Under the pieces are notes generated by a model. The model searched no databases, had not been told where the DNA came from, and worked only from the letters and a program-made list of their open reading frames with translations. Below, one piece after another: positions 1 through 47,741 of a DNA stretch of 47,741 nucleotides. A program made the position numbers and the translations under genes. The DNA is from Cypionkella aquatica. GTDB taxonomy: Bacteria > Pseudomonadota > Alphaproteobacteria > Rhodobacterales > Rhodobacteraceae. The stretch covers positions 322,344 through 370,084 of the forward strand of contig NZ_BSPP01000011.1 of assembly GCF_030161095.1 (NCBI RefSeq). Direction: 5' to 3'. Position 1 is the stretch's first letter, and each line of letters opens with the position of its first letter.

Positions 1-1
1 G

Positions 2-151
2 TACTGCAATAGCCAGCGCCATAAGCGGAAGCGCCCGCCCACGCCCGAAGAGCATCGCGTGTACGTCCAGAAGCGCATGGCAGCAGGAAAGTGGCTGCTA
101 GCGCAGGTGTCATTGGTCGGTCTTACAGCGACACTGACGAGGCCATCGTAG
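2..151 (+). CDS. Possible 3' end of an unidentified gene
   Basis: One frame is open from the window edge to a TAG at 149-151 and gives 49 residues rich in Arg and Lys, including PPTPEEHR. It is followed directly by a strong hairpin (158-182), which fits the end of a transcription unit. There is too little sequence to name a family, and chance openness in GC-rich DNA cannot be excluded. Confidence 0.25.
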   Translation, partial: YCNSQRHKRKRPPTPEEHRVYVQKRMAAGKWLLAQVSLVGLTATLTRPS

Positions 152-157
152 ATACAG

Positions 158-182
158 GCCGCCGCCCGGTCGGGGCGGCGGC
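158..182. terminator. Perfect 10-bp stem hairpin between convergent units
   Basis: Left arm GCCGCCGCCC (158-167), loop GGTCG, right arm GGGCGGCGGC (173-182): a perfect 10-bp stem. It sits 20 bases beyond the stop codon of the minus-strand DUF3489 gene and just after a possible plus-strand coding end. A short T-rich run (188-190) follows on the plus strand only, so efficiency is uncertain; a bidirectional terminator is the simplest reading. Confidence 0.5.
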
Positions 183-202
183 GTAGCGTTTCCGGCGTCT
201 GG

Positions 203-775
203 TCACGCGGCGGGAAGTCTGTAGACCCGCCCGCGCCCCTCGACCTTCTCCGAGGTCACCTCAAGCCCGAGCTTCTTTTTCAACGCCCCGGCCATGGCAC
301 CGCGCACCGTGTGACCAAGCCATCCGGTCGCGGCCATGATCTCCTCGATGGTCGCGCCGTCCGGCGCACGCAGCATGGCGATCAGCGTGGCTTGCTTGGT
401 GCCCTCGCGCGGCGTGCGCGCCTTGGGCGTGGCTTCGGGCTCGGTGGTTGCGTCCGTCGCGGGCACATCGCTGGGCGCCTTGTCGCCGCCAGTGGGCGTG
501 GTGTTCGCGCCCTCGGGCTCGATGCCAATGGCGGCGAGGCCTGCGTCGGTGGCAACCAGCGTGGTGCCGTGGCCTTCACCGGTTTCGCGCCACATGGGTT
601 CGCCCTTGCGCAAGTCGGCGTCGACTTCTTCGAGGTAGCCCTTAGCGATCATCGCGCCGACCACCTTTGCGGCGGCACCGCCACGCAGGCTTTCGGGCAG
701 CGGCAGGGCGATGTGATCAGGCCGCTGGGCGGCGGCGCTCAGGATCATGGCTTGGGTATCGGAAAGCTGGGTCAT
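203..775 (-). CDS. DUF3489 domain protein
   Basis: 190 residues. The C-terminal ~70 residues (about 122-190) look like the DUF3489 domain: a Lys/Thr-containing segment (GTKQATLIAML), then ATIEEIMAATGW with HTVRGAMAGALKKKLGL, and a final EGRGRVYRLPA strand. This is a small winged-helix-like fold usually found in alphaproteobacterial phages and mobile elements; no biochemical role is established. The N-terminal ~80 residues are a second compact domain, joined by a Thr/Pro/Ala-rich linker (about 88-120). GAGG lies directly before the ATG and a GGGAG a few bases further up. It is co-directional with the 74-residue gene upstream and divergent from the packaging genes, so it is perhaps a regulator or DNA-binding accessory (inference). 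Confidence 0.75.
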   Translation of the reverse strand: MTQLSDTQAMILSAAAQRPDHIALPLPESLRGGAAAKVVGAMIAKGYLEEVDADLRKGEPMWRETGEGHGTTLVATDAGLAAIGIEPEGANTTPTGGDKAPSDVPATDATTEPEATPKARTPREGTKQATLIAMLRAPDGATIEEIMAATGWLGHTVRGAMAGALKKKLGLEVTSEKVEGRGRVYRLPAA

Positions 776-827
776 CCTCGTCTCCCGTATCGGGGCGCGC
801 GGGATGCGGGCCCTTCTACGAGGCCAA

Positions 828-845
828 GCCCGCCAGTCGGCGGGC
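828..845 (-). terminator. Weak candidate hairpin between the two minus-strand genes
   Basis: Arms GCCCGCC (828-834) and GGCGGGC (839-845) form a perfect 7-bp stem with loop AGTC, just downstream of the 74-residue gene and upstream of the DUF3489 gene. There is no T-run after it on the minus strand, so it may only attenuate or stabilise the message. Confidence 0.25.
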
Positions 846-865
846 GGGACCGGGAGCGGGTCACC

Positions 866-1090
866 TCACTCGGCGTGTTCGCCTTCGTGGAAGGCCATGT
901 CGGTGATCTCGCGCAGCTTAGCGCGGTAGTGGTTGAGGGTGCCGACATGGCCCCAGTTGATCTCGTCGGGGCTGGTCTCGAAATGGTCCGCGCTGAAGGC
1001 GGCGAGCCGCTCCAGCATCGCGTCGATCTCGGTCTTGGCGGCGATGAAGGCGTCGAGGGCCTTGGAATTGTCAGTGGCGCGGCGGGTCAT
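866..1090 (-). CDS. Small phage protein of unknown function (74 aa)
   Basis: A 74-residue, mostly helical, acidic-ended protein with no motif I recognise (ends FHEGEHAE). Its central stretch reads FSADHFETSPDEINWGHVGT. GGAG lies about 8 bases before the ATG in the sequence CGGAGCCACCA, which is repeated exactly, in inverted orientation, as the ribosome-binding region of the divergent small terminase gene. A small protein in this position beside a DUF3489 gene is common in related prophages as I recall. Function unknown; a regulatory or packaging accessory role would be a guess. Confidence 0.65.
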   Translation of the reverse strand: MTRRATDNSKALDAFIAAKTEIDAMLERLAAFSADHFETSPDEINWGHVGTLNHYRAKLREITDMAFHEGEHAE

Positions 1091-1150
1091 TCTGGTGGCT
1101 CCGTAGTGAGTTGCATCGTTTCGTTGGAGACACGTTCGCTCTGTCCGCGA

Positions 1151-1171
1151 CGCTTATCAACGAGATAAGCG
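1151..1171. promoter_or_regulatory. Palindromic operator candidate in a divergent promoter region
   Basis: Between the divergent genes at 1090 (minus) and 1202 (plus) lies a perfect inverted repeat: CGCTTATC (1151-1158) and GATAAGCG (1164-1171), separated by five bases. It is in the most AT-rich part of the 111-bp intergenic region, where core promoters for both directions would fall. A dimeric repressor or activator site is the likely use. The same region carries an 11-bp sequence, CGGAGCCACCA, at 1191-1201 and inverted at 1093-1103, giving both genes the same Shine-Dalgarno context. Confidence 0.5.
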
Positions 1172-1201
1172 TATGAAAATGAATGATAATCGGAGCCACC
1201 A

Positions 1202-1762
1202 ATGCAGGGCATGAGCGAGCGCCAGTACGCCGCGCATGTCGGCTTGTCTCGCGGCGCGATCCAGAAGGCGAAGACGGCTGAACGGCTTGTCCTCTATCCG
1301 GACGGCAGCATCAACGCGGCCGCCAGCGATGCCCAGCGAGCCGAGACGACGGACCCATCGAAGACGAGGAAGCCGCCCGCGCCGAAGCTGAAGCCCGTCC
1401 CCGAGGCGGCAGTGGCCGCTGTCGGCGATACGCTCCGCGAGCAGGGTCTGGCGGTGCCTGCGGTCGGGGGCGGCACAACCTACCTGCAGGCGAAAACCGC
1501 CAACGAGGTGCTGAAGGCGCAGGAACGTCGGATCCGGCTGCAGAAGCTGAAGGGGGAGTTGATCGAGCGGGCGCGCGCGCTGTCGCTGGTGTTTCGCCTG
1601 GCGCGGGAGGTGCGGGACGCTTGGGTGAACTGGCCTGCGCGGTCGTCGGCGCTGATGGCGGCGGAACTGGGCGTGGAGCCTGCCGCGATGCAGAAGGCCT
1701 TGGAAAAACATGTCCGTGCCCACCTCGACGAGCTTGCCGAGGTCCGGCCTGATTTCCGGTGA
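1202..1762 (+). CDS. Terminase small subunit
   Basis: 186 residues. The N-terminus reads as a helix-turn-helix that recognises phage DNA (MSERQYAAHVGLSRGAIQKA), with an invariant-looking SRGAIQKAK recognition helix and then a Pro/Lys linker. The middle and end (about 100-186) are helical: a repeated AKTANEVLKAQERRIRLQKL segment and an Arg-rich oligomerisation part. This matches the Nu1-like small terminase / element of external origin group, which marks phage DNA for packaging and recruits the large subunit. GGAG at 1192-1195 sits six bases before the ATG. The 3' end overlaps the large subunit gene, the usual arrangement. Functional name is secure by context; exact subfamily is not. Confidence 0.85.
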   Translation: MQGMSERQYAAHVGLSRGAIQKAKTAERLVLYPDGSINAAASDAQRAETTDPSKTRKPPAPKLKPVPEAAVAAVGDTLREQGLAVPAVGGGTTYLQAKTANEVLKAQERRIRLQKLKGELIERARALSLVFRLAREVRDAWVNWPARSSALMAAELGVEPAAMQKALEKHVRAHLDELAEVRPDFR

Positions 1763-3713
1763 CGATGATGGCCTGACGGATTTCGACGGCGCAGCAGAAA
1801 TCCTGCGTACCTGGGGCGCGGGGCTAACGCCCGATCCGGACCTGACAGTGTCGCAATGGGCGGACAAGCATCGGATGTTGTCTGGCCGCGCTTCGGCTGA
1901 ACCGGGGCGCTATCGGACGGCGCGTACACCTTACGTGCGCGAGATCATGGACCGGCTGTCGCCCGGCGACACGATGCAACGGATCGTGTTCATGAAGGCG
2001 GCGCAGGTCGGCGCGACCGAGGCTGGCAACAACTGGATCGGCTTTGCCATCCACCAGGCACCGGGGCCGATGCTGGCGGTCCAGCCGACCGTGGAACTGG
2101 CCAAGCGCAACTCGCGCCAGCGGATCGACCCGCTGATTGACGAAAGCCCGGACCTTCGGGAACGGGTAAAACCGGCGCGGTCGCGCGACGCGGGCAACAC
2201 GATGCTGTCCAAGGAATTCGCGGGCGGCATCCTGATCATGACCGGGGCGAACTCGGCAGTCGGGCTGCGGTCCACCCCGGCGCGCTACATCTTCCTTGAC
2301 GAGGTCGACGCCTATCCGGCTTCGGCCGACGAAGAAGGTGACCCCGTCACGCTGGCCGAGGCGAGGTCGCTGACATTCGCACATCGGCGCAAGGTGCTCC
2401 TGGTCTCGACGCCCACCATCCGGGGGCTAAGCCGGATCGAACGGGAATATGAGGCATCGGACCAGCGCCGGTTCTTCGTGCCGTGCCCGCATTGTGGCCA
2501 TGACCAATGGCTGAAGTTCGACCGGCTGCGCTGGCAGAAGGGCAAGCCGGAAACGGCGGAATATCACTGCGAGGGCTGTGATCAGCCCATCGGCGAACAT
2601 CACAAGACGGCGATGTTGGAGGCTGGCGAATGGCGGGCGACCGCCGTTGCCGCCGATCCGACCACGGTCGGTTATCACCTCTCGGCGCTTTACTCGCCGA
2701 TCGGCTGGCTGAGTTGGGAGCGGATCGTGCGGTCATGGGAAACGGCCCAAGGGTCGGACGAGGCGATCAAGGCTTTCCGCAACACGATCCTTGGCGAGAC
2801 ATGGGTCGAAACCGGCGAGGCGCCGGACTGGCAGCGGCTCTACGACCGACGCGAGCGCTGGACATCCGGCACGGTGCCTGCGGGCGGGCTGTTCCTGACC
2901 GCCGGGGCCGATGTGCAGAAGGACCGGATCGAGGTTGATGTCTGGGCCTGGGGTCGCGGGCTGGAAAGCTGGCTGGTCGATCACATCGTGATCGAGGGCG
3001 GGCCGGATCGGCACGACGCGTGGTCGGAACTGACCGCGCTGCTGGACCGGTCCTGGCCGCACGAACGCGGCGCGCATCTGCGGATTGCCCGGCTTGCCAT
3101 CGACACGGGTTATGAGGCCCCGGCGGTTTATTCCTGGTCTCGGGCGCAGGGGTTTGGGCAGGTATCGCCGGTCAAGGGCGTCGAGGGGTTCAACCGTTCG
3201 AGCCCGGTGTCGGGCCCGACCTTCGTCGACGCAACCGAGGGCGGAAAACGCCTGCGGCGCGGCGCGCGGCTTTGGACCGTGGCGGTGTCGACCTTCAAGG
3301 CCGAAACCTACCGCTTCCTGCGGCTGGAACGGCCGACCGAGGAAGACATGGCAGAGGGGGCGGCATTCCCGCCCGGCTCGGTGCATCTGCCGCAGTGGGT
3401 CGAGAACGAATGGCTGAAGCAGTTCGTGGCAGAGCAGCTGGTGACGGTGCGCACCAAGCGCGGCTTTGCCCGGCTGGAATGGCAGAAGCTGCGCGAACGG
3501 AATGAGGCGCTGGATTGCCGGGTCTATGCCCGTGCCGCCGTCTGGATCGCGGGCGCGGATCGCTGGACCGACGAGAAATGGCGCGATCTTGAGGATCAAC
3601 TCGGGGTCGCGCCAACGGAAATCGCTGGCGCAGGGCGGGTCAACCGGCCGCAAGCCGCACCCCAGGGAAAACGGCAGTCGGACTGGCTTGGCCGACGCGG
3701 AGGATGGTTCTGA
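1710..3713 (+). CDS. Terminase large subunit (GpA family)
   Basis: Up to 667 residues; motor ATPase and nuclease that pumps phage DNA into proheads. An ATPase core is visible around residues 95-110 (FMKAAQVGATEAGNN, the adapted Walker A of lambda gpA relatives) and a Walker B-type IFLDEVDAYP near 195. A zinc-ribbon-like pair follows (CPHCGH, then CEGCDQPI), and the C-terminal RNase H-like nuclease has acidic positions in LTAGADVQKDRIEVDVW and LAIDTGYEAP. The first in-frame ATG (1710) overlaps the small subunit by 53 bases. GTG at 1716 and TTG at 1734 are alternatives, since family similarity seems to begin near DDDGLTDFDGA. The stop TGA is one base before the next ATG. Confidence 0.95.
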   Translation: MSVPTSTSLPRSGLISGDDDGLTDFDGAAEILRTWGAGLTPDPDLTVSQWADKHRMLSGRASAEPGRYRTARTPYVREIMDRLSPGDTMQRIVFMKAAQVGATEAGNNWIGFAIHQAPGPMLAVQPTVELAKRNSRQRIDPLIDESPDLRERVKPARSRDAGNTMLSKEFAGGILIMTGANSAVGLRSTPARYIFLDEVDAYPASADEEGDPVTLAEARSLTFAHRRKVLLVSTPTIRGLSRIEREYEASDQRRFFVPCPHCGHDQWLKFDRLRWQKGKPETAEYHCEGCDQPIGEHHKTAMLEAGEWRATAVAADPTTVGYHLSALYSPIGWLSWERIVRSWETAQGSDEAIKAFRNTILGETWVETGEAPDWQRLYDRRERWTSGTVPAGGLFLTAGADVQKDRIEVDVWAWGRGLESWLVDHIVIEGGPDRHDAWSELTALLDRSWPHERGAHLRIARLAIDTGYEAPAVYSWSRAQGFGQVSPVKGVEGFNRSSPVSGPTFVDATEGGKRLRRGARLWTVAVSTFKAETYRFLRLERPTEEDMAEGAAFPPGSVHLPQWVENEWLKQFVAEQLVTVRTKRGFARLEWQKLRERNEALDCRVYARAAVWIAGADRWTDEKWRDLEDQLGVAPTEIAGAGRVNRPQAAPQGKRQSDWLGRRGGWF

Positions 3714-3714
3714 C

Positions 3715-3924
3715 ATGACCGACTGGACGGAGACAGAGCTGGCCGCATTGCGCCGGGCCTATGCCAGCGGCACGACCCGTGTCAGCTATGACGGCAAATC
3801 TGTCGACTACGGCTCGGCCGAGGATCTTCTGGGCCGCATCCGCACCATCGAACGCGCCATCGCCGGGACCGCGCGGCCGCTGCCGATTTCCGGGTTGGCG
3901 GGCTTCAGCCGTGGGGATCGCTGA
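3715..3924 (+). CDS. Head-tail joining protein, gpW family
   Basis: 69 residues from the ATG just after the large terminase stop. The pattern is that of lambda gpW: an acidic helix TETELAALRRAYASG, a short beta hairpin with VSYDGKSVDY, then a second helix beginning SAEDLLGRIRTIERAI. gpW-type proteins bind beneath the portal after packaging and retain the DNA. The last A of the TGA is the first base of the portal ATG, so the two are translationally coupled. The frame is open further upstream, but only this start avoids overlapping most of the terminase. Confidence 0.85.
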   Translation: MTDWTETELAALRRAYASGTTRVSYDGKSVDYGSAEDLLGRIRTIERAIAGTARPLPISGLAGFSRGDR

Positions 3925-5456
3925 TGCCCGCGAACTGGATGGACCATGCCATTGCATCGGTCGCCCCGCGCATGGCGGCGCGGCGCGTGCTGGCACGGCA
4001 GGCGTTTGAAACCCTGACGCGGGGCTATGATGGCGCGTCGAAGGGGCGGCGGACGGACGGGTGGCGCGCGCCGGGATCGTCGGCCGATACCGAGATCGGC
4101 GTGGCAGGGGCGCTCTTGCGCGACCGGATGCGCGATCTGGTGCGCAACAATCCGCATGCGGCGAAGGCCGTGGCGGTGCTGGTGAACAACATCATCGGTT
4201 CGGGCATCATGCCCCGTGCTGCCAGTGGCGATGACAAGCTGGACCGCATGGTCGACGGGCTGTTCACCCGTTGGACGGCGGAGTGCGACGCCGATGGCCA
4301 GCTGGACTTCTATGGGCTTCAGACCTTGATCTGCCGTGAGATGGTCGAGGCGGGCGAGGTGCTGGTGCGCCGCCGCTTGCGGCGGGCGGGGGATGGTCTG
4401 GCGGTGCCGCTGCAATTGCAGGTGCTGGAGGCAGACTTTCTCGATGCCAGCAAGCGCGGCGATGCCAACTCGGCCCGCATTGTGCAGGGGATCGAGTTCG
4501 ACCCAGTCGGCAAGCGCCGTGCCTATTGGCTCTACACGGACCATCCCGGCGATGCGCATGGTGCATTGCGCGGCGGGCTCGACAGCCGCCCGGTTCCTGC
4601 GACCGAGATCGCCCATGTCTATGAAAAGCAGCGCACGCAGGCGCGTGGCGTTCCCTGGGGCGCGCCGGTCATCCGCAGCTTGCGCGATCTCGACGACTAT
4701 GAAGTGGCTGAACTGGTCCGCAAAAAGACCGAGGCCTGCGTCACCGCCATCGTCTTTGGCGATGACGAGTCCCAGCAGGGCATCGCACCCACCGTGGTCG
4801 ATGCTGATGGAAACCGGGTCGAGCAGTTCGAACCGGGGCTCATTGCCTATGCGCGGGGTGGAAAGGACATCCGCTTCAACCAGCCATCGGCCACCGGCGG
4901 CTATGGCGAATACAAGCGGGCGAGCCTGCACACGATCTCGGCCGGGTTCCGCGTGCCTTATGAATTGCTGACCGGCGATCTCAGCCAGGTCAACTATTCC
5001 TCGATCCGGGCTGGGCTTGTCGAGTTCCGCCGCCAGATCGACGCCGTGCAATGGCAGCTGTTCATCCCGATGTTCTGTGCCCCAGTCTGGCGCTGGTTCA
5101 CCGAGGCGGCATGGGCGGCGGGGCAGATACCGACACCAGACATACCGGTCGAATGGTCGCCGCCCAAGTTCGAAGCGGTCGATCCGCAGAAGGATGCGAT
5201 GGCCAACCTGCTGTCGATCCGGTCAGGTACCATGACTTTGGCCGAGGTGATCGCCCGTCAAGGTCGCAACCCCGACGCGGTGCTGGCCGAGATCGCCGCG
5301 ACCAATGCCAAGCTGGATGCGCTGGGGCTGGTGCTCGACAGCGACCCGCGCCGCGTAACCAAAACCGGCAGCGCGCAAACCAGTGACCCCGCCAGCGACC
5401 CAGCCGCCGACCCCGAAGACGACCCGGCGCAACCCAACGTCGCCCAACAGGACTGA
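3924..5456 (+). CDS. Portal protein, lambda family
   Basis: 510 residues. Forms the dodecameric ring at the unique capsid vertex through which DNA enters and leaves. Family hallmarks seen are RNNPHAAKAVAVLVNNIIGSG near residue 75-95, the WTAECDADGQLDFYGLQ segment, VLEADFLDASKRG, IVQGIEFDPVGKRRAYWLY, and the conserved TGDLSQVNYSSIRAGLVEFRR near 350. The last ~45 residues are Asp/Pro/Ala-rich and poorly ordered. It starts at the ATG overlapping the joiner stop. Only four bases separate its stop from the capsid-fusion gene. Confidence 0.93.
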   Translation: MPANWMDHAIASVAPRMAARRVLARQAFETLTRGYDGASKGRRTDGWRAPGSSADTEIGVAGALLRDRMRDLVRNNPHAAKAVAVLVNNIIGSGIMPRAASGDDKLDRMVDGLFTRWTAECDADGQLDFYGLQTLICREMVEAGEVLVRRRLRRAGDGLAVPLQLQVLEADFLDASKRGDANSARIVQGIEFDPVGKRRAYWLYTDHPGDAHGALRGGLDSRPVPATEIAHVYEKQRTQARGVPWGAPVIRSLRDLDDYEVAELVRKKTEACVTAIVFGDDESQQGIAPTVVDADGNRVEQFEPGLIAYARGGKDIRFNQPSATGGYGEYKRASLHTISAGFRVPYELLTGDLSQVNYSSIRAGLVEFRRQIDAVQWQLFIPMFCAPVWRWFTEAAWAAGQIPTPDIPVEWSPPKFEAVDPQKDAMANLLSIRSGTMTLAEVIARQGRNPDAVLAEIAATNAKLDALGLVLDSDPRRVTKTGSAQTSDPASDPAADPEDDPAQPNVAQQD

Positions 5457-5460
5457 CCCC

Positions 5461-7494
5461 ATGGATACGATGATCGAACTGCCGGCCATGCGCCGGACGG
5501 CGGAGCTTGCGCCGAACACGGCCGATGCGCAGGCCCGCACTGTCGAGGTGGTATGGTCGGCCGGGGCCCGCGTCCGCCGCGCCAGCTTCTTTGGTGAACC
5601 CTACGACGAGGAACTCAGCCTCGACCCCGCCCATGTGCGGCTGGAACGGCTGAACGCGGGCGCGCCTTTCCTGAAGGTGCACGAGTTGGGCGCGCTGGAC
5701 GCCGTCATCGGCTCCGTCGTGCCCGGTTCGGCCCGCCTTGAAAACGGCCGTGGCATCGCACTGGTCCGGATCAGCGAACGCGACGATGTCGAGCCGATCT
5801 GGCGCGACATTCAGGCCGGGCACATCCGGGCGGTGTCTATCGGCTACCAGGTGCACCGCTTTGAGGTCTCCAAGCCCGATGGCGGCCGCGAGCTTTGGCG
5901 TGCGGTCGACTGGACGCCCTTCGAGGTTTCCGCCGTGCCGGTCGGAGCCGACCCCGCCGCCGGTTTCCGCGCCCAGCAATCCCTTCACGACTGCGTCCTT
6001 CATCGCCGGGACGCTTCCAACACCCGACAAGGAGCATCCCCGATGTCCGACCCGACCCCGACCCCGGCCGCAGCGGCCGCCGAACCCCATGCGACCGAGG
6101 AGACCCCGATGACCACCCCCACCAATCCTGCGGCCGAACCGCAGGCCCGCGCCGTCGAGACGCGCACCGTGCCGCAGACCGCCCCGACGACTCCGCCCGA
6201 CACCGAAGCCATTGCCACCCGCGCCCGCGAGGGTGAACGCGACCGCGTCTCCACCATCTACGATCTCGCGGGCCGCCTGAACCTCGAGCGCGGCTTTGCC
6301 GAGGATCTGGTCAAGCGCGGCGTCACCGTCGATGAATCCCGCCGCCTGATCCTCGACCAGGTCGCCGCGAAATCGGACGAGACCCGCACCTTCCCGCATG
6401 TCTCGATCCCGCTCGGCGGTCGGGACGAACGCGTGACCCGCCGCGACGCCGTGGCCAACGCGCTGCTGCACCGCTACAGCCCGACGCTGTTCCAGCTGGA
6501 CGACTCTGCCCGCCAATACCGCGGCATGTCGCTCCTGGAACTGGCGCGCGAAAGCCTGACCAATGCGGGCGTCAACACGCGCGGTCTGTCGCGCGACGAG
6601 GTGGCGACGCGGTCGCTGCATTCCACCTCCGACTTCCCGGAAATCCTGTCGGCCGTCACCAACAAGACGCTGCGCCAGGCCTACGAGACCTATCCCCGCA
6701 CCTTCATGCTGTTCTGCCGCCAGGTGCTGGCCACCGACTTCAAGGCGATGAATCGGGTGCAACTGGGCGAGGCACCCCAGCTGCTGGAGGTCGGCGAAAG
6801 TGGCGAGTTCAAGCGCGGCACGCTCGGTGAGAGCAAGGAAAGCTACAAGGTCAAGACCTATGGCCGCGTGGTCGCCATCACCCGCCAGACCCTGATCAAC
6901 GACGATCTGGATGCCTTCACCCGCATTCCTGCGATGTATGGCAACTCGATCGCACAACTGGAAAGCGATGTGGTCTGGGGCATCATCACCGCCAACCCGG
7001 CGATGGCGGACGGCAACGCGCTGTTCCACACCACCCACAAGAACCTAGCCGGGACCGGCACGGCGCTTGCCGTCGATGCGGTGGGGGCGGCCCGGGCGGC
7101 GATGGCGCTGCAGACCGGCTTCGACAAGAAGACCGTGCTGAACATCCGCCCCGCCTTCCTGATCGTGCCCGCGGCCCTCGAACTGAAGGCCGAACAGTTG
7201 GTGGCGCAGAACCTCGTGCCCGCCGACAGCACCAAGGTGGTGCCGCAGTCAATCCGGACGCTCTCGCCGATCAGCGAGCCCCGGCTCGATGCTGCCAGCG
7301 CCACCTCTTGGTATCTGGCGGCCAGCCCGAACCAGATCGACACCATCGAGTATGCCTATCTGGAGGGCCAGCAGGGTGCCTATATCGAGACCCGCAACGG
7401 CTTCGACGTCGACGGAGTCGAGATCAAGTGCCGCCTCGACTTCGGCGCCAAGGCCATCGACTGGCGGGGTCTCTACAAGAACCCGGGCGCGTAA
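5461..7494 (+). CDS. Prohead protease / major capsid protein fusion
   Basis: 677 residues from the ATG four bases after the portal stop. Residues ~25-170 form an HK97-type prohead serine protease: His74 (LKVHELGA) and Ser126 (RAVSIGYQ) are the likely catalytic pair, and WTPFEVSAVPVGADP closes the domain. A Pro/Ala/Glu-rich stretch (about 195-245), probably delta-domain or scaffold, leads to a HK97-fold major capsid protein (about 270-677) with FMLFCRQVLATDFKAMNRVQ, LNDDLDAF-like ITRQTLINDDLDAF and LESDVVWGIITAN. Fused versions occur in some phages and are thought to self-cleave. Here strong internal ribosome sites at 6029 and 6097 would let the capsid part be made on its own in excess. Confidence 0.92.
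   Translation: MDTMIELPAMRRTAELAPNTADAQARTVEVVWSAGARVRRASFFGEPYDEELSLDPAHVRLERLNAGAPFLKVHELGALDAVIGSVVPGSARLENGRGIALVRISERDDVEPIWRDIQAGHIRAVSIGYQVHRFEVSKPDGGRELWRAVDWTPFEVSAVPVGADPAAGFRAQQSLHDCVLHRRDASNTRQGASPMSDPTPTPAAAAAEPHATEETPMTTPTNPAAEPQARAVETRTVPQTAPTTPPDTEAIATRAREGERDRVSTIYDLAGRLNLERGFAEDLVKRGVTVDESRRLILDQVAAKSDETRTFPHVSIPLGGRDERVTRRDAVANALLHRYSPTLFQLDDSARQYRGMSLLELARESLTNAGVNTRGLSRDEVATRSLHSTSDFPEILSAVTNKTLRQAYETYPRTFMLFCRQVLATDFKAMNRVQLGEAPQLLEVGESGEFKRGTLGESKESYKVKTYGRVVAITRQTLINDDLDAFTRIPAMYGNSIAQLESDVVWGIITANPAMADGNALFHTTHKNLAGTGTALAVDAVGAARAAMALQTGFDKKTVLNIRPAFLIVPAALELKAEQLVAQNLVPADSTKVVPQSIRTLSPISEPRLDAASATSWYLAASPNQIDTIEYAYLEGQQGAYIETRNGFDVDGVEIKCRLDFGAKAIDWRGLYKNPGA
6029..6045 (+). 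promoter_or_regulatory. Internal ribosome-binding site and start in the capsid fusion
   Basis: AAGGAG (6029-6034) lies eight bases before an in-frame ATG (6043, residue 195 of the fusion), exactly at the protease/capsid domain border. Starting there gives a 483-residue scaffold-capsid protein. A second in-frame ATG at 6109 has GAGGAG (6097-6102) six bases upstream. Such sites inside a fusion suggest that two products at different ratios are made, as in phages where the two genes are separate. Confidence 0.5.
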
Positions 7495-7571
7495 CCTACA
7501 CCAGATGTTGAAACCCGACATGCGGGCGGTCCTGGCGGGCCGCCTTTCGTCTTTCCACAAGGATCCTCCCC

Positions 7572-7907
7572 ATGAAAAACTACGTGCAACCGGGCAACAC
7601 CATCACTCTGCCCGCCCCATATGCCGTCACCTCGGGCGATGGCCTGCTCGTCGGTGCCATCTTCGGCGTCGCCGCAGGCACCGCCGCCCTTGGTGAAGCG
7701 GTCGAAACCGCTGTCGAAGGCGTCTACGATCTGAAGAAGGTGGCCTCGCAGGCTTGGGCCGCCGGTGACAAGATCTACTGGGACAACACCGCCAAGCAGA
7801 CCACCAAGACCCTGACGTCGAACACGCTGATCGGCGTGGCGACCGAGGCTGTGGCGGGCGGGGCCACCGATCTGATCGGCCGCGTACGACTGAACGGCGC
7901 GTTCTGA
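7572..7907 (+). CDS. DUF2190 protein, capsid decoration-like
   Basis: 111 residues of the DUF2190 type: MKNYVQPGNTITLPAPYAVTSGDGLLVG, then GVAAGTAALGEAVETAVEGVYDLKK, and a closing strand DLIGRVRLNGAF. Small beta-rich proteins of this family follow the capsid gene in many siphoviruses and are thought to decorate or cement the capsid at its threefold positions; this is family knowledge, not proven here. AGGATCC precedes the ATG. Its stop overlaps the start of the joining protein. Confidence 0.85.
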   Translation: MKNYVQPGNTITLPAPYAVTSGDGLLVGAIFGVAAGTAALGEAVETAVEGVYDLKKVASQAWAAGDKIYWDNTAKQTTKTLTSNTLIGVATEAVAGGATDLIGRVRLNGAF

Positions 7908-8218
7908 TGTCTGCCTTCGCCGCCGCCGTCGGCGCGCTTTTCGCCGATCCGAACATGGGGCGGGACGCGGTCTACACCTCGGACGGCGGCGTGCCCATTC
8001 TGGTGCGCGTCGTCGCCCGGCGTGCGGATGCCGTCACAGACTTTGGCGACGCGCGACTGTGGTCGGAAACCACGCGCGTCGACCTGCGCGTGGCCGAAGT
8101 GCCAAACCCACGCCCCGGCGACCGGATCGAGATTGATGGCGACGCCTTCCTCATTCAGGGCGAGCCCGTCCGTGATCGCGAACGGCTGGTCTGGACCGTG
8201 GATTTGCGCCCCGCATGA
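7907..8218 (+). CDS. Head-tail joining protein (gpFII-like)
   Basis: 103 residues of beta-rich sequence: FAAAVGALFADPNMGRDAVY, then VVARRADAVTDFGDARLWSETTRVDLRVAEVPNPRPGDR and a final FLIQGEPVRDRERLVWTVDL. This pattern is found in the gpFII-like head completion or tail attachment proteins that complete the connector after DNA packaging. The TGATG overlap with the DUF2190 gene before and the ATGA overlap with the next gene show translational coupling. Confidence 0.75.
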   Translation: MSAFAAAVGALFADPNMGRDAVYTSDGGVPILVRVVARRADAVTDFGDARLWSETTRVDLRVAEVPNPRPGDRIEIDGDAFLIQGEPVRDRERLVWTVDLRPA

Positions 8219-8847
8219 AACTGAAACTCGCCATCGATCCAGACATCGTCGCCCTGATGGCGGCCGAAGTCGCCGCCGGGGAACGCGCCGTCACCGCCGC
8301 TATGCGGGAGGCTGGGACCGGCCTGAAATCCGCCTGGCGCACACAGATCACGGGTGCGGGGCTGGGCACGCGCCTTGCCAACTCGATCCGCTCTGCCAGC
8401 TTTCCGAAATCCGGCGAAAGCCTGAACGCGGCTGCACTGGTCTGGTCAAACGCCCCGGTGATCATCGGTGCGCATGACACCGGCCCGCTGATCCGCTCGA
8501 AGAACGGGTTTTGGCTGGCCATCCCGACGCCAGCGGCAGGCAAGTCCACCCGAGGCGGCAGGATCACCCCCGGAGAATGGGAACGCCGCACCGGCATTCG
8601 ACTGCAGTTCATCTATCGCCGCCGGGGACCGAGCCTGCTGGTGGCCGAAGGGCGACTGAACACCAAGGGTCGCGCCGTGGCGTCCCGGTCGAAAACCGGC
8701 CGTGGTGTCGTCACCGCACCGATCTTCCTGCTGCTGCCGCAGGTCAAGCTGCCGAAGCGGCTGGATCTCACGCGGGACGCCGAGCGGGCGCACGACGCCG
8801 TACCGGCGCTGATTGTGGCGAACTGGGAAGGGAGACGACTGTTGTGA
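8215..8847 (+). CDS. Phage tail/neck protein, DUF6441-like
   Basis: 210 residues, basic, beginning MKLKLAIDPDIVALMAAEVA. A helical N-terminal half (AAMREAGTGLKSAWRTQITGAG) is followed by a segment with WSNAPVIIGAHDTG, FWLAIPTPAAGKSTRGGRITP and LQFIYRRRGPSLLV, and ends DAVPALIVANWEGRRLL. I recall this as the DUF6441 family, placed between the joiner and tail terminator genes in alphaproteobacterial phages; a minor tail or neck role like HK97 gp10 is inferred. It is the last phage gene before the foreign cassette; the gene itself looks intact. Confidence 0.7.
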   Translation: MKLKLAIDPDIVALMAAEVAAGERAVTAAMREAGTGLKSAWRTQITGAGLGTRLANSIRSASFPKSGESLNAAALVWSNAPVIIGAHDTGPLIRSKNGFWLAIPTPAAGKSTRGGRITPGEWERRTGIRLQFIYRRRGPSLLVAEGRLNTKGRAVASRSKTGRGVVTAPIFLLLPQVKLPKRLDLTRDAERAHDAVPALIVANWEGRRLL

Positions 8848-9001
8848 ACCCGCCAGAATGGACCGAACTGTCGGTCGCTGGGGTCGCCCACCTTCTTGCC
8901 TTTTGTCTTCGTGGTTCGTGGAAGTCAAAATTTAGGGCTTGCAACACCAGATCAACTGAATGACCATCTTTGGAACACAAAATGCTGATTTGAGGGATGG
9001 T

Positions 9002-9385
9002 ATGGGTAGCACTGGCTCTGGAAGCTTTTCGGACTATCCCGGCTCGCGCCCTAAAGAGGGAGGTCAAGGAGCCGGTGGTGGCGGCGCCAGTGGGGAAGAT
9101 CGCTGCGCCCGGGCATTCTCCTGCGCCCTCGAAGAGGTAGAGCAGTGTGACTACTTTTCGGCAAACGGCGGCGTTCCTCCGGCTAACATGGCGCTATCCA
9201 TTGAGCAGCGCGGCAGGTTATTTGCAGTCGACGCGGGCGGCCAAACCGTGGGAGCGCTGCCTACCGGGTTCAACTACTTGGCAGACTGCATGGCTGCGGG
9301 TTTCACTTATGAGGGGCGCGTCAACTCCTCTAGATCGGCTCCAGTTGCATCTGTCAGCGTGGATTTTGCGCCGCGGATACCATGA
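9002..9385 (+). CDS. Small Met-Gly protein, proposed partner or substrate of the QueC-like enzyme
   Basis: 127 residues from the ATG at 9002, chosen over the in-frame ATG at 8960 because GAGGGA (8992-8997) is correctly spaced only for 9002. The N-terminus, MGSTGSGSFSDYPGS, is Gly/Ser-rich and followed by a Gly run (GQGAGGGGASGEDR), so methionine removal would leave a free Gly. Residues ~33-127 form a compact domain with Cys35, Cys41 and Cys49, then VGALPTGFNYLADCMAAG, ending in a strand VASVSVDFAPRIP. I do not know a named family. Gly/Ser-led proteins beside QueC-like genes are known in other defence systems (QatB in Qat, from memory). The stop overlaps the next start (ATGA). Confidence 0.75.
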   Translation: MGSTGSGSFSDYPGSRPKEGGQGAGGGGASGEDRCARAFSCALEEVEQCDYFSANGGVPPANMALSIEQRGRLFAVDAGGQTVGALPTGFNYLADCMAAGFTYEGRVNSSRSAPVASVSVDFAPRIP

Positions 9386-10713
9386 GCCGCAATCACGACC
9401 TTCTGGTGGTCGGCGAGGTCTACGTTGATTTCACCCTGCCCAAGGTGGGGGCAGAAAGCAAGTTACGGCTCGGTGGCATCGTTCACGCGGCCCGCGGGCT
9501 TTGGGCAATAGACGCGAGCTTTTCTGTCGCCGCAGTATGCCCCGGCTATCTGGTCGATCAGGCACGCGCCTACCTCGAACGATTGGGGTGCAGCGAATTC
9601 ATTTGGATGGCAGAGGTCAAGGGCGCACCCAATGTGATGGCGATTGGTGACCCGACCGAACTCGCGGACCAAGCCTATCAAGACATCCTGAGAGGCGAAA
9701 GATCCGTCGGGTATCGCGGCGAAGTTGACGTTCTAAAGGCGTACAAGAACTGTCTGATCTTCCCTGGAAAATACGATCTCACAGTGCTGCGATCCCTACT
9801 TGCAGAGGATATTCAGGCAAGCTTCGATATCGCCTATGATCTTCCAGACCTTCAGTTGCTCTCATCGTTTAAAGGAAATCTTGTCTCCATAATTACTTCC
9901 ACTTCGTCTCCGATGTTCCTGGAGAAAGCATCAGAGGATATGTCCAGCTTGCTGGATGATCTCCGCGAGCTGTCGCCGCAGGCGATACTGTTGAAAGAAA
10001 ACCGCGGCGGCAGCCGCGTGTTCGATCTGCTCACCGATGACATAGACGAGGTTCCGGCGCTTCTCGGCGAAACAGTCAACTCAGTCGGTGTCGGTGATGT
10101 TTATTCAGCGGTTTTCTCGTCTACGCTGGATGCGGGCGTTTTTGATGCCGGATGGAAGGCCGCACGCGCTGCCACCTGCTACGCCCACACGACCTACCCG
10201 GATGACTTCAAAAGAGATGTTCAGCGCAGCTTGGCGCTCTCCGTCGATCAGATGCGCGGCCTAGGCGGCACGGTGCTGCCCTGGCACGTGAGACCAGCCT
10301 TTCAGATATACTTCGCTGCTCCCGATTTTTCCTACATCGACCGGACGCACCTCGAAGAGGCACTTCGGGCGCTCGCTTACCATAATTTTCGGCTCCGCAG
10401 ACCAGTACAAGAGAACGGAGAGCTACTTCCGCAAAGCTCGATGCATGAGATGCGCGCCGCATATCTGGGTGATTTAAGCCTTCTTGAGGAGTGTGATCTT
10501 GTTTTCGCACTGCCTCTGGGGCGCGATCCAGGCACACTCGTTGAAATCGGACTGGCCCTCACGCTAAAGAAGCCAGTCATCACTTACGATCCCCTCAATG
10601 AAAATGCCAACACAATGGTCATAGCGGGTAGCACGGTCTATTCGGACAAGCTCGATAGCTGCCTGAACGGCCTCTTCGAAACCATGTCGAAACTGAGGGC
10701 GACGCGCCTATGA
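9382..10713 (+). CDS. PfkB-like kinase fused to nucleoside 2-deoxyribosyltransferase-like domain
   Basis: 443 residues. Residues 1-~285 read as a PfkB (ribokinase) fold: an opening LLVVGEVYVDF, a GGIVHAARGL substrate-binding segment and the anion-hole/catalytic motif SVGVGDVYSAVF, with Asp239 as the likely base. Residues ~305-443 look like a nucleoside 2-deoxyribosyltransferase: YFAAPDFSYIDR, then ECDLVFALPLGRDPGTLVEIG with Asp382 and Glu388 matching the acidic pair of that family, Glu as nucleophile. Such domains phosphorylate nucleosides and break or exchange N-glycosidic bonds. Together they could charge or discharge a modified base on deoxyribose (inference). The N-terminal kinase motif is divergent, so activity is not certain. 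Overlaps both neighbours by four bases. Confidence 0.85.
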   Translation: MSRNHDLLVVGEVYVDFTLPKVGAESKLRLGGIVHAARGLWAIDASFSVAAVCPGYLVDQARAYLERLGCSEFIWMAEVKGAPNVMAIGDPTELADQAYQDILRGERSVGYRGEVDVLKAYKNCLIFPGKYDLTVLRSLLAEDIQASFDIAYDLPDLQLLSSFKGNLVSIITSTSSPMFLEKASEDMSSLLDDLRELSPQAILLKENRGGSRVFDLLTDDIDEVPALLGETVNSVGVGDVYSAVFSSTLDAGVFDAGWKAARAATCYAHTTYPDDFKRDVQRSLALSVDQMRGLGGTVLPWHVRPAFQIYFAAPDFSYIDRTHLEEALRALAYHNFRLRRPVQENGELLPQSSMHEMRAAYLGDLSLLEECDLVFALPLGRDPGTLVEIGLALTLKKPVITYDPLNENANTMVIAGSTVYSDKLDSCLNGLFETMSKLRATRL

Positions 10714-11330
10714 AACAGGCTGTTGTCATGGTCTCCGGTGGACTCGATTCGACGACGGTCTGCTATCTGCTGGTCAGCGAGGGGACGGAAGTTCATCCGA
10801 TCTTCTTCGACTACGGACAACACTGTGCCGAGACCGAATGGGCGAAGGTACAGGAGGTCCTTCCGCAGGAAGCGATGCTGCCAGAACGTCTGAATATCTC
10901 GGATATCTTTAGGGGCTCGCCATCACGGATGATCGTGGAGGCAGACCTTTGGAAGGAAGCCGTCTCTGATGATGACCTATACCTTCCGTACCGGACGATG
11001 CTGTTCTTCGCTGTGGCCGCGGCTCGTGCCCAGACGCTGAAAATCCTCAATGTGTATTCGGGCTTCATCAACAGCAATCATGCCAAGGAAATCGACTGCA
11101 GCACCGCCTTCATGAACGGTCTTGAAGAGCTTTCTCGTGGCGTCGGTGCTGTGCGTTTCCATGCTCCCTTCCGCGAGAAGACTAAAGCCGAAGTCGTTCG
11201 ACAAGCGCTGCAGCTTGGCGTACCCATCGGCCGAACCTTCTCCTGTCAAGCCTCAAGTTCGTTTCCTTGCGGGGCCTGCCCAAACTGCGTAGAGCGGCTG
11301 AAAGCCTTGGCAGAAGCTGGCAATACGTGA
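10710..11330 (+). CDS. QueC-like 7-cyano-7-deazaguanine synthase family protein
   Basis: 206 residues. The N-terminal PP-loop MVSGGLDSTT (residues 7-16) binds and hydrolyses ATP, and IFFDYGQHCAETEW is typical of QueC. YLPYRTMLFFAVAAARA corresponds to the YVPARNTIFLS region of QueC. The C-terminus has four zinc cysteines: Cys179, Cys187, Cys190 and Cys193 (CGACPNCVERL). True QueC turns 7-carboxy-7-deazaguanine into preQ0 for tRNA queuosine. Here the family's usual GVNxxDxSGYPDCR substrate segment is replaced by SGFINSNHAKEIDCS, so substrate or acceptor is probably different. A neighbour starting Met-Gly and a glycosylase point to a conjugation role instead of tRNA modification (inference). Start by ATGA overlap. 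Confidence 0.9.
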   Translation: MKQAVVMVSGGLDSTTVCYLLVSEGTEVHPIFFDYGQHCAETEWAKVQEVLPQEAMLPERLNISDIFRGSPSRMIVEADLWKEAVSDDDLYLPYRTMLFFAVAAARAQTLKILNVYSGFINSNHAKEIDCSTAFMNGLEELSRGVGAVRFHAPFREKTKAEVVRQALQLGVPIGRTFSCQASSSFPCGACPNCVERLKALAEAGNT

Positions 11331-12008
11331 ATGGAAACAAGAAAAATGGCGGAACACCTGAACTACTCCGACGCCCTTTACGCAGCGAGGCGCGTTGCGG
11401 ACCACGCTGTCCGGACAGGCATTCTGGCATCTCGCGCCTCATGCAGGCCGGTGTATCATCATATGGGTGCGGTACTTGCTGACTCGGTATTACAGGCCGG
11501 TCTGAATTACGCGAAAGTCGTGAAGCCCCGGATCGCTTCCATTCTGAGATCGTTTCCGCACGCCATTAGTATTGATATCTTGATCGGCGTGATCGAACAG
11601 GAGGGAAGTCCCAAATTCCTGCAATGGGAGCATAGGGAAAAGGTTTCACGCTTTGATAATCTGATTGCCTTTATGGCCGAAGCTGAAATTCAGAGCACAT
11701 GTGATCTCGGCAAGGCCTTGCGGGACGAAAGCTTTCGAGTGGATATCCGGCGTGTGAGAGGAATCGGCCCAAAAACAGTTGATTACATGGCTTGCCTGGT
11801 TGGGGTAGATTGCATAGCGGTTGACCGTCATATCCGGGGGTTTGCTGAGGTCGCAGGATTGGAAGACGATAGCTACGATTATCTGCGTGAAGTGTTCAGC
11901 TTTGCAGCGGACCTCTTGGCTATCTCTCGGCGTGAATTTGATGCGAGTATCTGGCGCTATCAGTCAGAACAAAACACTCGACAGCTTTCGCTCGCGTTCA
12001 TGCAATAG
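11331..12008 (+). CDS. HhH-GPD family DNA glycosylase (OGG/EndoIII-like)
   Basis: 225 residues. A helix-hairpin-helix is visible at RRVRGIGPKTVDYM (141-153), in which Lys148 aligns with the Schiff-base lysine of endonuclease III. It is followed by the catalytic aspartate in AVDRHIRGF (Asp165). The N-terminal ~100 residues are helical, as expected for the six-helix-barrel half. No C-terminal iron-sulfur cysteine cluster is present, so it is nearer to OGG-type than EndoIII-type enzymes. These proteins flip out and excise damaged or modified bases. In the cassette it may act on deazaguanine-modified or foreign DNA (inference). The ATG directly follows the QueC-like stop; ATG at 11346 is an alternative. 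Confidence 0.82.
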   Translation: METRKMAEHLNYSDALYAARRVADHAVRTGILASRASCRPVYHHMGAVLADSVLQAGLNYAKVVKPRIASILRSFPHAISIDILIGVIEQEGSPKFLQWEHREKVSRFDNLIAFMAEAEIQSTCDLGKALRDESFRVDIRRVRGIGPKTVDYMACLVGVDCIAVDRHIRGFAEVAGLEDDSYDYLREVFSFAADLLAISRREFDASIWRYQSEQNTRQLSLAFMQ

Positions 12009-12076
12009 CCCTCAGTGGTTTTGCCTGACTAAGATCGCTGTTGGGGTCAAAACGACCTCAACCTTCGGAAATCAGT

Positions 12077-12496
12077 ATGCCCACGCCCCGTGAAACCATC
12101 CTCGCCGCGCTGCACGCGCGGTTTTCGGCGTTGCCCGCCACCGCCCTGCGCGGTGATGTGTTGCCCGAGCGCGTGCCCGCCGCAGGTCTCCTGATCCTGC
12201 GCGACGGTGAGCCCGGCGAGCCCGAGGTCACGCTGTCGCCTCTGCGCTACCACTACCAGCACCGGGCCGAGATTGAGGCGGTCGTGCAGGGCGCGACCCG
12301 TGACGCCGCCTTCGACACGCTCTGCGCCAGCATCGGCGCGGCGATTGGCGCCGACCGGACGCTGGGCGGACTTTGCGACTGGGTCGAGGCGGCAGCGCCG
12401 CGCCCGGTCGATCTGCCGGTCGAGGGTGCCGCCAGCCTCAAGGCGGCCGTGATCCCAGTGGTCCTGCACTATTCCACGGCCGACCCGCTGGCCTGA
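12077..12496 (+). CDS. Minor tail protein, tail terminator-like
   Basis: 139 residues starting MPTPRETILAALHARFSALP. The order of a helix, LLILRDGEPGEPEVTLSPLRYHY, the repeated-strand AEIEAVVQGATRDAAFD and a final AAVIPVVLHYSTADPLA is that of tail terminator/completion proteins (lambda gpU-like) that cap the tail tube. Similar genes are often misnamed acyl-CoA transferase. It is the first phage gene after the foreign cassette and appears intact, so the insertion did not damage it. An upstream in-frame ATG at 12041 exists, but this start gives the family-like N-terminus. Confidence 0.7.
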   Translation: MPTPRETILAALHARFSALPATALRGDVLPERVPAAGLLILRDGEPGEPEVTLSPLRYHYQHRAEIEAVVQGATRDAAFDTLCASIGAAIGADRTLGGLCDWVEAAAPRPVDLPVEGAASLKAAVIPVVLHYSTADPLA

Positions 12497-12520
12497 CCCA
12501 ACTCACGATAGGAGAACACG

Positions 12521-13459
12521 ATGGCACGAGCCCATGGGGCGCGGGCGCAGATGGCGCTTGCGTTCGAGACCGTCTATGGCACCGCGCCCGCCTCGGGCTA
12601 TCGCACGGTGCCCTTTGCCAGCACCACGCTCGGCTCCGAACAGCCGCTGATCGCCTCGGAACTGCTGGGCCAGGGGCGCGATCCCTTGGCTCCGATCAAG
12701 GACGCGGTCACCGCCGATGGCGATGTCGTGGTCCCGATCGACGTCGAGAACCTCGGGTTGTGGCTGAAGGCGGCCTTCGGCGCGCCGGTCACCTCCGGCA
12801 CGACGCCCAAGACCCACACCTTCCAGTCCGGCAACTGGACGCTGCCCAGCCTCGCCATCGAAACTGCGATGCCCGAGGTGCCGCGCTACGCCATGTACAC
12901 GGGCTGCGTCTGCGATCAGCTTTCGTGGCAGATGGCGCGGTCGGGCCTGCTGACCGCGACTGCCCGGCTGGTGGCGCAGGGCGAGAGCGTCGCGGCGGCC
13001 ACTGCCGCTGGCACGCCGACGTCACTGGCCCTGCAGCGGTTCGGCCATTTCAACGGGGCGATCACGCGCAACGGCTCGCCGCTCGGCAACGTCATCTCGG
13101 CAGAGGTGACCTATTCCAACGGTCTGGACCGGATCGAGACCATCCGCTCGGACGGCCGGATCGAAGGTGCAGACCCCGGCATGGCCGCGCTGACAGGTCG
13201 TGTCGAGGTCCGTTTCGCCGACAGCACGCTGATCACGCAGGCCATCGACGGCACGCCTTGCGAGTTGGTCTTTGCCTGGAGCCTCGGGGCCAACGCCAGC
13301 TTCACCTTCACCGCGCATGCCGTCTACCTGCCGCGCCCCCGGATCGAGATCCCGGGCCCGCAAGGCATCCAGGCCACCTTCGACTGGCAGGCCGCCAAAG
13401 CTGTCACCCCCGCCCGCATGTGCACCGCCGTCCTCGTCAACACCGTTGTGAGTTACTGA
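12521..13459 (+). CDS. Phage tail tube protein
   Basis: 312 residues, starting MARAHGARAQMALAFETVYGTAP, followed by beta-rich sequence: FASTTLGSEQPLIASELLGQGRDP, PIDVENLGLWLKAAFGAPV and ITRNGSPLGNVISAEVTYSNGLD, then CELVFAWSLGANASFTFTAHAVYLPRP. This is the standard layout of siphovirus tail tube proteins, which stack as rings around the tape measure. A strong AGGAG is placed before the ATG. The abundance of this product would suit the good ribosome site. High confidence by both sequence pattern and position before the chaperone genes. Confidence 0.88.
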   Translation: MARAHGARAQMALAFETVYGTAPASGYRTVPFASTTLGSEQPLIASELLGQGRDPLAPIKDAVTADGDVVVPIDVENLGLWLKAAFGAPVTSGTTPKTHTFQSGNWTLPSLAIETAMPEVPRYAMYTGCVCDQLSWQMARSGLLTATARLVAQGESVAAATAAGTPTSLALQRFGHFNGAITRNGSPLGNVISAEVTYSNGLDRIETIRSDGRIEGADPGMAALTGRVEVRFADSTLITQAIDGTPCELVFAWSLGANASFTFTAHAVYLPRPRIEIPGPQGIQATFDWQAAKAVTPARMCTAVLVNTVVSY

Positions 13460-13461
13460 CC

Positions 13462-13917
13462 ATGATCAGACTGAACCTGACTACATCCCCTTCGTGGCTG
13501 ACCCTCGCCACCGGCCTTCGCCTGAAGGTCGCGCCGCTGACCACTGCCTTGATGGTTTCTGCCCGCGCCGACCCCGCCATCGAAGCCCTTCCGGACACCG
13601 CAACCCAAGAAGAACTGGCGCTTGCCATGGCCAAGGCCGTCGCCCGTCGCGCGGTGCTGGATTGGGAAGGCATCGGCGATGACGCGGGCAATATCGTGCC
13701 CGTCAGCCCCGAAGGCGTCGATGCCCTTCTGGAAATCTGGCCGGTCTTCGAGGCGTTCCAGACCCAATACGTCGCCAAGGGCCTGATCCTGGACGCGGAA
13801 AAAAACGTCTCCGCGCCCTTGCCGAATGGTCCTTCGGCGGGGGCGACCGCTACTGCGCGGCCTGCACACCCTGCGAGGGCCGCGGGGCCATCTGCCCCGA
13901 CTGTCCCGCAAGACTGA
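13462..13917 (+). CDS. Tail assembly chaperone (G-like, unshifted product)
   Basis: 151 residues from the ATG two bases after the tail-tube stop, MIRLNLTTSPSWLTLATGLRLKVAPLTT. Residues 1-115 look like the G-type tail assembly chaperone that keeps the tape measure unaggregated during tail assembly; FQTQYVAKGLILDAEKN ends the conserved part. The remaining 36 residues are Pro/Ala/Ser-rich and look like readthrough of a frame not under coding selection. The slippery site at 13800 marks the point where translation can switch to the -1 frame and make a longer G-T product, as in lambda. Confidence 0.85.
   Translation: MIRLNLTTSPSWLTLATGLRLKVAPLTTALMVSARADPAIEALPDTATQEELALAMAKAVARRAVLDWEGIGDDAGNIVPVSPEGVDALLEIWPVFEAFQTQYVAKGLILDAEKNVSAPLPNGPSAGATATARPAHPARAAGPSAPTVPQD
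13800..13806 (+). promoter_or_regulatory. -1 programmed ribosomal frameshift site
   Basis: The run of seven A followed by C reads GAA AAA AAC in the chaperone frame, that is the heptamer A AAA AAC, a canonical X XXY YYZ slip site. After a one-base backward slip translation continues in the frame that runs open to 14144. The downstream GC-rich sequence could hold a stimulatory stem; I did not fold it. Its position between tail tube and tape measure is where phages place the G/GT shift. Confidence 0.8.
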
Positions 13918-14144
13918 ACCGCCCAAAGACGCAGGAGGGCTGGCAGGTCTGGGATATGGTCGGCCGACTTGGGGGCCAGCTGCGGGTGATCCCCGGCGCA
14001 GTACTTGGCTGGGACATGGGAGCGGCGATGGCGATGGCGAACGCCCTCGGGATCGACGCCCTGATCGCTGCCGAACTGCTGCCCGAGATCGAGGCGGTGA
14101 TGGTGCGCAAGCTGAACGAACAGATCGGAGACGGCCATGGCTGA
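13806..14144 (+). CDS. Frameshift extension of the tail assembly chaperone (T-like part)
   Basis: The -1 frame from the slip point adds 112 residues to the 115-residue G part, giving a ~227-residue G-T protein. The extension begins LRALAEWSFGGGDRY and then has a cysteine-rich zinc-ribbon-like segment, CAACTPCEGRGAICPDC, followed by a helical end with VGRLGGQLRVIPGAVLGW and VMVRKLNEQIGDGHG. The frame has no plausible own start with a ribosome site before 13956, and the cysteine segment lies upstream of that ATG, which supports expression by frameshift. Its stop overlaps the tape measure start (ATG at 14137). Confidence 0.75.
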   Translation, partial: RLRALAEWSFGGGDRYCAACTPCEGRGAICPDCPARLNRPKTQEGWQVWDMVGRLGGQLRVIPGAVLGWDMGAAMAMANALGIDALIAAELLPEIEAVMVRKLNEQIGDGHG

Positions 14145-17088
14145 GAAAAGGGTCTCTGTCCGGCTGGTCGCCGAAGGCGGCCGCCAGGTTCGGGCCGAGC
14201 TGGAAGGGATCGGCGAGGCCGGTTCGCGGGGGTTTGGCCGCCTGTCCTCCGAAATGGAACTGGCCAACGCTCGCCTCTCAAGCTTCGCCCGCAAGGCCGG
14301 GATCGCACTGGCAGCGGTCACGGCAGCCGCAGCCGCTGCGGGTGTGGCGATGGTCCGCTCGGGGCTCGACGTCATCGGCGCGCAGGCGGACATGGCCGCT
14401 TCCCTCAAGACCACGGTCGAGAGCTTGCAGGTGCTGACATGGGCCGGAGAATTGGCCGGTGTTTCGATGGGCGAGATCGAACAGGCCACCAAGAAACTGA
14501 CCACGCGGCTGTCCGAAGCGGCGGCCGGATCGGGCTCGGCGGTGGCGGCACTGCAGCGGCTGAACCTGACAGCCGCCGAACTACAGGCCTTGCCGCTCGA
14601 CCAGCGCATCGTCGCCATTCAGGAGGCATTGAATCAGTTCGTTCCTGAAGCCGAGCGTGCCGCCGTGGCCTCTGACCTCTTCGGGGACCGGGCCGCACTG
14701 GCCTTCCTGCGCATCGACGCCGCCACTCTGCGGGAGGCGGCACAGGACGTGCAGGATTTCGGGGTGGCGGTCAGCGCAAGCGATGCCGCGCAGATCGAAC
14801 GCACTGGCGATGCCATCGCCAAGCTGAGCCTGATCTGGCTTGGCCTGACCAACCGCCTGACCGCTGCCGTCGCCCCGGCGCTGGAGACGGTGGCGAACGC
14901 TCTGGCCGATATGGCGCGCGGCACCGGGCCCATCGGCGGCGCGATCACGGCGGTCTTCGACAACCTCGCACGCCTTGCTACCTATGCCGCGACATTCGCC
15001 GCCTTCATGGCGGGTCGCTGGGTGGCCGGGTTGGCAGTGGCGGCCTTGTCCGTGCGTGGCCTTGCCACGGCGCTGGTCTTCCTGCGCGGGGCGCTGATCC
15101 GGACCGGGATCGGCGCGCTGATCGTTGGCGCGGGGGAACTGGTCTATCAGTTCTCGCAACTTGTCACCCGTGTCGGCGGCGTGGGCGAGGCCTTTCGGCT
15201 GCTGGGCGACCTGGCGTCCGAAGTCTGGTCGCGCATCGGCCTGGCGCTCGACGCCGCATTTGCCAACATGGCTGCTGGCTGGGAGGGGTTGAAGGCGGCC
15301 GGGCTCTCGGCCCTCGAGGGCACCATCGCGGGCGTGGTCAGCTTCGGCGACCGGACCGCCGCCATTTTTCAAGGGGCCTATGATGCGGCGGTGGCAATCT
15401 GGGGCAGTCTGCCCGGCGCCATCGGTGATTTTGCCTTCCAGGCGGCGAACGGTCTGATTTCCGGGGTGGAGGCGATGCTGAACGGCGTCGTCACGCGCAT
15501 CAACAATTTCATCAACGGATTGAACGCCGCGTTGGACCTGCTGCCAGACTGGGCGGTCGGCGAAGGCGGGGTGCGGATCGGCACGCTGGATCCATTAGAA
15601 TTGGGCCGGATCGGCAACCCGTTCGAGGGGGCGGCGACGGCCGCTGGCGCTGCCGCGGCCGATGCCTTCTCGGCAGCGCTATCCCGGACCTACCTCGAGC
15701 CGCCCGACCTCGGGCTTGGCGCGATGGCTGAAGATGCCCGCGCCCGCGCGGATGGCTATCGCGAGGCCGCAAGCATGTTGGCCGATGCCGCCGGGCGTCC
15801 GCTGGCCAGTTGGCAGGCCTTGCGCGCTGCGGTGACCGGCACCGGATCGGAGGCTGAAATGGCGTTGGCAGATGCCGCCAGTTCGGCAGATGCCCTGAAC
15901 ACCGAGATGGACGACACCGCGACCGCTGCCGGAAGTGCGGGCGCTGCCGCGCGCGACGCTGGGGCCGACGCTGCCGCAGGGGCCGACCAGGCCGCGACCG
16001 GCTGGGGCGCGGTGACTGCCGCGCTCGCCGACTATGCTGCCAAGGCGCGCAACATCGGCGGCGATATCGGTCAGGCGCTGGTCGGGGCCTTCGCCTCGGC
16101 CGAGAATGCAGTCGGCGAGTTCGTCAAGACCGGCAAGCTCGACTTCCGCGATCTGGTGACGTCGATGATCGCCGATCTGGCCAAGCTGGCGGCACGGCGC
16201 TTCATTCTCGGGCCGATCGCCAACGCCCTGTCCGAAGCCCTTGGCGGTGCGGGCGGGATATTCGCCAACATACTGCATTCGGGTGGCATGGTCGGATCGC
16301 CGGGCCCCGGTCGTATGGTTCCTGCGCTGGCCTTTGCCAATGCCCCGCGCATGCATGCGGGCGGATGGGCCGGGATCAAGCCAGACGAGGTTCCGCCAAT
16401 CGCGCACGCAGGTGGCGAGCGACATCGCCCGCGCCGTGTCGCTGGGTCGGAGGGGTATGTGATGGCGTTTCACGAGGTCAGGTTCCCCGACAACATCAGC
16501 CGCGGGGCGCGCGGGGGGCCGGAACGGCGCACGCAAGTGGTGGAACTGGCGTCTGGCGACGAGGAGCGCAACGCCAGCTGGGCGAACAGCCGACGCCGCT
16601 ATGATGTGGCCTACGGCATCCGCCGCGCCGACGATCTGGCGGCGGTCGTGGCCTTCTTCGAAGCCCGCAACGCCCGCCTGCATGGCTTTCGCTACAAGGA
16701 TTGGGCCGACTACAAATCCTGCCTGCCGTCGCAGGCGGTGGCCCCAACCGACCAGCCCATCGGTACTGGCAATGGTGCTGTCACCACCTTCGCCCTGTTG
16801 AAGCGCTACACCTCCGGCGCGCAAAGCTGGACCCGCGCCATTGCCAAGCCGGTAGCAGGGACTGTCCGTCTTGCCCTGAACGGCGTCGAGCAGATGACCG
16901 GCTGGAGCGTCAACACCACCACCGGGAGCGTCACCTTCACCACTGCCCCCGGCGCGGGCGTCGCAATCACGGCAGGCTTCGAATTCGACGTCCCCGTCCG
17001 CTTCGACACCGACATGCTCGACGTCACCCTCGACCTCGAGCGGCTCGGGTCCATCACATCCATTCCGCTGCTGGAGATCCGGCGATGA
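14137..17088 (+). CDS. Tape measure protein, C-terminus lost and read in frame into DUF2460
   Basis: Open as 983 residues. Residues 1-753 are a lambda-type tape measure: N-terminal VRLVAEGGRQVRAELEGIG, hydrophobic Ala-rich stretches near 50-70 and 280-345, long helices, and the conserved C-terminal block VKTGKLDFRDLVTSMIADLAKLAARRFI, then MHAGGWAGIKPDEVP. Relatives continue AILQRGERVL before an ASDIARAVSLGRRG-like end. That end is present here, but in another frame (16403-16460, stopping at TGA 16459-16461). A small out-of-frame deletion near 16393-16400 thus removed about ten codons and joined the reading frame to the next gene. The product would be a tape measure lacking its processed tip; functional effect unknown. 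Confidence 0.85.
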   Translation: MAEKRVSVRLVAEGGRQVRAELEGIGEAGSRGFGRLSSEMELANARLSSFARKAGIALAAVTAAAAAAGVAMVRSGLDVIGAQADMAASLKTTVESLQVLTWAGELAGVSMGEIEQATKKLTTRLSEAAAGSGSAVAALQRLNLTAAELQALPLDQRIVAIQEALNQFVPEAERAAVASDLFGDRAALAFLRIDAATLREAAQDVQDFGVAVSASDAAQIERTGDAIAKLSLIWLGLTNRLTAAVAPALETVANALADMARGTGPIGGAITAVFDNLARLATYAATFAAFMAGRWVAGLAVAALSVRGLATALVFLRGALIRTGIGALIVGAGELVYQFSQLVTRVGGVGEAFRLLGDLASEVWSRIGLALDAAFANMAAGWEGLKAAGLSALEGTIAGVVSFGDRTAAIFQGAYDAAVAIWGSLPGAIGDFAFQAANGLISGVEAMLNGVVTRINNFINGLNAALDLLPDWAVGEGGVRIGTLDPLELGRIGNPFEGAATAAGAAAADAFSAALSRTYLEPPDLGLGAMAEDARARADGYREAASMLADAAGRPLASWQALRAAVTGTGSEAEMALADAASSADALNTEMDDTATAAGSAGAAARDAGADAAAGADQAATGWGAVTAALADYAAKARNIGGDIGQALVGAFASAENAVGEFVKTGKLDFRDLVTSMIADLAKLAARRFILGPIANALSEALGGAGGIFANILHSGGMVGSPGPGRMVPALAFANAPRMHAGGWAGIKPDEVPPIAHAGGERHRPRRVAGSEGYVMAFHEVRFPDNISRGARGGPERRTQVVELASGDEERNASWANSRRRYDVAYGIRRADDLAAVVAFFEARNARLHGFRYKDWADYKSCLPSQAVAPTDQPIGTGNGAVTTFALLKRYTSGAQSWTRAIAKPVAGTVRLALNGVEQMTGWSVNTTTGSVTFTTAPGAGVAITAGFEFDVPVRFDTDMLDVTLDLERLGSITSIPLLEIRR
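16462..17088 (+). CDS. DUF2460 tail protein
   Basis: 208 residues from the ATG at 16462, preceded by GGAGGGG (16449-16455), so it can still be made independently of the tape measure fusion. MAFHEVRFPDNISRGARGG and RRTQVVELASGDEERNASW are the family's N-terminal hallmark. They are followed by RYDVAYGIRRADDLAAVVAFFEARNARLHGFRYKDWADYK, and a C-terminal strand-rich part ends LDLERLGSITSIPLLEIR. Homologues are GTA gp12-like/distal tail proteins just before the hub. The normal TGATG overlap with the original tape measure stop is preserved in the DNA, which supports this start and the frameshift interpretation. Confidence 0.88.
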   Translation: MAFHEVRFPDNISRGARGGPERRTQVVELASGDEERNASWANSRRRYDVAYGIRRADDLAAVVAFFEARNARLHGFRYKDWADYKSCLPSQAVAPTDQPIGTGNGAVTTFALLKRYTSGAQSWTRAIAKPVAGTVRLALNGVEQMTGWSVNTTTGSVTFTTAPGAGVAITAGFEFDVPVRFDTDMLDVTLDLERLGSITSIPLLEIRR

Positions 17089-17435
17089 ACGAAGAAACCG
17101 GCTTTGTCGCCGCTGTGCTGCGTGACCTGGCGACCTCAACCGCCGTCATCCTGGCGGCCTGGGGCGCGCTTGGCGGGGCGACCAACGCCCTGACCACTCG
17201 GATGCGGCTGCGCGATGCCCTGCGCCACATCCTGCTCGGCGGTCTGATCGCGGCGGGGATGGGCAGCCTGTCCATGGCGGTGATTACCGCCTGGCTCGGC
17301 CTGCCATCGCAGGCGATCCCGGCCGGGGGTGCGGCGGGCTCCGCCGCCTATCTCGTCGGCGTCTTCGGCCCCGCCTTCATTGAAGTCGTGCTCGCCCGAC
17401 TGCGCAGCGGCAAGGGGGGCAACCCCGATGCATGA
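17085..17435 (+). CDS. Membrane protein, probable holin
   Basis: 116 residues with three hydrophobic segments: about 17-34 (TSTAVILAAWGALGGATN), 48-72 (ILLGGLIAAGMGSLSMAVIT) and 80-106 (AAGSAAYLVGVFGPAFIEVVL), and a basic C-terminal tail. It sits directly before the endolysin, overlapping the DUF2460 stop and the following small gene, which is the lysis-cassette position. A pore-forming holin that releases endolysin is the likely role; no family-specific motif was recognised. Confidence 0.6.
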   Translation: MNEETGFVAAVLRDLATSTAVILAAWGALGGATNALTTRMRLRDALRHILLGGLIAAGMGSLSMAVITAWLGLPSQAIPAGGAAGSAAYLVGVFGPAFIEVVLARLRSGKGGNPDA

Positions 17436-17562
17436 ACTGCTCCGCCTTGCGCGCGCCATCCGCTGCGATGCCGCCGACCCGGCACAGGCCTTGAGCCATC
17501 GACTGCGCATCGGCCTGCTGGTCGCCGCCTTCATACTGATCCTTTCCTCCATCTTCGGGTGA
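17428..17562 (+). CDS. Small single-span membrane protein in the lysis cassette (44 aa)
   Basis: 44 residues: a basic, Ala-rich N-terminal part (RLARAIRCDAADPAQALSHR) and one C-terminal membrane span, RIGLLVAAFILILSSIFG. It begins inside the end of the preceding holin-like gene and ends four bases before the endolysin start. It could be an antiholin or an accessory membrane component; the short length and coupling favour a real gene, but homology is not visible to me. Confidence 0.55.
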   Translation: MHELLRLARAIRCDAADPAQALSHRLRIGLLVAAFILILSSIFG

Positions 17563-17566
17563 TCCC

Positions 17567-18235
17567 ATGCACATGACAGACCGGGGCCTGCTGGCCCTCG
17601 TCCGGCACGAAGGACTCGTGCCCGGACCCTACCTTGATGTGAAGAGCGTCTGGACCTTCGGCATCGGCCACACCGCTGCCGCCGGTCCGCCCGATTCGGC
17701 ACGGTTGCCGCGCGGCATGCCTGCTGATCTCGATGCAGGGATCCGCGAGGCGTTCCGGATCTTCCGCAGCGACATCGTGGCCTACGAGGCCGAGGTGCTG
17801 CGCGCGGTGAAGGTGCCGCTGGAACCGCACGAGTTCGATGCGCTGGTATCGTTCCACTACAACACCGGCGGCATCGCGAAAGCGTCGCTGACCCGCCACC
17901 TGAACACGGGCAACCGCGCCGCCGCCGCGCAGGGCTTGATGGGCTGGCTTCGACCCGCCGCGATCCGCATGCGTCGCGAGGCCGAACGCGATCTGTTCCG
18001 CGATGGCCGCTATCCGACCGGCACCATCCCGGTCTGGGCGGTGGATCGCAACGGGCGGGTGGATTTCTCGCGACCAGTCCGGCGACTGACAGAGGCAGAG
18101 GCGCTGGTATTTCTGCGCCCGACGAGCCAGCCGGTGCCGTTGCCCGTGCCGCTGCCGGTACCGATCCAACCATCTGCCGCCCCGTCGTGGTGGCAGCGGC
18201 TGATGGAATTTCTCAAAGGAAAGGCAACATCATGA
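17567..18235 (+). CDS. Endolysin, phage lysozyme (GH24 type)
   Basis: 222 residues. The T4 lysozyme catalytic arrangement is present with exact spacing: Glu15 (VRHEGL), Asp24 (PYLDVKSVW) and Thr30 in WTFGIGHT. Later family segments are VPLEPHEFDALVSFHYNTGGI and LMGWLRPAAIRMRREAERDLF. It cleaves the N-acetylmuramic acid-N-acetylglucosamine bond of peptidoglycan. The C-terminal tail has a Pro-Val repeat (PVPLPVPLPVPIQPS) and then WWQRLMEFLKG, an amphipathic, possibly membrane-seeking helix. No signal peptide, so export depends on the holin. Overlaps the next gene by four bases. Confidence 0.93.
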   Translation: MHMTDRGLLALVRHEGLVPGPYLDVKSVWTFGIGHTAAAGPPDSARLPRGMPADLDAGIREAFRIFRSDIVAYEAEVLRAVKVPLEPHEFDALVSFHYNTGGIAKASLTRHLNTGNRAAAAQGLMGWLRPAAIRMRREAERDLFRDGRYPTGTIPVWAVDRNGRVDFSRPVRRLTEAEALVFLRPTSQPVPLPVPLPVPIQPSAAPSWWQRLMEFLKGKATS

Positions 18236-18441
18236 ACTGGAACCTTGCACGTGGGCTGGTCTATCTGGCCTGTCTTGCTGCCTCCGGGCTGGCCATGGCC
18301 GGGCTGGCGGATTTCGATCTGGTGACCGGCAGCTTCGATCTGCGGCCCTTCAACCTCTACGCGCTGACCGGCACCGCCGGAGGCGTGATTTCCTCGGCGC
18401 TGGCCTCGGTCGCCCTGTGGCGCGGCTGGGGGCAGAAGTGA
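18232..18441 (+). CDS. Small two-span membrane protein (69 aa)
   Basis: 69 residues from the ATG at 18232 (AAAGGAAAGG upstream). There are two hydrophobic segments: LARGLVYLACLAASGLAMAG and ALTGTAGGVISSALASVAL, separated by a short acidic loop ADFDLVTGSFDLRPFN. A GTGA overlap leads into the DUF2163 gene. Location after the endolysin suggests a second holin-like or lysis-timing protein; no family assigned. Confidence 0.55.
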   Translation: MNWNLARGLVYLACLAASGLAMAGLADFDLVTGSFDLRPFNLYALTGTAGGVISSALASVALWRGWGQK

Positions 18442-19322
18442 AGGCTCTCCCGCCCGCGCTTCAGGCCCATCTCGACGAGGGCACGACGACGCTGGCCTGG
18501 TGCTGGCGAATTGTGCGGGCCGATGGGGTGACGCTCGGTTTCACCGACCACGACTGGACTCTGACGTTCGACGGCACCGATTTCGAGCCAGAGAGCGGCT
18601 TTGCGGCCTCCGAGGTGCGGTCAGGGTCCGACCTCTCCGTGGATGCGCAGGATGCCCAAGGCGTGTTGTCCTCCGACCGTATCACCGAGACCGATATCCT
18701 CGACGGCCGCTGGGACAATGCGGCGGTCGAGGTCTGGCGCGTGAACTGGGCAGCGACCTCCCAGCGCGTGCTGTTGCGGCGGGGTGCCATCGGCCAGATC
18801 CGGCGGGGACGGCTGGAGTTCGTGGCCGAGGTGCGATCGCTGGCCCATGTCCTCGGCCAAACCGTCGGGCGGACGTTTCAGGCGACATGCGATGCCGCCC
18901 TTGGCGACGCGCGCTGCGGGGTCAATCTCGAGGCCCCTGCCTTCAAGGGCACCGGGGCGATCATCGACCTGCTGCGCGACCGCGCCTTTACCGCCTCTGG
19001 TCTCGGTGGTTTCACGTCCGGCTGGTTCACCTTCGGCACCCTCGACTGGACGAGTGGGGCCAATGCTGGCCGACAGGCCGAGGTATTGTCGCACGACCTC
19101 GTCGATGGCGTTGCCGTCCTGACCCTGCTGGAAGCCCCGGTGCGCGCCATCGCAGGGACCGTCACGTTCACCATCCGCGCCGGGTGCGACAAGCGCATCA
19201 CGACCTGCGGCACGAAGTTCGCCAATGTCGCCAACTTCCGGGGCTTTCCCAATATTCCCGGCCAGGATGCCGTCCTGCGCTATGCCACCACCGATGGCGG
19301 CCACGAGGGTGCGGTGCTGTGA
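18438..19322 (+). CDS. DUF2163 tail protein (GTA gp13-like, BR0599 family)
   Basis: 294 residues, starting with GTG at 18438, which overlaps the preceding stop. The opening KALPPALQAHLDEGTTTLAWCWRIVRADG and GFTDHDWTLTFDGTDFEPESGF are the DUF2163 signature. The C-terminal BR0599-like domain has cysteines in CDAALGDARCGVNLE and CDKRITTCGTKFANVANFRGFPNIPGQD. The protein forms part of the distal tail between DUF2460 and the NlpC peptidase in gene transfer agents and related siphoviruses. Overlaps the NlpC/P60 gene by the same GTGA arrangement. Confidence 0.9.
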   Translation: MKALPPALQAHLDEGTTTLAWCWRIVRADGVTLGFTDHDWTLTFDGTDFEPESGFAASEVRSGSDLSVDAQDAQGVLSSDRITETDILDGRWDNAAVEVWRVNWAATSQRVLLRRGAIGQIRRGRLEFVAEVRSLAHVLGQTVGRTFQATCDAALGDARCGVNLEAPAFKGTGAIIDLLRDRAFTASGLGGFTSGWFTFGTLDWTSGANAGRQAEVLSHDLVDGVAVLTLLEAPVRAIAGTVTFTIRAGCDKRITTCGTKFANVANFRGFPNIPGQDAVLRYATTDGGHEGAVL

Positions 19323-19753
19323 CGCCTGCCAATCCCGATCTGATCATCGCCGCCGCCAGGTCGTGGCTCGGCACGCCCTACCACGACCAAGCCAGCCTCA
19401 AGCGCGTCGGCTGCGATTGCCTTGGCCTCGCGCGCGGCGTCTGGCGCGAGGTTGTGGGGCCTGAGCCTTTCCCGATTCCGCCCTACAGCCGGGACTGGGG
19501 CGAGAGTGGCCCGCGCGAGGTGCTGGCCGATGGCGCGCGCCGCATGATGCCGGAAATCGCACCCGTGGATGCCCCGCCCGGCGCACTGATCCTGTTCCGC
19601 ATGATGCCGCGTGCCATTGCCAAGCATGTCGGCATCCTGACCGGCGCCGACACCTTCCTCCATGCCTACGAGCGGCTCGGCGTGATCGAGGAACCGCTGA
19701 CCCCGACGTGGCGACGCCGGATCGCCTTCGCTTTCCTCTTTCCCCAACGCTGA
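19319..19753 (+). CDS. NlpC/P60 family tail peptidase
   Basis: 144 residues, GTG start overlapping the DUF2163 stop. Papain-like NlpC/P60 residues are visible: Cys34 in GCDCLGLARG and His103 in AKHVGILTG, with YERLGVIEE later. In GTAs and related phages (gp14) this tail-tip enzyme cuts peptide stems of peptidoglycan to let DNA through. The preceding WLGTPYHDQASLKRVG is the usual substrate-groove start. Nine bases separate it from the hub protein gene. Confidence 0.9.
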   Translation: MTPANPDLIIAAARSWLGTPYHDQASLKRVGCDCLGLARGVWREVVGPEPFPIPPYSRDWGESGPREVLADGARRMMPEIAPVDAPPGALILFRMMPRAIAKHVGILTGADTFLHAYERLGVIEEPLTPTWRRRIAFAFLFPQR

Positions 19754-19762
19754 GAGTTTTCC

Positions 19763-22700
19763 ATGGCCACGCTTGTCCTCGGCGCTGTCGGCACTGCCAT
19801 CGGCGGGGCCTTTGGCGGCGCGATCCTCGGCTTTTCCGGCGCGGCCATCGGTGGCTTCATCGGCTCGACCGTGGGCTCTGTGGTCGACAGCTGGATCGTG
19901 TCCTCGCTGGCTCCGACCCAGCGGATAGAGGGCGCGCGGCTTGACACGCTGCGCATCACCTCGGCCACCGAAGGTGCGGTGATCCCGCGCCTTTACGGCC
20001 GCATGCGCATCGGCGGCAACATCATCTGGGCCACCGATTTCCGCGAGGAGACCAAGACCACCACGCAGGGCGGCGGCAAGGGCGGTGGCGGCGGCAAGGT
20101 CAAGACCACCGAATACCTCTACTATGCCAGCTTCGCCGTAGCACTTTGCGAGGGTCCGATCACCGGCATCGGCCGCGTCTGGGCTGACGGCAAGGCGATG
20201 GACTTGGGCACCGTGACCTGGCGCTGGTATCCCGGCAACGAGGTGCAAACGGCCGATCCCTTCATCGCCGCCAAAATGGGCGCGGCCAACACGCCCGCCT
20301 ATCGCGGCACGGCCTATGTCGTGTTCGAGGATCTGGCGCTGGCAACCTTCGGCAACCGCCTGCCGCAACTCAGCTTCGAGGTGTTCCGCCCGCTGGCCGA
20401 CCCCGACACCGCCGAAGGGCTGACCCGCGCCGTCACGCTGATCCCGGCTTCGGGCGAGTTCACCTATGCCACCGACGCCATTCGCAAGGGCAGCGGCGGT
20501 GCGACCGTGGCCGAGAACCTGAACGCGCTGCCCGACCAGCCCGACATCGTCGTGGCGCTGGACCGGCTGCAAGCCATGGCCCCGGCGGTCGAGAGCGTCA
20601 GTCTTGTGGTCGCCTGGTTCGGGAACGACCTGCGCGCGGGATCCTGCAAGGTGAAGCCCGGCGTCGAGGTCGCTTCCAAGGCCACGACGCCCGCCAACTG
20701 GTCGGTGAACGGGGTCAACCGGGCCAGCGCGCATCTGGTCAGTCGCGACGCCGAGGGTCGACCGGTCTATGGCGGCACGCCTGCGGATTTCGCGGTGGTG
20801 CAGGCGATCCAGGAGATGAAGGCGCGCGGGCTGCGCGTCACCTTCTATCCCTTCCTGCTGATGGACGTGCCGCCCGGCAACACCCTGCCGAACCCCTACA
20901 GCGCCAATGCCGCCACGCCGGGCCAGCCCGCATTTCCATGGCGCGGCCGGATCACCTGTTCCCCAGCGGCCGGATTTGCCGGATCGGTGGACAAGACCGG
21001 CACGGCGGCAACGCAAGTGTCGGCCCTGTTCGGGGCGGCGACGCCGGGGAATTTCAGCGTGTCGGGCGAGACGGTCAGCTTCACCGGCTCGCCCGCCGAC
21101 TGGGGCCTGCGCCGCATGGTGCTGCACTACGCGCATCTTTGTGCGGCGGCGGGCGGGGTCGATGCTTTCCTGATCGGCACCGAGATGCCCGGCCTGACCA
21201 CCATCCGCTCGGGGGCCAGCACCTATCCCGCGGTTGCCGCTTACAAGACCCTCGCGGCCGACGTGAGCGCCATCCTCGGCGCTGGTACCAAGATCGGCTA
21301 TGCCGCCGACTGGTCGGAATACTTCGGCCACCACCCGCAGGACGGTAGCGGCGATGTATACTTCCACCTCGACCCGCTCTGGTCGGACGCCAACATCGAC
21401 TTCGTCGGCATCGACAACTACCTGCCGCTGTCGGACTGGCGCGACGGCTTCGACCATGCCGATGCCCTCGAAGGCTGGCCCGCGATCTACGACCGCGCCT
21501 ATCTGCAGGCGAACATCGCGGGCGGCGAAGGCTTCGACTGGTTCTATGCCAGCGCCGCTGACCGCTCCGCGCAGATCCGCACGCCCATCACGGATGGCGC
21601 GGTTGCGAAGCCGTGGGTCTTTCGCCCCAAGGACATCCGCGCCTGGTGGCAGAGCCAGCATTTCAACCGGCCAGGCGGGGTGGAAAGCGGCTTGGCCACC
21701 GCATGGGTGCCGCAATCGAAGCCGATCCGGTTTACCGAACTCGGCTGCCCGGCCATCGACCGGGGCACCAACCAGCCCAACGTCTTCTTCGACCCGAAGT
21801 CGTCCGAGAGCTTCACGCCGTATTTCTCGCGCGGCTGGCGGGATGACGCGATCCAACGGGCCTATCTGGAGGCGAGCTACCTGCATTGGGGCGACCCGGC
21901 CCACAACCCGACCTCCAGCATCTATGGCGGCCGGATGGTGCATGTGCCCGAATGTGCCGCCTGGACCTGGGACGCGCGGCCCTATCCCTTCTTTCCCGAA
22001 CTGACCGATGTCTGGACCGATGGCCCGAACTGGCGGCTCGGTCATTGGCTGACCGGGCGGCTGGGCGCGGTGTCGCTAGCGGCCCTCGTGCGCCACATCT
22101 GCCTACGCGCCGGAATGCCGGAAGCCCTGATCGACGTCACCGGCCTCTGGGGGGCCGTCGAAGGTTACGCCATCACCGCACTGGAAGCGCCGCGATCCTC
22201 GATCAGCACGCTGGCCCGGCATTTCGGATTCGATGCCATCGAGACCGAAGGCATGATCCGCTTTGTCATGCGCGGGCGGGCGTCCGTTCTGACCTTGGCG
22301 CACGATGACCTCGTGGCGTCCCGCGAGGGCGAGGCACTGGAACTGGTCCGCGCGCAGGAAACCGAACTGCCGCAGGCGCTGAAGTGGCAGGTCGCGCGGG
22401 CCGACGAGGACTATGACGCGGCCCTTGTCGAAGCCCGCCGCATCACCGTCGACACCACCCGCATCGCCTCGGAAAGCTTCCCGATGGCGATCCCGCCCGA
22501 GGAGGCCGAACGCCGCTGCCGCCGCGCGCTGATGGAGGCCTGGATCGGTCGCGAGAGCGCCAGTTTCCGCCTGCCGCCTTCGCGGCTGGCGCTGGACCCG
22601 GCCGACGTGATCCGGCTGGTCCATGACGGCCGCGAAATCGAGTTGCGGCTGGTGTCCATCGCCGATTCCGAGGGGCGCGGTGTCGAGGCCGTCCGTCAGG

Positions 22701-23728
22701 ATCGCGCCGCCTATGACCTGCCGCCCGGCGATCCGCGTCCGGCCTCGCTGACCCGGTCTGTGGTATTCGGCGCGCCGGATGTGGTGCTGCTCGACCTGCC
22801 GCAACTGTCCGAGGACCAGCCCGCGCACCGACCGATGGTCGCCGCCCATGCGGTTCCATGGCCGGGCGAGATGGCAGTGTTCCGCAGCCCCTCGTCGGAT
22901 GGGTTCAACTTGCTGACCACATTTGGCAGTCGCGCCCGGATCGGCACGCTGGCGTCGGACTTCTACCCGGGCCCGACCTCGCGCTTCGATCTTGGCAATG
23001 CGCTGGTCGTCGATCTGGCGTCCGGCACGCTGGAAAGCGTCACCGATCTGACCCTGTTTGGCGGCGCCAATGCGCTGGCGGTGGAAGCCACACCAGGCAT
23101 ATGGGAAATCGTGCAGGCGGGTGCCGCCGAACTGATCGCCCCCGGCCGCTATCGCCTGACCCGACTGCTGCGCGGCCAGCGCGGCACTGAAGCCGCGATG
23201 GGCAATCCCACCCCGGCCGGGGCACGAGTGGTAGTGCTGGATTCCGCCCTTGCACCGCTGCCGATCGCCGAAGCCGATCTCGGTCTGCCGTGGAACTGGC
23301 GCATCGGCCCTGCGGCGCGGTCCGTCAGCGACGCCAGCTACACCGCGCTGGCCTTCACGCCCGCCGGTCGCGGCCTCGTGCCCTTCGCCCCGGTCCATGT
23401 CGCGCAGCCGTGGCGGACAGCGCGCAGCCCGGGCGATTTGACGATCCGCTGGGCGCGGCGGTCTCGCGCGCTGGTGGCCGATGCCTGGGAACAGGTCGAG
23501 GTGCCGCTGGCCGAAGATGTCGAGGGTTATGACGTCCAGATCCTCGATGGCGCTTCGGTCAAGCGCACGCTGACCAGCACCACGACCTCCGTCCTATATA
23601 CCGCCGCCCAGCAGACTGCCGATTGGGGTGCGCCGCTCGGGCCCGGCCAGACGCTCGCAATCCGCATCTACCAGCTCTCGAACCGCCTTGGCCGCGGCGA
23701 TCCCGCTACCGTCACCCTCCAGTTCTGA
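19763..23728 (+). CDS. Tail hub / host-specificity protein with GTA TIM-barrel domain
   Basis: 1321 residues. A Gly/Ala-rich hydrophobic N-terminus (AIGGAFGGAILGFSGAAIGGFIGS) precedes VIPRLYGRMRIGGNIIWATDF, the usual start of phage tail proteins of this type. A central TIM-barrel-like domain (about residues 330-720) contains LRVTFYPFLLMDVP, FLIGTEMPGLTTIR, ADWSEYFGHHPQD and ELGCPAIDRGTNQPNVFFDPKSSE, as in GTA gp15. The C-terminal part has beta domains with GRYRLTRLLRGQRGTE and ends with a fibronectin-like module. It forms the baseplate hub and may have glycosidase-like function (family knowledge). It is the largest gene here, with no internal stops. Confidence 0.92.
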   Translation: MATLVLGAVGTAIGGAFGGAILGFSGAAIGGFIGSTVGSVVDSWIVSSLAPTQRIEGARLDTLRITSATEGAVIPRLYGRMRIGGNIIWATDFREETKTTTQGGGKGGGGGKVKTTEYLYYASFAVALCEGPITGIGRVWADGKAMDLGTVTWRWYPGNEVQTADPFIAAKMGAANTPAYRGTAYVVFEDLALATFGNRLPQLSFEVFRPLADPDTAEGLTRAVTLIPASGEFTYATDAIRKGSGGATVAENLNALPDQPDIVVALDRLQAMAPAVESVSLVVAWFGNDLRAGSCKVKPGVEVASKATTPANWSVNGVNRASAHLVSRDAEGRPVYGGTPADFAVVQAIQEMKARGLRVTFYPFLLMDVPPGNTLPNPYSANAATPGQPAFPWRGRITCSPAAGFAGSVDKTGTAATQVSALFGAATPGNFSVSGETVSFTGSPADWGLRRMVLHYAHLCAAAGGVDAFLIGTEMPGLTTIRSGASTYPAVAAYKTLAADVSAILGAGTKIGYAADWSEYFGHHPQDGSGDVYFHLDPLWSDANIDFVGIDNYLPLSDWRDGFDHADALEGWPAIYDRAYLQANIAGGEGFDWFYASAADRSAQIRTPITDGAVAKPWVFRPKDIRAWWQSQHFNRPGGVESGLATAWVPQSKPIRFTELGCPAIDRGTNQPNVFFDPKSSESFTPYFSRGWRDDAIQRAYLEASYLHWGDPAHNPTSSIYGGRMVHVPECAAWTWDARPYPFFPELTDVWTDGPNWRLGHWLTGRLGAVSLAALVRHICLRAGMPEALIDVTGLWGAVEGYAITALEAPRSSISTLARHFGFDAIETEGMIRFVMRGRASVLTLAHDDLVASREGEALELVRAQETELPQALKWQVARADEDYDAALVEARRITVDTTRIASESFPMAIPPEEAERRCRRALMEAWIGRESASFRLPPSRLALDPADVIRLVHDGREIELRLVSIADSEGRGVEAVRQDRAAYDLPPGDPRPASLTRSVVFGAPDVVLLDLPQLSEDQPAHRPMVAAHAVPWPGEMAVFRSPSSDGFNLLTTFGSRARIGTLASDFYPGPTSRFDLGNALVVDLASGTLESVTDLTLFGGANALAVEATPGIWEIVQAGAAELIAPGRYRLTRLLRGQRGTEAAMGNPTPAGARVVVLDSALAPLPIAEADLGLPWNWRIGPAARSVSDASYTALAFTPAGRGLVPFAPVHVAQPWRTARSPGDLTIRWARRSRALVADAWEQVEVPLAEDVEGYDVQILDGASVKRTLTSTTTSVLYTAAQQTADWGAPLGPGQTLAIRIYQLSNRLGRGDPATVTLQF

Positions 23729-23741
23729 AGGCCCGCGCCTC

Positions 23742-25664
23742 ATGTCCGATACCTCCACGCATCTTGGTCTGCCGTACCTGCTGGCGGCTCAAGCCCAGAA
23801 GCATGTCACCCACAACGAGGCCCTGCGCCTGCTCGACGCCATGGTGCAGCTGTCGGTCCTCGACCGCACGCGCACCACGCCGCCAGCCAGCCCCGCCGAT
23901 GGCGACCGCCACCTCGTGGCATCGGGCGCGACGGGCCTCTGGGCGGGGTGGGATCTGAACGTGGCCTTCTGGGTCGATGGCGTCTGGCTGCGCCTTGTGC
24001 CGCGCCAAGGCTGGCTGGTCTGGGTCGCGGCAGAACAGATGTTCCTGGTCTGGAACGGCAGCGCATGGGATCCGGTCGGTGTGCCGCAGGATGTTTCCGA
24101 CGCGATCTTCAGCCTCGTCAACGACGCCGATCCGACGAAGAAGGCACTGTTTTCGCTGTCGGGGATCACCACCGGCACGACCCGGACCTTCACACTGCCG
24201 AACACCTCGTCGGAACTGGCGATCCTCGCGGGCACACAGACCTTCACCGGCAACAAGACATTCTCCGGCACGCTGACCGCCTCGGGCACCGTCACGGTCT
24301 CGGCGGCTTCGGCCAGCATCGGCACGGCAACGACCACCGCCACCTACGGCATGGGCACCGGGGCGACGACCACCGGCGTCACCAAGACCGTGAACCTCGG
24401 CACCGGTGGCGCATCCGGATCGACCACCGTCGTCAACATCGGCTCGGCCACGGCAGGGGCCGGGGGCACGACCGTGGTGAATACCCCCACCGTGACTTTC
24501 GCCAATGCGGTGACGCAGGTCGGCATGCCCCAGGCCAACCTGACCGCGCAGCTTCTCGGCCTCGGCGGGGCGACAGCCGACAGCTACAACCGCGTATCGG
24601 TCAACACCCCGGCGCTCCTGTTCAACAACGCCGGTGCCGGGATCGAGGCCACCGTCAACAAGGCGGCCGCCGGAAACGACGCAGCTTTCGCCTTCAAGAC
24701 CGGGTTTTCGGCCCGGGCGCTGATCGGCCTCTTGGGCAACGACGATTTCAGCTTCAAGGTCAGTCCGGATGGCTCGGCCTTCTTCGATGCCATCAAGGTG
24801 GACCGGACCAGCGGCCAGGTGGAACTGCCGCAGCCCACCATCCTGCCGGGTCTCAGTGCCGCTCCATCTCCTCCGCCCACCGGCAAGGCGGCCGTCTACG
24901 CCCGCAACCGGGCGGGGGCACCGTGGATCGACGTGATGCGCCCCTCCGGCCGGGACTTCCCGCTCCAGCCCCATTTCGGCGTCAATCGCATCGCCAACTG
25001 GTCGCCGTCCGTCACGACTACGATCACCACCGAGGGTCTGCCGATCACCAACGTCGGCACCGTCTCGCACCCGACGCTGGCTGCGACGAACCTTGCCGCC
25101 AGCATGCGGCGCTGGCGTCTGACTTCAGCGGCGTTGGTGGATTCGGTGGCCGAGCAACGTTCAGCAGGTTGGGCCTGCTGGCGAGGCAATGCGGCGGGAC
25201 TGGGCGGCTGGACCTTCGTGACGCGGATTTCGCTCACGACACTGCAGGCGACCGGCATGGGCTTCTTCGGCCTCTATGGCTCGACCGCCGCGCTGGCCAC
25301 CACCCTAACGCTGGCCGCCGCCACCAACTGCATCGGCATCGGTTTCCAGCGCGGCTCCCACACCCGCTGGCAACTGGTCGCGAACGACGGCACCGGTGCA
25401 CCGACGCTGACCGACATGGGGGCGAGTTTCGCCATCGCGACGGGTGGGGTGCTGACCCTGTTCATCGCGGCACCGCCTAATGGCAGTTCGGTCTGGGTGC
25501 GGGTGGTCGACGAGGTGTCGGGCGCAGTGTTCGAGCAGGAAATCACCGCCGACCTGCCAGTCAACACGCAGTTCCTGTCACCCCGGCTGTTCATGAACAA
25601 CGGGGCAACGGCAGCAGCAGTCGCTTATGATTGCTCGGGGGTGTATGTGGAGACAGATTACTGA
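23742..25664 (+). CDS. DUF2793 tail fibre protein
   Basis: 640 residues from the ATG 13 bases after the hub stop; the frame extends upstream but only into the hub gene. Residues 1-~115 are DUF2793: LGLPYLLAAQAQKHVTHNEALRLLDAMVQLSV, RHLVASGATGLWAGWD and AEQMFLVWNGSAWDPV. Residues ~160-260 are a Thr/Gly/Ala-rich repeat (GTGATTTGVTKTVNLGTGG and GSTTVVNIGSATAG), typical of beta-helical fibre shafts. The C-terminal ~250 residues, rich in Trp and beta strands, form the likely receptor-binding tip. The stop is only 17 bases before the end of the convergent helicase gene. Confidence 0.88.
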   Translation: MSDTSTHLGLPYLLAAQAQKHVTHNEALRLLDAMVQLSVLDRTRTTPPASPADGDRHLVASGATGLWAGWDLNVAFWVDGVWLRLVPRQGWLVWVAAEQMFLVWNGSAWDPVGVPQDVSDAIFSLVNDADPTKKALFSLSGITTGTTRTFTLPNTSSELAILAGTQTFTGNKTFSGTLTASGTVTVSAASASIGTATTTATYGMGTGATTTGVTKTVNLGTGGASGSTTVVNIGSATAGAGGTTVVNTPTVTFANAVTQVGMPQANLTAQLLGLGGATADSYNRVSVNTPALLFNNAGAGIEATVNKAAAGNDAAFAFKTGFSARALIGLLGNDDFSFKVSPDGSAFFDAIKVDRTSGQVELPQPTILPGLSAAPSPPPTGKAAVYARNRAGAPWIDVMRPSGRDFPLQPHFGVNRIANWSPSVTTTITTEGLPITNVGTVSHPTLAATNLAASMRRWRLTSAALVDSVAEQRSAGWACWRGNAAGLGGWTFVTRISLTTLQATGMGFFGLYGSTAALATTLTLAAATNCIGIGFQRGSHTRWQLVANDGTGAPTLTDMGASFAIATGGVLTLFIAAPPNGSSVWVRVVDEVSGAVFEQEITADLPVNTQFLSPRLFMNNGATAAAVAYDCSGVYVETDY

Positions 25665-25673
25665 ACACTGAGT

Positions 25674-25685
25674 ATAGCGCGCTAT
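25674..25685. repeat. Perfect 12-bp palindrome at the prophage/defence junction
   Basis: ATAGCGCGCTAT is its own reverse complement. It lies between the convergent tail-fibre stop (25662-25664) and the helicase stop (25682-25684), overlapping the latter. It may serve as a weak two-way terminator, or be the remnant of a recombination or attachment core at the boundary between two acquired blocks. Confidence 0.4.
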
Positions 25686-28453
25686 GAAACAAGCTCGATG
25701 TACCCAATCAACTCAGCCGAATAGCTACCGTCGCCAGCAGCGGCACCTTTGTGCCTCAGCTCCCGCTGCAAAGTTGGTTCCACATGCTGAGCAAACAACT
25801 CAATCCGCCCTTCCGCCGAAAGCGCTGGGCGACACGGGTTTGATCGCAGCACAATGTCTATCTGACGTTCAGCTGCTGGTAACCTGGTGCCTTCAAGATT
25901 CACGGCGATTGCTTGGATTGTAGACCTGTGTTCACCAGCGCTATTCGACGTCTCGATCATCCAAATAGTGAGAACTGCTGGCCCATGACCGCTGTCTTCA
26001 AGGGCAACGCCTAACGACTCGGGCGAAACGCTGCGCCATCGCCCCAGCTCTTCTTGGAGCAGTGGGTGATCTAGCCCCATTAGATCGTATTTGTCGTTGC
26101 CGGTGGCAGTATCTCGATCAAGCGTGAACCTTGTTTTCAGTGTTCCCTCAGAAGTGATCAGATCGACAGTTCGATCATCGACCTTGACCACTCGCATGTT
26201 CTGATTGCTCACGGTTGACGACAGAAATGCAACCAGTCGCCCCATACCGGAAGAAACATCGGAGAATGGCTTATAGTCATCTAGACTAAAGCCATCTAGG
26301 TCTTGGAAAAGGTCAAATACGACTTCTCGGGCCTCGCGCGCATTGGATAGTGCCGCCTCAAGTTCAACCGCTGTCCGCTTAAGCTCAGGATCACCTAGTG
26401 CCTCTTGATACAAACGATCATAGTTTAGGCGCTCTGAAAGCTGCCCAAGTATCTGCGACCTGAGGTCTTCAGCGACATTTCCTTGATCATCGACTTTTCC
26501 AAGTGTACGGGCAATCTCTGTGAGCTTGTCATCAAGCAGCAGGAAAATTCTGCCTTCAATAGTGTCAGAAAGAACAAGATTATAGACTTGGGCTGTGTGG
26601 TTTTGACCGTAGCGATGAATGCGACCAATTCTTTGCTCCATGTCCATGGGATTCCATGGCAGGTCAAAATTGAAAAGTATCCGCGCAAACTGAAGATTTA
26701 TCCCTTCTCGACCAGCGGCAGTGCAAACAAGAACCCTCGGCCCATCCTTTTGCTTGAATCGACGCTCCGCTGCTACCTTTGCCCCGTGATCGCCTCCTCG
26801 TAGCACTGCTACCCCTTGACCTGGATAGACTGCTTCAATTTCCTTCGCAATCAGATCGACTGTGCCGAGATACGTGGCAAAAATCACAATCTTTTCGTTC
26901 GGGTTCTGTCGCCAGAGCACACCCAAACCGTCGACTAGTTTCTGAGCCTTGGTTTCGCGCTGGACTGGGAAGCTGCTGAGTAGATCGGCAATTCGGAGCC
27001 GCTCTTCGGGAAGATGCAGATCAATCGCGGCGGATGCCAGATCTTCGAGATGCGAGGACACGAATTCGCTGCCGTAGGGATCCGACGCCATCTCCAGCTC
27101 GTCTTCATCCAGCTTTTTGGCGAGGCGATGTTTCAGGTCTGCCATCACCCTGTCAACTTCGCTTCTCGAAATCGGATCTCTGCCCAGACCCCATTCAATA
27201 TGGATCAGCTCTCGGGCTTCATCGTAAAGACGCTCCCGCCCCTCGATGTCGAGTTCGCGATCTCGCAGCAGCGCTTCATGCAAGGTCAACATCAGCATCC
27301 GGCGTTTCAAAGTACGTCGAACGGCCGCGAAACTGGATGCAGCAATCTTCTGGAATATTGCCATTAGGAAGCCAAGGGCGCGGCCTTGATTGCCTTTGCG
27401 CTTTGCCAGGTCAAAGCCGTCCTCAAGGTATTCACGCAGTTTTTCGTAGAAGCCCCGTTCCTCCTCACTCATTAGGAATGATTCCGTGTGTACCCAGCGT
27501 CGGGCAAACAGCGGTTCGCCATCAGGTTTGCACGCATCAGCTTTTGTCCGGCGGAACATCACCGTGTTCAGACGATGCCGGTTCTCCAGCATGTCTTCGG
27601 GGCTGCTGAAGAGGGTTGGGTTCAGTAGCTGGATCAGCATCCAAAACTGGAAGTGATTTCCCTGGTGCGGCGTAGCTGAAAGCAGAAGCAGGTCGCGTGC
27701 ATGACCTTTCAGGGCTTCGCCAAGCTTGTAGTTCTCGGTCTTTCGCACCTTGCCGCCGATGCGGTGTGCGGTGACATGATGTGCTTCGTCGAAAACCACC
27801 AGGTCCCAACGTGGCGCATCCAAGAGGCGCTTGATGCGGGCTGGGCGCTTTAGAGTGTCGATGCTGGCGATCAACCGATCATGTTTCGCGAAGGCATTGG
27901 TTTTCCGGTCTGTTATATCCCCCTCGGAACCGAACACCTCGAAATCGAGATTGAACACTTCATTCAATTCCCGATGCCAGTTGTTTACCAGTCCGGCAGG
28001 CACAACCATCAGAGCGCGGTTTAGTTCACCCCGGCTAGCCAGCTCTCGAAGGATCAAGGCTGTTTCGATGGTTTTGCCGAGCCCAACCTCGTCAGCAATC
28101 AGGAACCGGCGGGGTGACGCTGTCGCGATCCGGTGGGTCAGAACAACCTGATGGGGTAGCAAGTCGATCCGCGCAGAGGTCAGCGCCGATGCGCTTTCCA
28201 TGATTGGCAGGGCATGGGCTTCATAGGACAGCCAGACACTCCGTGCTCTTTCAGCGGTCCCCTCGACTGAACCGAGGATTCGCTCGGTCCTTGACCGTTC
28301 CTTTTTGATGCTGCCGAGTGGAACTCGGCGCTCGCCGCCGGTGAAGAATGCCCGAAGGTAGCCGTCGCGTGGTGGCTCAAGCACGACGCCAGCGCCGTGG
28401 TCGGGGTGGGTAATCCGTTCACCCGGGCTGAAAGTGATCTCAGTTGACAACAT
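25682..28453 (-). CDS. SNF2-type DEAD/H helicase, anti-phage associated
   Basis: 923 residues from the ATG at 28453, which overlaps the 166-residue gene stop as TGATG. The longer upstream frame is noise. Superfamily 2 motifs are clear: I, ADEVGLGKTIETA (120-132); II, DEAHH (222-226); III, LLLSATPHQGN; and VI, QRIGRIHRYGQ near 660. A ~200-residue helical C-terminal region follows, with several acidic stretches. The N-terminus, TFSPGERITHPDHGAGVVL, resembles a CarD/UvrB-interaction-like beta domain. Probably a DNA translocase acting on unmodified phage DNA with the other operon proteins, similar in kind to BrxH or DrmD (family-level comparison). The 3' half is less GC-rich than the 5' half. Confidence 0.9.
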   Translation of the reverse strand: MLSTEITFSPGERITHPDHGAGVVLEPPRDGYLRAFFTGGERRVPLGSIKKERSRTERILGSVEGTAERARSVWLSYEAHALPIMESASALTSARIDLLPHQVVLTHRIATASPRRFLIADEVGLGKTIETALILRELASRGELNRALMVVPAGLVNNWHRELNEVFNLDFEVFGSEGDITDRKTNAFAKHDRLIASIDTLKRPARIKRLLDAPRWDLVVFDEAHHVTAHRIGGKVRKTENYKLGEALKGHARDLLLLSATPHQGNHFQFWMLIQLLNPTLFSSPEDMLENRHRLNTVMFRRTKADACKPDGEPLFARRWVHTESFLMSEEERGFYEKLREYLEDGFDLAKRKGNQGRALGFLMAIFQKIAASSFAAVRRTLKRRMLMLTLHEALLRDRELDIEGRERLYDEARELIHIEWGLGRDPISRSEVDRVMADLKHRLAKKLDEDELEMASDPYGSEFVSSHLEDLASAAIDLHLPEERLRIADLLSSFPVQRETKAQKLVDGLGVLWRQNPNEKIVIFATYLGTVDLIAKEIEAVYPGQGVAVLRGGDHGAKVAAERRFKQKDGPRVLVCTAAGREGINLQFARILFNFDLPWNPMDMEQRIGRIHRYGQNHTAQVYNLVLSDTIEGRIFLLLDDKLTEIARTLGKVDDQGNVAEDLRSQILGQLSERLNYDRLYQEALGDPELKRTAVELEAALSNAREAREVVFDLFQDLDGFSLDDYKPFSDVSSGMGRLVAFLSSTVSNQNMRVVKVDDRTVDLITSEGTLKTRFTLDRDTATGNDKYDLMGLDHPLLQEELGRWRSVSPESLGVALEDSGHGPAVLTIWMIETSNSAGEHRSTIQAIAVNLEGTRLPAAERQIDIVLRSNPCRPALSAEGRIELFAQHVEPTLQRELRHKGAAAGDGSYSAELIGYIELVS

Positions 28454-28953
28454 CAGGTGATCCGGAGGTGGAAGAGGCCGGCAGGCTTGCTCCCTTGCGT
28501 CAGGACGATTTCCTGCGGGTATTCCCGGGCTTCGCCCCAGAGCAACCGTCCGAACTCGATCTGTTCGTCTGAGTAGGGGGCTGAACAACGCCAATGAACT
28601 GCTTCGGTCGCTGGCGAGACACCGAGCCGCCGGTGGCCGGTGGGCAACCAGAACACAAGAGCGGCCTCTCCAGAATAGAAATCCTGGAATGATAACACGG
28701 TGGCTTTCAGCTCGCTGCCCAGCCAAGCCTCAGCATCGGTTGGCGTCATGAGATCAAGACAGGCATCCAGACCTGCCACGACCAGCGTGTTACTGCCGTT
28801 GCTGGGCAAGTCATCTGGCCAGCTCCTCGAAGCGCGGACCAACTCGCGCAGGCTGAACACCTCGCTTGCCTTCGCTACAGAGGAGAAGGCGTCGTTTTCC
28901 CAGATCCAGCTGACGCCGCGCCGCTGCCATACGCTGTCGAGAAGCTGCTTCAT
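28453..28953 (-). CDS. Unrecognised 166-residue protein of the defence operon
   Basis: 166 residues. I see no P-loop, helix-turn-helix or nuclease motif, and I do not recognise a family. Alpha/beta pattern: GVSWIWENDAFSSVAKA, NTLVVAGLDACLDLMTP, LKATVLSFQDFYSGEAALVFWLP and GHRRLGVSPATEAVHWRC, ending in EIVLTQGSKPAGLFHLRIT. The alternation of hydrophobic strands suggests a compact globular partner protein. It lies between methyltransferase (stop two bases upstream) and helicase (one-base overlap), so it is almost certainly a component of the system. BrxF or DUF3780 roles were considered, but no diagnostic motif was found. Confidence 0.75.
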   Translation of the reverse strand: MKQLLDSVWQRRGVSWIWENDAFSSVAKASEVFSLRELVRASRSWPDDLPSNGSNTLVVAGLDACLDLMTPTDAEAWLGSELKATVLSFQDFYSGEAALVFWLPTGHRRLGVSPATEAVHWRCSAPYSDEQIEFGRLLWGEAREYPQEIVLTQGSKPAGLFHLRIT

Positions 28954-28955
28954 GC

Positions 28956-31900
28956 TCAGTCCTCCTGGAACAGCGACAGTTGGCGCACCTGGTCTTTGTT
29001 GCTGGCGGCCCAGTTGTTGTAGATCGTCAGTGCCCGTGATGCGGCATTACGCATCGTTTGGGTCTGGCCCCGCTTGCTCAGCCATTCGAGCAGGCTTTTC
29101 AGCGCCGGGTGCGGCTTGAAGTTCTCATTCTTAAGCGTGTCCGAGGCGTTGATGCCGCTGCCGTCATAGCAGGCACCCACCATCACAAGGGCCTGATCGA
29201 GGTCGGCCGTCAGCTTGCGCCGATGCTTGCCCTGCCAATCGCGAGCAAATGCCAGCGGGTCCACCAAGTGAAAGACCTTCTTGTCCTCATTGCACCAGCG
29301 TCGTGTCTCGAATTCGTCCGGGGCTATGCCTGAGCCGCGGAGTAGCTTCTGAATCTGGTCGCGGGCCAGTTCGGTCTTGCCGTCGAAGATGCGGAGGAAC
29401 TGGCGCGAGATTGGCTCTGCGATCACTGGCGGCGGCTCGGCCGTCTTGTTCGCGTCCTCGTCGATCAGCTGGTTGATCCCGACCAGCGCGTCCTTGACCG
29501 AGATCGGACGGCCTTCATCGACATAGACCTTGCCGTAGTGGCGCGAGAAGTATTCGAGCGCCTTGCCACGGCGGATGACCTGAAGGTCAGCCGCAGGTAA
29601 ACCCGCACGGGCGTGGTTCTCCAGCATGCCCTGTAGCTGCCGGACATCAGCCAGCACCTCGCGGCGCATCCGGCCCCAGCTGACCGGCTTGGGTTCTTCG
29701 GTGCGCTTGCGACAGACGTGAATGATGTCGTACTCGATCTGCTGGGAACCGAAAGTACCGGGCTTGCTGCCTTCGCCCTTGGTTTCGTCACTGCGGATCG
29801 GATATGCGGCCTCAAGATAAAATCCGGCATCGAAGAGGCTTTCCAAGACAGAAACCCAAGGCTCATCCTCAGAGTGGTGGAATGTAAATGCCAGAAGGCC
29901 GCCATCCTTTAGTATCCGATGAGACTCCACCCAACTTTGCGTGAGCAAACGCTTGTAAAAGCCTTCGGGGTCATCCTTCTCGCGAACGGGGTTCGTTACA
30001 GCTTCCATTGCTTTCGGAGTTAGTTCCGCAGAAAAAACTTCAGGATACTTGCCTTTCAAAACAAGCCGAAGCCAAACATAAAAGTAGTCAGCAAGTTCAG
30101 AGTATTGGATGTTGTTTCCGAACGGCGGATCGGTGATCACCAAATCTATTGAGCCGGTCTCAATTCCGTCCAACGCAGTCGCAGAGCCCTGAAAAAGCCT
30201 TGCTGCTGCAGGTTGGTCCTTTGGGAACACCTTCTCGCTTTTACCTTGAATCTCCTGAGAAAGCGAAGGCCACTCTCTTTCAAGATTGGACGCGGCAACT
30301 AGCTCCCAAGGGTTATCCTTCCATTCCAAAGCTTCGGGAATTACCTTTATTGTGCTTTTCCATGGGCCGTATCCCGCAGCTGCAAAAACACCAACTTCGA
30401 CCACATTTGCCTTCGGGTGATAGTTATTGTTGGACATTGAGGGGGCGTAGTGGTCTTTTGTAATGTGCCAAAATGAAAACATTGACTGGTTTCGTAGGTA
30501 CTGTTGGAATCCACCGAGAACACTCTCGCGTGCTGACTGGCTATACTTTGTTCCACCACATTCAGAGATCGCCTTGAGCAAGAGCGAGTGCACCAGAAGC
30601 TGGCGGGGATTAAACATATCTTGGAATTCTGGATACCCGTGCTCCGGAATTCTCTGATAAGTCGTCTTGAAGCCCTCAGGCAAGCGTGCTTTTGGCCAGA
30701 ACCCTGCTAGATCAGTATTCCGGCGACGCTCCCATTCATATAGCGCGGCATTGTATTGCTTGACGTATATCCCTGTCGCAGGCATGTAAAAGCGCCCGCC
30801 ATAGGGGGCTGCTTTCGATGACGGATCCTCAGTGTAACCCTGCAAGCCATAGTTCGCCATCGGCCCAGCTTTGCCAAAGAGCGTCATAGTCTGGAGAACG
30901 TCTTGCTCAGTTCCACAAGCGGCACAAGTAAAGTGCGATTTTTTTGGAACTGTCCCTGCGTCCTTTCCCGTTGAGAACGACACACCTGTCGTTGGGCATG
31001 TGACCGACTCCGGAAGTTGGCCGCGAACTTCGAGCAGATGAAGATTCTTTGCTCGTTCGTTATTCCACGGAATAGTCGAAGCTGCGTCGTCCTGTGCCGC
31101 GCCGCCAAATATTGTCCCGTCTAGGCCTTTTCGAGCGGTTCCTGCTAGCCAGTCAGGATGGACGAGCAATGTCAGCTCAACCTTCTTGTTCTTCCCTTTG
31201 CCCAAGCGAAGCTGCCCTCGACCGCTCTCTATGTGTAGCCCTGTCGTTGGATGAACGTGCGCGGCGGATTTCATTTCGCAGCCGGGGCAAGTTACTTGTC
31301 CGCTGGCCGACAGATTTGCATACGGCAGCTCCTCTGGCGCAACATAAAGGGGAACATCCGGCGCCATACGTGCCTCAGCCTCCTCGATGTCGAATGAGGT
31401 GTCGCAGGACGGGCATTTGTGTGCCCAGCTCTTCACAGAAATAGTCTTTATGGCCATGACAGGACTAGTCATTATCGGCGTACGATGGCCGCAGCCTGTC
31501 ACCTGGCATGGCCCATGCTTGGCCCAGAAGGTGTAGATGATCTCGGGCCCTTCGTAGCCGTAGTCCTTCCGCTCTTCTGGCTTCAGGGCCAGCGGATCGA
31601 AATCCACGCCCATCACCTTGCCGGAGGGTTTATGCGTCCAGGTGCCTTTCTCGCCGTTCGGGCCGTCGCAATAATAGAACGGCATAATCTGCGGCTTCAC
31701 CTCGGCCTCGATGTCGGCCAGCAGGCGCTTCACCTCATCCAGATCGACATCCGCCAGTTCCTGTTTGACCACGAACCAGGCAACGGGGTTCAGGTCGTTG
31801 CCTGACATCTGCATGCCAAGGCGAGAGCCTTCGACCAGCGTGGTGCCGCCGCCCATGAAGATGTCAGCGACCTTCAGGTGCTTGAAGGCACCCTTCTTCT

Positions 31901-32222
31901 GGTGGTTGGCATAATAGTTGTCCCAGACCAGCTTTGCCGCATGGGACGGATCTTCGGGTGCTTTGGTCGCGGCCGCGATGAGCATCGAGCGGAACACGCT
32001 GGACCGCCGCCGCGCCCACCATTTCGACATCTGATAGATCGGCTTGCCCGCGTTGCCCTCGATCACAGCGACCTGGTTCACGGGCAGGATAGGAAAATCC
32101 ACCTCAAGGCAGGTCTTGGGCCGGTTGGGATCGCTGAAATCGACGGTCTCCATGGCGACGGCTTTACTAGCACCCACCGCACGCGCGACCTCTTGGGCAA
32201 TCAGTTCTTTCTTGGTCGCCAT
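28956..32222 (-). CDS. DUF1156 adenine-specific DNA methyltransferase
   Basis: 1088 residues. The N-terminal DUF1156 region has CLEVDFPILPVNQVAVIEGN and MSKWWARRRSSVFRSML, followed by an SAM-site-like motif DIFMGGGTTLVEGSRLG (120-136). Zinc-ribbon pairs follow (CPSCDTSFDI, CPGCEMKSA). The catalytic motif IV, ITDPPFGNNIQYSELADYF, has DPPF at 698-701, with DGGLLAFTFHHSEDEPW afterward. Proteins of this kind methylate adenine N6 to mark host DNA in BREX/Pgl-like systems. The middle third (about 29.9-31.4 kb) is less GC-rich than both ends, suggesting exchange of the target-recognition region. AAGGA precedes the ATG, 13 bases after the PglZ gene. Confidence 0.9.
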   Translation of the reverse strand: MATKKELIAQEVARAVGASKAVAMETVDFSDPNRPKTCLEVDFPILPVNQVAVIEGNAGKPIYQMSKWWARRRSSVFRSMLIAAATKAPEDPSHAAKLVWDNYYANHQKKGAFKHLKVADIFMGGGTTLVEGSRLGMQMSGNDLNPVAWFVVKQELADVDLDEVKRLLADIEAEVKPQIMPFYYCDGPNGEKGTWTHKPSGKVMGVDFDPLALKPEERKDYGYEGPEIIYTFWAKHGPCQVTGCGHRTPIMTSPVMAIKTISVKSWAHKCPSCDTSFDIEEAEARMAPDVPLYVAPEELPYANLSASGQVTCPGCEMKSAAHVHPTTGLHIESGRGQLRLGKGKNKKVELTLLVHPDWLAGTARKGLDGTIFGGAAQDDAASTIPWNNERAKNLHLLEVRGQLPESVTCPTTGVSFSTGKDAGTVPKKSHFTCAACGTEQDVLQTMTLFGKAGPMANYGLQGYTEDPSSKAAPYGGRFYMPATGIYVKQYNAALYEWERRRNTDLAGFWPKARLPEGFKTTYQRIPEHGYPEFQDMFNPRQLLVHSLLLKAISECGGTKYSQSARESVLGGFQQYLRNQSMFSFWHITKDHYAPSMSNNNYHPKANVVEVGVFAAAGYGPWKSTIKVIPEALEWKDNPWELVAASNLEREWPSLSQEIQGKSEKVFPKDQPAAARLFQGSATALDGIETGSIDLVITDPPFGNNIQYSELADYFYVWLRLVLKGKYPEVFSAELTPKAMEAVTNPVREKDDPEGFYKRLLTQSWVESHRILKDGGLLAFTFHHSEDEPWVSVLESLFDAGFYLEAAYPIRSDETKGEGSKPGTFGSQQIEYDIIHVCRKRTEEPKPVSWGRMRREVLADVRQLQGMLENHARAGLPAADLQVIRRGKALEYFSRHYGKVYVDEGRPISVKDALVGINQLIDEDANKTAEPPPVIAEPISRQFLRIFDGKTELARDQIQKLLRGSGIAPDEFETRRWCNEDKKVFHLVDPLAFARDWQGKHRRKLTADLDQALVMVGACYDGSGINASDTLKNENFKPHPALKSLLEWLSKRGQTQTMRNAASRALTIYNNWAASNKDQVRQLSLFQED

Positions 32223-32235
32223 GGGCGTTAATTCC

Positions 32236-33225
32236 TTACTTCGTCAATTCAACAAACGGGCAGAGCATCTCGAGCAGGGACAGGCCGCCATGCGCGAGGG
32301 TGGGGTATCCGCCCTGGCTTTTCCATTTCCAGCGGCCGAGGGCGAGCAGGTGCTTGCCGTGCGGGCTGTCAACCTGCAGCGCGACCGGGGGAACGAACGG
32401 GCCCGGGTCGTGATCGCCAGCGGCGAGGCGGCCGCTTTTGAGGGCGTTCTTCAGGAAGGTGCCCTGATCGTCTGCCGCGTCGAAGAATAAGCCGGTTGCG
32501 GCATAGCCGTGGTCGGAGGTGATCACCAAGCGGCGACCTGTCGCCAGCCGCTCCACGAATGACCAGAAATCGTCGCTGGTAAGCTGCGCCGCGATGTCCC
32601 GTGTGAGCACATCCAGACCTTGGCCGGCACCGGCGCCATCGTGGAGCTTCGTGTCAGGCCATTGGTGCCAGAACAGCCAGTTGGGTGAGGCGTCGATCAG
32701 CCCGGCACAATCTTTCCAAGGCATGTCGATGCACTCGGTCCTGGCAGGCGCGAGGCGGTGAAGCAGGCCGCCGCCGTTGTTCTGAAGCTGACCGCGGCTG
32801 TTCAACCCGAGCGCCTTGGCGAAGGCGTTTGTTTCGCTGGGTATCTCAGCCGCGTAAGCCGTGGAGGTATGCCGCGCGAAGCCGCGAGCCTTCGCGCCCT
32901 CGATCAGCCAGGGCAGTTCCCGCAGGCTGAGGCCGTCCAAGACAAGCACCGCTTTGGCACTGTATGGTTTTTCCCACCATTCGCTGACCTTGTCGGCGTT
33001 GCGCGGGACGATATCCCCAAAAGCCCGCCACAAATCCCAAGCCACCGACGAAAGGAAATGGTCCAACTCACCGATAGCGCGGTCGCGCCGTGTGACTTCC
33101 GCAGATGCGCTGGCGACATTCAGCGGACTGCCGCAGACTTCCAAGGCGAGTTCAATCACGGTCTGCCAAGCCTCTTCGGGTGAAGACTTGGTCAGATCAA
33201 GCAACTGTTGTGCGTCCAAAGCCAT
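32236..33225 (-). CDS. PglZ-domain protein (alkaline phosphatase-like)
   Basis: 329 residues. The alkaline-phosphatase-fold metal sites are seen in KAVLVLDGLSLRELP (Asp97) and RLVITSDHGYAATG (SDHG at 237-240), and a conserved tail reads AHGGLSLLEMLCPFV. This is short for a BREX PglZ, which is often 650-900 residues, so it represents mostly the catalytic core. PglZ proteins are required in Pgl, BREX and related systems; metal-dependent nuclease or phosphodiesterase activity has been reported for some. TGATG overlap with the DUF499 gene upstream. Confidence 0.87.
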   Translation of the reverse strand: MALDAQQLLDLTKSSPEEAWQTVIELALEVCGSPLNVASASAEVTRRDRAIGELDHFLSSVAWDLWRAFGDIVPRNADKVSEWWEKPYSAKAVLVLDGLSLRELPWLIEGAKARGFARHTSTAYAAEIPSETNAFAKALGLNSRGQLQNNGGGLLHRLAPARTECIDMPWKDCAGLIDASPNWLFWHQWPDTKLHDGAGAGQGLDVLTRDIAAQLTSDDFWSFVERLATGRRLVITSDHGYAATGLFFDAADDQGTFLKNALKSGRLAAGDHDPGPFVPPVALQVDSPHGKHLLALGRWKWKSQGGYPTLAHGGLSLLEMLCPFVELTK

Positions 33226-35984
33226 CAGTTGCCCTCCTTGTCTAGGGAAAGCTCGAACGTCATGCCATCAGGAAGCTTCTTGAGCAGCTCCTTGAGCTGA
33301 GCGCCGGTGGCTGCAGTTACCTTGATGGTCACTTCCTTGACGGGCGTCGCTGGACCAATGCCCCAGCTCTCAACTTTGCCGATGAGATTCAAAGGGGAGG
33401 TTGCTGAGCTGGCGAAAGGCGTACGACCGCTTCCTGCGCCTCCACCAAAGATCCCGCCCGGTGGCGGGGTTGGGTCTGGGGCGGGTGCGACTGGCGGGTC
33501 TCCGATGGCTCCACCAACCGGTGGAGTCGGTGCTGGTGCTCCACCGTCAAAGAGGCCACCAACAGGAGGCACCAAAGGTGGTGGCGTCACGGATGCAGAG
33601 CCGCCGGTCGACGGAACCGCAGAAGGGGGCAGAATGAAAACCTCATCCAGCTGACGACCAGTGAAGGCCAACTTTGGTCTCAGACGTCTCCAAGCGGCAT
33701 CTTCATCTTCGCCGGCCAGAGCCTGCAAATACTCCATGCCACGCAAGTTGATTGCGACCTTGCCACGGGCACACAGCCGGATAATTCGTTCCTTCATTGC
33801 AGTTTCGCCAAGCCACGGGATGCAGTCTTGGCCAGAGGGCCTTGGTTCCTGAAGCTCCTTCAGAAGCTTACCAACCGAGCTGTTACTGTTCGCAGCATCA
33901 AGAACGAGGTCTTGGAAGTCTTCCGGCACGAACAAATCGTTCGTCAACGCATTCTCGATGGCGTCCGGGATCTTCGAACCTTGCTCTCGCAAGGCTTCAA
34001 CGTGAAACTCACACTTCGAAGGATCCGAGAAATTCCACCTGTACATCACTGCAAATCGGTCGAACCGTTTCCGCAGGATATCCCTCAGTTCGCTTTGATA
34101 CTTCGCGTGAAGCTTACGATATTCAGCGTTCTGGTTGCCCCATTCCCGCGCTTTCATTTCTGCGCGTGCAAGGATGATCAGGTCGCGGTCGTAGAATGCG
34201 TTCGTAAAGCCCGAGCGCGGCAGCAAGAAGCGCACGGTGTTCCTGCGCTTTTGCATGTGGTCTTTGACCCAACGCCCAAGACGTTCATGCAAGCGGTCGG
34301 GTTCTTCAGGGAGAACCAGGATGGGGAGTCTGTCGTCCCATTGATCTGGGTGTTCACTTTCCTCGAGCCCAGTCCACGGGTCGGTTTGCCAGCTGCGCGG
34401 CAAAGCAATCACTCGGAAGTTTCGCGCTACCTCTTCGGTTCCGCTGATGACGTAGCGAACTTCCTTGGCAAGCTGCGCGAGATCTGCTCCGTCAGTGAAC
34501 AGCCTGTCGTTGCGGGCGGATGCCATCACTTTGGCTTGCGGGTTCTCTTCCTCTTTGAAAACCAGCCGCGTTCCGTCCTGGTGTATATTGAAGCTGTTTT
34601 CGATGATGGTTGCCAGCTCAACCTGGAAAGCGTTGTCGTCTACCTTCTTGGTCTTCGTGATGTCGGCCTGCAGGATCGCTGGGTCAGCGCCAGCCAAGTT
34701 GCCGACGGCAATTGACCGCAGCCACAAAGCACCGACAATTTCCTGAAGGTGGGGCGCTTTTGATGCGTGGTCCGGTACGGCTTCGACCACAGAGGTCAAA
34801 TTTCGTAGGGCTTTGTCCCGAAGCGACCGGTGCTGTTGGTTCGCGACCGAGTCAAGCAATGCACCAATACCGGTGGTATCATCGTCGAGCTTGAAGTCCG
34901 CAGAGGTAAGGACCGGGGTCGCATCCCCCCGGCTTTTGAACAGGTTTGCGAGGATGCGGATGAGGTCTCGGGTCTCCTGCGCATCAGTTGCAACCAATAC
35001 TTGGTCCTCGAGTAGCTGCAGCAGATGCGGCGAGAATGGCCAAGATTCGAGAAAATCGCGCTGTTTGCGATCCTGCTCACCGGCAGGAACGTTCATCAGC
35101 CTGATGTACTCCGAGACGTGTGTCGCCAATACGTTCTCAATCGCTGGCGAGGTGATCTGAAGCCTGTTCTCAAACAGGCGATGCAGCAACATTCTGCGGC
35201 GGTCGACCTGTATCTTGTCAGGGCTTCCACCTGCTCGAAAATCAACTTGGACCGGGTTTACTCGATGGATCTGTTGGTACGCATCGCTTGTGCCGTTTCG
35301 CACGGACACAACAAGCACAAGAAGCTCCGGGTGCTCCTTGGCGATTTCAGAAAGGATCTGAATGAAGTTGAACGCCCAGCTCTTCCAAGGGGTTTGCTTT
35401 GAGTTGGTCAGACTGTCGTACCATGTCTGGAACTCGTCCAGGAGCAGCATGGTCGGAGTGTGGCGCAGCAGTTCTAGAATAAGCTGATCGGAGGGTATGT
35501 CGGTCTTGGCCGACCCCATGCCTTCCCACTTTCCCTTAATGTATGTGCCATGTGGGTGGCGCTCAAAGATCATGTCCCACAAAAACTTGTACCGGTGGCG
35601 GTGAAGGCTTTCGCCGAGCACAAGCATGCCGTCTCGGAGGGGAATTGAGCCGATCTTCGGATCGTTCAGCGTCACTGACCAGTTGCCTAGCCAGGCTTTC
35701 GTCGAAGCTGGATCGTGGACAGCGTGATAAAGGGTGGCCATCAAGTGGGATTTGCCGAGGCCCCGTTCGCCGATGACTACGACGGGACGTCCTTGGCCAG
35801 GCCCTACGGCCTCTATGCCCTTCAGAAGATCAAGCGTGGGGTAGGTAATCTCTAAGAAATTCTGAGCCGGTACCTGTGTGGCGCCGGTATTGCTCTCGTT
35901 GGAAAGTTCAATCGCAGTGCCCTGCAAGCGGCGGCCTAGAAATTCTCCGCGTAGTTTAAGCCCGAGCATAGAGCACCCCATCAC
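33225..35984 (-). CDS. DUF499 family P-loop ATPase, anti-phage associated
   Basis: 919 residues from the GTG at 35984; internal starts at 35981 and 35969 are possible. N-terminal Walker A, IGERGLGKSHLM (GERGLGKS at 72-79), and Walker B, TMLLLDEFQTWYD (Asp183, Glu184), are present. LVLVVSVRNGTSD may hold the sensor. Residues ~790-860 are a low-complexity Pro/Gly linker (repeats such as PTPPVGG and APDPTPPPGG), leading to a small C-terminal domain with VKEVTIKVTAATGAQLKELLKKLPDG. It would take the place of BrxC/PglY, the large ATPase of BREX (inference). The first gene after the regulator, overlapping its stop as GTGA. Confidence 0.88.
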   Translation of the reverse strand: MMGCSMLGLKLRGEFLGRRLQGTAIELSNESNTGATQVPAQNFLEITYPTLDLLKGIEAVGPGQGRPVVVIGERGLGKSHLMATLYHAVHDPASTKAWLGNWSVTLNDPKIGSIPLRDGMLVLGESLHRHRYKFLWDMIFERHPHGTYIKGKWEGMGSAKTDIPSDQLILELLRHTPTMLLLDEFQTWYDSLTNSKQTPWKSWAFNFIQILSEIAKEHPELLVLVVSVRNGTSDAYQQIHRVNPVQVDFRAGGSPDKIQVDRRRMLLHRLFENRLQITSPAIENVLATHVSEYIRLMNVPAGEQDRKQRDFLESWPFSPHLLQLLEDQVLVATDAQETRDLIRILANLFKSRGDATPVLTSADFKLDDDTTGIGALLDSVANQQHRSLRDKALRNLTSVVEAVPDHASKAPHLQEIVGALWLRSIAVGNLAGADPAILQADITKTKKVDDNAFQVELATIIENSFNIHQDGTRLVFKEEENPQAKVMASARNDRLFTDGADLAQLAKEVRYVISGTEEVARNFRVIALPRSWQTDPWTGLEESEHPDQWDDRLPILVLPEEPDRLHERLGRWVKDHMQKRRNTVRFLLPRSGFTNAFYDRDLIILARAEMKAREWGNQNAEYRKLHAKYQSELRDILRKRFDRFAVMYRWNFSDPSKCEFHVEALREQGSKIPDAIENALTNDLFVPEDFQDLVLDAANSNSSVGKLLKELQEPRPSGQDCIPWLGETAMKERIIRLCARGKVAINLRGMEYLQALAGEDEDAAWRRLRPKLAFTGRQLDEVFILPPSAVPSTGGSASVTPPPLVPPVGGLFDGGAPAPTPPVGGAIGDPPVAPAPDPTPPPGGIFGGGAGSGRTPFASSATSPLNLIGKVESWGIGPATPVKEVTIKVTAATGAQLKELLKKLPDGMTFELSLDKEGN

Positions 35985-36850
35985 ATTTCAGCTTCAGCGC
36001 GACGTACTTCCGCACTGGATGCCAGCAAAACAATCTGTTGTTCTTCCGGTTTTCGTGAACCCGGGGCTGAATCGAGGCCCAGTCGCCTCAAGGCGTAGTA
36101 CAGCAGCGCCCGTCGAACGGATATCTTGGCACTGCCGCCCGTCATCCCATAGTCGAGTTCGATGACCCGGCGCTGTGTATCGGAAAGTTCCGGATGTGGG
36201 CCGATCACCAGATCGACCTGCTCAGCCCAATCCATGTCCGCAACGCTGCCGATCTGGGATGGCTGCACGCCGCGCGTTTCGAGGATCCGGGAGAGAAGGA
36301 AATCCTTAAAACAGTTATCCAGCAGGCAGAAAGCACGAGTGTGCCACCGGTAGCCATCGAACGCGATGGCATGCGGCGCAATCCAGCGCCAGACTGGTTC
36401 CGGACGAGACAGCGACTGGTACTGCACCTCGACTGCCTCGGTCCGACGAATGGCACCCACAATCGAGCGGAGTGTCACGGGGTTCACACCCCGTACCGGG
36501 GTTGGAGCTGCATCGTAAGCGGGATGGACAGCGATCCATGAATCCTCTGGATCGAGCAGTCCGTCGGCCAGGGACCGAAGCTGCGCGAGATAGCGGCCTG
36601 CGTCAGGTTGCAGAAACTGCGCCTTGAAACCAGGCCCGCGAACATATGTTCGCGCACTTTTGTCGTAGACCATGTTGTCCGGAGCAAAGCCGATGTAACG
36701 ATTCAGGTCGGATGACGCCTGGTTTACCGACAGCCCGAACTGCTCCATCACGTCGCTGCGGTTCACATGCCCCTCCCAGAACAGGCGGAACTCGATGAAC
36801 TCGAGCCGTTGCTCGACGCCCCAACGAAGTTCCCCACTGCCGTTTTCCAA
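35981..36850 (-). CDS. WYL-domain transcriptional regulator (BrxR/CapW type)
   Basis: 289 residues with a TTG start at 36850. A winged helix-turn-helix occupies residues ~10-60 (RLEFIEFRLFWEGHVNRSDVMEQFGLSVNQAS). A WYL-like sensor domain covers ~120-215 (RSIVGAIRRTEAVEVQYQSLS, WRWIAPHAIAFDGYRWHTRAF), and a C-terminal dimerisation extension ends the protein. Homologues BrxR and CapW repress BREX and CBASS operons by binding inverted repeats and are released by a ligand that senses infection. It is the first gene of this operon and sits next to a palindrome (36870-36896), matching that mode. No ATG gives a complete HTH. Confidence 0.88.
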   Translation of the reverse strand: MENGSGELRWGVEQRLEFIEFRLFWEGHVNRSDVMEQFGLSVNQASSDLNRYIGFAPDNMVYDKSARTYVRGPGFKAQFLQPDAGRYLAQLRSLADGLLDPEDSWIAVHPAYDAAPTPVRGVNPVTLRSIVGAIRRTEAVEVQYQSLSRPEPVWRWIAPHAIAFDGYRWHTRAFCLLDNCFKDFLLSRILETRGVQPSQIGSVADMDWAEQVDLVIGPHPELSDTQRRVIELDYGMTGGSAKISVRRALLYYALRRLGLDSAPGSRKPEEQQIVLLASSAEVRRAEAEM

Positions 36851-36869
36851 AGTGTTCTCTTACCTTCGT

Positions 36870-36896
36870 GGATGCGTATAAATAATATGCGCGTCC
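36870..36896 (-). promoter_or_regulatory. Imperfect 27-bp palindrome, likely WYL-regulator operator
   Basis: Arms GGATGCGTATA (36870-36880) and TATGCGCGTCC (36886-36896) pair in 9 of 11 positions around five A/T bases. The site is 20 bases upstream of the regulator start, in an AT-rich stretch where the -10 element would be (TATTAT or TATAC on the minus strand). A second short inverted repeat, GTCCA (36893-36897) with TGGAC (36903-36907), abuts it. Autorepression by the WYL protein is inferred. Confidence 0.55.
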
Positions 36897-36907
36897 ATTT
36901 TTTGGAC

Positions 36908-37234
36908 CTGTTCGGAGGCTACTTGAGCAAGGCAGCGTAATCAATCGAAAACTCGTGTAACGGCGAACGCCGATGCGAGTGAAACACGTGTTTTAGCAAT
37001 AGGATAGGGCGTGCCAGGAGCAAACACGTGCTCGACCGGCACGCCCAACACTGAACATGGCAGGTTGAATCCTCGCCATGCGGTCGGCGAAACCTCGAGC
37101 CGACCTGGTGGGCTCCGAGCGGGTTCGCCGCCATCCCCACCGCCGCGCTTGATCCGGCCCACCGTCCGGCGTCTCCTGCGGTCCCCGCGCTTATCGGGTC
37201 CGGGTCCCCGTCGCGTCATCTTCAATTCTGGACG
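36908..37234. other. Intergenic region between the defence operon and recombinase module
   Basis: About 330 bases without a supportable gene. It contains the upstream part of the defence promoter and a GC-rich stretch near 37080-37200 with no conserved coding signal. A repeated CACGTG-containing element occurs twice (AAACACGTGTTTT near 36984 and AAACACGTGCTCG near 37023). I saw no clear tRNA, terminator or attachment site. Confidence 0.5.
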
Positions 37235-38149
37235 TCAATCGGTGTGGGCGGTCTCGCCCGCAGTGACTTCGGTGATCGTCTGAAACTCGCTCAAGAAGTC
37301 GGCGTGGTTCTGCGCCAGGTAGCGCGTGACCCGTGCATTGCCGACCAGTTTGCCGACGTATCCCTTGATCACCGTCAGCTGCAGATGATCTTGGCCGTAG
37401 GTGTCCTGGATGGAGGCGATCCCCTCTTGCAACCGGGTCAGTTCGCGCTCCATGCGTGCCATCGCTTCGGGCGTGATCCCCTTGACCTTCTTTGGCTTTG
37501 ACGCCTCGACCAACTGCGCCTGAGGCGTGCCGGCCAAGATGGCATTGGCATAGGCAACCGAAAAATTGTTCGCGTTCACGAGGAGCTCTGCTGACTCGAT
37601 CTGGCGTAAGGTCTTCATTTTGCGAAGCGTGTCGAAGACGGCAGCAGTGCAGGGTTTGTCTTTTAGGATTGCGACAGCTTCCTCGCAAATCCCGTCTAGT
37701 AGCCTTGCTTTTCGCATGATGCTGCGCGGGCTTAGGTCGAGCGCGGCCGCAATCCTTTCCTCGGGCACGCCTCGCTCAATCGCCTTGAGGATCATCTTGT
37801 GTTCCTGAATCGGCGCAAGGCGGCTGATCTGTCGATTGTAAGTGAAAGCTTCGTCATCGGTGGAAATCAGGCATTCAACCTCTTGCGCGCCCGAGTCCTT
37901 CAGCACTTCGATACGCATGTGGCCGTCCAGAAGCAGCCAAGTGTCCGCAGCGTCGGGGTTTCGCGCCACGACCGGCGGCTCGACAAGGCCGATTTCGGCT
38001 ATGGACGCAGCGATCTGCCGGTACTTCCTGCTCGATTTCGCGGTCTTGCTCATCGTCCGGAGGGGCAGAACCGCTTCGATGCGCAGGGTGATGCATTGGT
38101 CCTCGAATCCTCGAGAAACCCCGCGGGAAGAGCTGGGCTCCCGCCTCAC
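37235..38149 (-). CDS. ParB/RepB-like protein with RepB C-terminal domain
   Basis: 304 residues, GTG start overlapping the upstream gene by four bases. A ParB N-terminal fold is visible: IEAVLPLRTMSKTAKSSRKYRQIAASIAEIGLVEPPVV and WLLLDGHMRIEVLKDSGAQEVECL, in which GHMR replaces the GERR of true ParB CTPases. A helix-turn-helix-like stretch follows (VPEERIAAALDLSPRSIMRKARLL). The C-terminal part (about 170-300) fits the plasmid partition RepB C-terminal family. There is no ParA here. In this recurring trio with a serine recombinase the proteins probably assist or regulate recombination; this is inference. Confidence 0.82.
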   Translation of the reverse strand: MRREPSSSRGVSRGFEDQCITLRIEAVLPLRTMSKTAKSSRKYRQIAASIAEIGLVEPPVVARNPDAADTWLLLDGHMRIEVLKDSGAQEVECLISTDDEAFTYNRQISRLAPIQEHKMILKAIERGVPEERIAAALDLSPRSIMRKARLLDGICEEAVAILKDKPCTAAVFDTLRKMKTLRQIESAELLVNANNFSVAYANAILAGTPQAQLVEASKPKKVKGITPEAMARMERELTRLQEGIASIQDTYGQDHLQLTVIKGYVGKLVGNARVTRYLAQNHADFLSEFQTITEVTAGETAHTD

Positions 38150-39057
38150 GGCTGCGCCCCGTCGATAACCGCTTGGGCCAGGTAGCCTGGCATAGTCTGC
38201 AGCCCCTCGGCGCGGAGCAGTGTCAGGAAGTGGTCATCGGTGCATAGCGTGCGAAAGGCCTCACGGACGAACATGAGCCGACTCTGGGTCAGCTCGGCCT
38301 TCTTGATCAGTAGCTTCTGGCGGGCCGCCTCTTGCTGATACGCCCGGACGAGCCCTTCGCTCGTCAGCGCTCGCTTGGGGCCCTTCCGGCCAAGCGGGTT
38401 GCTGCGAAGCTGAGGTCCACGGGCTTCCCGTTGCTGGATCAGACGGCGCACAAGGGTCAACTTTCGGCCGCGGAGTTTCTTTTGGGTGTAGGCATCCATC
38501 AGGGCGTCTTGTGCGCCCTTGGCATCCGTCTTCGATATCTCGATGGCCAAGTTGAGTGGCAACATCCCCGTTTCCACAGCCGAGACGAGGCGTTCTTCAC
38601 CTTTTTCCAGCAGGCCAGCGATCATGCCGACATAGTCACCCGTCACGCCGATCTTGGCCCCAATCTGGCGGTCGCTGTAGCCGCGCTGCCGCAGGGTGCC
38701 AATCTCCCGCATCAGGTCGATCGGGTTGTGCTGTCGACGTGCGCAATTTTCCACCAAGCTCATGACAAGGCACTGACTCTCATCGGCGTCGATCACGATC
38801 GCAGGGATTTGCGTCTGCTTTAACTCGATGAAGGCTTCGAGTCGGCCCTGACCGCACACTAGATCATATTCTGTCGGGTCGGTCCCCGGGCGCGGCGCGA
38901 CGGTGATGGGCCGCTTCAGGCCAATGCTGGCGATGTTGGCGACCATCTCTTCAAAGGCCCTTCGATTTCTCACACGGGGGTTCAGGATCCTTATCCGATC
39001 CGTCGGGATCATCGTCACCTGCTTGTGGCCGCCATGCTCCTGGTCGTCATCCATCAC
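38146..39057 (-). CDS. ParB/RepB-like protein, first of the pair
   Basis: 303 residues; GTG at 39057 or ATG at 39054, overlapping the recombinase stop. The ParB domain has VTMIPTDRIRILNPRVRNRRAFEEMV and YDLVCGQGRLEAFIELKQTQIPAIVIDAD, with GQGR at the position of the ParB nucleotide-binding GERR. LVENCARRQHNPIDLMREI and YSDRQIGAKIGVTGDYVGMI follow as HTH. The C-terminal half is basic, with LRSNPLGRKGPKRALTSEGLV. It is paralogous in outline to the next protein but clearly diverged from it, so the two may act as a heteromer at a common DNA site. Confidence 0.82.
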   Translation of the reverse strand: MMDDDQEHGGHKQVTMIPTDRIRILNPRVRNRRAFEEMVANIASIGLKRPITVAPRPGTDPTEYDLVCGQGRLEAFIELKQTQIPAIVIDADESQCLVMSLVENCARRQHNPIDLMREIGTLRQRGYSDRQIGAKIGVTGDYVGMIAGLLEKGEERLVSAVETGMLPLNLAIEISKTDAKGAQDALMDAYTQKKLRGRKLTLVRRLIQQREARGPQLRSNPLGRKGPKRALTSEGLVRAYQQEAARQKLLIKKAELTQSRLMFVREAFRTLCTDDHFLTLLRAEGLQTMPGYLAQAVIDGAQP

Positions 39058-40628
39058 GCTACCTCCGAGATCCGCGCCCGCGATGCGAGCGAGTAGAAAA
39101 AATCAAGTGTTTCACACCTGTAGGCATCCAGCGAAAGGCCGTTCTGTTCGGCAAGTTTCAGGCGCCCAACGGTCATGTCGATGCTGGGCAGAAGGTAGTA
39201 ATCGCGCGGCGCCCCATTTGCTTCATCCATGCGGACGGCAATCGTGATGTCTGGAACCAGCCCAACATCGAAGCGAATGTGCCAGCGCAAGGCCCCTGCC
39301 GCCGTGATCTGGCATCGTGCAAGGACAATCGAAATCGTGAATTCGTCGTTGACCAGCACCAAGTCGGTGTCTTTGTTCCGGACGGTGGTCCCGCCGTGCC
39401 GGACAATGCCAGAAATGATCTCGGCGACCGTTTTCGGATAAGCGTCCCGCAGGGCGCGGTTGATCTCGATGTATCGATAGTCCCGGTCCGGCTGATAACC
39501 GACTAGCCGATAGGCGCGGAGCAGGCTTCCGAAACGGCTGCGATATGCGCTGGAGGAGGGCAGCCCTTCCTGCTCATCGATGATCAGTGCGGAAAGCATG
39601 CCTTGCCGCTCCAGGATGGAGCGCAGCGCTGCGAGCAATTCCTCGTCCGTGAAATGACGGCTTCGGGCATCAACGATTTCTCGCGCGCGCACGAACAGGG
39701 CACGATCGACGATAGATGGATACGCACCTTCCGCGCGGATCCACATGTCGCGCGGGTTCACGACCCGACGCTGCTTCAGCTTGAACGATACCTTTGCGAA
39801 AACATTGTTCCCGATGTATTTTTCATTGGTCAGCACCTGATGGACGGTCGCCCTTGTCCAGAGGCGGCCAAGGTCGGTGCGGTGCTCTTCGGCATTCAAG
39901 ATCTCCGCGATTTCTCTTTCCGGGCGCCCCTCGGTGACGAATATCTCGTACATGCGCTGAACGAGCCGCTGCTCCTCATCAGGGCCGGGCACCAATATCA
40001 CGCGGTCGGTCTGCAGGCTCTTCTGCTCGCCGCGCGACAATTCACCCTTCGGATTGCCATGTTCGTCGATCAGCATCCGCCGCAGCCCATATCCGGCCGC
40101 GCCACCCTGTCGATAGCCCAGCTCGACGAGGCGGCATTGCCCGGCGAAGACCTTGACGGAGAGCTCGCGGCTATACTCGCCCGCCATAACCCGCTTGACG
40201 GTCTTCAGGAGGTTCGAGCCGATGCTGCCGTCATTTTCGAACTGCTCGCCGCAGTAGTGAACCCGGATTCCGGCGCGGGAGCAGACGTGTTCGTGATAGG
40301 CGCCCTCGTCTGCGTCCTGAAACCGGCCCCAGCGGCTGACGTCATAGACAAGGATCGCCTTGAAATCGGCACGGCTTGACTGAACCTCGGCCATCAGGTT
40401 TTGCAGTGCCTCGCGCCCGTCGAGCCGTAGGCCAGAGCGCCCAGAGTCCTCGAACACGCGTAGGATCTGCAGGCCGCGCGCGGTGGCATAGTTACGGATA
40501 ATGTCCAGCTGGTTCTCGGTGGAGTATTTCTGGTGATCGGTCGACATCCGGACATAGGCGACCGCCGGCACATCCATCTCTGGCGCGCTGTCGCTCTTGC
40601 TCGAATTGGTCACCAATCGACCGCTCAC
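39054..40628 (-). CDS. Large serine recombinase
   Basis: 524 residues, GTG start with GGAG upstream; ATG at 40577 is an alternative. The resolvase/invertase catalytic domain covers about 20-165: Ser29 in YVRMSTDHQKYSTENQ is the nucleophile, and VFEDSGRSGLRLDGR and YDVSRWGRFQDADE carry conserved Arg and Asp residues. A recombinase domain follows (about 190-300), with GYGLRRMLIDEHGNPKGEL and VHQVLTNEKYIGNN. The C-terminal ~200 residues are unusual for this family and lack an evident zinc ribbon. It may integrate or excise the element that holds the three genes. Divergent from the small gene at 40723. Confidence 0.9.
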   Translation of the reverse strand: MSGRLVTNSSKSDSAPEMDVPAVAYVRMSTDHQKYSTENQLDIIRNYATARGLQILRVFEDSGRSGLRLDGREALQNLMAEVQSSRADFKAILVYDVSRWGRFQDADEGAYHEHVCSRAGIRVHYCGEQFENDGSIGSNLLKTVKRVMAGEYSRELSVKVFAGQCRLVELGYRQGGAAGYGLRRMLIDEHGNPKGELSRGEQKSLQTDRVILVPGPDEEQRLVQRMYEIFVTEGRPEREIAEILNAEEHRTDLGRLWTRATVHQVLTNEKYIGNNVFAKVSFKLKQRRVVNPRDMWIRAEGAYPSIVDRALFVRAREIVDARSRHFTDEELLAALRSILERQGMLSALIIDEQEGLPSSSAYRSRFGSLLRAYRLVGYQPDRDYRYIEINRALRDAYPKTVAEIISGIVRHGGTTVRNKDTDLVLVNDEFTISIVLARCQITAAGALRWHIRFDVGLVPDITIAVRMDEANGAPRDYYLLPSIDMTVGRLKLAEQNGLSLDAYRCETLDFFYSLASRARISEVA

Positions 40629-40688
40629 ACGTCCATCTCCACGCTATCTCTGGCAAATTCGTCCGAACCGCCTGAAACCAGGGCTGAA

Positions 40689-40715
40689 TCCCTCGCATGC
40701 ATTTAAATCGAGGGA
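40689..40715. promoter_or_regulatory. Inverted repeat in the recombinase/HTH divergent promoter
   Basis: Arms TCCCTCG (40689-40695) and CGAGGGA (40709-40715) flank an AT-rich core that itself contains ATGCAT and ATTTAAAT. The right arm overlaps the Shine-Dalgarno (AGGGAGG, 40711-40717) of the gene starting at 40723. A repressor site controlling both directions is likely; alternatively an RNA hairpin hiding the ribosome site. Confidence 0.45.
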
Positions 40716-40722
40716 GGTCGGA

Positions 40723-41121
40723 ATGTCGTTTCCGAAAAAGGGCAAGTTCTTTCCGAAGAAAAACGGGTATGATGACAACGGCCAGAACGAGCCAGACAAA
40801 GTTTTTGCTCTCGAGATCGCGGCAGCGCTTCGCAGATCCGTCGGGGACAGCAGCGCGGGTGCGAAGGTCGTCGCGTCTTGGACCGGGGCGAACGAGAAGA
40901 CGGTGAAGAACTGGTTCGCTGGCAAGTACGGCCCTAGCGGCGAACATCTCGTGGCTTTGGTCCGTCACTCGGACGACGTACTTGGCACATTTCTTGCGAT
41001 GGCGGGGCGGGAAGAACTTATGGTGGCAGTCAAACTCATAGCGGCCGAGCAAGCGATTGCAGAACTGTTGAAGGCCGTGCGTCTGTTGGGCAGTGAGGGG
41101 GTGGATAAAGGAAGAACCTGA
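40723..41121 (+). CDS. Small helix-turn-helix-like regulator
   Basis: 132 residues from the ATG at 40723, chosen because AGGGAGG lies five bases upstream. A basic N-terminus (MSFPKKGKFFPKKNGYDD) precedes a helix-turn-helix-like core, IAAALRRSVGDSSAGAKVVASWTGANEKTVKNWFAGKYGPSGEHLVAL, in which TVKNWF resembles a recognition helix. The tail is helical. Similar regulators stand opposite the recombinase/ParB trio in other alphaproteobacterial islands, as far as I recall. Probably controls the divergent recombinase operon through the 40689-40715 repeat (inference). Confidence 0.7.
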   Translation: MSFPKKGKFFPKKNGYDDNGQNEPDKVFALEIAAALRRSVGDSSAGAKVVASWTGANEKTVKNWFAGKYGPSGEHLVALVRHSDDVLGTFLAMAGREELMVAVKLIAAEQAIAELLKAVRLLGSEGVDKGRT

Positions 41122-41122
41122 A

Positions 41123-41139
41123 GGCAGACACTGTCTGCC
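41123..41139. repeat. 17-bp palindrome directly after the HTH gene
   Basis: GGCAGACA (41123-41130) and TGTCTGCC (41132-41139) form a perfect 8-bp inverted repeat around one base, one base after the stop codon. There is no T-run, so an intrinsic terminator is doubtful; a protein-binding or recombination core site is possible. The following ~275 bases up to the dGTPase hold no gene I can support, only two AATGTGGT repeats near 41160 and 41221. Confidence 0.4.
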
Positions 41140-41416
41140 AAAGTTTGGCTCTGCGGTTAGAATGTGGTCCTCTCAACAAGGCACCTGCCATGCCAAGTGG
41201 TGCCCCTCCATCAGAGCTTAAATGTGGTTTGGCCCGACTCAAGCCGAGTGTCGCCAACACGGGGGCGCCGAGAAGCTGCCCGGGGTGCATGGAAGAATAT
41301 TTTGAAGGACCGGCGCGCCGTGCCTGCTAGATGTAGCTTGCAGGGTCTGCTACACCTCTAGAGGAAGGGGCGGATGCCCTTGGAAAAAATGACTGCGAGA
41401 GGTTGTGGAGCGAATG

Positions 41417-42934
41417 ATGGACTGGACAAAGCTCCTCAGCGGCACTCGCTTTGATGACCTGTTGGGCCGACCAAAGTCCGGAGAGGCCCCCGTTGGCCCA
41501 AGCTTCGCCAAAGGTCAGTTCCGCTTACCCCAAGAGCGCGATCATGATCGGATCCTATTCTCCACGCCTTTCAGGCGAATGGGTGACAAGACGCAGGTTT
41601 TTCCGCTAGAGAGCATTGAAAGTATCCGAACACGCCTGACGCATTCTTACGAAGTAGCGAACCTCGCACGTTCCCTTGGCATTGAAATTGCTGAGTCTAT
41701 GAAGGAACATCTGCCAGAAAATTCCATCCGGTCAATTCCCGCTGTGCTTGCAGCAGTTGGGCTGGCACACGATATAGGCAACCCTCCGTTTGGTCACCAG
41801 GGCGAATTTGCAATTCGCGCCTGGTTCAAACGAAACGCAACCGCGCTGTTCGAACAGCCGGAACAGCCGCAAGGGAAAGACGCAGGTGAAAAGTCCTTTG
41901 GGTTGACCCAGCAGCATAAGAACGATTTTTTGCTATTTGAAGGGAATGCTCAAACACTCCGGGTGCTAACGAAGCTCCAGGTCATTGGTGATGATCTTGG
42001 GCTTAACTTGACAGTCGGTACGCTTGCCGCAGTGATGAAGTATGTTGCCTCTTCCGACGAAATTGACGAGGAAATGCAGCCAAGAAAGAAAGTCGGATTC
42101 TTTGCTTCGGAGCAGTCCTTGGTCGATCGTGTTCGCGAGGAAGTTGGTTTGAACGGTGACGCTCGCCATCCGCTGGCACTGATTATGGAGGCATGTGATG
42201 ATATCGCATACTCAATGCTCGACGCAGAAGATGCAATTAAGAAAGGAATTGTCTCTCTTAATGACCTTTTGGCAGCCCTTGAACACAATCCGTTGGAATC
42301 GGGCAAGCAAGATGAGGTGGTAAGATATCTTTGCGAACTAACACGCTGGGAGCTTGGCATTCTTCGGCAGCAGAAGCTTCATCCAAGCGAACTACAGGAC
42401 GTTGCGACCCAGAAATTTCGGGTTCATGCAATTCATTTGATGGTGTCGGCAGTCGCTGAGGCTTTCAAGGAAAACTACACAAGTATCATGGCAGGTGATT
42501 TCGGTGGTGAACTGATCAAATCATCGAAGGCTGCAAGCCTGTGTAAGTTGCTTAAAACTTTTGATCGCGAGAACGCATTCAACCACAAAGCAGTTCTTGA
42601 AATTGAGTTGAATGGGTACAATGTCCTAAATCGACTCATGGATTTTCTTTGGATCGGCATCAGGGAGCGTGAGGTCTACAGTGACTTGGCGAGTAAGCGG
42701 ACTTCCCCGTTTGCCGCATATGTCTACAGCAGAGTCTCCAAGAACTATCGTCGCATTTTTGAAGGTAAGGTTACGCGCTACCACCAAGATGCGGAACTTC
42801 CCATTCGTTACAAAGAAATGCAGCTACTAACGGACATGGTTTCGGGGATGACAGACCAGTTCTGCATTGACCTCCACGACGACCTCAACAAACACTATCG
42901 TGAAATGCACAAGATCAATGGAACTCCTGCTTGA
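41417..42934 (+). CDS. dGTPase family dNTP triphosphohydrolase
   Basis: 505 residues from the ATG at 41417, with GGAG (41407-41410) six bases upstream; ATG 41414 and GTG 41405 are alternatives. The HD-domain metal ligands are visible: TRLTHSYEVANLARSLG, LAHDIGNPPFGHQGE and ACDDIAYSMLDAEDA. RDHDRILFSTPFRRMGDKTQVFPLES is the Dgt-family N-terminal signature. The enzyme releases triphosphate from dGTP or other dNTPs. Some family members protect against phage by emptying dNTP pools. The gene is AT-richer than its neighbours and coupled to a nucleotidyltransferase, so a defence role is more likely than housekeeping (inference). Confidence 0.9.
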   Translation: MDWTKLLSGTRFDDLLGRPKSGEAPVGPSFAKGQFRLPQERDHDRILFSTPFRRMGDKTQVFPLESIESIRTRLTHSYEVANLARSLGIEIAESMKEHLPENSIRSIPAVLAAVGLAHDIGNPPFGHQGEFAIRAWFKRNATALFEQPEQPQGKDAGEKSFGLTQQHKNDFLLFEGNAQTLRVLTKLQVIGDDLGLNLTVGTLAAVMKYVASSDEIDEEMQPRKKVGFFASEQSLVDRVREEVGLNGDARHPLALIMEACDDIAYSMLDAEDAIKKGIVSLNDLLAALEHNPLESGKQDEVVRYLCELTRWELGILRQQKLHPSELQDVATQKFRVHAIHLMVSAVAEAFKENYTSIMAGDFGGELIKSSKAASLCKLLKTFDRENAFNHKAVLEIELNGYNVLNRLMDFLWIGIREREVYSDLASKRTSPFAAYVYSRVSKNYRRIFEGKVTRYHQDAELPIRYKEMQLLTDMVSGMTDQFCIDLHDDLNKHYREMHKINGTPA

Positions 42935-43691
42935 GAAACGAATACGCTACTTCTTGAACTCGCGTTATCGCGGGCGAGAAGACGTGCGTCATGCTCTAAA
43001 GCAGCTTACCGGCTTTGGTCGTCTGGTTCTTATTGGTGGTATGCTTCGGGATGTTGCATTGTTTGGAAATGCTGGATTCAAATCTGATCTAGACTTTGTT
43101 ATTGATCCTTATGACCTTGCCGCCTTCGAAAGGCATATGAAGGATATTGGCGCTCGTGTGAACCGGTTTGGCGGCTACGCGCTACCGATATGCAAATGGC
43201 AGATTGATGTTTGGCCGTTACAACGGACTTGGGCGCACGTGAATGGCCATGCGAGAGTTAGGTCCGTTGGGGATCTTCGCAACGTTACCTTCTTCAAGTG
43301 TGATGCGATCATTTATGACTTGGCCAGCAGAAAGGTTCGGACACGATCAGACTATTTCAGTGACCTTGATCAGAAGGTGCTTGAAATAAACCTTAAGCCA
43401 AATCCAAATCCAGTTGGAAATGCGGTTCGAGCTTTTCGATATTCAACCATCAAGGGATTTCGTTGGGGCCCGCAGCTCTCGAAGTTTGTAACTGAAGTGA
43501 TTGCGGATGTTGGATTGGATCATCTTCGGGACGCGGAGATGCAATCATTCAGGACTCAGTACCTGGATGCCATTGACTTGCTTCAGTTAAGTCGTGATCT
43601 TAATCGCCATGTATTGGCAAACGACGGCACTCTATTCAACCCGGCTGCATTCAATAGAAATGTGCAATTGCAGCTGAAAATAGGACGCTGA
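42918..43691 (+). CDS. Nucleotidyltransferase, poly(A) polymerase/CCA-enzyme head-domain type
   Basis: 257 residues from the ATG at 42918, overlapping the dGTPase end by 17 bases; the frame extends upstream, but only within that gene. The Pol-beta superfamily signature is LIGGMLRDVALFGNAGFKSDLDFVID, with Gly-Gly at 40-41, Arg-Asp at 44-45, and the metal-binding Asp57 and Asp59. QIDVWPLQRTW gives the likely third acidic site. FRYSTIKGFRWGPQLSKFV resembles the neck of class II tRNA nucleotidyltransferases. No RNA-binding tail domain is present, so it is shorter than real CCA enzymes. Coupled expression with the dGTPase suggests a two-gene effector or toxin system. Confidence 0.82.
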   Translation: MELLLEKRIRYFLNSRYRGREDVRHALKQLTGFGRLVLIGGMLRDVALFGNAGFKSDLDFVIDPYDLAAFERHMKDIGARVNRFGGYALPICKWQIDVWPLQRTWAHVNGHARVRSVGDLRNVTFFKCDAIIYDLASRKVRTRSDYFSDLDQKVLEINLKPNPNPVGNAVRAFRYSTIKGFRWGPQLSKFVTEVIADVGLDHLRDAEMQSFRTQYLDAIDLLQLSRDLNRHVLANDGTLFNPAAFNRNVQLQLKIGR

Positions 43692-43970
43692 GATCGAAGT
43701 TTTATTCGTTTGCCGCGGGGGAGGACATGTCCAATCGAGTCGTGGTTTCGTTCTTGGCCACGTTTCGGCTGTGGCAAGACGAAGCAGGCATGGTCCCGCA
43801 GAAGTTCGCAATACTTCGTGCGAATCGCGCGCGGTCCGACATCCGCACAGGAGAGAGTTGGGCGTCAGGTCCACTCCCTCCGCCATTTTCCTCTCCTGAG
43901 ACTCACTGAAAGCCATTGATATGGGTATAATTTCCTTGAGTTTACACACTTAGCGCTCTGAGGTCTTTGG
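43692..43970. other. Intergenic region before the integrase
   Basis: About 280 bases with no supportable gene. The sequence changes from the AT-rich dGTPase/NTase unit to mixed DNA. A TCCCTCCGCCA string near 43875 resembles a tRNA 3' end, but no T-arm folds upstream. The left limit of the integrase element, and its attachment core, most likely lies here. Confidence 0.4.
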
Positions 43971-44006
43971 ATTTTGCTGCACATTTTGCTACACAAAATG
44001 CCGCAC
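43971..44006 (+). repeat. Three 12-bp direct repeats upstream of the integrase
   Basis: ATTTTGCTGCAC (43971-43982), ATTTTGCTACAC (43983-43994) and AAAATGCCGCAC (43995-44006) follow one another without spacers; the first two differ at one base, the third at more. They end 41 bases before the integrase start. Head-to-tail repeats at this place suit integrase arm-type binding or autoregulation sites. Confidence 0.65.
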
Positions 44007-44047
44007 ATGTTCTTGCAGTTGCTTGCGTCCATCGCTAGGCTTGCGCT

Positions 44048-45316
44048 ATGAAACCTACTCTTCGCGGCAAGACTTATCACCTGCGCAAGCGAGTTCCTCT
44101 GCGCTTTGCGGCCATTGAACCTCGCGAAACGGTTTGGATCAGCCTTCACACCGATTCCGAGAAGGCGGCCACGGCCAAGGCCCCAGCCGCGTGGTCGGAA
44201 ATGCTAGAGGCGTGGGAGGCGATGCTGGCTGGCCAGACCGATCAGGCCGATGCATATTTCGATGCGGCCAAGCAACTCGCGCAGGCGCGAGGATTTCGGT
44301 ATTTGCCAGCAGAGCGGGTGGCAAAGCTGCCCGTCGAAGACATCCTAGACCGCGTGGAATCCATTCGCGGCGTGGAGGGTAAAGCAAGCTCGTTTGAAGC
44401 TACAGCTGTTCTGGGCGGGGTGACAGAACCCGCCATCACCGTGACGCGTGCGCTGGTTGCCTATTGGGGCCTTGCCAAGGATAAGACCTTTGGCAAATCT
44501 GAAGATCAGTTGCGGCGCTGGCGTAACCCTCGCTTGAAAGCGGTGAAGAACTTTGTTGATGTGGTGGGTGACAAGGCCTTGGCTGAGATCACGGGCGAGG
44601 ACATGCTGGATTTTCGCCAGTGGTGGGTGGAAAAGATCGAAGCTGAAGACCTGACCCCCAATTCGGCCAACAAAGACTTGGTGCATCTGGGCGACGTGCT
44701 GAAAACCGTCAACCGCATGAGGCGACTGGGTCTGTCGCTGCCATTGAGCGACTTGTCCCTGAAAGAGGGCGAAAAGGGGCAGCGCCCGCCGTTCTCGAAC
44801 GATTGGATCAAGACCAAGCTACTGGCCCCAAGGGCACTGGACGGCCTGAACCTAGAGGCGCGCTGTATCCTGCTGGGCATGGTCAACACGGGCTACCGCC
44901 CCAGCGAGGGCGCATGCCTTGGCCCCGCGCAAATTCGGCTGGATACCGAGGTGCCGCATATCTCAATCGAGCCGAACGGGCGGCAACTCAAGAGCGCCTA
45001 TGCGCGCCGCATAATCCCCTTGGCGGGCGTCAGCCTAGAGGCGTTTCGCGCATGCCCCGAAGGGTTTCCGCGTTATGCCGACAACCCGAGCCTATCGGCC
45101 ACGGTGAACAAGTATTTACGCGACAACGGATTGCTCGAGTCGCCCAAGCACAGCATGTATAGCCTGCGGCATGCCTTTGAGGATCGCATGCTTGCCGCAG
45201 GTGTCGATGACCGCATCCGCCGCGACCTGTTCGGCCACAGCCTAGACCGCGAGCGTTATGGCAAGGGTGCTAGCCTTAAGCAGTTGCACGAGATCACCCT
45301 GCGGATCGCCTTTTAG
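44048..45316 (+). CDS. Tyrosine recombinase / integrase
   Basis: 422 residues. Catalytic residues found: Arg284 (NTGYRPSEG), Lys315 (GRQLKSAYARR), Arg374 (MYSLRHAFEDR), His397 (LFGHSLD) and nucleophile Tyr404 (RERYGKG); the usual first box-II histidine is Tyr371. A core-binding SAM-like domain lies at ~130-225 (TRALVAYWGLAKDK, NKDLVHLGDVLKTVNRM). The N-terminus, MKPTLRGKTYHLRKRVPLRFA, is a small arm-binding-type domain (DUF6538-like). It integrates an element into the chromosome; its closest visible partners are the genes to its right. Three 12-bp repeats precede it. Its 3' end overlaps the convergent 155-residue gene by 23 bases. Confidence 0.93.
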   Translation: MKPTLRGKTYHLRKRVPLRFAAIEPRETVWISLHTDSEKAATAKAPAAWSEMLEAWEAMLAGQTDQADAYFDAAKQLAQARGFRYLPAERVAKLPVEDILDRVESIRGVEGKASSFEATAVLGGVTEPAITVTRALVAYWGLAKDKTFGKSEDQLRRWRNPRLKAVKNFVDVVGDKALAEITGEDMLDFRQWWVEKIEAEDLTPNSANKDLVHLGDVLKTVNRMRRLGLSLPLSDLSLKEGEKGQRPPFSNDWIKTKLLAPRALDGLNLEARCILLGMVNTGYRPSEGACLGPAQIRLDTEVPHISIEPNGRQLKSAYARRIIPLAGVSLEAFRACPEGFPRYADNPSLSATVNKYLRDNGLLESPKHSMYSLRHAFEDRMLAAGVDDRIRRDLFGHSLDRERYGKGASLKQLHEITLRIAF

Positions 45317-45761
45317 AGCGGAGTGGTTGCTTGCCTTCGTGCCCATTTTGAACCTTGGGCGGCCAATACAGTGCACGAAGCGCCGCTAGCCTTGCCTGTT
45401 CTTGGGCAAGGTTTTCCAGTGCTTCCTGCGCAGTCAGGACAAAGATCACTCGGATCGTTTCATAACCACCTTGATTGTCAAAAGCGCGATAGAGTAAATG
45501 CTGATCATAGGCGCGGAATTCCCAAGACAGCGAGTTTTTGCCCCATCGCAGGGTGCCGCGTTCAAGTTCAGCGTGTCCGTCTGGCCCAAGTCCGACACTT
45601 TTGATTAAGGCGCTTCTCAGCAAATGGATCTTCTTGCCGACAAGTCTCTTCGCCCCGCGGCTGAGAATTGGCGCTAGATCAGGCCAAAGATGGGGCGTCT
45701 GGCTGTTAGCCTCGATTTTGCTTTTGCGCGTGATGTGCGCGATTGTTTCATGACGGGTCAT
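45294..45761 (-). CDS. Uncharacterised 155-residue protein
   Basis: 155 residues, no family recognised. It begins MTRHETIAHITRKSKIEANS, continues with a basic part (LSRGAKRLVGKKIHLLRSAL) and a beta-rich core, GTLRWGKNSLSWEFRAYDQHLLYRAFDNQGG. A predicted helix, AQEALENLAQEQARLAALRALYW, and a charged tail finish it. It overlaps the integrase end on the other strand by 23 bases, as small accessory genes in integrative elements often do. The start lies inside a 10-bp tandem repeat that offers several ATG codons in different frames. Confidence 0.6.
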   Translation of the reverse strand: MTRHETIAHITRKSKIEANSQTPHLWPDLAPILSRGAKRLVGKKIHLLRSALIKSVGLGPDGHAELERGTLRWGKNSLSWEFRAYDQHLLYRAFDNQGGYETIRVIFVLTAQEALENLAQEQARLAALRALYWPPKVQNGHEGKQPLRSKRRSAG

Positions 45762-45778
45762 GACGGGTCATGACGTGT
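45749..45778. repeat. 10-bp tandem repeat spanning a start codon
   Basis: CATGACGGGT occurs at 45749-45758 and 45759-45768, followed by CATGACGTGT at 45769-45778. Each unit brings an ATG on the minus strand in a different frame. The middle one (45761) starts the 155-residue protein, the outer one (45771) stops after seven codons, and the inner one (45751) enters another frame. A change of copy number would move the start context. Confidence 0.75.
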
Positions 45779-45808
45779 TCCTTCCGAACTTTTGAGATAA
45801 GAAGTGAA

Positions 45809-45832
45809 CCCCGCGCGACGAAATGCGCGGGG
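45809..45832 (-). terminator. Candidate intrinsic terminator after the 66-residue gene
   Basis: CCCCGCGC (45809-45816) and GCGCGGGG (45825-45832) form a perfect 8-bp GC stem with an 8-base loop, shortly after the stop codon at 45840. On the minus strand it is followed by TTCACTTCTT, a moderate T-rich run. It would end the HUH/66-residue transcript before the 155-residue gene. Confidence 0.5.
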
Positions 45833-45839
45833 GCCATGT

Positions 45840-46040
45840 TCATTGATTTTTTGTGATGAGTTTTTGTGCGACCAAGGCGGCACGGGCGAATGCAAAGTGA
45901 TCTTGCATCTGCCGCGCCTCCTCGACCGCAAGCTCAGCCTCCAACCGACTGAAAATCGGCAGGTAGACGATATCCATCACGACAAGCTGCGCGACTTTGC
46001 CATGGGCAGCGCGCAAGCGTTCCAGCTTGCTTTTTGACAT
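45840..46040 (-). CDS. Small helical protein (66 aa)
   Basis: 66 residues from the ATG at 46040; a TTG two codons earlier is less likely. MSKSKLERLRAAHGKVAQLVVMD is basic and helical, and LEAELAVEEARQMQDHFAFARAALVAQ continues as a probable coiled coil. No family recognised. It follows the HUH protein gene after about 27 bases on the same strand, so they are probably co-transcribed; a regulator or accessory of the replication protein is possible. Confidence 0.55.
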   Translation of the reverse strand: MSKSKLERLRAAHGKVAQLVVMDIVYLPIFSRLEAELAVEEARQMQDHFAFARAALVAQKLITKNQ

Positions 46041-46067
46041 GGGCAACTCTTCAAGACCGTTGCCAGA

Positions 46068-47240
46068 TCAACGCAGGATCTTGGGGCGCTTCTTGCCGTA
46101 GGTGCTCGGCACTTTTCTGTCAGGGTTGCGGCGACGGATCGCCACCCAGGTTTTCCCAAGCGCGTCAAAGTCGGGCGCAGCAGTCGTGATACCCAAAGCT
46201 TTCAACCTGCTCTCGGTCGCTGAAAACACGGATTCTACGAGCCGCGCAAATGTCTTGCCGCGTGCATAGACCAAGTCCGACATCGCCAGAATACTGCGTA
46301 CCTCCAAAATATCCAGAGCAAAGCGGCTGGAATAGTTGGACGCGCCCTCACGGGTTTTGTACTGGCTATCGGCTACATTGCTCTTGTATAACCGCTTGAT
46401 CGTAGAAGGAGACTTTGCTGCATACATCAAAAAATTAACGACATCACTGCGGCTAAGCGCCAGATGCAGGTCTACCCCTTCAGCGAGCTCGACATCTGGG
46501 AAGGCGAGGGTCAGCGCAGCTCGCACCTCTACAATAGACTTTGCGTTCCTTTTCGCTGGGCGGATAATCCCATGGAAATGGGGAAGCAGGTCTTTTTGCT
46601 GTGCGCGCAAGCCCTGAATCTCCATGAACAGAAACCCCTCCCAGCAGTTGTCCGCAAGAACTTGGTCAACTGCGGCCTTCATGCCTGCGATGTCGACTTT
46701 GGGATTTGCGCGAGAGGTGTGCCAGATTGGGTTGATGATGGTGATCAGGTAGCAGTCCCGCTTGTTGTGCTCAGCCCAGTCTAACAGAGTTGACGCAAGG
46801 GCTTTGCCGAAGGTCAGTCGGTAGATCGGGTTCGCAGCGGTTTTCCATACGATGGGGGAGATACTGCGCTGATCCAGTCCGATGGCCTTACGCAACACGG
46901 CACCTTCTTCTCTTGTGGTCGCAAACTTTGACAGGCCAGCTGTGGCTAAGTCATAGAAGTGTTGCTCGCGAATGATGAAGCGCTGGCCAGCATCGCCATC
47001 ACTCGCGGCATCTCGGCTGTTTGCAAATTTTTTGTATGCAAACTTATTTATGTTGGCCTTTGCCTCGTCAAACTGGGTGAGCAAGGTTTCAGGGCAGTTG
47101 GGTATGTTCCCGATCACATTCCAATATGAAACACTTAGTGTAGATTCACTATGTGTTGTCACTACACGGTCGGCTGTGGTTTTTTCGGGCGAAGCTTGAA
47201 CTGATTTGATCGGGATTTTCTTAGGTGGTTTTGGCATCAT
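46068..47240 (-). CDS. HUH-type Rep/relaxase-like endonuclease
   Basis: 390 residues, ATG with GGAGAACA upstream. The HUH fold motifs are present in order: motif I CYLITIINP (163-171), a metal-site strand FLFMEIQG with Glu207, motif II HFHGII (221-226) and motif III with one tyrosine, MYAAKSPST (Tyr273, Lys276). This indicates a Y1 rolling-circle initiator that nicks one strand and stays bound to its 5' end. No helicase domain is attached. The N-terminal ~100 residues are unlike Rep proteins I know. Next to an integrase it suggests a replicating integrative element or phage satellite. The tail is basic (YGKKRPKILR). Confidence 0.8.
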   Translation of the reverse strand: MMPKPPKKIPIKSVQASPEKTTADRVVTTHSESTLSVSYWNVIGNIPNCPETLLTQFDEAKANINKFAYKKFANSRDAASDGDAGQRFIIREQHFYDLATAGLSKFATTREEGAVLRKAIGLDQRSISPIVWKTAANPIYRLTFGKALASTLLDWAEHNKRDCYLITIINPIWHTSRANPKVDIAGMKAAVDQVLADNCWEGFLFMEIQGLRAQQKDLLPHFHGIIRPAKRNAKSIVEVRAALTLAFPDVELAEGVDLHLALSRSDVVNFLMYAAKSPSTIKRLYKSNVADSQYKTREGASNYSSRFALDILEVRSILAMSDLVYARGKTFARLVESVFSATESRLKALGITTAAPDFDALGKTWVAIRRRNPDRKVPSTYGKKRPKILR

Positions 47241-47382
47241 TGTTCTCCATGGTTGATGATGCCGTTCTTTACAGTTCTCAAAGTCTGCTCTGATTTGGCC
47301 CAGAATCAGGGGTATACAGCTTTGAAAAGGCGGGTTATCCCTACTTTTGTTGAATAATTCGTGCGCAAATACGGAGGATACT

Positions 47383-47691
47383 TTGGAAGAGATAATCGTG
47401 CGCAGAAACGCATTTACCCAAGAGTCGCAGATTTTGCGTACGAACTACCCGCATGTGTTCGAGAAGTTCTTCGAAATTTTTGAGCGAGAGGAGATCGACC
47501 AAGCAATCCTTCAAAAGCGGTTCCGCGCGCTATGCCGACGTTTGCGGGCAGATTTTGTCGCGGGGTATGAGGAGCTGGAAAAACCCGCCTCGGCGGGTTC
47601 TGGCGGGCGCCTAAGCGAAGAAGAGGCGCGACTGCGAAATGAGTTTCGTCGCAATGTCTATGTCTTGGTGCGTGACTTGGACGGGCCTTGA
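47383..47691 (+). CDS. Uncharacterised small protein (102 aa)
   Basis: 102 residues with TTG at 47383, chosen because GGAGG (47373-47377) is five bases upstream; a GTG at 47398 is possible. EEIIVRRNAFTQESQILRTN and HVFEKFFEIFEREEIDQAIL are followed by a basic helix LQKRFRALCRRLRADF, and the tail is charged with LSEEEARLRNEFRRNVYV. No family recognised; a helical DNA-binding accessory is conceivable. It diverges from the HUH gene, so the 142-base interval between them should carry both promoters and perhaps the origin. Confidence 0.55.
   Translation: MEEIIVRRNAFTQESQILRTNYPHVFEKFFEIFEREEIDQAILQKRFRALCRRLRADFVAGYEELEKPASAGSGGRLSEEEARLRNEFRRNVYVLVRDLDGP
47582..47599. repeat. Terminator-like inverted repeat inside the last gene
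   Basis: AACCCGCC (47582-47589) and GGCGGGTT (47592-47599) are perfect complements with a two-base gap, preceded by an A-run. It looks like a rho-independent terminator core but lies inside an open frame (EKPASAGSGGR). It may be a relocated terminator, a DNA-uptake-like repeat, or chance. Confidence 0.35.
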
Positions 47692-47713
47692 ATAGCCCCT
47701 AGATTTGTAGACG

Positions 47714-47740
47714 CCTTGCTTGGTAATTTTGGAAGCAAGG
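47714..47740. repeat. Inverted repeat at the right window edge
   Basis: CCTTGCTT (47714-47721) and AAGCAAGG (47733-47740) pair perfectly around 11 bases, about 20 bases after the last stop codon. A terminator of the last gene is likely; the sequence ends before any T-run could be seen. Confidence 0.4.
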
Positions 47741-47741
47741 A

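Follow-up and report, generated by a model that had tools for sequence, protein, structure and literature searches.

A QueC-like gene cassette with a Gly-led tail protein among phage structural genes of Cypionkella aquatica: a candidate conflict system

What would a compact set of four genes, foreign in composition to its surroundings, be doing in the middle of a prophage's structural genes? The window, a 47,741-nucleotide stretch of the Cypionkella aquatica genome, carries such a set at 9002-12008. An earlier note made from the letters alone had proposed a possible new prophage-borne system of a Met-Gly small protein, a PfkB-NDT fusion, a QueC-like enzyme and an HhH-GPD glycosylase. Its physical description, four overlapping or abutting genes of foreign composition set among phage structural genes, is confirmed by coordinates, G+C drop and flank annotation. 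The A/B and B/C junctions are both ATGA overlaps, C and D abut, and G+C over 9001-12000 is 0.535-0.567, as against 0.647 in 8001-9000 and 0.690 in 12001-13000. Both flanks consist of phage structural genes: terminase, portal and head/protease genes and then a phrog_6367 gene on the left, and genes for a tail terminator, a minor tail protein and a tape measure on the right. The features are as follows.

8215-8847, plus strand: left flank, phage gene phrog_6367
8930-9001, plus strand: upstream block, possible promoter or leader
8992-8996, plus strand: GAGGG ribosome site, inside the upstream block of gene A
9002-9385, plus strand: gene A, 127 aa, proposed acceptor protein
9002-9094, plus strand: flexible tail of gene A, residues 1-31, MGSTGSG start
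9110-9382, plus strand: predicted HIRAN-fold domain of gene A, about residues 37-127 (AF2/Foldseek)
9382-10713, plus strand: gene B, 443 aa, PfkB/ribokinase-like half plus nucleoside 2-deoxyribosyltransferase (NDT) half
10306-10608, plus strand: NDT half of gene B (Pfam PF05014, 7.1e-14)
10710-11330, plus strand: gene C, 206 aa, putative conjugating enzyme, QueC-like and ATP-dependent
11331-12008, plus strand: gene D, 225 aa, HhH-GPD glycosylase/AP-lyase-like
12041-12496, plus strand: right flank, phage tail terminator (phrog_4204), likewise adjacent in the prophage's relatives

Nostoc phage Nsp-JY21 has a homologous flanking-gene pair with a 4-bp overlap and no cassette. The upstream block is common to copies inside and outside recognisable prophages: when 12 upstream regions were aligned it was alike in 11, L006, L007 and L014 among them, weaker in L008 and absent from L010. 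Scanning 8700-12200 for the sigma-70 consensus gave zero matches. An alternative start for A at 8960 was rejected: of 14 relatives only L001, L011 and L015 carry an in-frame ATG ahead of MGS, and the other 11 carry none.

The four predicted proteins

Gene C matches PF06508 (3.4e-33) in Pfam and the PADLOC QueC model (3.4e-27, 93.9 bits). Against solved relatives, single-sequence phmmer scores Cap9 (9nto_B, 1.4e-12) and QueC (2pg3_A, 7.7e-12) much alike, and a profile places canonical QueC (2.3e-30) ahead of Cap9 (2.6e-25); judged by sequence, C is about equally near to both, with the profile favouring canonical QueC. As a canonical preQ0 synthase C was rejected, with 102 bits to the TIGR00364 equivalog, whose cut-off is 150.3, and a host without QueD. 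The QueC-like core expected from the earlier note is intact: the ATP loop SGGxDS, YGQ, D129 and the four Zn cysteines are each kept in 61-62 of the 62 QueC proteins of these loci. D129, present in 62/62, aligns with Cap9 D117, which according to the available text of PMC13279940 reads the deazaguanine edge. The position of the base-stacking Tyr of Cap9 is occupied instead by E (33 proteins), H (25) or F (4).

The N-terminus of A is a Gly/Ser-led flexible tail. In the AF2 model pLDDT is below 50 at residues 10-31, with block means near 90 past residue 40, and M1, G2 and S3 are invariant in 17 of 17 type-I A sequences, all of which bears out the Met-Gly small protein of the earlier note. Among loci of a second type, exemplified by L022, tails mostly begin with MSG rather than MG. 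Under a loose rule every complete non-TIR locus (57/57) has a tail in the gene before B, as do 236 of 1315 control frames; under a strict rule the figures are 52/57 and 75/1315, and the control frames still include the tail genes themselves. L072 truly starts MGSS, the automated scoring having taken an inner start. By profile, distant tail proteins match A at 96.8% and 2.7e-10.

Beyond the tail, A is predicted by AF2 to be beta-rich. The first 16 ranks of a Foldseek search against the PDB are 12 HLTF HIRAN chains and 4 lp_0118 chains, all with probability 1.00; the HLTF matches have E values of 1.4e-3 to 1.2e-2 at 12-13% identity, and none of A's PDB matches falls below 1e-3. Foldseek also returned a viral protein named HIRAN (E 1.0e-3). 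A Pfam scan of A did not detect HIRAN, a profile of A searched against PDB sequences gave zero matches, and the sole sequence-level HIRAN match is a sub-threshold Pfam hit (0.011) in one haloarchaeal relative. The HIRAN domain of HLTF binds DNA 3' ends. Residues 37-127 of A are predicted to adopt this DNA-end-binding-type fold, which the earlier note had missed.

Besides its NDT half, B has a first half whose Pfam PfkB match is sub-threshold (0.062). Its PfkB identity follows from its alignment to relatives of the L022 type (L022 itself passes PF00294) and from a ribokinase match: a joint profile of the window B and these relatives finds NDT 6evs (4.5e-13) and ribokinase 6ilr (1.5e-6). Asp239 and Glu388, which we take to be the catalytic residues of kinase and NDT and which the earlier note had singled out, occur each in 58 of 59 non-TIR homologues, and the two deviating entries are an S and a gap.

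A Pfam scan of D found no HhH match; PADLOC OGG matches it at 1.2e-4 (19.8 bits). The AF2 model has a mean pLDDT of 89.3, and Foldseek finds MagIII 1pu7 (E 1.0e-3), Tm Ogg 3n0u, MutY and OGG1, with probabilities of 0.94-1.00 among the 50 matches listed. K148 and D165, presumably the active-site residues, are invariant (16/16). By fold and kept residues D is clear in the model as a Lys/Asp HhH-GPD glycosylase, as proposed before with Asp165, and the activity is predicted.

Relatives and known systems

The earlier note staked its proposal on the four genes travelling together, and they do: 34 loci of the window type preserve the order A-B-C-D, with A, C or D missing or cut at contig ends only. 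Chance neighbourhood is ruled out, the order holding down to 31-37% identity. The window-type cassette occurs in its own genome and, among 288 further genomes of the class, in one; the L022 type occurs in 6 of 398 genomes of the phylum. The cassette is rare, patchy and inherited together. Relatives occur in prophages, on plasmids and in chromosomes, so the label prophage-borne fits the window copy and fails as a general description. L006, L007, L010-L012, L015 and L016 lack the seven phage genes tested, a setting the earlier note did not foresee, with a prophage possible beyond the few kilobases fetched per side. At 65 other viral QueC-family loci A, B or D was never found (0/65), and 8 of these controls have a frame loosely resembling a tail no more than 2.5 kb away.

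Several features of the sample bear on these counts. The 63 loci cannot be counted as independent (L002/L029 and window/L001/L035 are examples), and they were collected via B or C, so that for reverse tests the plasmid collection was the basis. L022-type B lies on 37 plasmid records, of which 20 sequenced regions were used and the other 17 look like near-copies. From one 27-locus set L080-L089 were dropped as matching in the NDT part only, and L066-L071 repeat earlier contigs; a further set holds the best 80 of at least 326 matches. Viral contigs are the source of L072-L079, L099, L100 and L102. Among the genomes, G655-G665 are without stated completeness, and some are MAGs.

In four related loci, the TIR type, the tail is carried by a TIR protein. 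All four have lost the NDT signature, and the three scanned with PADLOC have a CBASS-type TGT domain. PADLOC OGG does not match the TIR-type glycosylases; Pfam nonetheless finds Ogg-HhH in L021. Loss of NDT together with presence of TGT suggests that the two may fill one slot, and the exchange may have been a single event, the TIR-type loci being related.

Type IV CBASS resembles the cassette in its QueC-like enzyme (Cap9), Gly-led acceptor tail and base-exchanging enzyme, and OGG, a relative of D, is a further partner there. The acceptor in that system is a tagged CD-NTase and here a HIRAN-fold protein, and Cap10, a TGT, is matched here by PfkB-NDT in the TGT slot. Membership was rejected: the cassette has no CD-NTase (MGGS tail) or TGT, and its flanks are phage structural genes. 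Qat likewise combines a small partner bearing a long flexible MG(T)S tail with a QueC-family enzyme (available text of PMC13279940). QatB is helical in that account, unlike the predicted beta-rich A, and C has 206 aa without extensions; C scores 26.7 bits against the QatC equivalog NF041925 (cut-off 280), and with QatA and QatD absent Qat membership was rejected too. The earlier note's absences stand: CD-NTase, TGT, the QatA KAP ATPase and the QatD TatD nuclease have no match among the four cassette proteins. In the parts of the two reports available, protein deazaguanylation is shown in type IV CBASS (PMC11996544) and suggested in Qat, whose QatC has lost the Tyr/Asp pair and has an unresolved reaction (PMC13279940).

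The claim of a new system holds in part. The QueC plus PfkB-NDT pair, which the earlier note overlooked, is in print as Cluster 4 of PF06508 (July 2026) and read there as purine salvage (available text of PMC13329287). Cluster 4 shares the PfkB-NDT fusion directly upstream of a QueC-like gene; its motif CH(x)5CxxCxGCxK fits L022-L024 and differs from CQ(x)6CxxCxxC of the window C, and the available part of that account has no mention of a tail protein or HhH gene. In the open-access literature, preprints aside, we found no account of a tail plus HIRAN-fold gene before PfkB-NDT, of TIR-type loci with the tail on TIR, NDT loss and TGT, or of the 62/62 Asp in these QueC proteins, and these appear new relative to the published pair.

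A possible conflict cassette and its rivals

The reading we prefer, held at about even confidence from sequence and analogy, is a mobile conflict cassette, probably anti-phage, of the QueC/N-terminal-tail class, in which C would tag A and B and D would act along with it. Removal of Met would expose the N-terminal Gly of A; C would spend ATP on activating a guanine-like base, 7-carboxy-7-deazaguanine or a similar compound, at its carboxylate and would join it to that Gly, as Cap9 does on its CD-NTase. B would occupy the place of the TGT-family Cap10 of type IV CBASS, with an NDT half that adds deoxyribose to the conjugated base or removes it, and a kinase half that phosphorylates the product. 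The state of A could thus report the deoxynucleoside pool or DNA breakdown in infection; the HIRAN domain would bring A to DNA ends or forks, where D would then excise bases and cut DNA. How the steps follow one another in B, and what D acts on, is guesswork. Comparison thus bears out the earlier note's interpretation in part; its carboxy-deazaguanine substrate, its opening of DNA by the glycosylase, its protection of phage DNA and defence itself are putative. What argues for this reading is the A-B-C-D order, the conserved tail, the kept D129, the HIRAN fold, the TIR-type loci, the rare patchy spread and the 0/65 among viral QueC controls. Counted against it are the lack of QueD and a second QueC in the host, the replaced Cap9 Tyr, a C profile nearer canonical QueC, the MSG tails of the L022 type, the 8/65 tail-like control loci, the lack of any PDB match of A below 1e-3 and the Pfam HIRAN miss.

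The substrate bears directly on one rival, namely a QueC-tail defence conjugating some other carboxylate, such as a guanine-like acid from phage DNA breakdown. Neither QueD nor a second QueC is encoded in the window host genome, leaving the expected substrate without a known source there; a QueE probe found no match in the host, and was itself insensitive, matching 4 of 19 genomes (one its own source) and missing G260 and G361, both with QueD and QueC. Among hosts of the window type 8/13 lack QueD and 11/13 a second full-length QueC. These hosts without the deazaguanine pathway, the replaced Tyr beside a kept Asp and the lost Tyr/Asp pair of QatC favour such an acid. The invariant D129 and the Vut_1 transporter close to L022, annotated with queuosine salvage, point back to 7-deazaguanine, and we regard this variant as unlikely.

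Similarly improbable, in our judgement, is a nucleobase or nucleoside salvage operon. Salvage has been published as a proposal for the Cluster 4 pair; here a purine analogue would be recycled by the QueC-like enzyme, NDT and kinase, with A as an accessory subunit and D as a repair enzyme. The window host keeps TGT and Vut_1 without its own QueC or QueD and so probably lives on imported precursors, and NDT and PfkB enzymes are of salvage type. Salvage leaves unexplained why the tail is conserved and also found on TIR, and why the spread is rare and patchy; next to distant relatives lie, among others, genes for Mrr nuclease, Dam, dGTPase and TIR.

A role in anti-restriction, with a 7-deazaguanine base modifying or protecting the DNA of the prophage itself, would suit the place among late structural genes and the 278 phage records matching C (all below 60% identity), yet it is very unlikely given four genes without a QueD, QueE or TGT/DpdA match, a host without QueD, the TIGR00364 shortfall, the seven loci without the tested phage genes, and B, matched by no phage record. 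A scan of viral contigs with the L022 PfkB gave zero matches.

Within the preferred conflict reading, a bolder version, which we consider rather doubtful, makes A a protein-linked deoxynucleotide: QueC would put a base on Gly2, NDT a deoxyribose from phage-freed deoxynucleosides and the kinase a phosphate, and A would sense or enter phage DNA at HIRAN-bound ends, where the HhH protein might remove or trap it. The deoxyribose-directed NDT and the RNA-directed TGT would then be interchangeable in QueC-based immunity, and a swap in one slot offers an idea of the role of the transglycosylase step. More broadly, the HIRAN-tail, MSGS and TIR types suggest a modular set with a similar tail and different acceptors, a published purine salvage group may be re-read as probable immunity, and the 8/13 hosts without QueD, for which no pathway to the expected base is known, sharpen the question of supply.

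Relatives of D give a last view of the cassette's edges. Distant ones (28-34% identity) lie on six actinobacterial plasmids; none of the three inspected has A-C alongside, and distant relatives of D thus exist outside the cassette. One at 48.6%, on Agrobacterium pLN1, is adjoined by a 34-residue QueC remnant.

The cassette and its phage site

The cassette comprises four genes in one direction:

9002-9385 (+): gene A, first of the four, encoding a tail and a predicted HIRAN-fold domain
9382-10713 (+): gene B, PfkB-NDT, sharing an ATGA overlap with A
10710-11330 (+): gene C, QueC-like, sharing an ATGA overlap with B
11331-12008 (+): gene D, HhH-GPD glycosylase-like, abutting C

The start at 9002 is favored because 11 of 14 relatives of A have no in-frame ATG upstream. 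An earlier description of the locus as overlapping or abutting genes of deviating composition amid phage genes stands: beside the two overlaps and one abutment, G+C drops to 0.535-0.567 (9001-12000) against 0.647 in the kilobase before and 0.690 in the kilobase after, and phage structural genes lie on both sides (before the cassette terminase, portal, head-protease fusion and a phrog_6367 gene; after it tail terminator, minor tail protein and tape measure).

We searched 36 loci for seven phage genes that surround the cassette. In 14 loci (L001-L004, L008, L029-L037), homologs with unchanged order adjoin it on at least one side. Of the seven genes, L005 and L014 retain no more than a 54-55% fragment of the left one, L100 has a single distant capsid match, and none is found in L006, L007, L009-L012, L015, L016, L065, L072-L076, L099 or L102. 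L014 is a Neotabrizicola plasmid, so its copy seems to have moved out of a prophage, taking this scrap of the left neighbor along. Nostoc phage Nsp-JY21 has the empty site, with the two flanking genes overlapping by 4 bp and no insert between them. The cassette sits among late genes, yet about 70 bp directly upstream of A are alike in copies with and without the tested phage genes, and the unit may therefore bring along a leader; a scan for a sigma-70 consensus found none.

Co-inheritance and conserved residues

For the earlier note, rare co-occurrence of these genes would have spoken against a common system; the opposite is observed. The order A-B-C-D is kept where identity of A and B falls as low as 31-37% (L076, L099, L100, L102), and among 72,556 plasmid records A as query found four, all with B. 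For B of the window's type there are 34 loci, window included; D is missing from two (L030, L076) and C from L076 because both end at a contig edge, and A is missing from L009, where the contig starts inside B. The query with D found 11 plasmid records: four complete cassettes, one remnant, and six relatives at 28-34%, of which the three inspected all lack A-C. On Agrobacterium plasmid pLN1 (L169, 4353-5124), the HhH gene stands alone behind the last 34 residues left of QueC, a decayed cassette. A further 65 QueC-family loci from viral contigs all lack A, B and D; in eight of them a loosely tail-like frame lies within 2.5 kb.

M1, G2 and S3 of A are invariant in 17 type-I sequences. Pfam finds nothing in A. 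An AlphaFold2 model built on 21 aligned sequences shows a confident domain that begins near residue 37, after a tail whose residues 10-31 stay below pLDDT 50. Foldseek against PDB ranks 12 HLTF HIRAN chains and four lp_0118 chains as matches 1-16, all at probability 1.00, with E-values of 1.4e-3 to 2.3e-2 (none below 1e-3) and other listed matches at probability 0.33 or less. Among viral models, Gp253 of Bacillus phage G scores best (7.6e-4), followed by a protein named HIRAN domain (1.0e-3).

In non-TIR loci, kinase residue D239 and NDT residue E388 of B are each kept in 58 of 59. Residues S9, G10, G11, S14, Y35, E43, P93, R95, D129, C179 and C190 of C are present in 62/62, and D13, Q37, C187 and C193 in 61/62. 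D129 aligns with D117 of Cap9, the QueC-like enzyme of type IV CBASS. In Cap9, D117 reads the Watson-Crick edge of the deazaguanine that is conjugated and Y115 stacks on this base, whereas QatC of Qat has lost both residues (PMC13279940). The counterpart of Y115 in C is E in 33, H in 25 and F in four of 62. Single-sequence comparison places C about equally near Cap9 (1.4e-12) and canonical QueC (7.7e-12); by profile it is nearer QueC (2.3e-30 vs 2.6e-25). Structural relatives of D are MagIII, Ogg, MutY and OGG1, and its K148 and D165 are invariant in 16 sequences.

Related cassettes and a proposed function

Across 63 loci with B, window included and not independent of each other, a tail-led frame runs up to B in 57; contig ends truncate two of the other six, and the remaining four are TIR-type. 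The loose tail rule behind this count is met by 236/1315 frames of the same loci, and a strict rule by 52/57 vs 75/1315, a control that still contains tail genes. In the more distant L022 type, in which B of L022 itself clears the cut-offs for NDT and for PfkB, a QueC-like C is again present, and the protein before B, mostly starting MSG, ends in a domain like that of A (hhalign, profile against profile, 96.8%, E 2.7e-10). In haloarchaeal members this protein is longer, begins with MGGG or MCGG and shows, by eye, two HIRAN-like domains; one has a sub-threshold Pfam HIRAN match (0.011). Two such domains seemingly occur in the tail proteins of haloarchaeal plasmid cassettes L019, L020 and L056, and L019 lies near TIR genes.

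Variable neighbors include an OGG-like glycosylase, nitroreductase, Dam, dGTPase, Mrr-type nuclease and the Vut_1 transporter (annotated queuosine salvage). Beside the cassettes of L023, L048, L052 and L054 is an opposite-strand pair, a hypothetical protein or 8-oxoguanine glycosylase with a DNA adenine methylase; genes for Multiubiquitin, ThiF adenylyltransferase and DUF6527 adjoin those of L050 and L052 (Rhizobium and Synechocystis plasmids).

In L021, L057, L058 and L064, an MGGG tail leads a TIR-like protein directly after QueC. The kinase half of B is kept; all four have lost NDT residues Y310, A312, P314, F316, G384 and T385, two have also lost E388, and in L021 Pfam detects PfkB, not NDT. 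A TGT-domain protein is encoded in L021, L057 and L058 (PADLOC 8.5e-23, 1.8e-22, 9e-21), fused to TIR in L021; the L064 genome has a weak TGT match near QueC. Each of the other 18 carriers searched has a single TGT, which lies on a different contig or at a distance from the cassette. A TGT is thus present where NDT is dead, and we read NDT and TGT as alternative occupants of one slot; the four loci are related, so the swap may be a single event. These loci, three on rhizobial-group plasmids, combine a tagged TIR protein, TGT protein, glycosylase (Ogg-HhH, 2.2e-25, in L021), QueC and NDT-dead kinase, and look like a QueC defense system without CD-NTase.

By the tests made, the window's cassette belongs to neither type IV CBASS nor Qat, but seems to work like them. 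Comparison shows the tail, the fold, the kept active-site residues, co-inheritance and mobility. In the steps that we infer, C would conjugate a base to Gly2 of A, B would transfer deoxyribose and phosphorylate, the HIRAN domain of A would target DNA, D would remove bases, and the purpose would be defense. The core of this, modification of the tail by QueC as part of a conflict, strikes us as an evenly balanced proposition, and the rest as less likely. The QueC and PfkB-NDT pair has been published as Cluster 4 of PF06508, with purine salvage as the interpretation (PMC13329287). In open-access PMC literature we found no description of the tail protein, HIRAN fold, TIR/TGT version or HhH partner.

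The deazaguanylation reading falls short mainly in that most hosts have no known source of carboxy-deazaguanine. The window's genome, 99.91% complete, has TGT and Vut_1, no PF01242, no hit from a QueE probe of low sensitivity, and as its sole PF06508 gene the cassette's own. QueD is missing from 8/13 hosts of the window's type and a second full-length QueC from 11/13. Since TGT is found in 19/19 carriers searched and Vut_1 in 17/19, with QueD and QueC often absent, hosts may import queuosine precursors, and no carboxy-deazaguanine source is known in most. Either the conjugated group is another carboxylate, or the cell obtains the base from an external source, perhaps from phages that bring the pathway.

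Other elements in the window

25682-36850 (-): likely further defense island with SNF2 helicase (PADLOC BrxHI 4e-97, HmaA 2.2e-94, DrmD), methylase (HmaB 1.9e-37), an unassigned gene, DUF499 ATPase and WYL protein
37235-40628 (-): two tandem RepB-type genes beside a serine recombinase, which suggests an integrated element next to the prophage
44048-45316 (+): tyrosine-integrase-like gene (DUF6538 and weak Phage_integrase)
41405-42934 (+): HD-domain protein (PADLOC dGTPase 4.1e-69)

dGTPases likewise lie near the distant QueC/PfkB-NDT cassettes L024, L050, L051 and L054.
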